From the NCBI GenBank assembly GCA_963924555.1, contig OZ004584.1, forward strand, positions 1,053,001 through 1,117,000: a stretch of DNA of 64,000 bases, in the 5' to 3' direction. The DNA comes from Crambe crambe. Its lineage: Eukaryota > Porifera > Demospongiae > Poecilosclerida > Crambeidae. Of the stretch, positions 1 through 64,000 are shown one piece after another. The notes beneath the pieces are model-generated. The model searched no databases, was not told the DNA's origin, and saw only the letters and a program-made list of their open reading frames with translations. Both the position numbers and the translations under genes were made by a program. The first letter of the stretch is position 1. Every line of letters starts with the position of its first letter.

Positions 1-37
1 TCCCTAAATGATAATTTGAGAAATAACAAGACAGAAT

Positions 38-198
38 AATATTGACCGTCACATAGTGAGGTAAGGCAGGGCAATTATGAGGGTGGGGCAATTCTGTCAT
101 TTTGTTGTTTCGCTGACTAGGCCAACTGGAATATCACTACAGTGTCGGAATTGTCTCACCCTTGTTATTGCCCCGCCTTACCTTAAGTGAACAATATT
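38..198. repeat. Imperfect palindrome, MITE-like
   Basis: Arms 38-94 and 148-198 are imperfect reverse complements. Both contain AATATTG, then GGTAAGGC, then GGGCAAT and CAATTC in matching order, around a spacer of about 53 bases. No transposase is present and I could not define a target-site duplication. It lies in what should be the intron of the partial gene to its right, whose second exon is outside the window. Confidence 0.6.
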
Positions 199-363
199 AG
201 TAGATACAGTAAATGGTAGCTTTTTGCTCAAAAAATTGCAATAGCACAAAATAGCTAAAATTGTTATCTTAGATCTTGAGGCATTATTTATAATGACCAT
301 AAGATATCTTAGGAGGCTAGTTTCTACAGTATTATAATTATACTAATTAGTAGGGAAACTTAC

Positions 364-1341
364 AGTGACGTTAACAGGTCGGTATGAAGTTCTACACAAA
401 AACCAGTAGTTATTCGTGCGATGTTGTGCCACTGTACAGCTCACAATGTCCCTGTAACAGCTGCTGAACAGATTCACCTTACCACGGAGTGTTGTATTCA
501 GAGAATTCACAAAAGTAGAGGTGGTTTGGAGGTGAGAACCAAAAGAGGATAAATCCCTTCTTATGGAGGTGATGTTTCTGTTAACAGCATCCACAGAAGC
601 AGAGGTGGTTTGGAGGTGAGACCCGAAAGAGGATAAAACCCTTCTTATGGTGGTGATGTTGTTATTAACAGCATCCACTGCAGTAGAAGTACTTAGGATT
701 TGAGTGTTAAAAGATGAAAGAATGGCAGTGATGTTGTCATTGACAGCATCCTCAAAATTAGACGTTCTGTTCACCAAAGATGCAAGTATCATTTGAAGCA
801 ATTCCATTTTAGCATTCAATCGTTCCAAATCAAGTGAAAAATTATAATTATTCATTTCGTTTGAGTTGTTTAAGAGAGCAGCAGTTCCTGCTTCGAACTT
901 TCGCACTCCTGCTTGGTGGCTAACAAGAGCCACACACAAACCACCAATGGCCACAAGGAAACAAAGTGCAATGAGAACACCAAAAATGCAATATTTGATT
1001 CTCTTCTTCTTCCTGTTGCAGTGATTTTCTTGCATTTCAACTTTGCAATGCTGAGGAGGGATGTTATCAGTAGCAGTGCGATGCTCACATTGGGTCATTT
1101 CATACATGTGTTCATTGTAATCAAACACAGGTTCTGTTTTTATCTTTAATTCTGAACACTTATTGACATAAGATGCCGTGTATTCATCACTTGACTTTGC
1201 TACAGCTCCATCCCTCAGCGTTATATATCTTGTGTGAGTCTGGTCTTTTTGGCCAGCAATATTTCGATGGAGTGAAGCAGATGGCAGCTGCTGCGAGTCA
1301 GCATTCTGCAGCATTTTCTCAGGAATTGGTTGCAGTTCCAT
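364..1341 (-). CDS. Type II membrane coiled-coil/Cys-head protein, copy 1 (first exon only, partial)
   Basis: First exon of a two-exon gene; exon 2 lies before base 1. The 326 visible residues show a tail of about 115 residues, a basic RKKKR stop followed by one membrane helix, then a coiled coil with two full 28-residue units containing SVDAVNRNIT-type sequons, and the first half of the Cys head (three Cys). The exon ends in a GTAAGT donor (358-363 on the plus strand) after VNVT, phase 0, as in all family members. The first ATG is at 1341. Copy 2 has an upstream in-frame ATG about nine codons earlier, but here that region is diverged and offers no ATG. The tail motif SLYQNV of copies 2 and 3 is SLHRNI here, so the tyrosine is lost. 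Function unknown; probably a surface receptor or adhesion protein. The neighbour to the right is a tandem duplicate. Confidence 0.75.
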
Positions 1342-1945
1342 ATTTTCATGAGAAGCCTTTCTGCTATAGTTGCATAAAGAACTAACTGCTACTACTTTAA
1401 CTCAAGTTGAACTGCACTAGCTAATCGCAGGATATTTGCTAACTTGTCAAGCTGCAAAAAAACTGTACTGAGTAAATTCATCAAGCTGTGGTGCAAATAT
1501 ATATATACGTATGTATTTATCAACTAGCTACTGCTGTTGTTGTTCTCTGTGACTAATGATAGTGAAACAGCATGATATATAAACATGATAACTACTAGAG
1601 TGGGGTCATGTGTTGAGAGGCACCCATCCCTCCCCAATGGCCATTGGAAGGTTCTCACGAGCAGTGTGCCCAGATGATGATCGTACTCCCCATATAGGCA
1701 TGTGATAGCTGATCACAGAAGTGAGAAGGAGACAAACATGAGCAACACATCAGAGCTAAGATCACTGTACTCCCTTGATTTTCTCCACCACCGGTGGAAT
1801 GTCAAAGATGACCACCACTGCATGCAAGCAATTTGCATCATTACTTGCCATCACTGAAGCACAATCAGCCTTACTGCACTGTCATGGCATGGGTAGGAGT
1901 TTCTTGGTTCTTATAAACTGTTGCCAACTGGAGTAGGGTTAAACA

Positions 1946-2330
1946 TCAAAATAGGTTCTCTGATATAATGATCCCCCCAGGAACCTTGTCCACAGCTCGA
2001 GCACTATCTTCAATGCTAGTGGAGGCAAGATTGAAAGTCTCTCCTGAAAGAGGCTGTATAGATGGGGTTCGATACAGACACACCTTGGACATTCTTGCAA
2101 CAGTATTATCTCTCATTTTGTTGTGCCTCAGAGTTGGAAAGCCTTTTGTTGGGCAGTTATAACTTAAAGAGTGAACGATTTGTTGCAGACACAACTTGAA
2201 GGAAAGTTTTGTACCTCATCCTTTTGTGTAAAGGCAAAACCATGGATGGTGGCATCACGGATAGCCAAGAGGAAAGCTCCATTGCACGTTTCATAGTGGT
2301 CACTTGCAGCTTCATCTTGAAATCATTTCT
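1946..2330 (-). pseudogene. Relic of a retroelement ORF (post-reverse-transcriptase region)
   Basis: Read on the minus strand, two frames carry LAIRDATIHG, CVCNKSF, then GFPTLRHNKMRD and IQPLSGETF. These blocks, in this order, resemble the conserved segment downstream of the reverse transcriptase in a retroelement common in corals and sponges, where GFPSIRHNEIRD and LQPLSGE occur. That comparison is from memory. A frameshift lies near 2165-2180, and no reverse-transcriptase motif remains nearby. It is a dead fragment between two receptor-gene copies. The rest of 1342-3021 shows no gene. Part of it (about 2395-2535) matches 5515-5655, so it belongs to the tandemly duplicated unit. Confidence 0.5.
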
Positions 2331-3021
2331 TGTCTTTCTTGACTTCCATTTTTGCAGATAAATAATTGGTTATAACTGTCCTCATAGGTGAAATCAAACA
2401 GCATGGTGTACTGCCGTTGTGATGTAAGTAGTGGCACTGAATAATAATGGCTTACACACTGCTGTACACAATACGTAGCCAACACTAACCTGTTCATTTT
2501 CTATTCTACGTTGCCCTCTCACTCTCTCTTAATTGTACCCTTACGTATAATCATAACAGCATAAAGACACATACACTGTAACCACTATTTGCTGTAAAAA
2601 AAGTCAGAGGTTATTTAACTGGACTTCATTTTCTGCATCATTTAGTACTACTGGCTACTCTACGTTCAGAAACTATAATTACGTGACAAAACTGCAAAAT
2701 GCTTGAAATTGAGGTACAACCAAACTGAGTTAAAACAGCCGTCGAGTTTTTACAGTGATAGCTAGCTATATCACTGACTTATTGCATATAAGACTTGTAA
2801 TCTATACAACAAATAGTATTCTTGTGGTTTCCTCTACTTGCTGACATCGTCACAATAAAAATGTTTTATCATCACAAAAATTAATGAAAAGCTTAATATA
2901 TTGGCATAATTTTTTTATAGTATTTGAAAGTATAACAAAAATTACTTTTGATCCACACTTAAAGTTTCACTATCTACTGCATATGCTACAGCTATCATTA
3001 GTAATGTTGTTTCAAGAGTAC

Positions 3022-4891
3022 TCAAGTGAAAACCTTTTGTGATTCAGGACAGCGAGTGATGATTAAGGAACACTGACCCGATGGTGGGTTGGTGAAGAAG
3101 GTTCCATGGTTTCCAGATGAAGTCAGCCCCACTACATCACAAGCACACCGGACGTGGCCGTTGCTGAATTTGATGAATGCATTATCGATGTATCCAACTT
3201 GACGTTGATCATACTGACACCTCATACTCAAAGGGTAGAATCCCTATGTAATGATAGGACTAGTGTTATATAATTGTGATACCTTATAAGTAATGTTTAT
3301 TTGGAATCACTTGCTCCCTTGATCTTTTGTTATAATTATCTGCTCCATTTTTCTCAATTCTTGACCAAATTTCACATTAAAAAAATACCAGCCGAGAGCT
3401 AATTAGCTACCCAAACATATGAATTTTTTTTTTTTTTTGAAATTTGAAATTTGGTTAAGAATAATGAAGTTATAGCAATTATAATGAATGGTCAGTGAAT
3501 GCAAATAGACCCTAACTACCATGTGGGAAAGTTTTGTGGGGAAATTTTTGTGGCTCATTAAATTGAAGTGCATGTGAACCAGCCACAGGTAGCTAAGCTA
3601 GCTACTGCAGCTTTTTGTCCAATGACAGTTTTTTTCTTAGATCCTAAGGTAGCTATTGACCATATAATATCTCTACCATCTTATGACTATGCAATAACAG
3701 CATTAAATAATATAGTGTAAATTGGGTTAGATAATAACTTGTTGTTACAGCTCACTTTTAGTACAAAGTTTTCATGACCAAAAATTTCCGGTATTCAGAA
3801 TTCAGGAGGCTACACTATTCCATTGAACTTACAGTGACGTTAACAGGTCGGTATGAAGTTATACACAAAAACCAGTAGTTATTCGTGCGATGTTGTGCCA
3901 CTGCACAGCTCACAACATCCCTGTAACAGCTGCGGAACAGATTCACATTTCCATGGAGTGTTGTATTCAGAGAATTCACAAAAGCAGAGGTGGTTTGGAG
4001 GTGAAAACCAAAAGAGGATAAATCCCTTCTCATGGAGGTGATGTTTCTGTTAACAGCATCCACAGAAGCAGAGGTGGTTTGGAGGTGAGACCCAAAAGAG
4101 GATAAATCCCTTCTTATGGTTGTGATGTTTCTGTTAACAGCATCCACAGAAGCAGAGGTACTTTGGAGGTGAGACCCAAAAGAGGATAAATCCCTTCTTA
4201 TGGTGGTGATGTTTCTGTTAACAGCATCCACAGAAGCAGAGGTGGTTTGGAGGTGAGACCCGAAAGAGGATAAAACCCTTCTTATGGTGGTGATGTTGTT
4301 ATTAACGGCATCCACAGCAGTAGAAGTACTTTGGATTTGAGTATTAAAAGAAGCTAGAATGGCAGTGATGCTGTTATTGACAACATCCTCAAGATTAGAG
4401 GTTCTGTTTGTCAAAGATGCGAGTATCATTTGAAGCGATTCCATTTTAGCATTCAATCGTTCCAAATCAAGTGAAAAATTATAATTATATATTTCGTTTG
4501 AGTTGCTTGAGAGAGCAGCAGTTCCTGCTTCGAACTTTCGTACTCCTGTTTGGTGGCTAACAAGAGCCACGCACAAACCACCAATGGCCACAAGGAAACA
4601 AAGTGCAATGAGAACACCAAAAAGACAATATTCAATTCTCTTCTTCTTCCTGTTGCTGCGATATTCTTGCATTTCAGTTATATAATGCTGAGGGATGTCA
4701 GTGCGATGCTCACATTGGGTCATTTCATACACATGTTCATTGCAATCAAACACGGGTTCCGTTTTTGTGTAAATCTGGTCTTTTTGGCCAGCAACATTTT
4801 GATAGAGTGAAGCAGATGGCAGCTGCTGTGAGTCTGTTTGCTCAGGAATTGGTGGCAGTTCCATATTTTTGTGAGAAGCCTTTCCAGTCAT
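3022..4891 (-). CDS. Type II membrane coiled-coil/Cys-head protein, copy 2 (two exons)
   Basis: Exon 1 is 3833-4891 and exon 2 is 3022-3243, a 426-residue product. The 589-bp intron runs from GTAAGT to TACATAG in phase 0. The start ATG is at 4891; a further in-frame codon upstream is GTG, not ATG. The tail (about 85 residues) contains SLYQNV at Tyr30, which fits the ITIM consensus [SILV]xYxx[ILV], plus other tyrosines. One membrane helix follows the RKKKRIEY stop. The stalk has four full 28-residue repeats and one partial, each with an N-x-T sequon. The head has eight Cys: three before the intron, then C, CxC, C, C in exon 2, ending with the SLIITRCPES block. Architecture recalls trimeric scavenger-type receptors, but I see no known head domain. 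Ligand unknown. Confidence 0.8.
3980..4325 (-). repeat. 84-bp in-frame tandem repeat in the copy 2 stalk
   Basis: Four near-identical 84-bp units (28 residues) encode the coiled-coil stalk. Copies 1 and 3 have about two full units, so unit number changes in steps of 28 residues without breaking the frame. Each unit carries one sequon of the type NRNIT and a run of heptad-spaced Val, Ile and Leu. Confidence 0.8.
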
Positions 4892-5997
4892 GGACACTTA
4901 GCTAATTAATACACTGTACTTATGGCTCGACTTATGGCTGTTACACTTATTTCTGCTATTATTTAGCTCAACGTTAGCTACAAATCAACAGAACGCAACC
5001 ATTTCAGAAATAAATGCCTTGCGGTCGAGCATGCGTGACCTGAGTCTCGCAGTTCAGGTCAATATTTAGCCTGTGACCAATGAGGCAGAGGCTGCATAAT
5101 TATGGCCAATTCCACTGTGGATTTATATAGAGGATTTTTCCAGAACATGGCTAATATTCAGTGTTCCACTACCCTTAAACAACAGGATAATCTATTTCTA
5201 ACTGGGATTAACAACTTATTATCATTATACTATACTGTATAGCAGGAAATTTTTGTGGAGTAAAAATTTTGTGGATTTTGTAGTGTATACATAAAACAAA
5301 GGAATTCCTATTATTGATTTACACTTCACGCAAATCATGAATATTTTTTAGTCCATGAATATTGACTATAATGGTATAATACAAATAGCTATTAGCCATA
5401 CACATTTTTTCCTGCACATGCAGGGCTAGCTAATACAACTGGATATGAGATGTCACTACTCTGCCACAGCCCACAGATCTTGGAGTGCAACCACCTGTAC
5501 AAGAATGCTGATATCATCAGCATGGTGTACTTTCCATTGTGACGTAGTGACACTAAATATAACTGAGTAATCACATATACTGCTGTACATGGTACACACA
5601 ATATACCAACTCTTAACACTAACCTGTCCTATATATGTTGCCTTCTTACTCTCTTAATATTATCGTACCCTAATAATTATTTCATAACAGCCTGTCACAG
5701 ACTAACTTAATTGCTGCAATCAATAATTTGTCTATTCATCTTATAAGACTTGTATTAAATCTATATGATTTCCTCTACTTCCTGGCATTGTTATCATAAT
5801 AAAAATATTTATATCATCATTACAAAAAAGCTTAATATATGTATAGGCACATTTTTTTTAGTGTTTGAAATTAAAATGATTGTAACAACTTCTGATCCAC
5901 ACTCTAGCTAGCCTTAAGAACTGTTATAGCACACTTTGAGTTCCACTATCTACTGCACATGCTACAGCTATTATTAGTAATGTTGTTTCAAGAGTAC
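4892..5997. other. Intergenic, part of the duplicated unit
   Basis: No gene seen. Stretches around 5510-5660 and 5820-5900 align by eye with 2395-2535 and 2860-2940, so the repeated unit covers intergenic DNA as well as genes. The promoter of copy 2 should lie in the left part of this interval; I recognise no specific element. Confidence 0.5.
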
Positions 5998-7511
5998 TCA
6001 AGTGAAAACCCTTTGTGATTCGGGACAGCGAGTGATGATTAAGGAACACAGACCCGATGGTGGGTTGGTGAAGAAGGTTCCATGGGTCCCAGTTGAGGTC
6101 AACCCCACTACATCACAAGCACACCGGACGTGGCCGTTGCTGAATTTCATGAATGCATTATCGATGTATCCAAGTTGACGTTGATCATACTGACACCTCA
6201 TACTCAAAGGGTAGAATCCCTACATAATGATAGTATTTCATTGTGGCTACCTTATAGGGATAAGAGTCCTGTGCACCCTATTTAATATAATCTTTATGGC
6301 TCAGTATAATAATTTATTAACATGTGAACAATATGTAACCACTGGTACCTCTTGCTCAAAAAAAAAATCGCCTTAATACTATTAATGCTTCAAGATCTAC
6401 AAGATGAAGCTATTAATTTTATCTTGTAGATCCTGAGGCATTATTTAGTGACCATAAGATATCTCTACCATGCATCAGGCTAGCTATTGTATTGCCATTA
6501 CTACATGCATTAATTAGTAGGTAAACTTACAGTGACATTAACAGGTCGGTATGAAGTTATACACAAAAACCAGTAGTTATTCGTGCGATGTTGTGCCACT
6601 GTACAGCTCACAACGTCCCTGTAACAGCTGCTGAACAGATTCACCCTTCCATGGAGTGTTGTATTCAGTGAATTCACAAAAGCAGAGGTGGTTTGGAGGT
6701 GAAAATCAAAAGAGGATAAATCCCTTCTTATGGAGGTGATGTTTCCACTAACAGCATCCACAGAAGCAGAGGTTGTTTGGAGATGAGAACCAAAAGAGGA
6801 TAAATCCCTTCTTATGGCGGTGATATTGTCGTTAACAGCATCCACAGAAGCAGAAGTACTCCGAATTCGAGTGTTAAACGAGGAGAGATTTCTTATTATA
6901 GCACTGTTAACAGCATCCTCAAGACTAGAGGTTCTGTTCGTCAAAGATGCAAGTATCATTTGAAGCGCTTCCATTTTAGCATTTAGTCGTTTCAGATCAA
7001 ATGAAAAATTTCCATTTGAGTTACTTGAGAGAGCAGCAGTTCCAGCTTCGAGTTTTCGCACTCCTTGGTTGACAAGAGCCACGCACAAACCACCAATGGC
7101 CACAAGGAAACAAAGTGCAATGAGAACACCAAAAACACAATATTCGATTCTCTTCTTCTTCCTTTTGCTGCGATTTTCTTGCATTTCAGTCTTATAATGC
7201 TGAGGAGGGATGTTACCAGTAGCAGTGTGACGCTCACATTGGGTCATTTCATACATGTGTTCATTGCAATCAAACACAGGTTCTGTTTTTGTCTTTAATT
7301 CTGAACATTCATCGACATAAGATGGTGCCATTGCAATGTATTCATCACTGACTCTACTGCTTGGCTTTGCTACGGCTCCACCCCTCAGCGTCATGTATCG
7401 TGTGTGAATCTCGTCTTTTTGGCCAGCAACATTTTGATAGAGTGAAGCAGATGGCAGCTGCTGTGAGTTGGCACTCTGCAGCATTTTCTCGGGAATCGGT
7501 GGCAGTTCCAT
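5998..7511 (-). CDS. Type II membrane coiled-coil/Cys-head protein, copy 3 (two exons)
   Basis: Exon 1 is 6531-7511, exon 2 is 5998-6219, 400 residues in all, with a 311-bp phase-0 intron. The first ATG gives MELPPIP; a longer in-frame extension starts only with GTG. The tail has SLYQNV at Tyr25 (ITIM-like), RYMTL, and DEYIAMAP with a YxxM motif of the kind bound by PI3-kinase SH2 domains. The membrane helix is at about residues 110-132, followed by a short coiled coil with two 28-residue units and one partial. The head is the same eight-Cys type. Compared with copy 2 the stalk is shorter by two units and the tail longer. Probable cell-surface receptor; partner unknown. Confidence 0.8.
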
Positions 7512-9437
7512 ATTATTTTCGTGAGAAGCCTTTCCAGCTAAGGACACTTAATAGCCTGCTATAACTATTGCATAAGTAGCTACGTAACTGCTATTATTTA
7601 GCTCAAGTAGAACTGCATTAATTGCAGGATGTCTGCGAAAAAAACTGCAGTAATCACACGTTGAGCTGTGATGCAATAATATTATATGTACATATACATC
7701 AACTACTGCTAGTACTTCAAACTACGATAACTGTTGTACAATAATTAAGTATAGGTTCTAGGAACTGTTTACTGTGTACATACGCTCATTGTTATGAACA
7801 TAACTATGTGACATACAGTACTTCAAGCTGCAATAACTATTTAATTTTTAAATTGTATATAGCTTCTATATTATCTGTATAGCTTCTATATTATTGTCCA
7901 TTAGCTTCTAAGAACTGTTTACTGGAACACTTACTGTTTATCGTGATAAACATAAACAAGCTGAGAATCCAACATCAATCGACTCCACAACCATAATTAT
8001 CATGCAGTAAACAATGAGCGAGCTGACTCTCACTGAAATTGTAGATATGTCTACACCTCCAGGCATGCATGTAGCTATGTAGTTCATGTAACTGTGCATG
8101 CTCCAATTCTAATTATACAGGGTTTGATTAAGTTCTGTGCTATAATATACGTATGCATGTATGCAGCAGCCTGACATAGCTAGCTAACTCAAAAGATTTG
8201 AAGTACCAAACTGAGTTTTGGCTTTTTCTTGCTCACTGTCAAATGCTGCACATTCAAAATGTCTCAGAATGTACGTAAGTCAAATTATTAGCCTATCAAA
8301 TCAGCCATTGCTGAAGCACTTTGTTCCATATATTCTAAAATGGTGGCATTATTTCTGTACAATTTTCAAGAGAAAAATCACTATTAACATCTAGCTAGCT
8401 GTCCAGGGTCACATGGCTAGACTACATTCTCCTTAACTCTTAACAAGATGGAGAAAGATCGGTATACTCCCCCAGTTTGCTAAATGGCCACATGGCCATA
8501 GCTAGTTGCCAGGCCTGGTAACCCCCTGGAAATTTGGACCTCTTTGAAGTTTAACCAGTGCATGTGTGCCCCTGTGCCCCTCATGATAGTCCTGTAACCC
8601 CCCCCCGAGCTAGCTAGCTAGTGAGGAGTTTGAGATTACAGTGGGTAACATACACACACTCACACACTAATGCACACACAAATGTGTACACACACTGAAA
8701 AATACACATACACATGCATAAGGGGGATATCCAATGATCTGGTTGATCCTGTTCTAATTGGTCAATGAGTTGTCTATGTGCTCCTCACTAGCTATGTACG
8801 TACGTGTGTGCTGTATCACAAAAACAATCACAGTCCTATTGCGCAACTGCACAGTCATGAGTTATTTGTTGATTTTCACAGCTAGCTACGTAGCTAGCTA
8901 GTGCATTATCAAAACATAACTGTAGCTATAAGTAGATTGTTGACACAAACATGCATGCCAAACGTACGTAGGTTGCTTATCTTTTCTGTAAATCTAAACT
9001 TATCATTGGAGGAACTTGTAGCGAGATAGCTAATGGCCCACGTGAAGCATCTACGTAGCTATAATATACATGCCATGGTTTGTTGCTAACTACACACAGC
9101 TAGCTATATGCAAGTGTATATATACTGTAAGAAATAACTGTGTGTGCTATGGACATGCACTTTGGTGCGCAAATTTAAGTGTTGGGATAATGGTGTGCAC
9201 AACATACTTTCGTTTTTACAGTGATTGTGATTATGTACATTGTCAAGCACATGCAGTGTAATTGTAGTTGGCCCACATGAATAATTATAGTGACTATAGA
9301 ATACTTTAACTATGCACATAATATACGAGTATACGAGTGATTGCAACAATTATATGTCAACATGCATGCAGGGTTGTTTAGCTAGAGACAGATCCAAAGC
9401 TTATCATCGAGGAATTAAGCTTGTAGAAGATATACAG
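7512..9437. other. Intergenic, no gene seen
   Basis: AT-rich DNA with many TAGCTAGC and ACGTACGT palindromic words, a run of C near 8588-8596 and a CA-rich stretch at 8650-8720. Short open frames here have no family resemblance and I do not call them. The promoter of copy 3 should be near its left end. Confidence 0.5.
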
Positions 9438-9439
9438 TA

Positions 9440-9564
9440 CACTGTAAAAATGAAAGCGTACACTGCACACTTATAGTGTGTATAGGGACTACTTAGTATA
9501 CACTGCACACTTATAGTGTGTGTATTGGGACATTTTAGTGTATAATGCTTCTGTTTTTACAGTG
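9440..9564. mobile_element. MITE with CACTGTAAAAA ends and TA duplication
   Basis: The 125-bp element begins CACTGTAAAAATGAAAG and ends CTTCTGTTTTTACAGTG, an imperfect inverted repeat. It is flanked on both sides by TA (9438-9439 and 9565-9566), the target site typical of Tc1/mariner-like elements. Inside are two copies of a TACACTGCACACTTATAGTGTG unit. Longer relatives with the same ends lie at 29793-30431 and 33762-34735. Confidence 0.75.
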
Positions 9565-9566
9565 TA

Positions 9567-10902
9567 GCTATTGCTCTAGCTATATATACACACACCTCAG
9601 CCAAAGGATGCATCTACAGGACAGTAGCTATGTATCATACAGAACATATATTATACACTGCTATGAAATTATGGCCACTGGTCATTTTCCCCCAGCTGTT
9701 ATCAATATAGCTACAGAGCTACGTAGCTGGATGGGTACTGAAAGTGTCCAACCCTAGTTCTGTACATCTAGTTTCATGCCTCCCCATTGCTAATTCATGT
9801 CATTAGCTATAGCTACTGATAAATTCGTCAGCCATATGCAACATAAAAAAAGTTATTTAGCTAATGGCACAATGACAGTACACTACTACTATTTTTGTTT
9901 ATTTGGGGGAAAAATCAATATACTTACATGTAAACATGTTTATGTAACAGCAATTATAGCTAATGCTGGATGGGGACTTAAACAGTGGGGGAGTGTGTGT
10001 GTGTGTGTGTGGGGGGGGGGGGGATTTTAAATGAAGGAAAAATATTTAAACCTCCCTGGAAACCTTTCAACACACTGAAAATGAAATGAAAGTAAAGCCT
10101 CCAGTCCTGTGGTATTGAATCTGTCTAGCTACATATACTCCCTATCAACATGCCTGGATCACTCACTTGCCACTGTAACATTAGCTGTATGCCTATGTGT
10201 ACGTAACATTACCTACAGTCTATGTGTATGTATTATATTACTTCTGTGCAGTTTAATATTGACTCGCTTGTTTTTCTGTCTGCTGCAGCAAGTTGTGGTA
10301 CAGTCTGCTCTTTATAAAAATACCTCTAATGAATTAGTAAAATCTATCCATTCTTCATGTTTTGGTTGATGTAGCTAGCTACGTAGCTATACCAAGTTTA
10401 AAATGACCACGTACATATGCATGCATGCATGACCTTTTAAAGTAATAATTATGGATTTAGTTACTTTCCCCAAAGCATATAGATCTCTGCTTATTTAACA
10501 TGATAAAAAATTACGATTAAGGGTTTTTGATAATATAAGTTAATTAATTTCGGAGAAGTTGATTTAGAATACAAGATGCTCATATCGAACCACCAGTTTA
10601 GCTCTTTTTCACTGCTATATAAAATATTCATGGATGCTTGTTGATATCCAGAAAATTAATTACAAAACTAATTAATGTCCAAAATCAATTTATGTATAAA
10701 GTGATTGAGGATATAAGCAGCTGAAGGGACTGCATAATATAAGGAACTATAGTAGTACTAATGTCACTTCTTATCAGTGCCATCAATGCCATTGCTATGG
10801 GTATTTTTCAGCAGAATATAAACAGTACCTTGTTATGATAACCCACTTGTGGTACGCGGTGTTTACAATAACAATGCTCTAAAGCCGTTCAGCTAATGGA
10901 CC
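9567..10902. other. Intergenic, no gene seen
   Basis: Contains a GT run passing into a G run (9991-10022). The small open frames show no recognisable domain. Confidence 0.45.
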
Positions 10903-11124
10903 GTATAGTGCTGTATTCTGTATAGGTCACCATGTATATAGAACCTGTGGAAACTAGCTATTTTATTTCAAACTAGCTATTTGTTTCAAAAGTTGTGCTA
11001 GAGAATTGATCAAGGTAGCCATCAGTATAGTGCTGTATTCTGTATAGGTCACCACATAGAACCTGTGGTAAACAAGCTCAATAAAGAATTGATCAAGATA
11101 GCTAATAGGGAATCAGCCAGCCAG
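10903..11124 (+). repeat. Tandem duplication directly upstream of a start codon
   Basis: A unit starting GTATAGTGCTGTATTCTGTATAGGTCACC occurs at 10903 and again at 11025, about 122 bp apart. Both copies later include GAATTGATCAAG. The second copy ends just before the ATG at 11130, so the 5' leader or core promoter of that gene is probably duplicated. Confidence 0.7.
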
Positions 11125-11129
11125 CTATC

Positions 11130-12352
11130 ATGAGTACACCTGAAAAGTCGAGGAGGACATTGAAACGCGATGATGTTTTTGAGATGGTAGTGCTGAAGGA
11201 GAAAGAACGAAATAAAGATGCACCAGAGGAGAAGCAATTGAAGCTAAGTGATGAGCCCGAGCTGGAGACATCACATTATCAAAGCCTCGTCAAGAGAAAT
11301 GAAATCCCTGCCACTGATAAAATATACATGGCTGTGAGTTCAAGTGAGTGCAAGAAAGACCCTAAAAAAGATATTAAAGTACCAGATGACATAAAAAAGA
11401 TACAAGACACTACCTTCAAGACTGAAAATGGACATCATAATAGTATATATAACAGTGATTTTATCGATGAACGAGCGGAAAGTGAGAACAAGAAATCACC
11501 TTTGAAAAGATTTTGCATCCTTCTTGGTATTATAATCATGATTTGTATTCTGCTTGCTTTATGTGGCATGTGCATTGCGATGGCCAATAATTTCGGGTTA
11601 AGGCGACTAGAAGAAGAGGCTGTTTACAATAGCGTCTACAAGAAAGCTATGACTGACATGCAAAGGATGCTCAGAGAAATTCACACGGAATTATCTGCCT
11701 TGAATATGACTATGAATCAACTCAGTACAGACATAGAGGCAGTTTCATCTCAAATGACTATGTCAGATGCAGCATTGTCCGACAGAATTGAAAGAGTCAG
11801 AAGCATGATAAATACATTGACTAGCCGAACACAGAGTCTTGAAGGAACTCATAATGCTGACATACAATCAGTGAGGAGAAGTATCGGTGACCATGATAGT
11901 AGCATCCGTACCTTTATTAATAGTCGCATTACAGGAGTCACGAATACATTGAATAGTCCAGTGATGTTATTTCACCAATGTTCGTCTCATACTGAAAGCT
12001 GCATAATAGTAGCCAACACATCTTCATACACCTACTCATGCAGTACTCCAAACATGTTATACAATACTGATGTAAGTTATCATTAATATTCTCCCGAAAT
12101 TAATGTCATTATTCATACAATTAGGCACACTACACTCTGAGTACGAGATGTGAATATGAAGACCCAAACAGAGCTCAATTACTCTATAATGCACATGTGG
12201 AAAAAAGTGGTAATTCGGTTAGGTGTACTTGTGATGTAGTCTCAAAATTATTCTCAACGCATCACACCCAGATCGGTCAAAGTCAGCCAATACGATGCCT
12301 TTTGGTCCTCACTCGTTGTCCTTCACAACGAAGTATATTTACCCAAGCCTAA
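11130..12352 (+). CDS. Type II membrane coiled-coil/Cys-head protein, diverged member (two exons)
   Basis: Exon 1 is 11130-12071, exon 2 is 12125-12352; the 53-bp intron (GTAAGT...TTAG) is in phase 0 at the same place as in the other members. The product is 389 residues. The tail of about 125 residues is charged and contains SHYQSL at Tyr50, an ITIM-like match, and KIYMAV. One membrane helix (about 127-150) is followed by a coiled coil without the 28-residue repeats of copies 1-3. The head keeps the eight-Cys layout, including RCTCDVV and LLVLTRCPS. Sequence outside the head is poorly conserved with copies 1-3, so this is an older paralogue. The shape suggests a receptor; ligand unknown. Confidence 0.78.
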
Positions 12353-12507
12353 GCCTATGTAATGTTGGAGCAACTGATAACAACTAAACAGTACAGCTAA
12401 TAATAGAGACTTATAAAATATATCATTATACATTATCATACACACCTTTGTATTACTAATGAACTGTATTCATACAGAGGTCTTAACATTATACACCTTA
12501 GCTAACT

Positions 12508-12562
12508 GTGTGTGTGTGTGTGTGCGTGCATGCGTGCGTGCATGTGTGTGTGTGTGTGTGTG

Positions 12563-12600
<38 letters not shown>
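12508..12600. repeat. GT microsatellite
   Basis: Almost pure TG dinucleotides with a few GC and CA interruptions. Both strands give long low-complexity frames that are not genes. Confidence 0.95.
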
Positions 12601-12602
<2 letters not shown>

Positions 12603-13075
12603 TGATGAGGTTTTTAAGGAGAAAGGAAATAAAAAATGCCACTCTACTGGCTTGTCTCATGGAATCTACGTATGTAGCTATTACATAAAACACCGCTTCC
12701 TGTTTAACCTAAAAGAGCTAATTATCTAGAGGCTTTTATACCAGTTGCCAGTCATCAGGGGAGAACCCAATCCAATTAATCAACACTAAACCACAGATTT
12801 TGGTCCCATTAATCTGGCTAGCTCCCGGAAGGGAGGGACCATGCACCCTGCTAATGGAGTCCAGTAGCATAGAGAGATCAGAAAGGCTCTATCCTAAGGA
12901 AGCTGTTTCCAGTCTCGTGGCAATTCACATCACCTCACGTGACCCACAAATTAGTCATTATCATTTCTGGTTTGGTAAGCTATAGCTAATATTATTGTGG
13001 GTCAATCTACGTACTAAAATACGTAAGCAATTATTTAGCTAACCGTTACCTGTATAATAAGATATCAGTGGTGGA

Positions 13076-13264
13076 TCCAGGATTTTCAGAAAGGGGGGGC
13101 ACATAGATGCAAAATATCCGCTCGCTTGCGTGCGAAAATTTTTTTTACCCGGCTTTGGCCCTTTTTAGGGAAATTGTCATGCACCACTGTAATTCTTATA
13201 AGTGGCCACACCAAAAAAAGGGGGGGGCATGTGCCTGAAATGCCCACTCCTAGATCCACCACTG
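13076..13264. mobile_element. 189-bp MITE with CAGTGGTGGATC ends
   Basis: Starts CAGTGGTGGATCCAGGAT and ends CTAGATCCACCACTG, terminal inverted repeats of about 12 bases with more imperfect pairing further in (runs of G on one arm, matching on the other). The same 6 bases, AGATAT, flank both sides (13070-13075 and 13265-13270) and are a plausible target-site duplication. There is no coding capacity. Superfamily not assigned; hAT-type elements often begin CAG but duplicate 8 bases. Confidence 0.7.
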
Positions 13265-13399
13265 AGATATGTACTTGATGGAAGAGGATCTCAAGATGTT
13301 CTTTAGTACAAGAAATAGACTATGTGCTCTGTACTGATTATTCTTTTTACTGTTTCATGCACAACGTATTAGTTTGTGGTAAATTGTGTAGTATTCAAC

Positions 13400-13485
13400 T
13401 TACTTGTGTGTGTGCATGTGTGTGTGCATGCGCATGCATGTGTGCGTGTGTGTGTGCATGCGTGTGTATGTGTGTGTATGTGTGA
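13400..13485. repeat. TG/CATG microsatellite
   Basis: TG repeats interrupted by CATGCG. Apart from this and the MITE at 13076, the interval 12353-14059 contains no gene I can support. Confidence 0.85.
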
Positions 13486-14059
13486 AGCAACTATGAGGAG
13501 ATCCCTGATCATTATTATGTACTGTAGCTACGTATTATAATGACTAGAGATTTCATTGCAATGGCTATGAACTGTGAATATCAGTGTAGTTTATTTTCCA
13601 TACTTGGCCCAGTTAGCTACTGGAGTTCAAACTTGTGAGCTGAGTTCGAATTGTGAGCTCCCACAATTTTTTTTTCACCTTTTATTCGAAGCTATGTACA
13701 ATACATACTCGATCAGTCATACTCCTAGCTAATGATGTCTGACTCATGCATGCACCTTCATGGTTTTAATTATCTTGTCAGATGATGCATGGCTATCTGT
13801 AGCTATATTCATAGCAATCACTTGAAATGAATTTCATTTAAAATTATGCAATAAATAAACAATTTTATCAAGTGACTTCAGTAGCTAATAGCAACACTTG
13901 AAGCATACTCTTTGCGGTAGCTATAGCTAAGCAAAGTTGACTTCAACCATAGAGATAATGAGTTATTGAAGTAATAACTGTGCAATCACTGCAACAGTTT
14001 AGCTAGCAACAATTGCAGTGCTTACTTACTCTTCATGATATAAAAAAGGCTGACTCACG

Positions 14060-17000
14060 ATGTCCAATAAGAAAAGTGACACTTACGAACTGCTTGAAGC
14101 TGAAAAAAAAGACCTCACCACTTCACCAGCTTCTTCTTCTCCATATCAGAACACTGTTCCCGATTCGAGCACCTACCAAACCATCCCACCCACTCAACCA
14201 CCTCTTCCTTCTGTACCAGAAGCCGAGTTCTATGACAGTCCCATTACTGATGTAGACTCTCAAACTTCCTTCTTTCGAAAATCCTCCTCCCCCAACCGAA
14301 ATAAAACTCTGGTCATACTGTTCTGTGGCATCATTCTTGTCATATGTCTCCTTACTTCAGTAGCTGCTATAATCTTTGGTGCTGTGAATAACAAAGAACA
14401 AGGAGAGATAAAAGGAGAGACTGCAATGACTATTAAACTGAGCAGTGAAGATATTGATGATCTCAATGTTAAAGTCAGGAACCTGGAAAATGCTATGCAG
14501 CTAATGGAGAGGAGGTTGAATTCGCTCGATGGTCAACATAACTCCACTCGAAGTATGGCTCAATCAGCACTAAGCTTATTGAATGGTCAGCTTAACATGA
14601 CGATAAGCTCAGTTGATAGTTTGACATCTCGGGTGACAGCTTTGCAGCAGTCACTGGATGCTTTAGGTGGAGTTCAAACCAAGTTCAATAATCAGTTGAT
14701 CAACATGCGGGGAATGACGAACAGCATACAAGCAGAACTTAATGAAACGTCCAATGTCCTTGACTCTGTTACTGCAAGACTTTCAAGTGTGGAAAACAAT
14801 CAGAATGTTCTGAGTACTCAACAGGTCAGCTTCCAGGGTGAATTCAGTGAACTCCAAACTTCAGTCGGTTCAATTAATGGCACATTATCAGCAGCACGAA
14901 ATGACTTAAGTTCACTCAATGCTCGCTACTCTGTCATTACCACCTCCATAACAACCATAGATTCCACCCAGAGAGTGGCTCTACAGAATATAACAATGCT
15001 ACAATCATTTATCAAAGTATTTGACATGAATCTTAATGCAACGAGAGATAATGTAGCAAGCCTTCTAGAAAAGTCTACAAACTTTGATGCTACAATTCGA
15101 ATGCTCAGACTCCAACAGAATACTACTTTAAGTGATGTCACAACACTGCAGTCTACCTTAGGAGGTATTAATAGAAATCTTACTTCTGTTATGAACAATG
15201 TTTTGTTGTTGGCTGACAATATAGTGGCTATCAATGTGACCTCCGATTTACAAGGACTGACTGCTAACATTGCTACATTGCAGACGATGCTTACCATGAC
15301 CAATAACCAGATCAGCACAGCCAGAAATGATCTCACATCCTTGACAAGCAGAACATCAAGTCTTGAGGGAATGTTTCGCACAGCAAACAGTGCACAAATG
15401 TCCATCAGAAGTGACCTTCAAGGCCTCCAATCAAATATCAGCTCCCTCGACACTCAACTCAGTTCCACACTGACAGCCTTTAACAGTCTTAATACACGAG
15501 TTGGGAGTGAGATTAACTTATTCCGGCAATGTTACAAGGATGTTGCAAGTTGCACAGTGATTCAGCATGCTGTGAATGACTACTGGTACCGGTGTGATAC
15601 TCCTTATAGGAGTGTCAATGTCACTGCGAGTTGTCTATGATATATACACAGATAAAGCGGTTAGCCGTAGCTAATTAGAGCACAACATTAAGAGTAGTCA
15701 TGCAGTCATAGGCTGAAAACTGACCAACCAGTTACATACAATAATTATAGCAAAGGTCAAGTTGATGGGATGAAAATTCTGATCATAGTAACCGGCTATA
15801 ATAGTGACCATATCGTGACTGATCAATTAATCATGCCTTGTTAATGCCAAGCCCACTTTTAGAGAGAGTGGGCCTACACTGTATACATAATTATCAGTGC
15901 ATGCAACAGGCTAGCTCTGTATGTGCAGCTGTTATGAGTATGAATTCATTAGCTAATTGGATTCAGTACTGCATGGCTAGCCATTAATCTTTGTGACTTC
16001 CCCAGAAGCATAGCTATGAATGTACATCCTGACCAGTGATGAATATAACAATAACAAAAGTCACATTCCCCAACCTGTAAGTCCTGGTAGCTAGTTAAAA
16101 TCATATAAAGTAATTCATGAAGAATAGTATTCATGAATGGCCATGAGCTGGCATCTCAGATTTTATACAGCTATAATTATGATTGCCTCATGTGTCTACA
16201 TGTTATGTAAGTGTGACAGTCACATGGATAGCTTTTAGCTTGCTTTTGAAAAATCAAGAGTGAACCACCTTTCTGTCCTAACTAGCATACATGCTGTAGC
16301 TACCCACTCTAATTTAAGTGTCTACTTAGTAGTAAAGTAGACTTAAATTAGAGTGGGTTTAATTAAAATGCCCGAGACTATTTTATGTTTTATATGGCTA
16401 TTATCAAAAGGTCCACGGAAGTAGTAACTACTTCTGTGGGCCTTTTGATAATAGCCACATGAAACAGTCTCAGGCATTTTAATTAAATTGGCCATTTATT
16501 TTCTCTAACAATCACAGTAGAATTTCCAATAAAGGACCCTCCAAGAAAAAAATAGTCTCACACGAGAGTACGAGAAAAAAAGGACAATCTCCCAACAAAG
16601 GACGCTCTTTTGGGCCCCTTCCCATAGCGTTAGTACATTTTTAACCTCCAAGAAAAGGACCTCTCTACAAAGGACAAAATGGCTGATCCCAAAGTGTCCT
16701 TTAGTCTGAGGTTCCACTGTAAACTATCCCAAACATCTGTCATGTGTTCAATAATGGATGCATAGCTACGTAACTATGGAGAGCCTCAAGTATGCAACAT
16801 TTCTACCTAATGGCAGTAGCTGTACTTTATATTTATAGAGTAACTACGTAACTATCTAGACAGTATTACGTAGCTAACTATTATGATCTTACTTTCGTTT
16901 CTAGGGATATTACCCTCTGAACGTGCGTTGTCAACATGACCCGGACACCAGGTACATAGACTCGACGTACATTGAGATACAAGGCGGTTCTGTGAGGTGT

Positions 17001-17123
17001 AATTGCAACGTGGTGGGGATCACTGCTGCCGGTTCCCACGCTGGCATCTTCCCCGATCCTCCCACTGGACAATGCTCCCTGGTCATCACTCGATGCCCCT
17101 TAGCACAGAGACTGTTCTCATAA
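14060..17123 (+). CDS. Type II membrane coiled-coil/Cys-head protein, long-stalk member (two exons, GC-AG intron)
   Basis: Exon 1 is 14060-15625, exon 2 is 16905-17123, 594 residues. The tail (about 80 residues) has DTYELL at Tyr9 and SSTYQTIPP at Tyr39; the latter fits the ITIM consensus. The membrane helix is near residues 82-108. The stalk, about 380 residues, is a long coiled coil rich in N-x-S/T sites, with irregular copies of the Ser-Leu-Asn spacing rather than clean repeats. The head is canonical: QCYKDVASC before the intron, then RCQHDPDTRYID, RCNCNVVG and CSLVITRCP. The donor base pair at the conserved splice site reads GC (ACT then GCGAGT), where other members have GTAAGT. The acceptor is TTTCTAG. 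If the intron were not spliced the protein would stop four codons later, losing half the head. The 1279-bp intron is full of mobile-element debris. Confidence 0.8.
16303..16357. repeat. Near-perfect palindrome in an intron
   Basis: CCCACTCTAATTTAAGT on the left pairs with ACTTAAATTAGAGTGGG on the right around a short spacer. It could fold into a long hairpin, and it abuts the next palindromic element. Confidence 0.8.
16358..16487. mobile_element. 130-bp palindromic MITE
   Basis: Left arm 16358-16425 and right arm 16426-16487 are reverse complements with few mismatches: TTTAATTAAAATGCC, GAGACT, GGCTATTATCAAAAGG and GAAGTAGT pair with their counterparts. There is almost no loop, so it is a full-length foldback element. 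I see no transposase and no clear target duplication. Confidence 0.75.
16505..16725 (-). repeat. Dispersed repeat (GGAACCTC/GTCCTTTGTAGAGAGG type)
   Basis: Read on the minus strand it runs CAGTGGAACCTCAGACTAAAGG, then GTCCTTTGTAGAGAGG, then further GTCCTTT/GAGG blocks. Related copies lie at 28558-28722, 32585-32750 and, diverged, 60160-60310. Three of the four copies visible here sit in introns of genes; the fourth is in the duplicated pseudogene intron. Confidence 0.65.
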
Positions 17124-19235
17124 ACCAGTTTGATTGCCATACATAGCTATTAGCCAGCTGGCCTTCTTTTTAGATTAACCCTTTATTTACTCAGTATAGC
17201 GTCTTAATTAAGTTTTAATTGCTAGCTACAAGATAATTTCTAAATTAGCTAATAGTTTTCTTTAAAAGTTCAGAGTTCCTGTTAGTTCATTACCTAACCT
17301 CCAGATCAAAGCCATATGGCTTATTGTACGAAAAGCTCAGTGATGAAATAGTACTTAAATTCTTATAGTTTCCAGTCAAGTCACTGATTCAGAACAGCAG
17401 CTTCCTGTTTGCAACATGATCTGTCAGCTTTAGCAAATTGGTTATTTGCAAAATCACTAAAAGCTTAGTCTTTTTCTCCCTAGTAGCTATGTAGATAGCT
17501 TCCAACAATATAGCAATCATTCAGCATCTCTATCAGAGCACCAAAATTCTTTATGCCATGGATCTATGTCTATGCTCTGTGCATGTGGTATATTGTCACC
17601 AGAGGGTGTGGTTTCAGTACTCACACGTACTTGTGGTTTATCAAAATTCTCTCACACTTCTCCGGTCTGATAGTCTGATAGTCTCACGAGCCAGACATAA
17701 CCTGGTGTGTGGACTTGGTATTTCTTGAGTCTGTGTGATGAGAAGACAATTTCTATTGTAATGGTTCTTACAGCTGCTGTGCTGGTGCTAGAGGAGTCTG
17801 TTGCATGGATAATCTTTGTGCTGTCCTGATGACAAGATGCAATTAAGGCTACCATTTTGAGATGCATCTATGACAATATTGGAACACTGGAATTGGAATG
17901 GATCCACACACACGACATCAAGCTGTTGAGCTTGAGCTAAGGTCAAGGTACAATGTACTCGGGTTTTCGCGCATGCTCACTAGATATGATAAACTCCTGT
18001 ACGATTTGGCTAGGACTGCATCAAGGTGAGTGTACTACTAAATATGAATAGAGGATAGGGCTAGAGGCTAGGCTAGGGCGAAGGGCTAGGGCTAGAAGTA
18101 TAAATAGCTATCTACATAAAACCGATTTCTGCAGCGTTGCCACGTACTGTGGCAACCGATGTACCGTGTGCTATTGAATGTGTGGTCTCAGGTTCATTCC
18201 CGAATCGGACTGCCAATCTTAAAATAATTTTCAAGTGTCACCTGCCGGTACTGCATCTCCCGCTTACAAGCCCAGAGTGCAAACCACTCACTCACACACA
18301 CACAGATCACATCTACTGCTTCTTAAAACTACATAATGAAGTTTCTTCATGGCAGCAGGTTTTATCATGCCCTAATGCATTTTCTTATGGAGCTGTGCCT
18401 ATTTTGTCATAATTATATTAAATTGAAAGCTGTTAAACTCTCTGGGGCTTGTAGCTACTTTGGACAGAACCAGAACTACTAAATACCTTGAAATAGTTCT
18501 ATCCAGCTATACATCTTGATAGCTAGTTCCAATACATGTATTTAGTGTGTGTCTGCCGGTCAATGTGGGTTATTTTGTGTTGGATGTCGTGTAGCCATCT
18601 GCTGTCCTGATGTATAGATAGCTTCAGTGCCCCACTATCGTCCATCATGTCTTCTTCTCTGTTCTCATCCCAATCTACCAAAACATTCTCCATAGGTCGA
18701 GTAGTACCTCCACGTGGTTGGGGATGGCAATGTCTATATAGGCGGCTAAATAACTACTGTTGACTTTTGTGTGGTGTACTGAGACCATTAGAAGACTTAT
18801 CTTGGTACTTGTGATCCAAGAGAGGTGACATCATTATATTGAATTAGGTTACGTTTTAGATGGTCATCACTGGTGAATTTATAGTACTTCTCAATCTCCT
18901 TCTCAAATAACTGCCACACCTATTCAATGATATTTTGAGATGTCAACATCCCTGCATTTTTGCCACAAGAATGTTGTAGCCATGAGTGGTTTTCCTTGCA
19001 TACCTGAAGCCAACAATCCTGATATTTCCCTAACCACATCCCATGGAATAGTGTTGGCTCAGCCTATGTATGTAAGCAACATAGAGCAGTAGTGCGGTAC
19101 TTTGATCTTAACCACAAATAGGCTTTAATAATAGAGTATACATGTTAGCAAATGAATAGCTATTATAGCTATGATTTACTTAATATTGTGCTATAATTCT
19201 TAGGTATTATTCAATGAGAACATCTTCCTTGCATT
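17124..19235. other. Intergenic, possible coding relics of unknown origin
   Basis: No gene called. On the minus strand about 18,800-19,060 reads WQLFEKEIEKYYKFTSDD and similar protein-like text, and 18,600-18,740 reads PMENVLVDWDENREEDMMDD, with stops between. This looks like a decayed ORF, perhaps transposon-derived, but I cannot name it. A perfect 8-bp inverted repeat GTTGCCAC/GTGGCAAC sits at about 18,136-18,156. The ankyrin gene's promoter should lie before 19236. Confidence 0.3.
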
Positions 19236-22200
19236 ATGAGTGAGAAGCATGTTGAAAGAGTCACATACAAACGGCTAAAAAGGTACTATGACAAAAGTCG
19301 TTCTTTCATTCTGCGCACACGCCAGATGGTAGTAAAGGGTTTTAAAAGAATCGGCACTGCTCTTGGAGTGAATGAAGACAAAAGTTATAAGAACATAGAA
19401 CACAGTCAGGACTGGGATGATTGTGTTGATGTTGAGAAATTGAATGCCATGAATGAGATGGATGGAACAGATAATGCTGGAGCTGACAATGAAAGGGATA
19501 AACTATTCTCTGTGGAAAGGAATGAACAATGGTCTGAATTTCTTAAGGCAAGCTTTGACGGACATGAGAAAAAGGTTGAAATGCTATTAGAACAAGATGA
19601 TAGTACAATTGAAGAGCAAGATGATAAAGGACGATCAGCATTAATGATAGCAAGCAGTTGTGGGCACACTAAAGTGATCAAGAGTCTGCTAAATAAAGGA
19701 GCCCAATTTGACTTGATGGATTATTATGGAGAGTCTGCCTTAATGATAGCAAGTCGGAAAGGTCACACTGAAGTGGTCAAACTGCTACTAGAAAAAGTTG
19801 CTCAAGTTGATCTACAGAATAATAATGGATTTTCTGCTTTGATAATAGCAAGTAAGAATGGTCACACTGAATTGGTCAAACTGCTACTAGAGAAAGATGC
19901 TCAAGTTAATATGCAGAACAATAATGAATGGTCTGCTTTAATGTTAGCAAGTCTAAATTGTAATATTGAAGTGGTCAAACTGCTACTAGAGAAAGGTGCT
20001 CAAGTCAATATGCAAGAATGCTATGGATGGTCTGCTTTAATGATAGCAAGTCTGAATGGTTACACTGAAGTGGTCAAACTGCTATTAGAGAAAGGTGCTC
20101 AAATTGACATGCAGAACAGTTATGGAAAGTGTGCTCTATATTTAGCAAGTCAGAATTGTCACACTGAAGTGGTCAAACTGCTACTAGAAAAAGATGCTCA
20201 AATCAATATGCAGACCATAGATGGATGGTCTGCTTTAATGTTAGCAAGTGAGAATGGTCACACTGAAGTGGTCAAGCTGCTACTAGAGAAAGATGCTCAA
20301 GTTGATATGCGGGAAAATGATGGATGGTCTGCTTTATTGATAGCAAGTGAGAATGGTCACACTGAAGTAGTCAAACTTCTACTAGACAAAGGTGCTCAAG
20401 TGAATATACAAAGAAATAATGGATGGTCAGCTTTAATGTTAGCAAGTCAGAATGGTCACACTGAAGTAGTCACACTATACTAGAGAAAGGAACTCAAGTT
20501 AATATACAGGGAAATGATGGATGGTCTGCTTTAATGTTAGCAAGTCTAAACTATTGCACTGAAGTGATCAAACTGCTACTAGAGAAAGGTGCTCAAGTTG
20601 ATATGCAGGAAAATGATGGATGGTCTGCTTTAATGTTAGCAAGTCAAAATGGTCACACTGAAGTGGTCAAACTGCTACTAGTAGAGAAAGGTGCTCAAGT
20701 CAATCTACAGAACAATAATGGATTTTCTGCTTTAATATTAGCAAGTAAGAATGGTCACACTGAAGTGGTCAAACTACTATTAGAGAAACGTGCTCAAGTG
20801 AATATTATAAGGAACAATAATGGATCATCTGCTCTACATTTAGCAAGTCAGAATGGTCACACTGATGTGATCAAACTGCTATTAGAGAAAGGTGCTCAAG
20901 TCGATATGCGGAAAAATAATGGATTTTCTGCTTTAATGATAGCAAGTCCATTGGGTCACACTGAAGTGGTCAAACTGTTACTAGAGAAAGGTGCTCAAGT
21001 TGATATGCAGGGTTATGATGGATGGTCTGCTTTAATGTTAGCAAGTCTAAAATACTGCACTGAAGTGGTCAAACTGCTACTAGAGAAAGGTGCTCAAGTT
21101 GATATGCAGAAAAATAATGGATCATCTGCTTTAATGTTAGCAAGTCAAAATGGTCACACTGAAGTGGTCAAACTACTACTAGAGAAAGGTGCTCAAGTCA
21201 TTATACAGAATAATAATGGATCATCTGCTTTAATGTTAGCAAGTCAGTATGGTTGCACTGAAGTGGTCAAACTGTTACTAGAGAAAGATGCTCAAGTCGA
21301 TATGCAGAACAATTATGGATTTTCTGCTTTAATGATAGCAAGTCTAAATAGTTGCACTGAAGTGGTCAAACTGCTACTAAAGAAAGGTGATAAAGTCAAT
21401 ATACAAAACAATAATGGAAGGTCTGCTTTAATGTTAGCAAGTCAGAATGGTCACACTGAAGTGGTCAAACTATTACTAGAGAAAGGTGCTCGAGTAGACA
21501 TACAGGAAAACGATGGATGGTCTGCTTTAATGATAGCAAGTGAAAATGGTCACATTGAAGTGGTCAAACTGCTACTAGAGAAAGGTTCTCAGATTGATAT
21601 GCAGGAAAATGATGGATGGTCTGCTTTAATTTTAGCAAGTCAGAATGGTCACATTGAAGTGGTCAAACTGCTACTAGAGAAAGGTTCTCAGTTTGATATC
21701 CAGGAAAATGATGGATGGTCTGCTTTAATGTTAGCAAGTCAAAATGGTCACACAGAAGTGGTGAAACTACTTCTAGAAAAAGGTGTTGAAGTTGATATGC
21801 AGAACAATAAAGGATTTTCAGCTTTAATGAAAGCAAGTCAGAATTGTCACACTAAAGTGGTCAAAATATTGTTAGAAAAAAGTGCTCAAGTTGATATGCA
21901 GAGCAATACTGGATTATCTTCTCTATATTTAGCAATTGAGAATGGTCACACTGAAGTGGTCAAACTGCTACTGGAGAAAGGTGCTCAAGCCAATGCGGTA
22001 GATAAAGATGGATCTGCATTAGTAGCAGCTATCAAAGGTCAGCACACTGAAACAATTAAACTTCTGTACCAACTTGGAGTCAACGTTAGCAGATGTAACA
22101 GTCAAGGAACTCCACTGTTAGAGTTAGCAGCCAATAATTTTTATGACATCATTCCAGTCGATCTGTGTGATGATGATGGGAAAACTGCCCTAATGTATGC

Positions 22201-24522
22201 TAGCTCCAATGGAAATCCAGATACTGTTTCCCAACTTCTGGAAAAAAATGCCCAAATCAACATGCAAGATAACAATGGCTGGTTTCCTCTGATGTATGCA
22301 GCACAAGCTGGAGATCCAGAAATTTGTGGTCTTCTCATAGCATATGGAGCTAATGTACACTTGACTGATTATGAAGGAGATACCATATTTGATGTCTGTT
22401 CTCATGAAGTCATCACTTTTTCACTTTTTCAAAATTTGGTACGTATGTTGTTTATAGATAATTATTAAATACAATTCTTCATCTATTTTCTGCCCATCTT
22501 ACAGTTACAGACTTTATTGGATGAAAAAAATGGTGATATTCGTAAGTATAGTTAATAGCTATACACATCATTCACATTATTTTATTTATGAACTTATATT
22601 AATTATAGGGATCGACTCCAACTACCCAGGAGTTCTCTTTTACCAAATATCTGTCTCAGAACACATTACATTAAAAGAAACCTTGATACATAAGCTAGAG
22701 GACCTGGGAATCTCTGTATTCATTCCTGTAAACTCACTGAGCATTGAAGAAGAATTTCTAGACCTTTCTGTTCATCCTTGCTTCAGTGGACCATTTGAGT
22801 TACCAGACGGCTATGAGTCAACAAGTCCAACTTATTTGATCACACACAGCAGGAGAGTGACATTCTCAAAGGATGTTACAGTCAGGATGCATCACTATGC
22901 TTGCTTGAAGAGTGAAGAGGATTGTGAGGACATGGCGTTCCTCTCAGCTAGCTCCACCCCTGTGTACAGGGAGTCCAGTCCAGCTGTCTACATCTTCAGA
23001 GAGATCCAGGGGGCCAAGGGAATATTCAAACCTGGAGATCAGGTGGGAGAAATATCACTGAGACACTTCTGCTTGTTAAAGATTGGCAAGAGGAAGAGAG
23101 AAGAAGATGAAGATGAAGTGGACGGTTCAGAAACCTCACCAAAACTTTCCAAAGGTAAATTAACCCTTGGATAGAGCCTTCAAAATAAATACCCTCTTTT
23201 GTGTGCAGGAGATGGATCATATTATTCTGCAAGGTTGTATCGTGACTTGAATCCTTCCCATGAGGCGTCTGCTGTGTTCTGCATGTGCTTATATCATCCT
23301 CTGTACATTCAAGTATGTTGCTATTGACTACGACTTTCCTTATATAATCTAGTATGTATGTATCACTCCATCTTTCAGCATTGTGATAGAAGAATAATGA
23401 AAGGACATGCTAGTATGGAAAAATGGGAAGGACACAGTGAAAAAATAGCCCAAATGATATCAGAAGAAGTGGTGATTGATGGAATATCAGATTCGATAAA
23501 AAACCTACAAAGGTACGAGCTTGATTTATCTAGAGCATGGCTCATGATTAATTTTTACTGCACAGATTCTAAAGAGAGAGATTCATCTCCCTGAACTATT
23601 AAGAATCAGGGTTTCATACCTTCTCGACTACCCTCCAAAGTTCATAGCTCACATCAAAGCAGCAACAGGCACTGCTTCTAATCCACCAGAACTGAAAGTT
23701 AGTGGATTGGATATTAGGGAAGTCTACTTTGAAACTCCCAGTAAGATACACCACCCATGATGATGCATGCTGTCCCCCCTGCATGATTCATGTCAACTAA
23801 TACAGCAGAGTCTCCATCTCAATCTGTGGATGATCAGTCAGGGGCCTCCCCTTCAGCTGCTGAACCAAAGAATGTGAGTATAAGACTGAACTTGTTCAAA
23901 GGTCATTGGATGTTAACATGGCCTATAGCTAGCTAGCTATTATAGTGAAACCCAGAGTGTGTGACCACAAGAGTTGAACTTGATCCTTTTATTGATATTA
24001 TAGGAATTTACTGAAGTCAGTCCTACAATTTTACCATCTTCAACTTTATCAACTATCGATGACACAGCATTAGGTAAGGGTATCATGATCATCTGTAAAC
24101 TGTGATTATTGTTCAATTCAGGGATTAGTGATTTGGGTGACGTGTTTGATGCAGTGGAAACTTTATCTGCCAAGTGGGAAGTACTTGCCACTAAACTACG
24201 CATTCAGCAACACACTGTTGAGGCCATCAAGAAGAACAACCCAGGGGACGTTGATGTCTGCCTCAATTTAATGTTGGGACAGTGGCTGAAGTTGAATTAT
24301 GACTATCGAAAGTATGGAAGGCCAAGCTGGAGGATTATGGCTAAGAGTGTGCAGAGAATGGATCCATGGCTGTTTGAAGAGATTGCCAGAGATCATTCCA
24401 TAGGTACTAGGTGAGAGAAATTAATGTGGCTCTGTAGCGAAGACATTGTTGATTTTTCATGCAGTTCAAGGTCACATGATGAGCTAAAGACTGAACACTG
24501 CATAGAAGAAACTTCAAAGTAG
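19236..24522 (+). CDS. Ankyrin array - ZU5 - Death domain protein (10 exons, one frameshift)
   Basis: Exons by my reading: 19236-22438, 22505-22541, 22609-23154, 23209-23312, 23379-23512, 23577-23740, 23806-23873, 24004-24073, 24122-24410, 24465-24522, with nine introns of 48-130 bp. The coding sum is 4673 nt, exactly one short of 1557 codons plus stop. The missing base is near 20470-20480, where the repeat consensus has lost one nucleotide. Domains: a basic N-terminal segment of about 100 residues, about 28 ankyrin repeats of 33 residues, a ZU5 domain (about 22,620-22,960), a stretch that may be a UPA domain, and a C-terminal Death domain (about 24,122-24,400, with AKWEVLATKLRI and the final DPWLFEEIA helix). 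This Ank-ZU5-Death order is known from signalling adaptors of sponges and other invertebrates. It is likely cytosolic, acting through Death-fold partners. It could be a recent pseudogene, or the frameshift could be a sequencing error. Confidence 0.8.
19620..22370 (+). repeat. 99-bp tandem array encoding ankyrin repeats
   Basis: About 28 units of 99 bp, many nearly identical at nucleotide level (GGATGGTCTGCTTTAATG, then GGTCACACTGAAGTGGTC, then GAGAAAGGTGCTCAAGT). Two units each carry one extra codon, near 20,680 and 20,810. Terminal units diverge while central ones are homogeneous, as expected from repeated unequal exchange. One unit lost a single base near 20,475. Confidence 0.9.
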
Positions 24523-25146
24523 CACACCTAGCTATCATCAATTATGATTTCAACTAGCTAATCCACTCCTCATTTAGATTTGAGATTTGTAACGCTGAAA
24601 GTTAGCTCCATGCACCTACTTCAAAGTAGCAAACACAAGTGAAGTATGCCCATAATACATTATAATCACTTCTAGAGTTTTGGACTTTGGATATTATAAG
24701 TAAAATTACATGACCTGTAGTTTTAACGAGAGAGAGAGAGAGAGATTCATTTTTAGCACAATGTACAGTGGAACAGTGGAACCTGATGATTGCATGTTCT
24801 CAGGCTTGCTGCATACGGTAGGCATGCTCTTCCATTAAGTTAACCATACATACGTGCATGTAGCCTCTCTTGGCCATTAACTCATTGTTAAAATTATTTC
24901 TCCTTGACAGAACTCAAACATTATGTTCTCAACATGGCTTTGTGTTCATATGATTCCATGTTGCATAGTTACTGCATTAGTAATGGCTGCCTGAGAACAC
25001 TCACTCTCAGCTGCTTGTGAATGTCACTAGAGAAATATTTTAAGTAGCTGGCTGATTTTCCCATAGACACCAAGTAGCTAGCTAACTCAGTGAATATAAA
25101 GAAAGGTAGCCACCACAGTTGCCATCATTATTATCACAGTGCCACA
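24523..25146. other. Intergenic, promoter region of the next gene
   Basis: No coding signal. Contains a short GA repeat at about 24,729-24,745. A GTG-initiated extension of the downstream frame begins at 25090, but the first ATG is at 25147. Confidence 0.5.
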
Positions 25147-28100
25147 ATGTCTTCTGAAAATATGACGAAAACGTTGCTAACAAATGATGACGAGAATTTC
25201 AAGATGAACGCTGAGAATGAAGAGGGAACAGAAGGGAAGAATTTTTATGCCGAGTTGAAAATATTGGCAACAGTACCTGGTCATCTTTGTCAGAGTGCAC
25301 ACCCAGGTGATGCAACAGGTGGAGTGGTCCTGAAGAAGCAAGACACATCCGAAGAGGAGAAAATGGTGTTTGAAAATGAATCCACTTTCAGCAACAACGA
25401 TGAGCAAATTAATGATACAGACTTGAGTCAGTGTCAACAGTCTGTTGATTCATCAGCACCTTTGAGAAGAAGGATGAAAGTTGCAGGGTATTGGTCAAAA
25501 TTTTTCCGCTATATCTGTGGCTTTGTTTTCGTAGTGATTGTTCTTGTGGCTGTGAGCAGTTTGAATTTGGCAGTGACAAGCTATACAGGATGGACTCATC
25601 TTGATAAAACTGTGCATCAAAACATGACAGATATTCAAAAGATGCTGAGAGAAATGCAAGATAAATTGTCCGAGTCGAAAGAAAGTATGGTGAGGGTGAA
25701 TCAGAATATCGAAGATTTCTCCTCCAAGCTACACATCATGAACGTTACGATAACTGGTGACATTGTAGCTATTAGCAACAAAGCCAATGAAATAGAGCAG
25801 CTTTTTTCCCGGATGGACAGAATATCTGCTACAGCCTCACAAATGAATGGGACCATTGCACAGCTTTTTTCTAAGATGGACTCAACAAATGCTGCAGTTG
25901 TACAAAACATAGAGCAGCTGTTTGCTAAAATGGACTTGATGAATACTACCGTTGCACAAAAAATAGACCAGCTGTTTTCTGAAATGGGTACAGTAACGAA
26001 TACAGCTGTGCAAACAAATGAAAATACTGAACGACTTTTTTCCCAGACAGACAGGATGAATGCCACAGTGACACAAATGAATGTGAATATAAGGCAGCTG
26101 TTTACAAAAATGGATGTGATGAATACTACAGTTGCACAAACAAAAGAACAGCTTTTCTCTGTGATGGATGCTACAGCTGCACGAACAAAAGAACAGCTTT
26201 TCTCCGAGATGGATGCAATGAATGATACAGCTGCACAAATAAATGGAAATATAGAACAACTTTTCTCTGAAATAGACAGGGTGAATGCTACAGCTGTGAA
26301 GAATATGAAGCAGCTTCTTTCTGAAATGGGCTCAATGAAGAATGTGGCTGCACAGACCAATAAGAGCATCGGGCATCTTTCTTTCAAAATAGATGTTGTT
26401 AATCTTACAGCTGCACAGAATATTGAACAGATTTTTTCAGAGATAAATGCAGCTTCACAGAGTAGGGAGTGGATATCTTCAAAGATGAATAGTTCAACTT
26501 CGTATATGAATGTGAGTATTGAGCAACTTTCTTCTGAAGTGGACGCTATGAAGACTACCATTACACAAGCTAACAAAGCTATAGTGCAGCTTTCTTTCCA
26601 GATAAATATTACAGCAGTAGAGAATATGGAGCAGCTTTTTTTCAGGATGGATGCAATGGACGCTACTAATCTACAAATGAATGCAAGTATGGAACACCTT
26701 TTTTCTGAAATGGATATGATGAAGACCACTAATAAACAAACAAATAAGACAATAGAATGGCTTTCTTTCCGAGTTGACAGGATGAACGTCACAGCTGCAC
26801 ACAACATGGAGCAGATTTTCGATGAAATAGATGCAATAGCCATGGAAATGAATGCAAGCATTGAGTGGCTTTCTTCCCAGATGGACGCAGTGACCTCTAC
26901 AGTTGCACAAATGAGAGAAGGTATAGTGCAAATTTTTTCTGACCTCGACATGATGAGTACTGCGAATGTGGAAATGAATGAGACCATTGAGCGGGTTTCT
27001 CTCCAGATGAAAGCAATGAATAATACCACTGCACAGAACATAGATTGGATTTCTTCTGAGGTGGATAGAATGGATAGTACCACTGACAAAATGAATGGAA
27101 ACATAAAGCAGCTTTTTTCTCAGATGGATGCTATCGATAGAAAAGCTAGACAAATGAATGGGAGTATAGAGCAGCTTTCTTTCAAGGTGGACAGAATTAT
27201 TACTGCACTGATTGATGACATAAATGTAACCCTGAGTGGAGCGTATTATCAAGTTTCTGTACTTGATGACAGCATCATCTCCATGATTGACGTTATCTCA
27301 ATTCTTAACGAGACACTTGGAAATGTCATTCATGAACAGACCAACATGAGGAGAGATCTCACTCAGGTGGATCACGAACTCCGAAGGAATGTAATGGTTG
27401 TGAATTCTCTCAATGTTACATCATTCCACATGCACCTATTCTTAAAAGAGAAATATATCTTCCTGCAGTCAGCTCTATCCAACTTGAGCAAGACACTGAG
27501 TGAGTTCAATGAGCAGTTGCTACATGTGCAAGTCAAATCTGATCATTTAGAGTCCCAACTCTACAGAAACTCACAGGTTCAGAACTTCACATATTCGAAA
27601 CTTGAAGATATCCAGAGGAGAATCAATGAGACTTGGAATCTTCTGAATTCAACAACAATGAGAGTTTCAAGTATGGAAAGGAGTCAGAACTCTTTGATTA
27701 TGCAACATGGAGATTTTCGAAGAAATCTCTCCATGATTTTATCTTCAATTGGTGTAATAGATGACCAGTTAATCTCATTCACAAATGCCACAAATCTTCT
27801 CGCCATGCAGCTCACTAAGATCCACGGTGCCATGTTTAGAATTTCCTCTGACATGAGAGAAGCACAGGAAAACATAAGTGCATTGCAGTCACATTTCAGA
27901 TACATGGAAGTGAATATCAGTGCTACAAAACATGACATTGCTGGAATTTTTGCCTGGAGTTATGAAAAGGAGAAAATTATAGGTCATCTCGAATCCCAGC
28001 AGAACGCCACACAGGACAACCTTAACATAATACAATCAGGGTTAGTAAATCTCAGAGAAGAAGTCATTAGTTTGAAGGGCAACATGACACATTTGAAGAA

Positions 28101-29054
28101 TTTATTGATGACTGTCAGACTGAATATTTCATCTGGTTTCCAACAAATTGGCAGGAATGTCACATCTTTGCAGATGAGGGTCTCCATAGTCCACACTCGT
28201 AATGATATGCTAAGAAATAATATCACCTCTTTGACACAAAAGATTTCTACTCTTAAAAATTCAGTCCTTCATGTCTATATGATACTGACTTCAGTCAGGA
28301 ATGATGTCTCAATCGTTCAGTCGAATATCAGTTCCCTTAGCTACCGAATCAGCACCAACGGGGAAAGGAATCGATTTCACGTCAGTACATGTTACAAGGA
28401 CACAACGAGTTGTAGAGTGCAACGCCATGTTCGTAACAACTATTGGTACTTATGTGTCACCCCGTTCATGAGCGTTAACGTCACTGTAAGTTCTAATTAA
28501 AGTTCATCAGCCATAAAATTTCACTTGTGACAGTCCCATTCATTTTTGACCACTTAATAGAGTAGAACCTCCAATAATGGACACACTTGGGACCCAGTCT
28601 TTGTCCTTTGTAGAGAGGTTGTCCTCTTTGGGGAGTTCTTTTACATATTATACATACAAATAGATTGTCCTTTGTTGAGAGGCTTGTCCTCTTTCAGAGT
28701 GTCCTTTATTGGAAGTTCCAGCTGCTAATCAGACACAAATCCTAATTATTTGCCCACTTGCCCCAGTGATAAATTACTGGCCAACTTAAAATTTATTGGC
28801 CTACTAAAAAGTTTACCTTTATAAAATAATTTGCATGCTTCATCTTATCTCAGGGCTACTTTGCTCTCAATATAAGATGTCAACACGACCCAGACACTAA
28901 ATACATTGAGTCGGCTTATCTGGAAGCAAGTGGCAGTAGTGTCCGATGCAACTGCAATGTGTTGGGACTCACTGATAGGGGTTCACATGCAGGAATCTTC
29001 CCCAATCAACCAACTGGCTACTGCTCCCTGGTCATCACACGATGTCCTATTTAG
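25147..29054 (+). CDS. Giant type II membrane coiled-coil/Cys-head protein (two exons)
   Basis: Exon 1 is 25147-28485, exon 2 is 28854-29054; the product is 1179 residues, by far the longest of the family here. The tail of about 118 residues has NFYAEL at Tyr34, a YxxL motif. The membrane helix lies near residues 120-143. Residues about 215-690 are roughly twenty irregular units of 20-24 residues with the core EQLFSEMDxMNxTxAQ; residues about 690-1070 are a second coiled coil. The head keeps the eight Cys (SCRVQRHVRNNYWYLC, then RCQHDPD, RCNCNVLG, CSLVITRCPI). The donor is GTAAGT and the intron 368 bp in phase 0. Predicted as a very long extended surface molecule. Its 3' end is duplicated at 32.24-33.1 kb. 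Confidence 0.82.
25790..27200 (+). repeat. Irregular 60-72 bp coding repeats in the giant stalk
   Basis: Repeats of the type CAGCTTTTTTCTGAAATGGA...AATGCTACAGCTGCACAAA, alternating between units of about 20 and 24 residues. They encode heptad-like coiled coil with one sequon per unit. The opposite strand happens to stay open for 467 codons, a side effect of this composition. Confidence 0.8.
28558..28722 (+). repeat. Dispersed repeat in the giant gene's intron
   Basis: Begins AGTAGAACCTCCAATAATGGAC, with two GTCCTTTGT...GAGAGG blocks; same family as 16505-16725. It was carried along in the duplication at 32585-32750. Confidence 0.65.
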
Positions 29055-29724
29055 TGTACTGATGAATTCATGCTTAGATTGTAATTATGTCACACCTATA
29101 ACCTCTAACTTCACTTTAATGTTACATGTACATTCTCATACTAGCTACATCAAATCATGGGTCATATCATAATTGTAAACCACAGTACAGCATTTGGATG
29201 TGCATGCAGTAGCTAGTGCGCATGCTCAGTAGTTTCAGCTCAATTCAGGTATGAGCGAGAAGCAGCTGGTTGTACGCTTAGATAATCGACAGCATGAGTA
29301 GCAGCAATGAAAGGACATGTCAGCGTAAGTTACTCTCAATTGTTACTATACTAACTGTACTGCTATGCTGTTCTCTGGCGTAATCGACCCTTTACCTTCC
29401 TTTTATTGGCAAGAAAATCCTGCTACGCTAAGGAGCACAAGTTTGCAAAATTAATTTACATGCTTGTATTTTATCACACGTCTTAAGCGTGCCATGACAA
29501 CACTGGACCCTTTCCCTTCCCCATAAAAGGAGGTTAGTTGCAACTCTTCTTAAGAAGCAGCATAGTAACTGCTTAAGCTAGCTACTTGTTACTTTCATAA
29601 TAATTATTGTGAAAGGTAAAAGTCAACATTCAGGGTGGGCAATATTTCAGTTCTTAGTAATTCTGCTATCCATAGAGTCTGCTAATCATACACCTCAGGG
29701 TTTCTTTCAGGATTTTGTGTGTGT

Positions 29725-29771
<47 letters not shown>

Positions 29772-29790
29772 ATCTGGGTTTGTGAAATTA
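29055..29790. other. 3' flank, duplicated at 33.1-33.76 kb
   Basis: About 29,055-29,710 aligns with 33,101-33,730, with small gaps: shared GATGAATTCATG, GAGCGAGAAG, CATGAGTAGCAG and AAGCGTGCCATGAC. It ends in a GT run merging into a G run (29,716-29,768). No gene. Confidence 0.7.
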
Positions 29791-29792
29791 TA

Positions 29793-30431
29793 CACTGTAA
29801 AAATGAAAGTGTACACTGCACACTCATAGTGTGTGTATAGAGATAATTTAGTGTACACTGCAACATTTATAGTGTGTGTATAGAGATAATTTAGTGTACA
29901 CTGCACTGTAGTTGCAGCGAGCAAGCTCAGGTCATGACTCATTGAAATTATATAATTACATATATCTAGGTCTATACTCCAAAATGCCATGCCCCTCACT
30001 TGCTCACTGTCTAAAGCTGCACATTGCTAAAGTAGTAGTTATAGAGTAGCAAAAATCGAGTTGTAGCACTAAAGAATACTTGCTTGCTTGCTCTCTGTCA
30101 AATGTTGCACATTGCCCAAGTATAGGGATAATTTAGCGTACAGTGCACTGGTATAGTGTGTGTATAGAGATGATTTAGTGTAGCTACACTGCACTGTTGT
30201 ATAGTGATAATTTAGCATACAGTGCACTGGTATACGTAGTGTGTGTATAGAGATGATTTAGTGTAGCTACACTGCACTGTTGTGTAGTGATAATTTAGCG
30301 TACAGTGCACTGGTATAGTGTGTGTATAGAGATGATTTAGTGTAGCTACACTGCACTGTTGTATAGGGATAATTTAGTGTACAGTGCACTGGACATTGTA
30401 GTGTGTATATAACGCTTCTGATTTTACAGTG
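29793..30431. mobile_element. Expanded MITE with CACTGTAAAAA ends
   Basis: Same ends as the 125-bp element at 9440 and flanked by TA on both sides (29791-29792, 30432-30433). It has grown to 639 bp by internal repeats: units with GATAATTTAGCGTACAGTGCACTGG followed by GATGATTTAGTGTAGCTACACTGCACTG recur several times. The right end abuts the conserved 3' flank of the beta-helix genes. Confidence 0.7.
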
Positions 30432-30772
30432 TAGGAAGGGGGGACAGGACTGTTTTGCTAAATCATTGATTTGTGTGTATGATTAGCAGGCTTAATGCTG
30501 TGTTTACACTGAAAGTACTTTTAGATCTCTCTAGCCACTTACTAATAATTGTATCTGTTTTTCTATTCCTGTATCTCAAAGCCTAGTGCATGAAGATGAT
30601 AATGTACACAGTTTTTGTAGGCAAAAGAATTATACTTTCAGATAATTATAAGAACTAACTTTCAAATCAGAAATGATTATGGGTACTAGTGATGTTGTAC
30701 AAAACTAAAGGTTAGCTCATGCTCAGGACAGCAAGGCACAATGGAGTGGTTATAAGGGTTACAGTATGATCA

Positions 30773-30877
30773 TTATTTGTTGCTTGAAAGACATCTGCTT
30801 CTCTCATACACACGGCTCTGATAATCAATAGGAGGAAAGTGGATCAACCTGTCGCTTGCTTCAATGGAGGGACTTCT
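30773..30877 (-). pseudogene. 3'-end fragment of a beta-helix/polytopic gene
   Basis: The last 35 or so codons and the stop of the family (SDRLIHFPPIDYQSRVYE type) are present, preceded on the right by unrelated repeat. The about 340 bp downstream of its stop also match the 3' flank of the intact copies. A remnant only. Confidence 0.75.
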
Positions 30878-30884
30878 AGACTTG

Positions 30885-31110
30885 GTGTCTGTTAAACATA
30901 ACATTCATTTCTGAACTTGGTGTTTGTCAAACTATCAAACATGACGTTTTCCATTTCAAACCTTAGGACATTTTCCATTCCAAATTTGGTGTTTGACCAG
31001 ATAACATTGCCAAACATGGTGTTATATCTATCAACATTTTACAAACCATATAGTGGTATATGGCCCTATTCCAATTCCAAATGTAGTGGGGATCATCCAC
31101 CAAGCAGGCA
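30885..31110 (+). repeat. Dispersed repeat with an inverted relative at 48.8 kb
   Basis: TTTGGTGTTTGTCAAAC and CCAAATTTGGTGTTTGAC blocks followed by CCCTATTCCAATTCCAAATG and ATCATCCACCAAGCA. The reverse complement of the same order occurs at about 48,795-49,000, with further tracts to 49,470. Confidence 0.6.
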
Positions 31111-31657
31111 GCATAAAATAATAAAGAGATGTATGAATGTGTGTATGTGTATGTATAAGAAAAACATGAGTGGGACTGTCACCAGGTATGTAAGAAAAGA
31201 AAACAAAATAGCTACGTAGTTATGTAGATTAGAAAAAGCAATAACTATAGCTACGTAGCTGGCTAGCTAGTATCAAGCTTGCATGGTGGAGACTCATCAT
31301 GAACTTCAGATTCAAATTCTTTTTTTACAGTGTAGGGAGGGGGACAGGACTGTATTGCTAATTGTTGATTGGTGTGTGCTCAATGTTTACACTGAAAGTA
31401 TATTTAAATCTCTCTAACCATTTTTCTATTCCTGCATCTCGAAGCCTATAGCTAGTGCATTGAAATGATAATGTATTTTGTAGGCAAAAGAATTATAATG
31501 CACACTTTCACATAATTATAAGAACTAACTTTCAAAAGTTAATGTCAGAAATGATTGTGGCTACTAGTGATGTTACAATAATACACACATACTAAACTAA
31601 AGGGTTAGCTCATGCTCAATACAGCAAGGGACAATGGAGTGGTTACAGCATGATCTT

Positions 31658-32236
31658 TTATTTGTTGCTTGAAAGACATCTGCTTCTCTCATACACACGG
31701 CTCTGATAATCAATAGGAGGAAAGTGGATCAACCTGTCGCTTGCTTCGATTGAGGGACTTCTATCATCACCTATGGTCTCCTCTTCCAGCCTCTCGTAAT
31801 GCATGCTCTGAATGTCAAAGTCCCTGAGAAACCTTAACAGGAACCTGTTCTTCACCCAATGAAATCCCGAGCACTTCTGATAAACATGGAAAGCGAGGAT
31901 TCCAAAAAAAGTGAGAAGAGCAGTGCTCACTAGTAGATGACTGTCCCCCAAGTTTGTTCAGTATGCAAGACAGCAAGAATAGTGAAGAGTAAGCCAATAT
32001 TTAGTATAAAAGAACATTCCAAAACATTTAAGTATCGATTTTTGTACACTCCATCCAGACTTATCATAATAGCAGAAAGGACCAGGAAAATTGCAACATC
32101 GATCAAAAATGGAGGAATAAGATCATTGCTGTAGCTAAATAGCATGCACAAGAAGTAGGAATAACCTAGTCACAAGTAACAGACCTGTCCATTCTGTAAG
32201 TCACATTACCGCCCATCTTGCTGTTTACTGTTTGTA
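31658..32236 (-). pseudogene. Internally deleted beta-helix/polytopic gene fragment
   Basis: From the stop at 31658 to about 32,170 it matches the C-terminal tail and last membrane helices. At about 32,190 it jumps to a segment (GTAAGTCACATTACCGCCCATC) that in intact genes lies about 1.3 kb further upstream, then ends abruptly at about 32,236, where coiled-coil gene sequence begins. Frames are broken. It marks a recombination joint between the two families. Confidence 0.8.
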
Positions 32237-33100
32237 ATGCACCTCTTTGACACCTCTTTGACACAAAAGATTTCTACTCTTAAAAATTCAGTCCTTCATG
32301 TCTATAGCTATGATACTGACAGTCAGGAATTATGTCTCAATAGTTCAGTCAAATATCAGTTCCCTTAGCTACCGAATCAGCTCCAATGGTGAAAGGAATC
32401 GATTTCACGTCAGTACATGTTACAAGGACACAACGAGTTGTAGAGTGCAACGCCATGTTCGTAATAACTATTGGTACTTATGTGTCACCCCGTTCATGAG
32501 CGTTAACGTCACTGTAAGTTCTAATTAAAGTTCATCAGCCATAAAATTTCACTTGTGACAGTCCCATTCATTTTTGATCACTTAATACAGTAGAACCTCC
32601 AATAATGGACACACTTGGGACTCAGCCTTTTGTCCTTTGTAAAGAGGTTGTCCTCTTTGGGAGGTTCTTTTACATATCATACATACCAGTAGATTGTCCT
32701 TTGTAAAGAGGTTGTCCTCTTTCAGAGTGTCCTTTATCGGAAGTTCCACTGTATTATCAATAGCTGCCAATCTGACACAAATCCTGAACCTGATAATCAT
32801 TTGCCCACTTCCCCCAGTGAGTGATAAATTACTGGCCAACTTAAAATTTACTGGCCTACTAAAAAGTTTACCTTTGCATGCTTCTTCATCTTGTCTCAGG
32901 GCTACTTTGCTCTCAATGTAAGATGTCAACACGACCCAGACACTAAATACATTGAGTCAGCTTATCTGGAAGCAAGTGGCAGTAGTGTCCGATGCAACTG
33001 CAATGTGTTGGGACTCACTGATAGGGGTTCACATGCAGGAATCTTCCCCAATCAACCAACTGGCTACTGCTCCCTGGTCATCACACGATGTCCTATTTAG
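32237..33100 (+). pseudogene. Duplicated 3' end of the giant coiled-coil gene
   Basis: Contains the last about 85 codons of exon 1 (to the GTAAGT donor after 32513), the intron with its dispersed repeat, and a complete exon 2 at 32900-33100 nearly identical to 28854-29054. The left junction has CACCTCTTTGACA repeated twice. It lacks a start, tail, membrane helix and most of the stalk. It could still act as a donor exon for recombination, but is not a gene on its own. Confidence 0.8.
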
Positions 33101-33761
33101 TGTACTGATGAATTCATGTTTAGATTGTAATTATGTCACACCTATAACCTCTAACTTCACTTTAATGTTACATGTACATTCTCATACTAGCTACATCAAA
33201 TCATGGGTCATATTATACACAAGATAATTGTACAGCATTTGGATGTGCTAGTGCGCATGCTCAATAGTTCCCATGGATACTTCAGCTCAGGTATGAGCGA
33301 GAAGTAGCTGGTTGTATGCTTAGATAATCGACAGCATGAGTAGCAGCCATGAGAGGACACTATGCTATTCTCTGGCGTAGCCGACCCTTTACCTTCCTTT
33401 TATTGGTGGGCGTGGGAAGGGTAGTAGTATGTTGGGCTTATTCTCCATGTCACAGTCTTATAGTTACATCATGATGATAGAATCCTGAGCACAAGTTTAC
33501 AAAATTAATTTACATGCTTGTATTTTATCACATGTCTTAAGCGTGCCATGACGACACTGGACCCTAAAAGGAGGTCAGTTGTGACTCATTCTACTTGTTA
33601 CTTTCATAATAATTATTGTGAAGGTAAAAGTCAAGCATTCAGGGTGGGCAATATTTCAGTTCTAAGTAATTCTGCTATCAATAGAGTCTGCTAATCATAC
33701 ACCTCAGGGTTTCTTTCAGGATTTTGTGCAGGGGGGGGGGGGGGGGGCAGATCTGGGTTCG
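33101..33761. other. Duplicated 3' flank
   Basis: Second copy of 29,055-29,790, including the G run (33,731-33,747). No gene seen. Confidence 0.6.
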
Positions 33762-34735
33762 CACTATAAAAATGAAAGTGTACTGTGATAAAGTCGCCTT
33801 GTCAGGACGCGATGCAGAAGTCAAGTATCAGTAAAATATTAATAGTAGAGGTAGAGTTTCAGGATGACACACACAAACAAAACAAAACAAGAGCTCTCTA
33901 TTACTCTATCTCTGTCCTTTTTATCCCAAGTCACTACCACAAAAGCTACTTCTCGAACACATCAAAGAGTTACAGATTAACACAGACAAAGATTCACAAG
34001 CACACAGAGAATGATACAATTTTTTAACTTAACACACAGAAATGACAATTAGGTTACAAACATACAAACAGAGGTGTTAAACATACAAGGTCCAGAGTTC
34101 ATCACATGTACACTGCACACTTAAGTGTGTGTGTAGTGTACATTGCACTGTTGCAGTGAGCGAGCTGACTCTCAGGTCATGACTCATTGAAATTATAAAA
34201 TTGTATATATCTAGGTCTACACTCCAAAATGCCCCAGGTGTATGTATGTATGGTATGTATGTATGGTAGGTATGTGTACGTTCCAAAGTGGATTGTAGGC
34301 ACTTGTCTTATCTAAGTGCTTGTGGTAAGTATTTACAGCTTTTTATGTGTGGAGCTTTCTGGTTGGAATCATCACTTACATGACTCTTGTCTCTGAAAGC
34401 AATATCAAGCACTGGAGCCTATCATGCTCACTTGCTCACTGTCTAAAGTTGCACATTGCTAAAGTAGTAGTTATAGAGTATCTATGCTTATCTAATACAT
34501 AATTATAGCAAAATCTTCTAAAGAGTTGTAGCACTAAAGAATGCTTGCTTGCTCGCTGTCAAATGTTGCACATTGCCCTAGTATAGGGATAATTTAGCGT
34601 ACAGTGCACTGGTATAGTGTGTGTATAGAGATGATTTAGTGTAGCTACACTGCACTGTTGTGTAGTGATAATTTAGTGTAGAGTGCATGCACTGGTGTAT
34701 TGTAGTGTGCATATAATGCTTCTGATTTTACAGTG
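33762..34735. mobile_element. Third CACTGTAAAAA-type MITE, interrupted
   Basis: Left end CACTATAAAAATGAAAG at 33762, right end TTTTACAGTG at 34735 followed by TA; the left flank reads CG instead of TA. After a few bases of left end, about 300 bp unrelated to the other copies (about 33,785-34,085) intervenes, then the usual GTACACTGCACAC repeats resume. That inner stretch looks like a nested insertion of unknown type. The rest of 34,736-35,086 is the conserved 3' flank of the beta-helix genes. Confidence 0.55.
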
Positions 34736-35086
34736 TAGGAAGGGGGGACAGGACTGTTTTGCTAAATCATTGATTTGTGTGTATGATTAGCAGGCTCAAT
34801 GCTGTGTTTACACTGAAAGTACATTTAGATCTCTCTAACCACTTATTAATAAGTATATCCGTTTTTCTATTCCTGCATCTCGAAGCCTATAGTGCATGGA
34901 AACGATAATATATACAGTTTTTTTAAACAAAAGAATTATAATGCACACTTTCAGAGAACTAATTTTCAAAATTTAATGTCAGAGCTACTAGTGATGTTGC
35001 AATGATACACACATACTAAACTAAAGGCTAAATCATGCTCAATACAGCAAGGGACAATGGAGTGATTTATGGGTTACTATGATCGT

Positions 35087-38000
35087 TTATTTGTTGCTTG
35101 AAAGATATCTGCTTCTCTCATACACACGACTCTGATAATCAATAGGAGGAAAGTGGATCAACCTGTCGCTTGCTTCAATGGAGGGACTTCTTTCATCACC
35201 TACGGTCTCCTCTTCCAGCCTCTCATAATGCATGCTCTGAATGTCAAAGTCCCTGCGAAACCTTGAAAGGAACCTCTTCTTCACCCATTGAAATCCCGAA
35301 CACTTAAGATAAATGTGGAAAGCGAGGATTCCAAAAAAAGTTAGAAGAGCAACGCTCACTAGTAAATGACTTACAAAGACCGTCCCCCAAGTTTGTTCAG
35401 TATGCAAGACAACGAGAATAGTGAAGAGTAAGCCGATATTTAGTATAAAAGAACATTCCAAAACATTTAGGTACCAACTCTTGTATACTCCATTCAGACT
35501 TATCATAATAGCAGAAAGGACCAGGCAAATGGCAACATTGGTCAAAAATGGAAGAATAAGATTGTTGCTGTAAATAGCATGCACAAGAAGTAGGAATAAC
35601 CTTGTCAAAAGTAACAGACCAGTCCAGAATCTAGCCGAGTCCTTACAAGGGCCTGTGTAGGCATCAAAGAACGGCTTTAGCTTGTTGACCCACGAGAATA
35701 TTCTGCAGCAGTTAGAAAGGGAGAAGACGTGCCTGACACACAAGAGGGAGAGAGCAAATGGGAGAGTTAGGATCAAAAAGATAATAGCCATGATGATCAA
35801 GATGAGATGATCTTGAGGATTGAAGTATGGTACATTGCCATCAATGATCCATCTTAACTTATGGATTTTCGTGTTATTGACATGAACAGTGATAATTGCC
35901 TGGTTCAGGGTGCCTATCGTAACCCTGAGCATTTTTGAATAGGAAAGGAGTATCAAAGTGGCCAGGACTTTCACTGCATTCTGCCCAACTAATCTGGTTA
36001 TGGAGATGTACCGATTACTGAGGAAGATGATGACAGCAGATACCAGCCATATGTAGACAGGGAAAACTGCTTGAAGTGCAGTCTTCCCAAATGCTTGCAT
36101 TCCGTCATAGAAACAGGTGGGTATTCCTAAATCAAGGTTCAACCATGCTATGAAGATTTGAAGAACTTGAGAGAGAACTGGTACTGGATGTTCCTGTAAT
36201 AGGAGAACTGAGTAATCCTGGATCACATTTGCATAAAAGATCAAGCCACAGACTGTTCCTGTCGTGACTGTGAGGTTCAAGTAAGTAATGATGAAAACGA
36301 GAAATATGCCAGCTAGAGCAAAAGGAATGACTAGAAGCAACCACCAATTGGAACACTTTTCACGACATTCTGAAGTCCCAAATATCAAGCTGAACCCTTT
36401 ACGGCACGAACCACAAAGTAATCCATTTCGATTGTAACGACATTGTCGATCTTGATCAAGAGTTATATTTGTGGAATTGATTATAGTGACATTAGGATCA
36501 CAATAGTCCAAGGGACAATGTTTACTGGTAGCCAAATGGTCTTCGAACACACCTACCCAAGAACCATTATATTTTGTGATGGTTTTATTATCAATTGAAC
36601 ACTTCTCGATGATGCCGGAGAATTGATTACATTTGCAGGCAAATCTCACACTCTTTTTGTATTTTTTCCTGTGGTTGATGAATCCAAGTGGACAAGATTT
36701 GAATGTCACTTTTATAACGGCAGGTGAAAGTGGATGGATATACTCATATGTACTTGAGTCTGTTGCCAAGTCAACTTCAAGCCTGAGAGATCCAGTGCTT
36801 GTTTCATGAGAAAGAGAGAAGATGATGTAAGTCACATTACCGCCCATCTTGCTGTTTACTGTTTGTACTATTTGATCATTGTAAACGGCAGTTCCGTTTT
36901 GATCTGCTTTGACTGTCCCTGGGACTGATCCATTCAGTTGTCCCACCACTTGTACTTCAAAAACTTTCAATTCTCCTGGATAAATTGAGATAGATCTGTT
37001 CTTCCCACAAGTATTATTATCTTTGAAGCAAACATGTTGGGGATTTGATGATATTGATGATACAGTCATGGAATTATTGGGGATGTGCAATTGTTTCATG
37101 AAATTCTCAGAGTCACGTCTGATGTACAATAAGTAGCAGTAATCTATAGAACCCCCAAACAAATTCTCTCCAGCTTTTCCAGCATGATTATCACTTATGG
37201 TGACATTGACTGTTTTCCATTGTGTGTATTCAGTATACTGGTAAAAGCATATTGGGACATTAACGAGACACTTGGAGTTTACTAGAATACCTCCACCTGT
37301 GTCATTCGCACTGTTTTTTGTGATAACCAGTTCTGTGTGAGGCTTTAGGTACATCAAGGCTCCTGAACAAAATCGAATTCCTGCTCCACTCTGAGCAAAG
37401 TTTTTTGTGATAATCGATGATCCTGAGAAAACAAGAGTACTGTCAATTGCTAGTATTGCTGTGCAGTTATTGGAGGTAATGTCAATCCCTTGTATGGCCA
37501 AGTAAGGAACAGATTTGGCAAGAATAACACTACTCTCCGATGAAAGTAGTGGTGAGACTCTTGGAGAATGATTGAAAAAGCAACATTTCACAACATACAA
37601 GTTCACTCGAAACTTAGTCACCAAGTGAGGATTCCTTCCAGTGACAATATATGTTCTGTAATGCAGTGCCAATCCTCCATTTGCTTTGTGTCCAAGAGAG
37701 TTATTCACAAAGATGGAATTGTTAATGAATGCATCCAAGATATAGTGCAATCCATATTTTTCCTGCCACTGTATGACTATCCCACCACCAGAAAAAAACG
37801 CCACATTGTTACTGAAAGTCGAATTATAGATGCTGAATATTTTGGAACAGTTAGGGGGAATTGCTGGAAAATGGTAGAGGAAAACCATTTCGAATGATAC
37901 ATAAAGACCACCACCATACAGAGAAGAACCTCCATCAAAGGTGCTATTATGGATGATTACTTGAGGAATTGTACAGTTAGCTGGAATGCTGAACAGGAGT

Positions 38001-38824
38001 AGTCCCATGTTTCCTCCATTACACCCTTTATTTTTGGACAGGTGTGTACCAGAAATGTTAATTAACAATTTTGGGCTACCAGTAATCAGTACCAATCCTG
38101 CAGAATGAACAGTTGAGGTATTTTTGGAGCATGTTTTTTTGATATCGTATCCACTGCTGATGAAAGTACAGTTCTTAATAGTCAAATTTGAGTAGATGTC
38201 ATGGTCATATAGAACAACACTACCACCCATAGCAATGGAATCATTCTTTGTGAATGCTCTTTTGACTGTAACAGAATCCACTGTGATATCCCCTGCAACA
38301 TTGTAGATGTACAGTCCAGCTGCTTTTGCATCTGACACATTGACATAAGTGAGGGTGAGTTGTGATCCATTAATGAAAGACAGTGCTGATAAAACCTTCC
38401 GAGTGATTCCTTTAAAACTATTTCTGATGGTCCAGTTGCTCCCACAACCAATTAAGCGGAGACCTGACATGTTCAGGTTCACTATGTTCTCAAATATAAA
38501 GCCATTGTTGTCGTCAGGTGAGCAGTCAATCACCACTTCGGATCCACCATTGACCCTGAAAGTTACATTTTCAATGTTCTTCCACTTCCATATGCGTGTG
38601 AGGTTGTGATGGCCACTGAAGAATGTGACAGTGGTGTCAGACTTTGAATATTTGTCAGCTTCTTGAGAGAAAGTATCAATTGAGTATGTGTAGTTACAGT
38701 TACCAGGCAAGATATTTCGATCTTTCACTACACATAAATGAGTGCATTCAAAGCTTGAACAAGGTGAAAATATTGCTATTGCTAAGAATAGTAAGGCACA
38801 CTTGTAATTCAATGTCAACATCAT
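35087..38824 (-). CDS. Beta-helix ectodomain / polytopic membrane protein, copy A (intact)
   Basis: A single-exon gene of 1245 residues. The ATG at 38824 gives a hydrophobic signal peptide (LLFLAIAIFSPCSS). Residues 30-720 are a repetitive extracellular region with chlamydial-Pmp-like GGGI/GGGL and SNN/FxxN elements, many N-glycosylation sites, and short helices of beta type. A Cys-rich neck follows (about 720-825, with YNRNGLLCGSCRKGF). From about residue 825 to 1187 there are some nine membrane helices, with the marked motif LDLGIPTCFYDGMQAFGKT. A 58-residue cytoplasmic tail ends SSNK. The stop codon is embedded in AAATAAA, so the polyadenylation signal may overlap it. I know of uncharacterised animal proteins with similar membrane motifs but no assigned function. 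Copy D is very close along its whole length. Confidence 0.85.
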   Translation of the reverse strand: MMLTLNYKCALLFLAIAIFSPCSSFECTHLCVVKDRNILPGNCNYTYSIDTFSQEADKYSKSDTTVTFFSGHHNLTRIWKWKNIENVTFRVNGGSEVVIDCSPDDNNGFIFENIVNLNMSGLRLIGCGSNWTIRNSFKGITRKVLSALSFINGSQLTLTYVNVSDAKAAGLYIYNVAGDITVDSVTVKRAFTKNDSIAMGGSVVLYDHDIYSNLTIKNCTFISSGYDIKKTCSKNTSTVHSAGLVLITGSPKLLINISGTHLSKNKGCNGGNMGLLLFSIPANCTIPQVIIHNSTFDGGSSLYGGGLYVSFEMVFLYHFPAIPPNCSKIFSIYNSTFSNNVAFFSGGGIVIQWQEKYGLHYILDAFINNSIFVNNSLGHKANGGLALHYRTYIVTGRNPHLVTKFRVNLYVVKCCFFNHSPRVSPLLSSESSVILAKSVPYLAIQGIDITSNNCTAILAIDSTLVFSGSSIITKNFAQSGAGIRFCSGALMYLKPHTELVITKNSANDTGGGILVNSKCLVNVPICFYQYTEYTQWKTVNVTISDNHAGKAGENLFGGSIDYCYLLYIRRDSENFMKQLHIPNNSMTVSSISSNPQHVCFKDNNTCGKNRSISIYPGELKVFEVQVVGQLNGSVPGTVKADQNGTAVYNDQIVQTVNSKMGGNVTYIIFSLSHETSTGSLRLEVDLATDSSTYEYIHPLSPAVIKVTFKSCPLGFINHRKKYKKSVRFACKCNQFSGIIEKCSIDNKTITKYNGSWVGVFEDHLATSKHCPLDYCDPNVTIINSTNITLDQDRQCRYNRNGLLCGSCRKGFSLIFGTSECREKCSNWWLLLVIPFALAGIFLVFIITYLNLTVTTGTVCGLIFYANVIQDYSVLLLQEHPVPVLSQVLQIFIAWLNLDLGIPTCFYDGMQAFGKTALQAVFPVYIWLVSAVIIFLSNRYISITRLVGQNAVKVLATLILLSYSKMLRVTIGTLNQAIITVHVNNTKIHKLRWIIDGNVPYFNPQDHLILIIMAIIFLILTLPFALSLLCVRHVFSLSNCCRIFSWVNKLKPFFDAYTGPCKDSARFWTGLLLLTRLFLLLVHAIYSNNLILPFLTNVAICLVLSAIMISLNGVYKSWYLNVLECSFILNIGLLFTILVVLHTEQTWGTVFVSHLLVSVALLTFFGILAFHIYLKCSGFQWVKKRFLSRFRRDFDIQSMHYERLEEETVGDERSPSIEASDRLIHFPPIDYQSRVYERSRYLSSNK

Positions 38825-39240
38825 CAAATAGCTATGTTCTATGACTAGCTATTGCTCAGACTCATTCAGATATACTGTAGCAGGCTCTATAGTAGTTACG
38901 TAGCTATGATTGGTTAGTTTCCATAGTGAAACTGTTTTCATTACAAGTAGCTATTGGGAAAATCCATTGCATCATTATGGTGCATTCAAGTAGCGCTTAT
39001 AAACTGATCATGTAAAAATTGGGACAATAACACACTTTAGAGTGAACTCGTACATACATGTATAGCTAGCTATAGCAACAACAGAAATTTAAAATCAAAC
39101 AACATCCATAAAGATATATAGGGCACACGACTAACTATGTAAACCACACACATAATGTATCGTATGTATTCAATTCCTCATCCTCCTATAGCTGCTTTCT
39201 CTGTAGCTACATACGTATATAGTTATATGTCTGATATTAG

Positions 39241-39930
39241 CTATTCAAGGGTTTAATTTGTTGTTTTCATTTTAGCTTATCCAAGCAGTGCAGCCACAAC
39301 CCATGCAAGCACTTTAGGTAAATGTGGAAAAGAAGGATCCCAAGGAAAGTTATAAAAGTATAGCTTAGATAAATTATGCTGGCATAATTTTTCAGAATAA
39401 TAGGTAAGCTAGGAATAATGCTGGAATTAAATTTTGGGGAATATATAAATGGCACAAAAATATTATTTCATGCAAAAGCATCCATTATTAGCAATGTTTT
39501 CCTTCTCTGAAAATAAGCACATACTGGTGTGCATGCAAGCACAGCTTTGTGGTCCATGTGGACCACGAAACTATGCTTGCATATATACCCTGAACCATGC
39601 ATGATTATCTGAGTTCAGAAATGGAAGCTAGTACTAGTGAATCTTGTTTGCCTTTATCCGATGTTGATCATTCTGAAGCTGTAATGTCATTATTTTTTTG
39701 CATATTACACATTGAGGGGAACTGGGAGTCTTAGGTAACTTAGAGAGAATAATAGGTAGCTCACATGAGAATCCGAGAATAGAATCTTGGGTAAAAATCC
39801 GAGCATATTTATCTAAGCCTTACATAAAAGCCACACTCACTGATAGTTACATGGTTCAGTAAGTGTGGCTAGGTGCCCTATTCATGCTAGGCACAGGTGT
39901 AATTAAGTGTCGACATCATCATTAAATAGT
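39241..39930 (-). pseudogene. Heavily deleted relic of a beta-helix/polytopic gene
   Basis: The left part matches the end of the membrane domain (KCLHGLWLHCLDK), as in the B and C pseudogenes. A second patch at about 39,825-39,870 repeats the helix encoding the ATAAAAGCCACACTCACTGAT region. Then 39,905-39,930 is the start-codon region (GTCGACATCATCAT) followed by the family's 5' flank. Nearly all coding sequence between has been lost. Confidence 0.7.
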
Positions 39931-40349
39931 TAACAGCTTGTTCTGTGACTAGCTAATGCTCAGAAATACTGTATCTAGTTACGTATAATTATAGTGGCTA
40001 GCGTGGTTATAGTTTCCATATAACTATTTTCATTGTAAGTGCATGATTGGGAAAATCCGCTGCATCATTATGATAACAATCCATTCAAGTAGTTTAAATA
40101 AACTGATCATGTTTATAAATTGGGACAAAAAGTGTCTCAGTATGAACGTATAGCACACTATTATTTTCACGTAGCTAGCAACAACAGAAATTTAGAGTCA
40201 AACGAGAATCCGTAAAAGACAGGGCACACAATAATAACTATTTGTAAGCCACACACATAATGTATTGTATGTATTCAATTCCTCACCCTGCTATAGCTAC
40301 TTTTGCAAAATTTGCTTTCTCTGTACATATAATTATAGATATTTGCTAT

Positions 40350-43300
40350 TCAAGGGTGGAAACAAAGTAATTTGTCGTTTTCGTTGTAGCTTTGATCGTT
40401 GTTATCATTAGCAGACTCCTCCAGCCGTTCATACCCTCTCATTTCATCACAGCTTCTGATGTCAAGGTCACTCTGATGTCGATGTAGAACCTTGTTCCTT
40501 ATCCAAGCAGTGCAGCCACAACCCAAGCACTTTAGGTAGATGTGGAAGAGAAGGAAGAAGGAAAGTCATAAAAGCCACACTCACTGATGCATGGTTCAGT
40601 GAGATCCTCCAACGTAAATTTTCTGGCCAAAAGGGAATAGAGAATATGAAAAATAAACCAATATTGAGGATGAATGAGTATTCAAGGACATTTAGGTACT
40701 GTTTTCGATACACACCATTTAGTGTTATCATAACAGCAGAAAGGATTAGACAAAACGCACCATTGATCGAATGAACCAAGACATGAGAGCCATTATCAAA
40801 AGTATGCACAAGAAGGAGGAATAATCTAGAAATAAGCAACAGACGGGTCCAGAATCTAGCTGAGTCCTTGTAAGGACCAGTGTAGGCATCGAAGACAGCT
40901 TCAACTTGTTCACCCACGAGAATATTCTGCAGCAGTTGGATAGGGAAAAGACATGTCTGACACACAAGAGGGAGAGGGAAAATGGGAGAGTTAGGATCAC
41001 AAAGATAATAGCTATGATGATCAAGATGAGATGATCTTCAGGATTGAAGTATGCTACATTGCCATCAATGATCCATCTTAACTTATGGATTAACGTAGTA
41101 TTGATATGAACAGTGATAATTGCCTGGTTCAGGGTGCCTATCGTAACCCTTTGAGTAGGAAAGGAGCACCAAAGTAGCCAGGACTTTCACTGCATTCTGC
41201 CCGACTAATCTGGTTATGGAGATGTACCGATTACTGAGGAAGATGATGACAGCAGATATCAGCCATATGTAGACAGGGAAAACTGCTTGAAGTACAGTCT
41301 TCCCAAATGCCTGCATTCCATCATAGAAACAGGTGGGTATTCCTAAATCGAGGTTCAACCATGCTATGAAAATTTGAAGAACTCGAGAGAGAACTGGTAC
41401 TGGATGTTCCTGTAATAGGAGAATTGAGTAATCCTGGATCACATTTGCATAAAAGATCAAGCCACAGACTGTTCCTGTCGTGACTGTGAGGTTCAAGTAA
41501 GTAATGATGAAAACGAGAAATATGCCAGCTAGAGCTAAAGGAATGACTAGAAATAGCCACCAATTGGAACACTTTTCACGACACTCTAAAGATCCCAATA
41601 TCAAGCTGAACCCTTTACGACATGAACCACAAAGTAGTCCACTTCGATTGTAGCGACATTGTCTATCTTGATCAAGAGTTATGTTTGTGGAATAGATTAC
41701 AGTGACATTAGGATCACAATAGTCCAAGTGGCAATGTTCACTGGTAGCCAAATGCTCTTCAAACACACCTACCCAAGAACCATTTCGTTTTGTGATGGTT
41801 TTATCATCAATTGAACACATCTTGATGGCGTTGGAGAATTGATTGCACTTGCAGGCAAATTTCACACTCCCTTCAGAATTTATTTTATTGTTGATGAATC
41901 CAAATGGACAAGACTGAAATGTCACATTTATTAAAGCAGGTGAAAATCGATGGATGTACTCGTATTTACTTGAGTCTGTTGCCAAGTCAACCTCGAGCCT
42001 GAGAAATCCGGTGCTTATTTCATGAGAAAGAGAGAAGATGCTGTAAGTCACATTTTGCTGTTTACTGTTTGTACTATTTGATGATTGTCAATGGCAATTC
42101 CCTTCTGATATGCTTTCACTGTCCCTGGGACCGATCCATTCAGTTGTCCCATCACTTGTACTCTGAAAACTTTCAATTCTCCTGAGATATGTCTGATCTT
42201 TCCACAAATATTATGACTATCTTTGAAGCAAACATACTGGGGATTTGATGATATTGATGATACAGTCATGGAATTGTTGGGGATGTGCAATTGTTTCATG
42301 AAATTCTCAGAGTCATGTCTGATGTACAATAAGTAGCAGTAATCTATAGAACCCCCGAACAAGTTGTCTCCAGCTTTTCCTGCACGATTTCCACTTATGG
42401 TGACATTGACTGTCTGCCATTTATTGTAGCGAGTATACTGGTAAAAGCATATTGGGACACTAACAAGACACTTGGAATTTACTAGAATACCTCCACCTGT
42501 GTCATTCGCACTGTTTTTTGTGATGACCAGATCTGTGTGAGGCTTTAGGTACATCAAGGCTCCTGAACAAAATCGAATTCCTGCTCCACTCTGAGCAAAG
42601 TTTTTTGTGATAATCGATGATCCTGAGAAAACAAGAGTACTGTCAATTGCTAGTATTGCTGTGCAGTTATTGGAGGTAATGTCAATCCCTTCTATGGCCA
42701 AGTAAGGAACAGATTTGGCAAGAATAACACTACTCTCCGATGAAAGTAGCGGTGAGACTCTTGGAGAATGGTCGAAAAAGCAACATTTCACAACATACAA
42801 GTTCACTCGAAACTTAGTCACCAAGTGAGGATTCCTTCCAGTGACAATATACGTTCTGTAATGCAGTGCCAATCCTCCATTTGCTCTGTATTCAAGTGAG
42901 TTATTCACAAAGATGGAATTGTTAATGAATGCATCCAAGATATAGTGCAATCCATATTTTTCCTCCCACTGAATGACTATCCCACCACCAGTAAAATACG
43001 CCACATTGTTACTGAAAGTCGAATTATAGATGCTGAATATTTTTGTACAGTTAGGGGAAATTGCTGGGAAAGGATAGAGGAAAACCATTTCGAATGATAC
43101 ATAAAGACCACCACCATACAGAGAAGAACCTCCATCAAAGGTGCTATTATGGATGATTACTTGAGGAATCGTACAGTCAGCTGGAATACTGAATAGGAGC
43201 AGTCCCATATTTCCTCCTTTACATCCTGTATTAGAGGATAAGCGTGTAACAGATATGTTGATTAACGATCTCGGGCTAAGTAATCAGTACCAATCCTGCA

Positions 43301-44196
43301 GAATTAACAGTTGAGGTATTTTGGAGCATTTTCCCTTGAAATCGTATCCACTGCTGATGAAATTAGAGTTCTTAATAGCCAAATTCGAATAGATATCATG
43401 GTCATATAGAACAACACTACCACCCATAGCAATGGAATTATTTTTTGTGACTGCTCTATTGACAGTAATAGAATCCACTGTGATATCCCCTGCAACATTG
43501 TAGATGTACAGTCCAGCTGCTTTTGCATCTGATACATTGACATAAGTGAGGGTGAGTTGTGATCCGTTAATGAAAGACAGTGCTGATAAAACCTCCCAAG
43601 TGACTCCTTTAAAACTGTTACTGATGGTCCAGGTTCTCCCACAGCCAATTAAATGGAGACCCGACATGCTCAGGTTCACTACGTTCTCAAATACAAAGCC
43701 ATTGCTGTCATCAGGTGAGCAGTCAGCTGTGACTACACATACTCAATCGATACTTTCTCTCAAGAAGCTGACAAATATTCAAAGTCTGACACCACTGTCA
43801 CATTCTTCAGTGGCCATCACAACCTCACACACACATGGAAGTGGAAGAACATTGAAAATATAACTTTCAGAGTCAATGGTGGATCTGAAGTGGTGATTGA
43901 TGTCACTAATCCTTAATACTACAGAGTAGCTATATAATTCCTTCCCACTGATGTATTCTTAGTCCATCAAGAAGCTATGACCTGTAGGGACAGCTGCATG
44001 GATATACTAGGTTTTCCACCTTCCATCCAGATCGACTTTCTGTGGATCTCAGCATCTCCCCTCTAAAGAAGCTACATGAGCTATTTTCATCTTCCACTAC
44101 ACATAAATGAGTGCATTCAAAGCTTAAACAAGGTGAAAATATTGCTATTGCTGATAATAGTAGGGCACAATTGTAATTGAGTGTCGACATCATCAT
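40350..44196 (-). pseudogene. Beta-helix/polytopic gene, copy B (frameshifted, partly inverted)
   Basis: Covers the whole family length in pieces: start region 44085-44196, ectodomain 42048-43679, neck and first helices 41083-42051, remaining helices and tail 40350-41024. At least four frame breaks separate them. The N-terminal part is scrambled: 43725-43900 is inverted in place and about 43,901-44,080 is foreign DNA. The tail is of a different kind from copies A, D and F (YERLEESANDNNDQSYNEND), shared with copy C and the relic at 39.3 kb. So the array holds two tail subfamilies. Not translatable as one protein. Confidence 0.85.
43725..43900 (+). other. In-place inversion inside pseudogene B
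   Basis: Read on the plus strand this segment encodes the family's residues just after the signal peptide (CDYTYSIDTFSQEADKYSK and so on to GGSEVVID), while everything around is on the minus strand. The left junction is GAGCAGTCA; the right junction breaks off inside GTGATTGA. TCAATCA and TGATTGA at the two ends are inverted matches in intact copies. Confidence 0.85.
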
Positions 44197-44377
44197 TAAA
44201 TAGCTAGCAGCTTGTTCTGTGACTAGATGATGCTCAGAAATACTGTAGCTAGCTATATATAGTGGCTAGCATGGTTATAGTTTCCATACAGTGAAACTGT
44301 TTCATTGTAAGTGATAGGGAAAATCCATTGCATTGTAATGCATTCAAGTAGCTTAAATAAACTGACCATGTTAATAG

Positions 44378-45992
44378 CTAATTTGGGACAAAAAAAAAGT
44401 GTCTCAGTATGAACGTATAACATACTTTTATTTTCACAGCTAAGAAAGAACATATGTACAGAAATTTAAAATCAAACAAGAACCCATAAAAGGCAGGGTT
44501 ATCATTAGCAGACTCCTCCAGCCGTTCATACCTTCTGTCACAGCTTCTGATGTCAAGGTCATTGTGATGTCTCTTATTCCTTATCCAAGCAGTACAGCCA
44601 CAACCCAAGCACTTCAGGTAAATGTTGAAGAGAAGGATCCCAAAGAAAGTCATAAAAGCTACACTCATTGATACTTGGTTCAGCAAGATCCTCCAGTGTA
44701 GAGTTTCTGGCCGTGAGGGAACAGAAAGTATGAAAAGTAATCCAATATTGAGGATGAATGAGTATTCAAGGACATTTAGGTACTGTTTTCAATACACACC
44801 ATTTAGTGTTATCATAACAACAGAAAGGATTAGACAAAACGCACCTGTACAAAATAACTTACCAACTGAAGGAATGAAATTAAGCATCAAAATACGACAG
44901 TGAAGGTATGACAGAGTAAGAGAATAGACAGCATGTAAGTAACAATGAAGAGAGTGAGTCTGTACAAAATAACTTACCAACTGAAGGAATAAAATTAAGC
45001 ATCGAAATATGACAGTGAAGGTATGCACCATTGATCGAATAAACCAAGACATGAGAGCCATTGTCAATAGTATGCACAAGAAGGAGGAATAATCTAGAAA
45101 TGAGCAACAGACCAGTCCAGAACCTAGCTGAGTCCTTGTAAGGACCAGTGTAGGCATCAAAGAATGGCTTTAACTTGTTCACCCATGAGAATATTCTGCA
45201 GCAATTGGATAGAGAGAAGGTGTGCCTGATACATAAGAGGGAGAGGGAAAATGGGAGAGTTAGGATCACAAAGATGATAGCAATGAACACCAGGATGAGG
45301 TGATCATGGGTGTGAAAATAAGGTACGTTGCCATCAAGAATCCATCGTGCTTTATGGATGTTTATATTATTGACATGAACGGTGATAATTGCCTGGTTTA
45401 GGGTACCTATAGTAACCCTGAGCATTTTTGAATAGGAAAGGACCACCAAAGTAGCCAAGACTTTCACTGCATTCTGCCTGACTAATCTGGTTATGGAGAT
45501 GTACCGATTACTGAGGAAGATGATGACAGCAGATATCAGCCATATGTAGACAGGGAAAACTGCTTGAAGTGCAGTCTTCCCGAATGCTTGCATTCCGTCA
45601 TAGAAACAGGTGGGTATTCCTAAATCGAGGTTCAACCATGCTATGAAGATTTGAAGAACTCGAGAGAGAACTGGTACTGGATGTTCCTGTAATAGGAGAA
45701 CTGAGTAATCCTGGATCACATTTGCATAAAAGATCAAGCCACAGACTGTTCCTGTTGTGACTGTGAGATTCAAGTAAGTAATGAAATATGCCAGCTAAAG
45801 CAAAAGGAATGACTAGAAGCAACCACCAATTGGAACACTTTTCACGACATTCTGAAGTCCCAAATATCAAGCTGAACCCTTTACGGTATGAACCACAGAG
45901 TAATCCAGTTCGATTGTAACGAGACTGTTGGTATTGATAAAGCATGGTATCAGTCGAGTTAATAGTAGTAATTTTTTGGTGACAGCTACTGT
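44378..45992 (-). pseudogene. Beta-helix/polytopic gene, copy C (C-terminal half only)
   Basis: Holds the neck's end, the membrane domain and a B-type tail, but no ectodomain. Homology stops near 45,992, about 330 bp before the Fanzor start. The neck resembles copy F (TINSTD..., YNRTGLLCGS) rather than A or D. A small deletion after ALAGIF shifts the frame, one neck Cys is Tyr (CGSYRKGF), and a 184-bp insertion interrupts the last helices. The missing 5' half is not found on the other side of the Fanzor. Confidence 0.85.
44845..45028 (-). mobile_element. Intron-like insertion with 5-bp target duplication
   Basis: Compared with copy B, 184 bp are inserted in copy C, flanked by GCACC on both sides (44841-44845, 45025-45029). 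On the gene strand the insert reads GTGCAT...TTTTGTACAG. Removing 45028 to 44845 restores the uninterrupted sequence exactly (AATG joined to GTGCG). Internally, a 65-bp unit with TTCCTTCAGTTGGTAAGTTA occurs twice (about 44,846-44,911 and 44,962-45,027). Confidence 0.65.
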
Positions 45993-46039
45993 GCTTGCTG
46001 CTGCAGAAGACCAACAAGTTGAATATTAGTACCATTAGC

Positions 46040-46321
46040 TATAGCTACTCAGATTACTAGCTGATTTTCAGGCGCAAAATTTTTTCTCACACACACACAA
46101 ACAAAAAAATAACAACAACAAATAAACGAAAGGACCCGGCAGCTACAAATCTTGCAAAAATTTTTTTCTTCAAACAATTTTGCACGTACGTACGTGTGAA
46201 TTGAGACTTTCTGCACATGCGCAAAGTTTGAAGGATTCGATCGAGTGCGCATGCTTGCAAGCATGCGCAGATACAAGTCCGTTGCTATAGCTCTCTTTCG
46301 TGTCTGGGCTGTTGGACTTTC
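46040..46321. other. 5' flank of the Fanzor
   Basis: Differs from the surrounding array. Includes CACACACAAAC, ACGTACGTACGTG and a CATGCGC/GCGCATG-rich part (46,215-46,270) with an inverted pair GCGCATGCTTGCAAGCATGCGC. It may contain the element's left end and promoter, but I cannot set a boundary. Confidence 0.4.
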
Positions 46322-48152
46322 ATGTTGTGGAAAATGAGTTCCTCCAAAAGGCCTTCTACAGCCACAGAGTGCAACCCTAGTAAGAGAAGAAAGCCGAAAG
46401 AAGAACTGAAGTTCTGCACACTAAAGTGCAAGTTAAAGAGAATCACAAAGTCCAGCAATGTACTGTCCAGAGTGAAGGATGAAGTTGTTTTGGCCCATGA
46501 AGTCTTCAAGAGGACATTCTTCTTTATGAGACTATTCTTCTCGGAGAAAGGAGAGGTTCCTCTTTGATCGTTTCTGGAAGAAGAGTTTTATCGAAATATA
46601 TCCTGATCTCGTAGACTTCAAAGGAAGGAGCCTGATGAAGCAGCTTCTTGCACAGCAGATCCTTAGCAACATCCTGGTAGACACAAAGACGCACTTCAAG
46701 TCAAGATTCAGGACTTTTCTGGAGAGTCTGCTGAGAGATGGTGATTCTAATGGAAATCCCAAGTCAGAGGCATGTAAACTGACAGGGCAAGTCTTTGCAA
46801 ACCACTGGAATGACGTTCCTATAGAGAAAGCTGCGGGACATCTTGCCCGCCGATGTGGAGAGAAGTGTGGCTTACGACGTCACGAAGAACCCAGAGAAGT
46901 ACCTGAATGCAACGTTAAGCATGTGCCGGGAAATGGAACGAGTTCAAAATGCGAAGAAGAAGATACATTTCCTTCCCACGAGAACAAGCAATGTCCCCTG
47001 TCATGCTAAATTTGACACTGAAACCATGGCTCAAATGTTTGTCCCTTATAAAGAGAGAGTTGAAGCTAGAAAGTCAGCACTCCACAGAGAGGATTACAAC
47101 GACTGGGTCTGGACGAAGGTGATAGATCAGTCCCAAATGGTGTTCAGAAAACTGAAAGGCTTCAAGTTCCACCATGAGATTAGTACTGATGGAGTGGCGG
47201 TTTCTATCCTCTTCTCCAGAAGAGCAACTGGAAAACCTGCAAGACCAATGTCCACTGGGGTCCATGCTGCAGAAGAAGCAGAAGGGCCTAGATCCAAGGC
47301 AATCGGAGTGGATCCTGGGAGAAAAAACCTTATCACTGCAATGGATAGCGATGGAAACTCCCTTAGGTACACTTTGAGGCAGAGGCTGTTCGAGAGCAAG
47401 GAGACCAGACGCAGAGAGGCAAACGTGAGAAGAGAAGGAGTGAAATTTCTGAACTGGAAGTGCACCTGACCAAATACGAACGCCAAACCGTGGATCCTGC
47501 AAGATACAAGCAGTTCCTGGTGGAAAAGCGAAAGGTGGATGAACTCACCAGAGCCTTCTATCACAACGAGAAGTGGAGAGGGTGGAAGTTTCGGACATAC
47601 TGCCACAGAAAGAGTAGCGAAGACATGCTAGTCAACAGAATAATTGACACATACGGACCTCACTGCAAGATCTACTACAGGGACTGGTCCTCTATCCACC
47701 AACAGAAGGGATGCATGCCCGGACCCACAGTGGGACTCAGGAAGCTTCTGAGCAAGAGGTTAGAGACAGTGAGCGTAGACGAATTTCGAACCTCCAAGGT
47801 CTGCAACCGATGCTTTGGGGAGTTGACCAGATACAGAAACATAAGAGGAAGATTATCTCACTCCAGGCTAAAGTGCACAGACTGTCGATCTGGAAGCAAA
47901 CCTCTCTTTGTAGACAGAGACAGAAACGCAGCAGCCAACATTTTGCTGGCCGGAGAGTCTACAGAGAGACCACAGGCACTGTGTAGAAGTTGGAAAGAAG
48001 CATCTCCTTTCTCCAAAGCTCCACGAGAAGCTGGACTAAAAAGCTTTTTAGGAGAAAAGAGTGCACAATTGACTGAACCTCCAGGAGGAGCTGGTGGACT
48101 ATTTAGTGACCCAGTGTTTACTCAGGTAGACATGTATACTGCTGAAGCTTAG
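46322..48152 (+). pseudogene. Fanzor (eukaryotic TnpB-like RNA-guided nuclease), frameshifted
   Basis: Four overlapping frame segments form one protein of about 610 residues: 46322-46567, about 46,530-46,850, about 46,825-47,469, and about 47,367-48,152. Frame changes lie near 46,530-46,567, 46,822-46,850 and 47,400-47,440. Fanzors are TnpB/OrfB homologues that use an RNA guide to cut DNA. RuvC-I is GVDPGRKN (Asp codon 47311-47313). The zinc ribbon is CNRC (47802-47813) and CTDC (47874-47885), all four Cys intact. RuvC-III is DRDRNAAANI (Asp codon 47919-47921). The Glu sits in VDEFRTS just before the ribbon (47781-47783), while the classical RuvC-II place reads YYRDWSS. This is the rearranged active site described for Fanzors. 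The N-terminus has a basic KRRKPKEE stretch, possibly nuclear targeting. It is visibly richer in G+C than its surroundings, suggesting transfer or a different history. It is either a dead copy or the shifts are assembly errors; no TnpA is nearby. Confidence 0.85.
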
Positions 48153-48794
48153 CTTAACTTAGCTTTGGTAGTTTAAGGGTTAAAGAGAAACAGCAAAGTT
48201 CTTTGGAGGATTCCATAGAAACATCTATGATGTTACAATACAATGACCACTAATATGGCACTAAACATCGTTTTCTTGTTATTATTGTGTTATGTGAAGT
48301 GAGGGAGCATAAGAGGTGAAGTCCGGAGCATACATAATAGGGAGATTTGAAAAGCATTGCATAATAGAAAGCATGATACTTACTGTGTGGTTACAGTGTT
48401 TATACTACAGGAGGTGTCGTCAAGGACATACGTATGTGATAAGTGCCTGAGCCCTGACAGGCCAACTACAGCTTCTATCCTACAGCTAGCTAGTACTTAA
48501 ACTTGTCTGCTAACTCTTTGCTTCAATTCAATTTTGTTTTCTTAAAGTAAAAGTTATAATTGGGCTTTAATTAAATCGCAACTGCCTCTTCAATGTTCCT
48601 TGGCATCTGCACAGTCATCAGTGAATGATAATTGATTGACTGATGACAGGAGTATGATGGGATCTTGCAAGCATACAGCATAAGCAATAAAATAAGGGAA
48701 TGCCCAGAGATGCATGTAGCTATGCATTTTCTTTTCTTTTCTTAAATGCCTGGTTCACTTATGTTTCTCCTATAATACATCTCTTTCTTATTAT
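48153..48794. other. 3' flank of the Fanzor, possible guide-RNA or element end
   Basis: No gene. In TnpB and Fanzor loci the guide RNA usually overlaps or follows the 3' end of the nuclease gene, so this is where one would look. A 9-bp inverted repeat, GTCATCAGT (48614-48622) and ACTGATGAC (48639-48647), forms a hairpin with a 16-nt loop. Its role is unknown. Confidence 0.35.
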
Positions 48795-49470
48795 GCTGCA
48801 TGCTTGGTGGATGATCCCATTACATTTGGACTTGGAATAGGGCCCCCTATATACCAGTATGGTTTATAGAATGTCATATTTGATGAACACCATGTTTGGA
48901 AATGGAAAATACAAACACCAAATGTTTGACAGTTTGACAAACACATATAGCAAGTTTGGAAATTGAAATGTAGACACCAAGTTTGGAAATGTACTTGATA
49001 AAGGTTTTCCAGAGGTACTAACCATAAGAATTTGTGTAGCTATATCATGGCCACAAGCCATGCCCTTCATCATTATTCAATGGTAATTGAAGAAAAGCTG
49101 GGTAGCTATTGGTTGTTTGATAAATATCTAGTTTGGAAATAACTTATTTGAAAACATCAGGTTTGGAAAATATCATGTTTGAATATGTCCCCTCTCAGCC
49201 ACCGTAGATGAAGGTAACAGTAGAAAACGCACACAAGCATGCTGCAACATCAAGGACATGCATAATTATGCGACAAGTGCCTAAGTACGGTTTTCCACTC
49301 ATAAGAATTTGCATACCATGACATGAGCCATGCCCTTCCATCATTATTTCGAAGAAGCTGGGTATTGGTTGTTTGACAAATAGCAAGTTTGGAAATTGAA
49401 AATATCAATAATTATTTGAATTAAGAAATGGAAAAAATATCATGTTTGAATGATCCCCATAGCTAGATGT
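48795..49470 (-). repeat. Dispersed repeat, TTTGGAAAT/CCAAGTTTGG type
   Basis: Many short tracts such as CAAGTTTGGAAATTGAAAAT and CATGTTTGGAAA. Inverted relative of 30,885-31,110. A pair of similar blocks, CAAGGACATRC...ACAAGTGCCT, lies at 48,421 and 49,251. The rest up to 49,957 is the conserved 3' flank of copy D. Confidence 0.6.
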
Positions 49471-49957
49471 TGTAGCCAGCTATTAGCTACGTAGCTAGCT
49501 ATATAGTCTAGAAAAATTCTCGCAACAACTACAGCTACGTAGCTGGCTAGCTAGTAGCTGATAGTTCAAGCTTGCATGGTGGAGACTCTCGATCATCATG
49601 AACTTCAGGTTCAAATTCTTTTTTTACAGTGTAGGGAGGGGGACAGGACTGCTTTTGCTAATCATTGATTTGTGTGTGCTCAGTGTTCACACTGAAAGTA
49701 CATTTAAATCTCTCTAACCATTTTTCTATTCCTGCATCTCGAAGCCTATAGTGCATTGAGATGATAATGTACACAGTTTTTGTAGGCAAAAGAATTATAA
49801 TGCACACTTATAAGAACTAACTTTCAAACATTAATGTCGGAAATGATTGTGGCTACTAGTGATGTTGCAATAATACACACATACTAAACTAAAGGGTTAG
49901 CTCATGCTCAATACGCCAAGGGACAATGGAGTGGTTGTAAGGGATACAGTATGATCT

Positions 49958-52900
49958 TTATTTGTTGCTTGAAAGACATCCGCTTCTCTCATACACACGA
50001 CTCTGATAATCAATAGGAGGAAAGTGGATCAACCTGTCGCTTGCTTCAGTGGAGGGACTTCTTTCATCACCTACAGTCTCCTCTTCCAGCCTCTCGTAAT
50101 GCATGCTCTGAATGTCAAAGTCCCTGTGAAACCTTAACAGGAACCTCTTCTTCACCCATTGAAATCCCGAGCACTTCTGATAAACATGGAAAGCGAGGAC
50201 TCCAAAAAAAGTGAGAAGAGCAGCACTTACTAGCAGATGACTTACAAAGACTGTCCCCCAAGTTTGTTCAGTATGCAAGACAGCAAGAATAGTGAAGAGT
50301 AAGCCGATATTTAGTATAAAAGAACATTCCAAAACATTTAGGTACCAACTCTTGTACACTCCATTCAGACTTATCATAATAGCAGAAAGGACCAGGCAAA
50401 TGGCAACATTGGTCAAAAATGGAGGAATAAGATCATTGCTGTAAATAACATGCACAAGAAGTAAGAATAACCTAGTCACAAGCAACAGACCAGTCCAGAA
50501 TCTAGCCGAGTCCTTGCAAGGGCCTGTGTAGGCATCGAAGAACGGCTTTAACTTGTTCACCCACGAGAATATTCTGCAGCAGTTAGAAAGGGAGAAGACG
50601 TGCCTGATACACAAGAGGGAGAGGGCAAACGGGAGAGTTAGGATCAAAAAGATAATTGCCATGATAATCAAGATGAGATGATCTTGAGGATTGAAGTATG
50701 GTACATTGCCATCAATGATCCATCTTAACTTATGGATTTTCGTGTTATTAACATGAACAGTGATAACTGCCTGGTTCAGGGTACCTATCGTAACCCTGAG
50801 CATTTTTGAATAGGAAAGGAGTATCAAAGTAGCCAGGACTTTCACTGCATTCTGCCCGACTAATCTGGTTATGGAGATGTACCGATTACTGAGGAAGATG
50901 ATGACAGCAGATATCAGCCATATGTAGACAGGGAAAACTGCTTGAAGTGCAGTCTTCCCAAATGCTTGCATTCCGTCATAGAAACAGGTGGGTATTCCTA
51001 AATCGAGGTTCAACCATGCTATGAAGATTTGAAGAACTCTAGAGAGAACTGGCACTGGGTGTTCCTGTAATAGGAGAACTGAGTAATCCTGGATCACATT
51101 TGCATAAAAGATCAAGCCACAGACTGTTCCTGTTGTGACTGTGAGGTTCAAGTAAGTAATGATGGAAACGAGGAATATGCCAGCTAGAGCAAAAGGAATG
51201 ACTAGAAGCAACCACCAGTTGGAACACTTTTCACGACATTCTGAAGTCCCAAATATCATGCTAAACCCTTTACGGCACGAACCACAAAGTAATCCATTTC
51301 GATTGTAACGACATTGTCTATCTTGATCAAGAGTTATGTTTGTGGAATTAATTATGGTGACATTAGAATTACAATAGTCCAAGGGACAATGTTTACTGGT
51401 AGCCAAATGCTCTTCAAACACACCTACCCAAGAACCACTATATTTTGTGATAGTTTTATTATCGATTGAACACTTCTTAATGATGCCGGAGAATTGATTA
51501 CACTTGCAGGCAAATTTTACAGTCTTTTTATATTTTATCCTGTGGTTGATGAATCCAAGTGGACAAGATTTAAATGTAACATTTATAAAAGCAGGTGAGA
51601 ATCGATGGGTGTACTCGTATGTACTTGAGTCAGTTGCCATGTCAACCTCAAGACTGAGAAATCCAGTGTTTATTTCGTGAGAAAGAGAGAAGATGCTGTA
51701 AGTCACATTACCGCCCATCTTGCTGTTTACTGTTTGTACTATTTGATCATTGTAAACGGTAGTTCTATTTAGATCTGCTTTCACTGTCCCTGGGACCGAT
51801 CCATTCAGTTGTCCCATCACTTGTACTTCAAAAACGTTCAATTCTCCTGGATAAATTAAGATGTGTCTGATCTTTCCACAAATATTATGACTATCTTTGA
51901 AGCAAACATGTTGGGGATTTGATGATATTGATGATACAGTCATGGAATTGTTGGGGATGTGCAATTGTTCCATGAAATTCTCAGAGTCACGTCTGATGTA
52001 CAATAAGTAGCAGTAATCTATAGAACCCCCGAACAAGTTGTCTCCAGCTTTTCCTGCACGATTTCCACTTATGGTGACATTGACTGTTTTCCATTGTGTG
52101 TATTCAGTATACTGGTAAAAGCATATTGGGACATTAACGAGACACTTGGAATTTACTAGAATACCTCCACCTGTGTCATTCGCACTGTTTTTTGTGATAA
52201 CCAGCTCTGTGTGAGGCTGTAGGTACATCAAGGCTCCTGAACAAAATCGAATTCCTGCTCCACTCTGAGCAAAGTTTTTTGTGATAATCGATGATCCTGA
52301 GAAAACAAGAGTACTGTCAATTGCTAGTATTGCTGTGCAGTTATTGGAGGTAATGTCAATCCCTTCTATGGCCAAGTAAGGAACAGATTTGGCAAGAATA
52401 ACACTACTCTCCGATGAAAGTAGTGGTGAGACTCTTGGAGAGTGGTTGGAAAAACAACATTTTATAACATACAAGTTCACTCGAAACTTGGTCACCAAGT
52501 GAGGATTTTTTCCATTCAGAATATATGTTCTGTAATACAGTGCCAATCCTCCATTTGCTCTGTTTCCAAGAGAGTTATTCACAAAGATGGAATTGTTAAT
52601 GAATGCATCCAAGATATAGTGCAATCCATATCTTTCATGCCACTGAATCATTATCCCACCACCAGTAAAATATGCCACATTGTTACTGAAAGTCGAGTTA
52701 TAGATGCTGAATATTTTTGTACAGTTAGGGGAAATTGCTGGGAAAGGGTAGAGGAAAACCATTTCGAATGATACATAAAGACCACCACCATACAAAGAAG
52801 AACCTCCATCAAAAGTGCTATTATGGATGATTACTTGAGGAATCGTACAGTTAGCTGGAATGCTGAACAGGAGTAATCCCATGTTTCCTCCATTACATCC

Positions 52901-53707
52901 TCTATTTTTGGACAGGTGCGTACCAGAAATGTTAATCAACGATCTCGGGCTACCAGTAATCAGTACCAATCCTGCAGAATGAACAATTGAGGCATTTTTG
53001 GAGCATTTTTCGTTGATATCATATCCACTGCTGATGAAATTAGAGTTCTTAATAGCCAAATACGAGTCAATATCATGGTCATATAGAACAACACTACCAC
53101 CCATAGCTAAGGAATCATTTTTTGTGATTGCTCTTTTGACGGTAATAGAATCCACTGTGATGTCCCCTGCAACATTGTAGATGTACAGTCCAGCTGCTTT
53201 TGCATCTGATACATTGACATAAGTGAGGGTGAGATGTGATCCGTTAATGAAAGACAATGCTGATAAAATCTTCCGAGTGACTCCTTTAAAACTGTTTCTA
53301 ATGGTCCAGTTACTCCCACAGCCAATTAAATGGAGACCTGACATGCTCAGGTTCACTACGTTCTCAAATATAAAGCCATTGCTGTCGTCAGGTGAGCAGT
53401 CAATCACTACTTCAGATCCACCATGGTTAACCCTGAAAGTTACATTTTCAATGTTCTTCCACTTCCATGTGTATGTGAGGTTGTGATGGCCACTGATGAA
53501 TGTGACAGTGGTATCAGACTTTGAATATTTGTCAGTTTCTTGAGAGAAAGTATCAATTGAGTATATGTAGTCACAGCTGCGATTCAAGACAGAGGAGCTA
53601 TTTTGATCTTCCTCTACACATAAATGAGTGTATTCATAGCTTGAACAAGATGAAAATATTACTATTGCTAAGAATAGTAGGGCACACTTGTACTTCGATG
53701 TTAACAT
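49958..53707 (-). CDS. Beta-helix ectodomain / polytopic membrane protein, copy D (intact)
   Basis: A single exon of 1249 residues from the ATG at 53707 (MLTSKYKC). The signal peptide is similar to copy A. Ectodomain, Cys neck, about nine helices and tail (VGDERSPSTEASDRLIHFPP) are all present and close to copy A, with scattered substitutions and a few indels, such as an extra residue in NHGGSE and the DSHNICGKIRH segment shared with B. It is therefore a recent duplicate of A, or kept similar by gene conversion. A plasma-membrane location is expected from the signal peptide. Function unknown. The stop again overlaps AAATAAA. Confidence 0.85.
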   Translation of the reverse strand: MLTSKYKCALLFLAIVIFSSCSSYEYTHLCVEEDQNSSSVLNRSCDYIYSIDTFSQETDKYSKSDTTVTFISGHHNLTYTWKWKNIENVTFRVNHGGSEVVIDCSPDDSNGFIFENVVNLSMSGLHLIGCGSNWTIRNSFKGVTRKILSALSFINGSHLTLTYVNVSDAKAAGLYIYNVAGDITVDSITVKRAITKNDSLAMGGSVVLYDHDIDSYLAIKNSNFISSGYDINEKCSKNASIVHSAGLVLITGSPRSLINISGTHLSKNRGCNGGNMGLLLFSIPANCTIPQVIIHNSTFDGGSSLYGGGLYVSFEMVFLYPFPAISPNCTKIFSIYNSTFSNNVAYFTGGGIMIQWHERYGLHYILDAFINNSIFVNNSLGNRANGGLALYYRTYILNGKNPHLVTKFRVNLYVIKCCFSNHSPRVSPLLSSESSVILAKSVPYLAIEGIDITSNNCTAILAIDSTLVFSGSSIITKNFAQSGAGIRFCSGALMYLQPHTELVITKNSANDTGGGILVNSKCLVNVPICFYQYTEYTQWKTVNVTISGNRAGKAGDNLFGGSIDYCYLLYIRRDSENFMEQLHIPNNSMTVSSISSNPQHVCFKDSHNICGKIRHILIYPGELNVFEVQVMGQLNGSVPGTVKADLNRTTVYNDQIVQTVNSKMGGNVTYSIFSLSHEINTGFLSLEVDMATDSSTYEYTHRFSPAFINVTFKSCPLGFINHRIKYKKTVKFACKCNQFSGIIKKCSIDNKTITKYSGSWVGVFEEHLATSKHCPLDYCNSNVTIINSTNITLDQDRQCRYNRNGLLCGSCRKGFSMIFGTSECREKCSNWWLLLVIPFALAGIFLVSIITYLNLTVTTGTVCGLIFYANVIQDYSVLLLQEHPVPVLSRVLQIFIAWLNLDLGIPTCFYDGMQAFGKTALQAVFPVYIWLISAVIIFLSNRYISITRLVGQNAVKVLATLILLSYSKMLRVTIGTLNQAVITVHVNNTKIHKLRWIIDGNVPYFNPQDHLILIIMAIIFLILTLPFALSLLCIRHVFSLSNCCRIFSWVNKLKPFFDAYTGPCKDSARFWTGLLLVTRLFLLLVHVIYSNDLIPPFLTNVAICLVLSAIMISLNGVYKSWYLNVLECSFILNIGLLFTILAVLHTEQTWGTVFVSHLLVSAALLTFFGVLAFHVYQKCSGFQWVKKRFLLRFHRDFDIQSMHYERLEEETVGDERSPSTEASDRLIHFPPIDYQSRVYERSGCLSSNK

Positions 53708-53929
53708 TATCAAATAGCTATGTTCTATGACTAGCTATTGCTCAGACTCATTCAGATATACTGTAGCTAGCTATAATAATTATTATATTGACTAACTCTA
53801 CTGATGTATTAGTTTTCCATAGTGAAACTGTGTTCATTGTAACCTAGTGATTGGTAAATCCATGGTATCATGATAACAGTAGTTTAAATAAACTGAGCAT
53901 ATCAAAATTGGGACAGAAATTAATTTGTC

Positions 53930-54650
53930 ATTTTCATTGTAGCTTCAATTATTGTTATCATTAATGGACTCCTCCAGCCATTCATACCCTCTAGAGTTAT
54001 ATTTGTGGAATAGATTACAGTGATTCTAAGATCACCATAGTCCAAGGGGCAATGTTCACTGGTTGCCAAATGCTCTTCAAACACACCTACCCAAGAACCA
54101 TTTTACTTTTGTGATGGTTTTATTATCAATTAACACATCTTGATGGCATTGGAGAATTGATTGCACTTGCAGGCAAATTTCACACTCCCTTCAGAATTTA
54201 TTTTATTGTTGATGAATCCAAATGGGCAAGACTGAAAAATCACATTTATTAAAGCAGGTGAAAATCGTATGTACTTGAGTTTGTTGCCAAGTGAACCTCA
54301 AGCCTGAAAAATCCAGTGCTTGGTTTGTGAGAAAGAGAGAAGATGCTGTAAGTCACATTACCACCCATTTTGCTGTTTACTATTTGTACTTTTTGATCAT
54401 TGTAATTGGAAGTTCCATTTGAATCTGCTTTCACTGTCCCTGGGACAGATCCATTCAGTTATCCCATCACTTGTACTTCAAAGACTTTGTCTGATCTTCC
54501 CAGTGACAATATATGTTCTGTAATACAGTGCCAATCCTCCATTTGCTCTGTATTCAAGTGAGTTATTCACAAAGATGGAATTGTTAATGAATGCATCTAA
54601 GACATAGTGCAATCCATATTTTTCCTTGCATCTGTCCTTGTTGCAGAATG
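53930..54650 (-). pseudogene. Relic of a beta-helix/polytopic gene (E)
   Basis: Pieces of the tail (CTCCTCCAGCCATTCATACC), the neck (54,000-54,250), the distal ectodomain (54,250-54,485) and an ectodomain stretch (54,490-54,630) follow each other with large deletions between. Frames are broken and there is no membrane domain. Confidence 0.75.
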
Positions 54651-55108
54651 CTTGTGTGTGCATTTTCTACTGTGACTCCTTCACCATTATTTGATAAGGG
54701 TTTTCCAAAGGATCCACTCATGACATGACTGCCCTTCCATCATTATTTTGAAGAAGCTATTAGGTATTGGTTGTTTGACAAACATTCTTTTCATACAGTG
54801 TAGAGAAGGGGAACAGACTGTTTTGTTAAACTGTTGATTTTATTAGCAGGCTTAATATTTACACTGAAAGTAGATCTCTCTAACCACTTTTCTATTCTTG
54901 CATCTCGAAGCCTAGTACATGGAGATGATAATGTACACAGTTTTTGTAAGCAAAGAATTATAATACACACTTTCACATGTTATGAGAACTAACTTTCAAA
55001 AGTTAATATCAGAGTGATGTTGCAATAATACACACATACTAAACTAAAGGTTAGTTCATGCTCAGTACAAGGGACAATGGAGTGGTTGTAAGGGTTACAG
55101 TATGATCA

Positions 55109-58100
55109 TTATTTGTTGCTTGAAAGACATCCGCTTCTCTCATACACATGGCTCTGATAATCAATAGGAGGAAAGTGGATCAACCTGTCGCTTGCTTCGG
55201 TGGAGGGACTTCTTTCATCACCTATGGTCTCCTCTCCCAGCCTCTCGTAATGCATGCTCTGAATGTCAAAGTCCCTGCGAAACTTAAACAGGAACCTCTT
55301 CTTCACCCAATGAAATCCCGAGCACTTCTGATAAATGTGGAAAGCGAGAATTCCAAAAAAAGTGAGAAGAGCAACGCTCACTAGTAAATGACTTACAAAG
55401 ACTGTCCCCCAAGTTTGTTCAGTTATTTTTATATGCACGATAACGAGAATAGTGAAGAGTAAGCCGATATTTAGAATAAAAGAACATTCCAAAACATTTA
55501 GGTATCGATTCTTGTACACTCCATTCAGACTTATCATAATAGCAGAAAGGACCAGGCAAATTGCAACATTGGTCAAAAATGGAAGAATATGATCGTTGCT
55601 GTAAATAGCATGCACAAGAAGTAGGAATAACCTAGTCACAAGTAACAGACCTGTCCAGAATCTAGCCGAGTCCTTGCAAGGGCCTGTGTAGGCATCAAAG
55701 AATGGCTTTAGCTTGTTCACCCATGAGAATATCCTGCAGCAGTTGGAGAGGGAGAAGACATGTCTGATACACAAGAGGGAGAGGGCAAATGGGAGAGTTA
55801 GGATCAAAAAGATAATTGCCATGATAATCAAGATGAGATGATCTTGAGGATTGAAGTATGGTACATTGCCATCAATGATCCATCTTAACTTACGGATTTT
55901 TGTGTTATTGACATGAACAGTGATAACTGCCTGGTTTAAGGTGCTTATTGCAACCCTGAGCATTTTTGAATAGGAAAGGAGTATCAAAGTGGCCAGGACT
56001 TTCACTGCATTCTGCCCGACTAATCTGGTTATGGAGATGTACCGATTACTGAGGAAGATGATGACAGCAGATATCAGCCATATGTAGACAGGGAAAACTG
56101 CTTGAAGTGCAATCTTCCCGAATGCTTGCATTCCATGATAGAAACAGGTGGGTATTCCTAAATCGAGGTTCAACCATGCTATGAAGATTTGAAGAACTCT
56201 AGAGAGAACTGGCACTGGATGTTCCTGTAATAGGAGAACTGAGTAATCTTGGATCACATTTGCATAAAAGATCAAGCCACAGACTGTTCCTGTTGTGACT
56301 GTGAGGTTCAAGTAAGTAATGATGAAAACGAGAAATATGCCAGCTAGAGCAAAAGGAATGACTAGAAGCAACCACCAATTGGAACAATTTTCACGACATT
56401 CTGAAGTCCTGAATATCAAGCTGAACCCTTTACGGCATGAACCACAGAGTAATCCAGTTCGATTGTAACTACACTGTTGGTCTTGATCAAGCATGGTATC
56501 AGTCGAGTTAATAGTAGTCACTTTTTGGTAACAGTAATCTAATGGACAAAGCCTGCTTGTAGTCAAGTATGGAGTACCATGGACTTCAAACATGCCTATC
56601 CAGGTAAAATCACGTTTAGTAACAGTGAATATTCCATCGGACATCGAACACTCCTTAATGATATTTGTCATACACTTGCACTGAAATATCGACTTTTCAT
56701 GCTCATAATTAGTATTTTGATTGGAGAAACCAAAAGGACAGTCTTTGAATGTAACTTTAATGATAGCAGGTTTGAAGCTGTTTATATACTCATGAGTACC
56801 AGAATCAGTTGCTAGGTCAACCCTGAGTAACAGTTTTCCAGTACCACTCGGACGGAAAATAGATGAATGGAATGTATAATTCACTTTACCACCCTTTTTG
56901 CTGTTTAAAGTTTGAACTGTTTGATCGTTGTAAATGACTACATCACCATTTTCTACTTTTGCTCTCACTGTCCCTGGAACTGATCCATTCAGTTGGCCGA
57001 CCACTTTAACTTCAAAATGTTTTGTTTCTCCAGGATAGACTGTTATATTTTTGTTCTTTTCACACAATATGGCATGATCTTTGAAGCACACATGTTGGGG
57101 ATTGGATGAAATGGAAGATTCATTATAGTCATTTTTGGGAATGTTTAGTAACTCAGAAGGGTCTATGTCTTCATATCTGATGAAGAATAGGTAGCAGTCA
57201 TCAATAGAACCACCAAACAAATTATCCCCTGCTCTCTGCGCTGTATTATCATATATGGTAACATTAACTGTGTTTCGAAGCGTATAGTTTGTATATTGGA
57301 AGAAACACATTGGAATAGTCACTAGGCATTTGGAGTTCACTAAAATACCACCACCATTACCATGATAAGCACGATTGTCAGTAATAATCAATTCAGTATG
57401 AGGAGTTAGATACATCAGTGATCCCGAGCAAAGCCGGATACCTGCTCCACTCCGAGCAATATTATTGGAAATTTCAGATGATCCATAGAAGTAAAGGGTG
57501 GTGTCGATAGCCAGAAGAGCTGTGCAATTGTTTGAAGTAATGTTAATCCCATCTATAGCCAAGTAGGGGGCAGATTTGGCATGAATTACACTGGTTGCAG
57601 ATAAAAATTTGCCCTTTCGACTTGAATGATGGATGAAGTGACAATTTGAAATGTACAGATTCACATGAAACTTAATTAAGTCGTAATGTCCACTCCCAGA
57701 TAAAATATATGTCTTGTAATCCAATGCCACTCCCCCACTGTGTCCGATGTGGTTATTTTCAAACTTCGAATCAACAATGGTTGCATCTAGGATCTTATTC
57801 AACCTTGTTTGATTCCATTGAATTGAAATGCCACCACCATATGCTGCTGCAGTATTATATTTGAAAGTTGAATTCTTAATGAGGAGTGCCTTATAAGGTT
57901 GCCTTATTTGATTGTGGTGGAAAGATTTAACTGTTGGTGTAAAGGATACAAACAGCCCCCCTCCAAAGATGGCAGCACCATTCTCGAAAGTGCTGTTTCG
58001 AATGGCCACCATTGGCTCTCTGTAATTCACTGGAATACTGAAGAATAGTAGTGCCATATTCCCTCCATTGCATCCAAAGTTGTGAGACAAGTTCATGCCA

Positions 58101-58912
58101 GAAATGTCTACCAATAAGTAAGCACTTCCAACTACTACTACCACTCCTGCAGTGTAATACATAGACTCAGCTGAACTATTATTTCTTTCACATCGGTATT
58201 TCAATGGTCTTTGATACTCAAATGTAGACTTCCTGATAGCAATGCTGGTAGGCACAGTGTGATTCCTGTCATACGCAATTAAGTTACTACTGGTAGGACC
58301 TTTTCCCCCAGATATTGACTGAGTATTTGTAACTTTACAGATGTCTATCGTTATATTTCCTGCAACATTGTAGATGTACAGTCCAGCGGCTTTTGCGTCC
58401 GATATGTTGATATTGGTTAGGGTGAGATGTGATCCTTTCGTGAAGAGTAGTGCAGATGAAGCATTTGGAGTAAGTCCTTTAAAAGTCTCTCCAACAGTCT
58501 GGGTGTTACCACAACCAATTAAGTGAAAATCTGATATGCTCAGCTTTGATACATTCTCAAACACAAAGCCATTGTTGTCATGGGGAGAGCAGTCAATCAC
58601 CACTTCAAATCCACCATTGGCCCTGAAAATTACATCCTCCACATTTCTCCACTTCCATGTGTGGGTGAGGTTGTGATTACGCCCAAAGAATGTGACAGTG
58701 GTGTCAGACTTTGAGTACTTATCAGCTTCTTGAGAGAAAGTGTTGATGGAGTGGGTGTAGTCACAGCTGCTGACAGTGCTGAATGGAAGAGCAGGAAATG
58801 GGCTACTTCCATTTCCCACCACTACACAGAGGTGAGTAGCTTCACAGGATACGAAACTCATCAAAAGAGGAATTGTCCAAAAGGAATTCAAATTTGAATT
58901 AGTCACCTTCAT
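55109..58912 (-). CDS. Beta-helix ectodomain / polytopic membrane protein, copy F (intact, diverged ectodomain)
   Basis: A single exon of 1267 residues. The start ATG at 58912 is followed by a signal-like segment (IPLLMSFVSC). The ectodomain is clearly homologous to A and D but much diverged, especially in the middle third (about 57,600-58,350), with its own indels. From the YNRTGLLCGSC neck onward it is almost the same as A and D, apart from a few changes such as FYHGMQAFGKI and the HIKITEQTW insertion. The sharp change in similarity at the neck suggests that the membrane half is homogenised or exchanged while ectodomains diversify. Role unknown; a receptor or transport-linked sensor are both possible. 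Confidence 0.85.
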   Translation of the reverse strand: MKVTNSNLNSFWTIPLLMSFVSCEATHLCVVVGNGSSPFPALPFSTVSSCDYTHSINTFSQEADKYSKSDTTVTFFGRNHNLTHTWKWRNVEDVIFRANGGFEVVIDCSPHDNNGFVFENVSKLSISDFHLIGCGNTQTVGETFKGLTPNASSALLFTKGSHLTLTNINISDAKAAGLYIYNVAGNITIDICKVTNTQSISGGKGPTSSNLIAYDRNHTVPTSIAIRKSTFEYQRPLKYRCERNNSSAESMYYTAGVVVVVGSAYLLVDISGMNLSHNFGCNGGNMALLFFSIPVNYREPMVAIRNSTFENGAAIFGGGLFVSFTPTVKSFHHNQIRQPYKALLIKNSTFKYNTAAAYGGGISIQWNQTRLNKILDATIVDSKFENNHIGHSGGVALDYKTYILSGSGHYDLIKFHVNLYISNCHFIHHSSRKGKFLSATSVIHAKSAPYLAIDGINITSNNCTALLAIDTTLYFYGSSEISNNIARSGAGIRLCSGSLMYLTPHTELIITDNRAYHGNGGGILVNSKCLVTIPMCFFQYTNYTLRNTVNVTIYDNTAQRAGDNLFGGSIDDCYLFFIRYEDIDPSELLNIPKNDYNESSISSNPQHVCFKDHAILCEKNKNITVYPGETKHFEVKVVGQLNGSVPGTVRAKVENGDVVIYNDQTVQTLNSKKGGKVNYTFHSSIFRPSGTGKLLLRVDLATDSGTHEYINSFKPAIIKVTFKDCPFGFSNQNTNYEHEKSIFQCKCMTNIIKECSMSDGIFTVTKRDFTWIGMFEVHGTPYLTTSRLCPLDYCYQKVTTINSTDTMLDQDQQCSYNRTGLLCGSCRKGFSLIFRTSECRENCSNWWLLLVIPFALAGIFLVFIITYLNLTVTTGTVCGLIFYANVIQDYSVLLLQEHPVPVLSRVLQIFIAWLNLDLGIPTCFYHGMQAFGKIALQAVFPVYIWLISAVIIFLSNRYISITRLVGQNAVKVLATLILLSYSKMLRVAISTLNQAVITVHVNNTKIRKLRWIIDGNVPYFNPQDHLILIIMAIIFLILTLPFALSLLCIRHVFSLSNCCRIFSWVNKLKPFFDAYTGPCKDSARFWTGLLLVTRLFLLLVHAIYSNDHILPFLTNVAICLVLSAIMISLNGVYKNRYLNVLECSFILNIGLLFTILVIVHIKITEQTWGTVFVSHLLVSVALLTFFGILAFHIYQKCSGFHWVKKRFLFKFRRDFDIQSMHYERLGEETIGDERSPSTEASDRLIHFPPIDYQSHVYERSGCLSSNK

Positions 58913-59244
58913 CCTGCACAGCTCTGGCTCTCGAGTTATATGTAGCTAACTAATAGTCCTCCACTTATCCTTCAGTGTTTTATAGAAATTGTTGTTTAGC
59001 CTGTTTAGCTACATCATCACCCAGCTAGTTATTGGAAGTGGACATCCATTAGTTGTTAAAAATTAATGTTGAAAATGTTGACCTTCATTTTCAATACACG
59101 CATTACATCTACACTCAGACTCCGTGGTATCAACTTGTAGCTAAGTGCCCCATCATGATGTTATGTTATAGGTGAATAGAAAGATATAATTCACTTTTAA
59201 TACCACCTTCTTCTTTTTTTCCTTTTTAGAGTTTGAACAGATTG

Positions 59245-59525
59245 TTTTGATCATTCCATAAATACTGACTGAGCATTTGTGACTCTGCAGGTGTCTAGTG
59301 TTACATTTCCTGCAATATTGTAGATGTACAGTACAGTGGCTTTTGTGTCCAATATGTAAGGGTGAGATGTGATCCTTTCACAAAGAATCATTTGGAGTAG
59401 TAAGTACTCTTTCCAACAGTCAGGCTGCTACCACAACGAATTAAGTGAAAACCTGGTATGCTCAGTTTCGATACATTCTCAAACACAAAGCCATTACTGT
59501 CATGGGGAGAGCAGTCAGTCACCAT
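59245..59525 (-). pseudogene. N-terminal ectodomain relic, F-like
   Basis: Segments at 59,265-59,340 and 59,345-59,520 match copy F at 58,320-58,600 (AACATTGTAGATGTACAG and CATTCTCAAACACAAAGCC blocks), with deletions. Flanks 59,520-59,650 repeat the region upstream of copy F (58,990-59,160). So one more unit existed upstream of F. The rest of 58,913-59,952 shows no gene. Confidence 0.7.
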
Positions 59526-59952
59526 ACATCATCACCCAGCTAGTTATTCAAAGTTGACATCCATTAGTCGTTGAAACTGCATGTTGACTTTCATTTTCAA
59601 TGCATTAGTTAGATTTATACTCAGCTCCCTAGTATCAACTTGTAGCTAAGTGTTCCATCATAATGCCAGCTAGATGCAACCATAGCTAGCTGGCTGTAGT
59701 AAGCTTTGCATCTGTTTGTCTACTGTATGCATAATTACCATATAGTGTGCATGGTGGAGAGTCATCATGAGTTTCAGGTTCAAATTCTCCAAATCTGCCC
59801 TGGATGCTGCACTGTACAATAAACTTCTGTTGCATCCCCCCCATAGATTTATAGCTCTTTATGATAGTATGCTGAATTTTAACCCTCTGGTAGTTAGCTA
59901 TTTTCTTAACACAAAAAAAAAAATTAATTCATAATAACGTTCTCCCCCCAAA

Positions 59953-60454
59953 TCATATGAAACGATAGAAGTAAGAAGAGTCATGGAAATAGTGTTCCTC
60001 AGCAACATGAGCCAATACTCTGCCCAACATGAGGGAATGGGCATAATCCACACCTTCTTCCCGGGTTGTCACCACCTCCTGCTCCACAAGCCAGTCAACT
60101 AGCTCAGCACCAGTGAAAACTGACTCGTAAGTCCAGAAGAAGTATCTGCACAAATTTATACAGTGAAACCTCAGCATTTAAAAAACTTTCAACCTCAACA
60201 AAGTACAATCTAATTTGTATATACATACACTCTACACAAAATAACCTCCAAAAGAGGAAAACCTCTCTACAAAAGACATAAGGCTGGGTCCATTATTCAG
60301 AGGAATCAGATAAAGGACACCAGGACTCCAGATGCATGACTAATAACCATGGACAGATATTTATTATGGTAGTGCCTCTCCTTGATAGTTGAAATTCACT
60401 CACACATTCAAAAAATGAAAGTTTGTTCTCTGTAAAACCTATATACCTATAAAA

Positions 60455-60505
<51 letters not shown>

Positions 60506-63500
60506 ATATATAGGTATAAACTGCATACCTATACTGTTTACAGGGAACATTCCTTTGGTTGTTTGGACGTAAAGATATTATGGGCCCACTGTCTCAACAG
60601 TTTCAACATGGCTTTCCCTTTATGCTTCCTTTTTCTCACATTGTATTTGTAGCTACATGCATTACTGCTTATTGAGTACACAACTCCAAGAAGCCCAATC
60701 TAAAGGTTGCTTGCTATGCAGCTAATAACTTTAATAAGACTAAAGACCTTTTGTTGGATAGAATATCTTCTTTGCACTGATCGCGGTACTTCATCTTGAA
60801 AGTTGAACACAAGGTCACCACATTGATATCCAAGTCTTGGTCTGGTGGGAGAATTACTGTCTCGATCTTGAAGAAAACTGTACGCAACCTGTATATCAAT
60901 ATAATTATTGCTCATTCTATGAGTGGGAATTTTTATTTGATGGGGCAAATCTACATAGCTGTGTGAGCCTGTGTCTTCACGAAAAAGTGATTGTGAGAAT
61001 TCTTAATATAAAACTGACTTTTTATAAATAACAGTCCAGAACCAGTGCTTCTCAAACACAAACATCAGAAGAATGAAGGCACCCTGTACAGACAAGAAAG
61101 CAGTAGAAGCTAACATACACACCACTATGGTGGAAACTATACAGTGAAACCCATCTAACCAGACCATCTGTTATTAATAGGGACCACCCCTCTATTGACT
61201 CTATTAACTTTAAGGCCATTCCCTATAAAGCACACTTGTTTATGGTCCATATAGGTAGTTAGGTAATACTTCAGGACCACCCCTCTATTAACTCTATGGC
61301 CATTCCCTATAAAGCACACTTGTTTATGGTCCATATAGGTAGTTAGGTAATACTTCAGGACCACCCCTCTATTAACTCTATGGCCACTCCCTATAAAGCA
61401 CACTTGTTTATGGTCCATATAGGTAGTTAGGTAATACTTCAGGACCACCCCTCTATTAACTCTATGGCCATTCCCTATAAAGCACACTTGTTTATGGTCC
61501 ATATACGGTAGGCTGCAAAAAAAGTCCCCGTTCCGTCCACGTAGAACTGGCGTTGCACGCCTTGACCGTTACCGTTTTCACACAGTCCCCCGTGCGTTTA
61601 ATTTTCTACACCGTTTAACATCAAGCGTTGCACGCCTGTTCAACGTTCACGAAGAAACGGTAAGAAGTATAGCCATGTACGTACGTAGGTGAAAAAACGT
61701 TATTATAAAACGTAACCCTAAGCCTAAAAGCTTATAGAACTATGCGTAGCTATCTCTCTAGGCTGACTAGCTATCTCTCTAAGCTGACTAGCTTATGTTG
61801 GCACTAGAGCTAGCTAGCTAGCTAGTTCTGCACTTACAGCTAGCTATAGTATAACACCACCATGATGTTCTATTATCAGTGAGATGAAACTTTACAGACA
61901 CGATGAAAGCAGAAGAAATTGTACCACCACTAGCATGCACAAGTCGATATCTAGCTACGTAGAGCTCAAGGCCTTCCTCGGAGACTGCCTGCAGGTCATC
62001 TCGCTGTCGATCTGCTGCTGATGAACGTTTTTGCTGGAATAACTGCGTGCTTTCATACCGTAAAAACGTTTAGTAATTTCGAACCCAACTACGTACGTTT
62101 AATTGGGCCGTTCAACGCAAACGCCTGCTTTGCGTTCATAAAGCGTTCGCACACGGTTTTTTTTACAACGCTTGAGCGTTCTACGGACGTTGTACGGCAA
62201 CGCAACGGAAACTTTTTTATGATGAAGACCGTAGGTAGTTAGGTAATACTTCAGGACCACCCCTCTATTAACTCTATGGCCACTCCCTATAAAGCACACT
62301 TGTTTATGGTCCATATAGGTGGTTAGATACTTCAGGACCACCCCTCTATTAACTCTATGGCCATTCCCTATAAAGCACACTTGTTTATGGTCCATATCAG
62401 GACCACCCCTCTATTAACTTTAAGACCACTCTGCCATGTCCCAGCAGCACCTAGAGCACCTAGGGTCATACTCCTATAAGTGTTTATGACTACTTTTATG
62501 CATCTCTATCACTCTAGAGTAGGTACCTGGCCAAAGTTGGTGATTGTGTCGAGGACATTTATCGCAATGAATATTCCTGTGATTTGTTTTGAAAGAATCT
62601 TCCAAATAACGATTAAAATTCCCTGAAACATAAACAGATAAACAAACAAACAAATAAACAAAATAATACACAAAAAAAGGTCATGTCTTACAACCAGTGG
62701 ATATAGCTGGATCAGAAAGACACAAAAGTGTTCCGATTCTGCTTCTATGTACACAGTCAATTCTGTCTAAAACTCTAATAAGCACACTCTGCCATGTCTA
62801 TTCATCTCTCTATTAAGGGCATTCTGGCATCTGCCATGACCCAACAGCACCTAATCCAGCTATTCTATCTCCCCAAAGAGACCACCTCCTGTTAAGGTCA
62901 CTTGTTCCTGGCTCTCATGTGTATGTAGGTGTGGTCACAGTAAGCATAGAATTTTCCTCACCACTAATGAGGAGAAGACAAGTAACACCAATAAAATCAC
63001 AAATCGAATCATATGCTTCCCCGCAGCATCTCTGTACCACAGACCCATCCCCTCTGTGAAGTCCCCAAACTGAAGAGAACTAGGTTCATCTGGACTGATT
63101 TCTCGTCTGTTCCTATTAGTTCTGGAGCCCAAGAGTGGGGAGTACTCGTTGTGTTTGGTCTCATCTGAAAGGTCCAAAGAAGCTGTTTTTGCACTGTCCT
63201 CATACACAATTTTAGTCTTGGAGTCAGTAGAGTTGGGGTTCTCTTCCACTTTCCTCGTATCCGAATTAATCGTGAATGGTACGGGTGTATTGGGGGACCG
63301 TTGCCCCACACTTGGACTAAGCCTAGCTCGTTTTAACTTCACGTCATTGGTGGATGCTGATGATGGTTCTTGAGGTGAGGCTTCCCTCTTTGGTGATGAA
63401 GCTTTTCGCATCTTTCGGGCTATGAGTATGATCATCACCGTACAGATGGTCGTTATCAAGAAACAGATGACCAAAACAGCTAGAGATATCACCAACTGCA

Positions 63501-63721
63501 TGTACAAACATAATATGAGTGCACACATAATAGAGTTCCAAAACTATGACTTCAAAATTCATCTCTAACAATTTAAGTTTAAAATTGGTTGAAGAATGAC
63601 ACAATGTTCACTTACTTGAGCTTCTCCAAAGAGAAATGAAACGTCCACCAAAGCCCTGTGCAATCTCTGCTGGTTGGCAGTACAAATTGACACCAAAAGA
63701 ACAGTAATTATCACTGGGGCA
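59953..63721 (-). CDS. GPR155/LYCHOS-like protein, 3' part (6 exons, partial)
   Basis: Exons 63616-63721, 62962-63495, 62527-62622, 61019-61083, 60748-60888 and 59953-60145 join in frame to 377 residues and a stop; the 5' half is beyond base 64000. In order: a membrane segment, a second helix and a long Ser/Pro-rich loop, another helix (FVILLVLLVFSSLV), the TNFGQ-GAFILLMFVFEKHW segment, then CSTFKMKYRDQCKEDIL, and a C-terminal DEP domain (FTGAELVDWLVEQ to YFHDSSYFYRFI). This order matches the end of GPR155, the lysosomal cholesterol sensor that feeds mTORC1 in vertebrates. The DEP domain contributes there to regulating GATOR1. One donor (61013-61018) is GTCAGT, weaker than usual. Identification rests on remembered similarity; the exon at 61019-61083 is least certain. 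Confidence 0.78.
60457..60501. repeat. TA microsatellite in an intron
   Basis: About 22 TA units bordered by ACCTATA/TATAGGT words, so the whole can fold back on itself. Diverged GAACCTC-type dispersed repeat lies just left at 60,160-60,310. Confidence 0.95.
61186..61505. repeat. 84-bp tandem repeat, left block
   Basis: Nearly four units of 84 bp containing GGACCACCCCTCTATTAACT, GCCATTCCCTATAAAGCACAC and TTTATGGTCCATATAGGTAG. Only a few differences between units. It lies in the GPR155-like intron and continues at 62,232 after an insertion. Confidence 0.9.
61506..62231. mobile_element. 726-bp non-autonomous DNA transposon in the tandem repeat
   Basis: It starts CGGTAGGCTGCAAAAAAAGT and ends ACTTTTTTATGATGAAGACCG, giving imperfect inverted ends (CGGT, then AAAAAAGT, then CCGTT.CGT). 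The TA of the host unit (CCATATAGGTAG) is duplicated at 61504-61505 and 62232-62233. Both ends are rich in CGTT/AACG words, unlike the neighbourhood. No transposase ORF. Confidence 0.75.
62234..62425. repeat. 84-bp tandem repeat, right block
   Basis: Continuation of the left block: about two further units, one lacking a few bases near GGTGGTTAGATAC, then a partial unit ending in CTTTAAGACCACTCTGCC. Confidence 0.85.
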
Positions 63722-63732
63722 CTGTCAACCAT

Positions 63733-64000
63733 GAGGGAAGGAGGGAGGGAGGGAGGAGAGAGGGGGAGAGGGAGGGAGGGAGGAGGGAGAGAGGGAGGGA
63801 AAGGGAGAAGGAGGGAAGAAGAGAAAAGGGGAAGGAGAGAGGGGGGAGGAGGGAGAGAAGGGGGAGGAGGGAGAGAAGGGGGAGGAGGGAGAGAGGGGGA
63901 AGGAGGGAGGGAGGGAGGGATAGAAGGGGGAGGAGGGAGGGAGGGAGGGAGGGAAGGGAGAAGGAGAGAGGAGGAAAGAGGAGGGAGGGAAGAAGAGAGG
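63733..64000. repeat. GA-rich microsatellite at the window edge
   Basis: GGGAGGGA/GGAGAGA repeats to the end of the window. On the gene strand it is a long pyrimidine tract ending about 12 bases before the acceptor of the GPR155-like exon at 63721, so it may serve as that intron's polypyrimidine tract. Confidence 0.9.

Follow-up and report, generated by a model that had tools for sequence, protein, structure and literature searches.

What is the broken coding region at positions 46322..48152 (+ strand) of the window, by which we mean the whole 64,000-nucleotide stretch of the genome of the sponge Crambe crambe that was analysed, and how did it come to lie there? The preliminary description of this DNA took it for the relic of a Fanzor nuclease with a rearranged RuvC site. 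Fanzors are related to CRISPR enzymes. Their biological function in eukaryotes is described as little known (PMC10711439). The listing of metazoan Fanzors in PMC3627910 names Hessian fly and Hydra only, and our literature search found no paper on a sponge Fanzor; one article (PMC10820777) contains both 'Fanzor' and 'Amphimedon'.

The identity of the gene follows from its translation. Four overlapping open stretches (46232–46567, 46530–47009, 46825–47469 and 47367–48152) make up the coding region, in agreement with the three frame changes first described. A check of the codons in the + strand translations found GVDPGRKN, YYRDWSS, VDEFRTS, CNRC, CTDC and RDRNAAANI in the order given for them; GVDPG, VDEFRTS, the two cysteine pairs and RDRN are spread over two frames. 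The PDB matches at E ≤ 0.01 were SpuFz1 (6.7e-24), PpFz1 (2e-19) and GtFz1 (5e-18), and nothing else. Stretches 46825–47469 and 47367–48152, searched separately, each matched SpuFz1 with E = 1.2e-8, followed by PpFz1 and GtFz1; the other chains listed had E values from 0.31 to 0.62. No Fanzor2 or TnpB chain came under E ≤ 0.01. The C4 zinc ribbon CNRC...CTDC (47802..47885, +) scores 28.6 bits against the Cas12f1-like TNB domain (Pfam PF07282), above the cut-off of 26.3, and OrfB_IS605 stayed below threshold in the window protein (15.6 bits, cut-off 30.5). Since two stretches hit SpuFz1 separately and the zinc ribbon passes the Pfam cut-off, the Fanzor match is not due to chance. The first two stretches alone gave no Pfam match above the cut-off, and their position was assigned through sibling copies.

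The Asp of GVDPG (RuvC-I, codon 47311..47313, +) and the Glu of VDEFRTS (codon 47781..47783, +) align at the same offset, 394, with the catalytic residues D383 and E541 of SpuFz1, as numbered in PMC10432273. It follows that the acting RuvC-II glutamate is the displaced Fanzor one beside the zinc ribbon, as had been claimed, and that none acts in YYRDWSS, which reads YYGDWSS in the sibling copies. The RuvC-III Asp (RDRN, codon 47919..47921, +) is assigned by its motif, the structural alignments ending upstream of it. The TDG motif named for the Fanzor1 WED domain (PMC10711439) is present as EISTDGVAVSI in the window and in an intact sibling, and is absent from the frame of copy L011. The intact sibling also fits the published Fanzor1 pattern D-X(125,275)-[TS]-[TS]-X-X-[C4 zinc finger]-X(5,50)-RD (PMC3627910), its GVDPG, VDEFRTS, CNRC, CTNC and RDRN starting at residues 362, 520, 529, 553 and 567.

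That sibling came from a search of the genome (143 Mb, 119 contigs). Wnt-family genes, which are specific to animals, gave 14 matches in this genome and none in 14 control genomes, as expected of an animal. The C-terminal stretch as query gave 37 matches; the unbroken sibling protein gave 74 match pieces, which we grouped into about 28 Fanzor loci. The window and 20 other loci were examined as DNA, plus the left tip of one more, and nine copies (the window, L009–L013 and L015–L017) form a close family by DNA. One of these, L009 on contig C19 (the same site as L002), has an unbroken frame of ∼ 644 aa, so that an unbroken relative, as hoped for, does exist elsewhere in the genome; in L011 the frame extends over 550 aa and is interrupted at both ends. 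A single scan of viral contigs found no relatives. The frame changes of the window copy are deletions relative to the unbroken sibling. Introns in place of the frame breaks were rejected, because the sibling reads through in a single frame. The suggestion that inactivation might be only apparent is not supported, since the sibling shows the frames to be disrupted and the transposon has lost its left end. That inactivation is recent holds in a relative sense only, with dS of 0.064 between window and sibling; of the codon changes found in the window alone, 12 are synonymous and 15 non-synonymous. The window copy of Fanzor1 is dead, through frame-shifting deletions and the loss of its left end.

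Between copies the protein carries a different signature. Against L009, dN/dS is 0.26 for the window (24 synonymous, 23 non-synonymous changes), 0.19 for L010, 0.24 for L011 and 0.35 for L012, and the more diverged L021 gives 0.23, at dS > 1. Values of 0.19–0.35 indicate that the Fanzor1 protein was under selection during much of the history separating the copies.

How such a gene is carried can be read from the limits of its copies. The element ends in CCCTAGAACTAC on the left and GGTAGTTTAAGGG on the right, both adjoining TTAA. The window copy spans 46130..48183 (+), its left limit being approximate and set by the limit of sibling homology, and its right end exact; the interval 46322..48152 originally given describes the coding region correctly, and the whole element is larger. 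Its right terminal inverted repeat GGTAGTTTAAGGG lies at 48167..48179 (+), as located by sibling comparison and by the genome-wide end pattern, and sibling comparison also places the TTAA target site at 48180..48183 (+). The left inverted repeat is missing, and the copy starts with GGACCC (46132..46137, +), which is the inner arm of the hairpin at the left end; L011 and L012 start there too. On the right, the nine close copies and L021 all read AGGG and then TTAA, beyond which their sequences differ. Right ends are intact in nine of the nine close copies, left ends in two (L009 and L010). TTAA stands outside both ends in L009 and L010, and on the right side only in the window. The exact end pattern TTAACCCTWRAACTAC occurs 21 times in the genome versus once for the reversed control, 4 times in the left form TTAACCCTAGAACTAC and 17 times in the right form; the two forms are distinct. 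A Fanzor copy with ∼ 43% protein identity (C20:440851) has one of the left forms next to it. A loose search for left ends upstream of diverged copies, covering 12 loci, gave a candidate in L025 alone, a left form with two mismatches. When three mismatches are allowed, TTAACCCTWRAACTAC is not enriched over its control (54 versus 78). Such ends belong to a TTAA-flanked DNA transposon with CCCT...AGGG inverted termini.

Two further pieces of this family were seen. One, ∼ 180 bp long (L042:1340-1524), keeps its right end intact while the left end has decayed, and resembles a MITE-like Fanzor element shortened by internal deletion. The other is a solitary left end at C19:2399521-2399544 (L030), where GGGTCC and GGACCC form a perfect hairpin; the 3 kb examined behind it contained no Fanzor gene.

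Which transposase could move such an element? The genome contains 62 matches to the piggyBac transposase family PF13843, eight of them spanning the full 349 positions, and none of the 62 lies within 200 kb of the 28 Fanzor loci. A pattern related to the Fanzor ends, TGGTAGGYAAAGGGTTAA, has 226 genome hits versus 21 in the control. At least 12 of the 226, in a comparison by eye of the 100 hits listed with the 62 PF13843 matches, fall within 3 kb of a transposase match. Three transposase-adjacent end sequences read TTAACCCTTTGCCTACCAAAAGC, where the Fanzor element has TTAACCCTTAAACTACCAAAGC. The end sequences around several of the resident transposases listed are in direct, not inverted, orientation; as they point the same way on both sides of the transposase, they are not a plain inverted pair. 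On contig C3, piggyBac-linked ends at 3509831, 3514166 and 3518501 are likewise direct and recur at intervals of exactly 4335 bases, each unit containing a transposase; this may be a tandem multimer or, as in the published description of KolobokP, a case of long terminal direct repeats. The Fanzor element shares with piggyBac transposons TTAA, ends that begin with CCC and an end sequence similar to that near resident transposases, but differs in having no transposase inside or nearby. Because it lacks a transposase, we do not file it as piggyBac and speak only of piggyBac-like ends, with a resident piggyBac-type transposase as the likely helper in trans. Against such a helper speak the distance of over 200 kb, the direct orientation of the resident end sequences and the lack of enrichment of TTAACCCTWRAACTAC at three mismatches. 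Kolobok was rejected: the published rule for its termini is 5'-RR...YY-3' with TTAA (PMC9587614), and the termini here are CCC...GGG.

The right end of the element also holds a candidate guide RNA (reRNA, omegaRNA). The last 65–85 nt are predicted to fold as an outer helix, UGACCC/GGGUUA, around two hairpins; the terminal GGG and the target TTAA take part in this helix. By folding and covariation, the putative scaffold occupies 48107..48183 (+), overlapping the end of the coding region, with the outer helix formed by 48107-48112 and 48177-48182 and the hairpins at 48114-48133 and 48135-48175. When eight copies were folded singly over 100 nt, the outer helix appeared in six (L012, L021, L014, L026, L042 and L024, in L024 one pair shorter); in L009 and L045 the bases paired differently and the helix was absent. 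Several z-scores of these folds, which range from −0.64 to −2.93, are weak. Folds over 88 nt gave the three-stem form in the window (z = −2.90), L010 (−2.96) and L016 (−2.30); L022 kept the outer helix with z of just −0.49, and L018 and L028 were without it.

In 12 aligned copies, 95.0% of the cells are paired versus 18.8–55.4% when the structure is slid along the alignment. Four pairs show changes on both sides, a number reached by 2 of 500 shuffles, and the covariation score was equalled by none of 500; the count of further pair types was unremarkable, being reached by 300 of 500 shuffles. A covariance model was trained on 10 copies and matched 21 times across 30 sequences. Outside the training set it found L018 (3.6e-6), L022 (0.028) and L028 (0.12), at or behind Fanzor coding sequence, the match in L018 not being independent because L018 is nearly identical to L014 there; the model also matched the untrained fragments L051, L046 and L043. 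The motif T[GA]AC[CT][CA], picked after the sequences had been inspected, precedes the end by 65–85 nt in 18 of 18 family right ends (among them the short fragments L042 and L045) and is absent from all 6 other right-end-like sites, although two of these six, L046 and L051, appear to be family fragments truncated within the RNA. Genome-wide, a two-part RNA pattern gave 14 hits, 13 of them at known Fanzor copies, with none in the control. The sole hit elsewhere, C8:1965028-1965098, may be chance or a decayed copy. Rfam recognized no known RNA in the window at the gathering threshold.

Published Fanzor1 reRNAs are described as three-stem structures that include the terminal inverted repeat and the target site duplication and extend ∼ 15 nt past the latter (PMC10711439). 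With that layout, the guide here would begin directly after TTAA, and we mark the right flank at 48184..48200 (+) as the candidate guide sequence, its length following the published ∼ 15 nt. The target-adjacent motif reported for GtFz1 is TTAA (PMC10432273, PMC11423790); here, TTAA would be the target-adjacent motif in the empty site. The predicted right-end RNA thus has the published Fanzor1 guide-RNA architecture, and judged from their sequences the window protein and the candidate RNA belong to Fanzor1 by every feature examined.

We next consider the DNA on either side of the copies. In the window, the Fanzor copy is located between two genes of a tandem array (35087-58945) of − strand, single-frame genes of ∼ 1250 aa (35087-38848, 49958-53734 and 55109-58945), with broken gene fragments between its members; Pfam gave no match for the one array gene scanned. 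Farther off, two adjacent ORFs at 19218-22465 are built of many ankyrin repeats. An empty site for the window copy was sought inside the window and rejected, the left flank matching the tandem gene copies and the right flank matching itself only.

Four of the nine close copies have a short stretch of the right flank repeated on the left. L012 has the 13 bases TTAAATCACACAA behind its right end and again, exactly, in front of the left junction. L017 has 16 bases, TTAAGGTACTATGCAT, duplicated exactly with a local inversion in between; L010 has an exact duplication of 14 bp, an ambiguous case in a repeat-rich flank, and L011 one of 13 bp in which a single base differs. Each of the four begins exactly at TTAA and reaches 9–12 nt beyond it. 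In exact-match controls, random pieces did as well in 1 of 3000 cases for L012, 0 for L017, 3 for L010 and 128 for L011; in mismatch-tolerant controls, none of 200 equalled L010, L011 or L012. Among 72 cross-pairings of unrelated flanks the best match was 10 bases (L010 left with L009 right). No flank duplication was found in the other five close copies (the window, L009, L013, L015 and L016), nor in six more distant copies.

Could ordinary decay have produced all this? Full-length insertions would then have lost their left parts by unrelated deletions, and the duplications would be chance matches or older repeats. The five close and six distant copies without a duplication fit such a history, as do the repeat-rich flank of L010, where the duplication may be an older tandem repeat predating the insertion, and the unremarkable exact match of L011. 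However, the control counts for L012 and L017, and the mismatch-tolerant controls for L010–L012, are hard to square with it, all four duplications begin precisely at TTAA, and the losses are confined to the left end. We regard decay alone as unlikely.

Truncation of one end together with duplications of this length also recalls retrotransposition, and the main rival to our own reading is that the truncated copies are retrocopies of a Fanzor transcript made by a LINE, like the retro-DNAs of primates. These are described as having no terminal inverted repeats, longer target site duplications, TT/AAAA sites and 5' truncation (PMC11195612). The LINE-like features here are the duplications of 13–16 bp starting with TTAA(A), the 5' truncation and the 5' start base that the window, L011 and L012 have in common, for which a shared transcript start is at least as good an explanation; nine of ten right flanks continue as TTAAA. 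Set against the retro-DNA pattern of absent inverted repeats and duplications of ≥ 8 bp, L011, L012 and L017 give a mixed picture: the left repeat is missing, the right one is intact, and the duplications measure 13, 13 and 16 bp. There is no poly(A) tail behind the right end in the four duplicated copies, but this argues only weakly against retrocopying because a tail occurs in only 23.5% of the retro-DNAs described (PMC11195612). Nine of nine close copies stop at the exact right end of the transposon, by TTAA, where a transcript need not end, and L010 has a second copy of its left flank beside an intact left repeat. Retrocopying is, in our judgement, improbable.

A third reading takes the element for a rolling-circle transposon of the Helitron2 type, as was argued for the Fanzor-bearing elements CRe-1, 2 and 3 of Chlamydomonas, which have the same pattern of truncation and duplication and a 3' end that is nearly always intact (PMC3627910). 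In Helitron2, the 3' inverted repeat is described as lying 20–30 bp inside the 3' end, upstream of a hairpin (PMC3627910). The repeats here are fully terminal at both very ends, adjoining TTAA, and on this ground Helitron2 was rejected as the transposon type; we give it hardly any weight.

We favour instead, with reasonable confidence, an explanation in which the window copy is a dead, left-truncated member of a family of TTAA-flanked transposons that encode no transposase, carry Fanzor1 and a candidate guide scaffold at the right end, and would be mobilized in trans and maintained by homing repair. A resident piggyBac-type transposase would move the Fanzor element in trans. Fanzor, loaded with the right-end RNA and using the right flank as guide, would then cut the element-less allele or sister just past TTAA, and repair of the cut would copy the element back in. 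With less assurance, we suggest that the 5'-truncated copies with duplications of 13–16 bp starting with TTAA arose where this repair stopped early: copying would start at the right end of the element-bearing allele, halt, and the product be joined to the broken left end. Halted right-to-left copying would also account for the one-sided loss of ends (nine of nine right, two of nine left ends intact). Published cuts lie after base 14–17 for GtFz1 and at 9–14, on one strand only, for MmeFz2 (PMC10432273). Because these are farther out than the 9–12 nt observed here, trimming of the ends must be assumed. We only tentatively interpret the flank duplications as scars left when the empty site was cut under RNA guidance and copying was then aborted; that they are natural footprints of Fanzor homing in an animal, left by one-sided and often halted repair, is a possibility we entertain with more doubt than belief.

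Like the Fanzor1 nucleases SpuFz1, GtFz1 and PpFz1, the protein of the sponge element has the RuvC Asp, the displaced Glu, the C4 zinc ribbon and the TDG motif, and the predicted right-end RNA of the element has three stems that include the terminal inverted repeat and target site; unlike them, the protein is found in an animal host, measures ∼ 644 aa, and in the window is left-truncated and frame-broken. By description, the sponge element resembles the Fanzor1 elements of insect viruses (such as SfAV), which are Fanzor-only, with inverted repeats, a short T-rich target duplication and an reRNA scaffold that includes both (PMC3627910, PMC10711439); their duplications are given as TTAN and their inverted repeats as 13 bp, and they were left without a transposon superfamily. 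The Chlamydomonas elements CRe-1, 2 and 3 share with it 5' truncation, an intact 3' end and duplications of 7–19 bp beside a T-rich tetranucleotide, but were assigned to Helitron2 and have a multi-exon gene and other termini (PMC3627910).

A functional parallel is offered by the TnpB proteins. TnpB of bacterial insertion sequences retains its element by RNA-guided cutting of the empty site. By analogy, Fanzor probably works alike, although its Glu is displaced, its host is a eukaryote and it is carried by another type of transposon.

This is a known family, Fanzor1, in a new host, and the possible scars are its interesting part. Compared with the literature cited, it adds a type with TTAA-flanked, piggyBac-like ends to the kinds of transposon that harbour Fanzor1. 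If our reading of the duplications is true, homing scars would also explain the duplications of the Chlamydomonas Fanzor elements, and Fanzor would be an RNA-guided homing nuclease that aids the persistence of its transposon. An animal genome with an unbroken Fanzor1, a well-defined predicted RNA scaffold, TTAA ends and possible scars makes the role of Fanzor directly testable.
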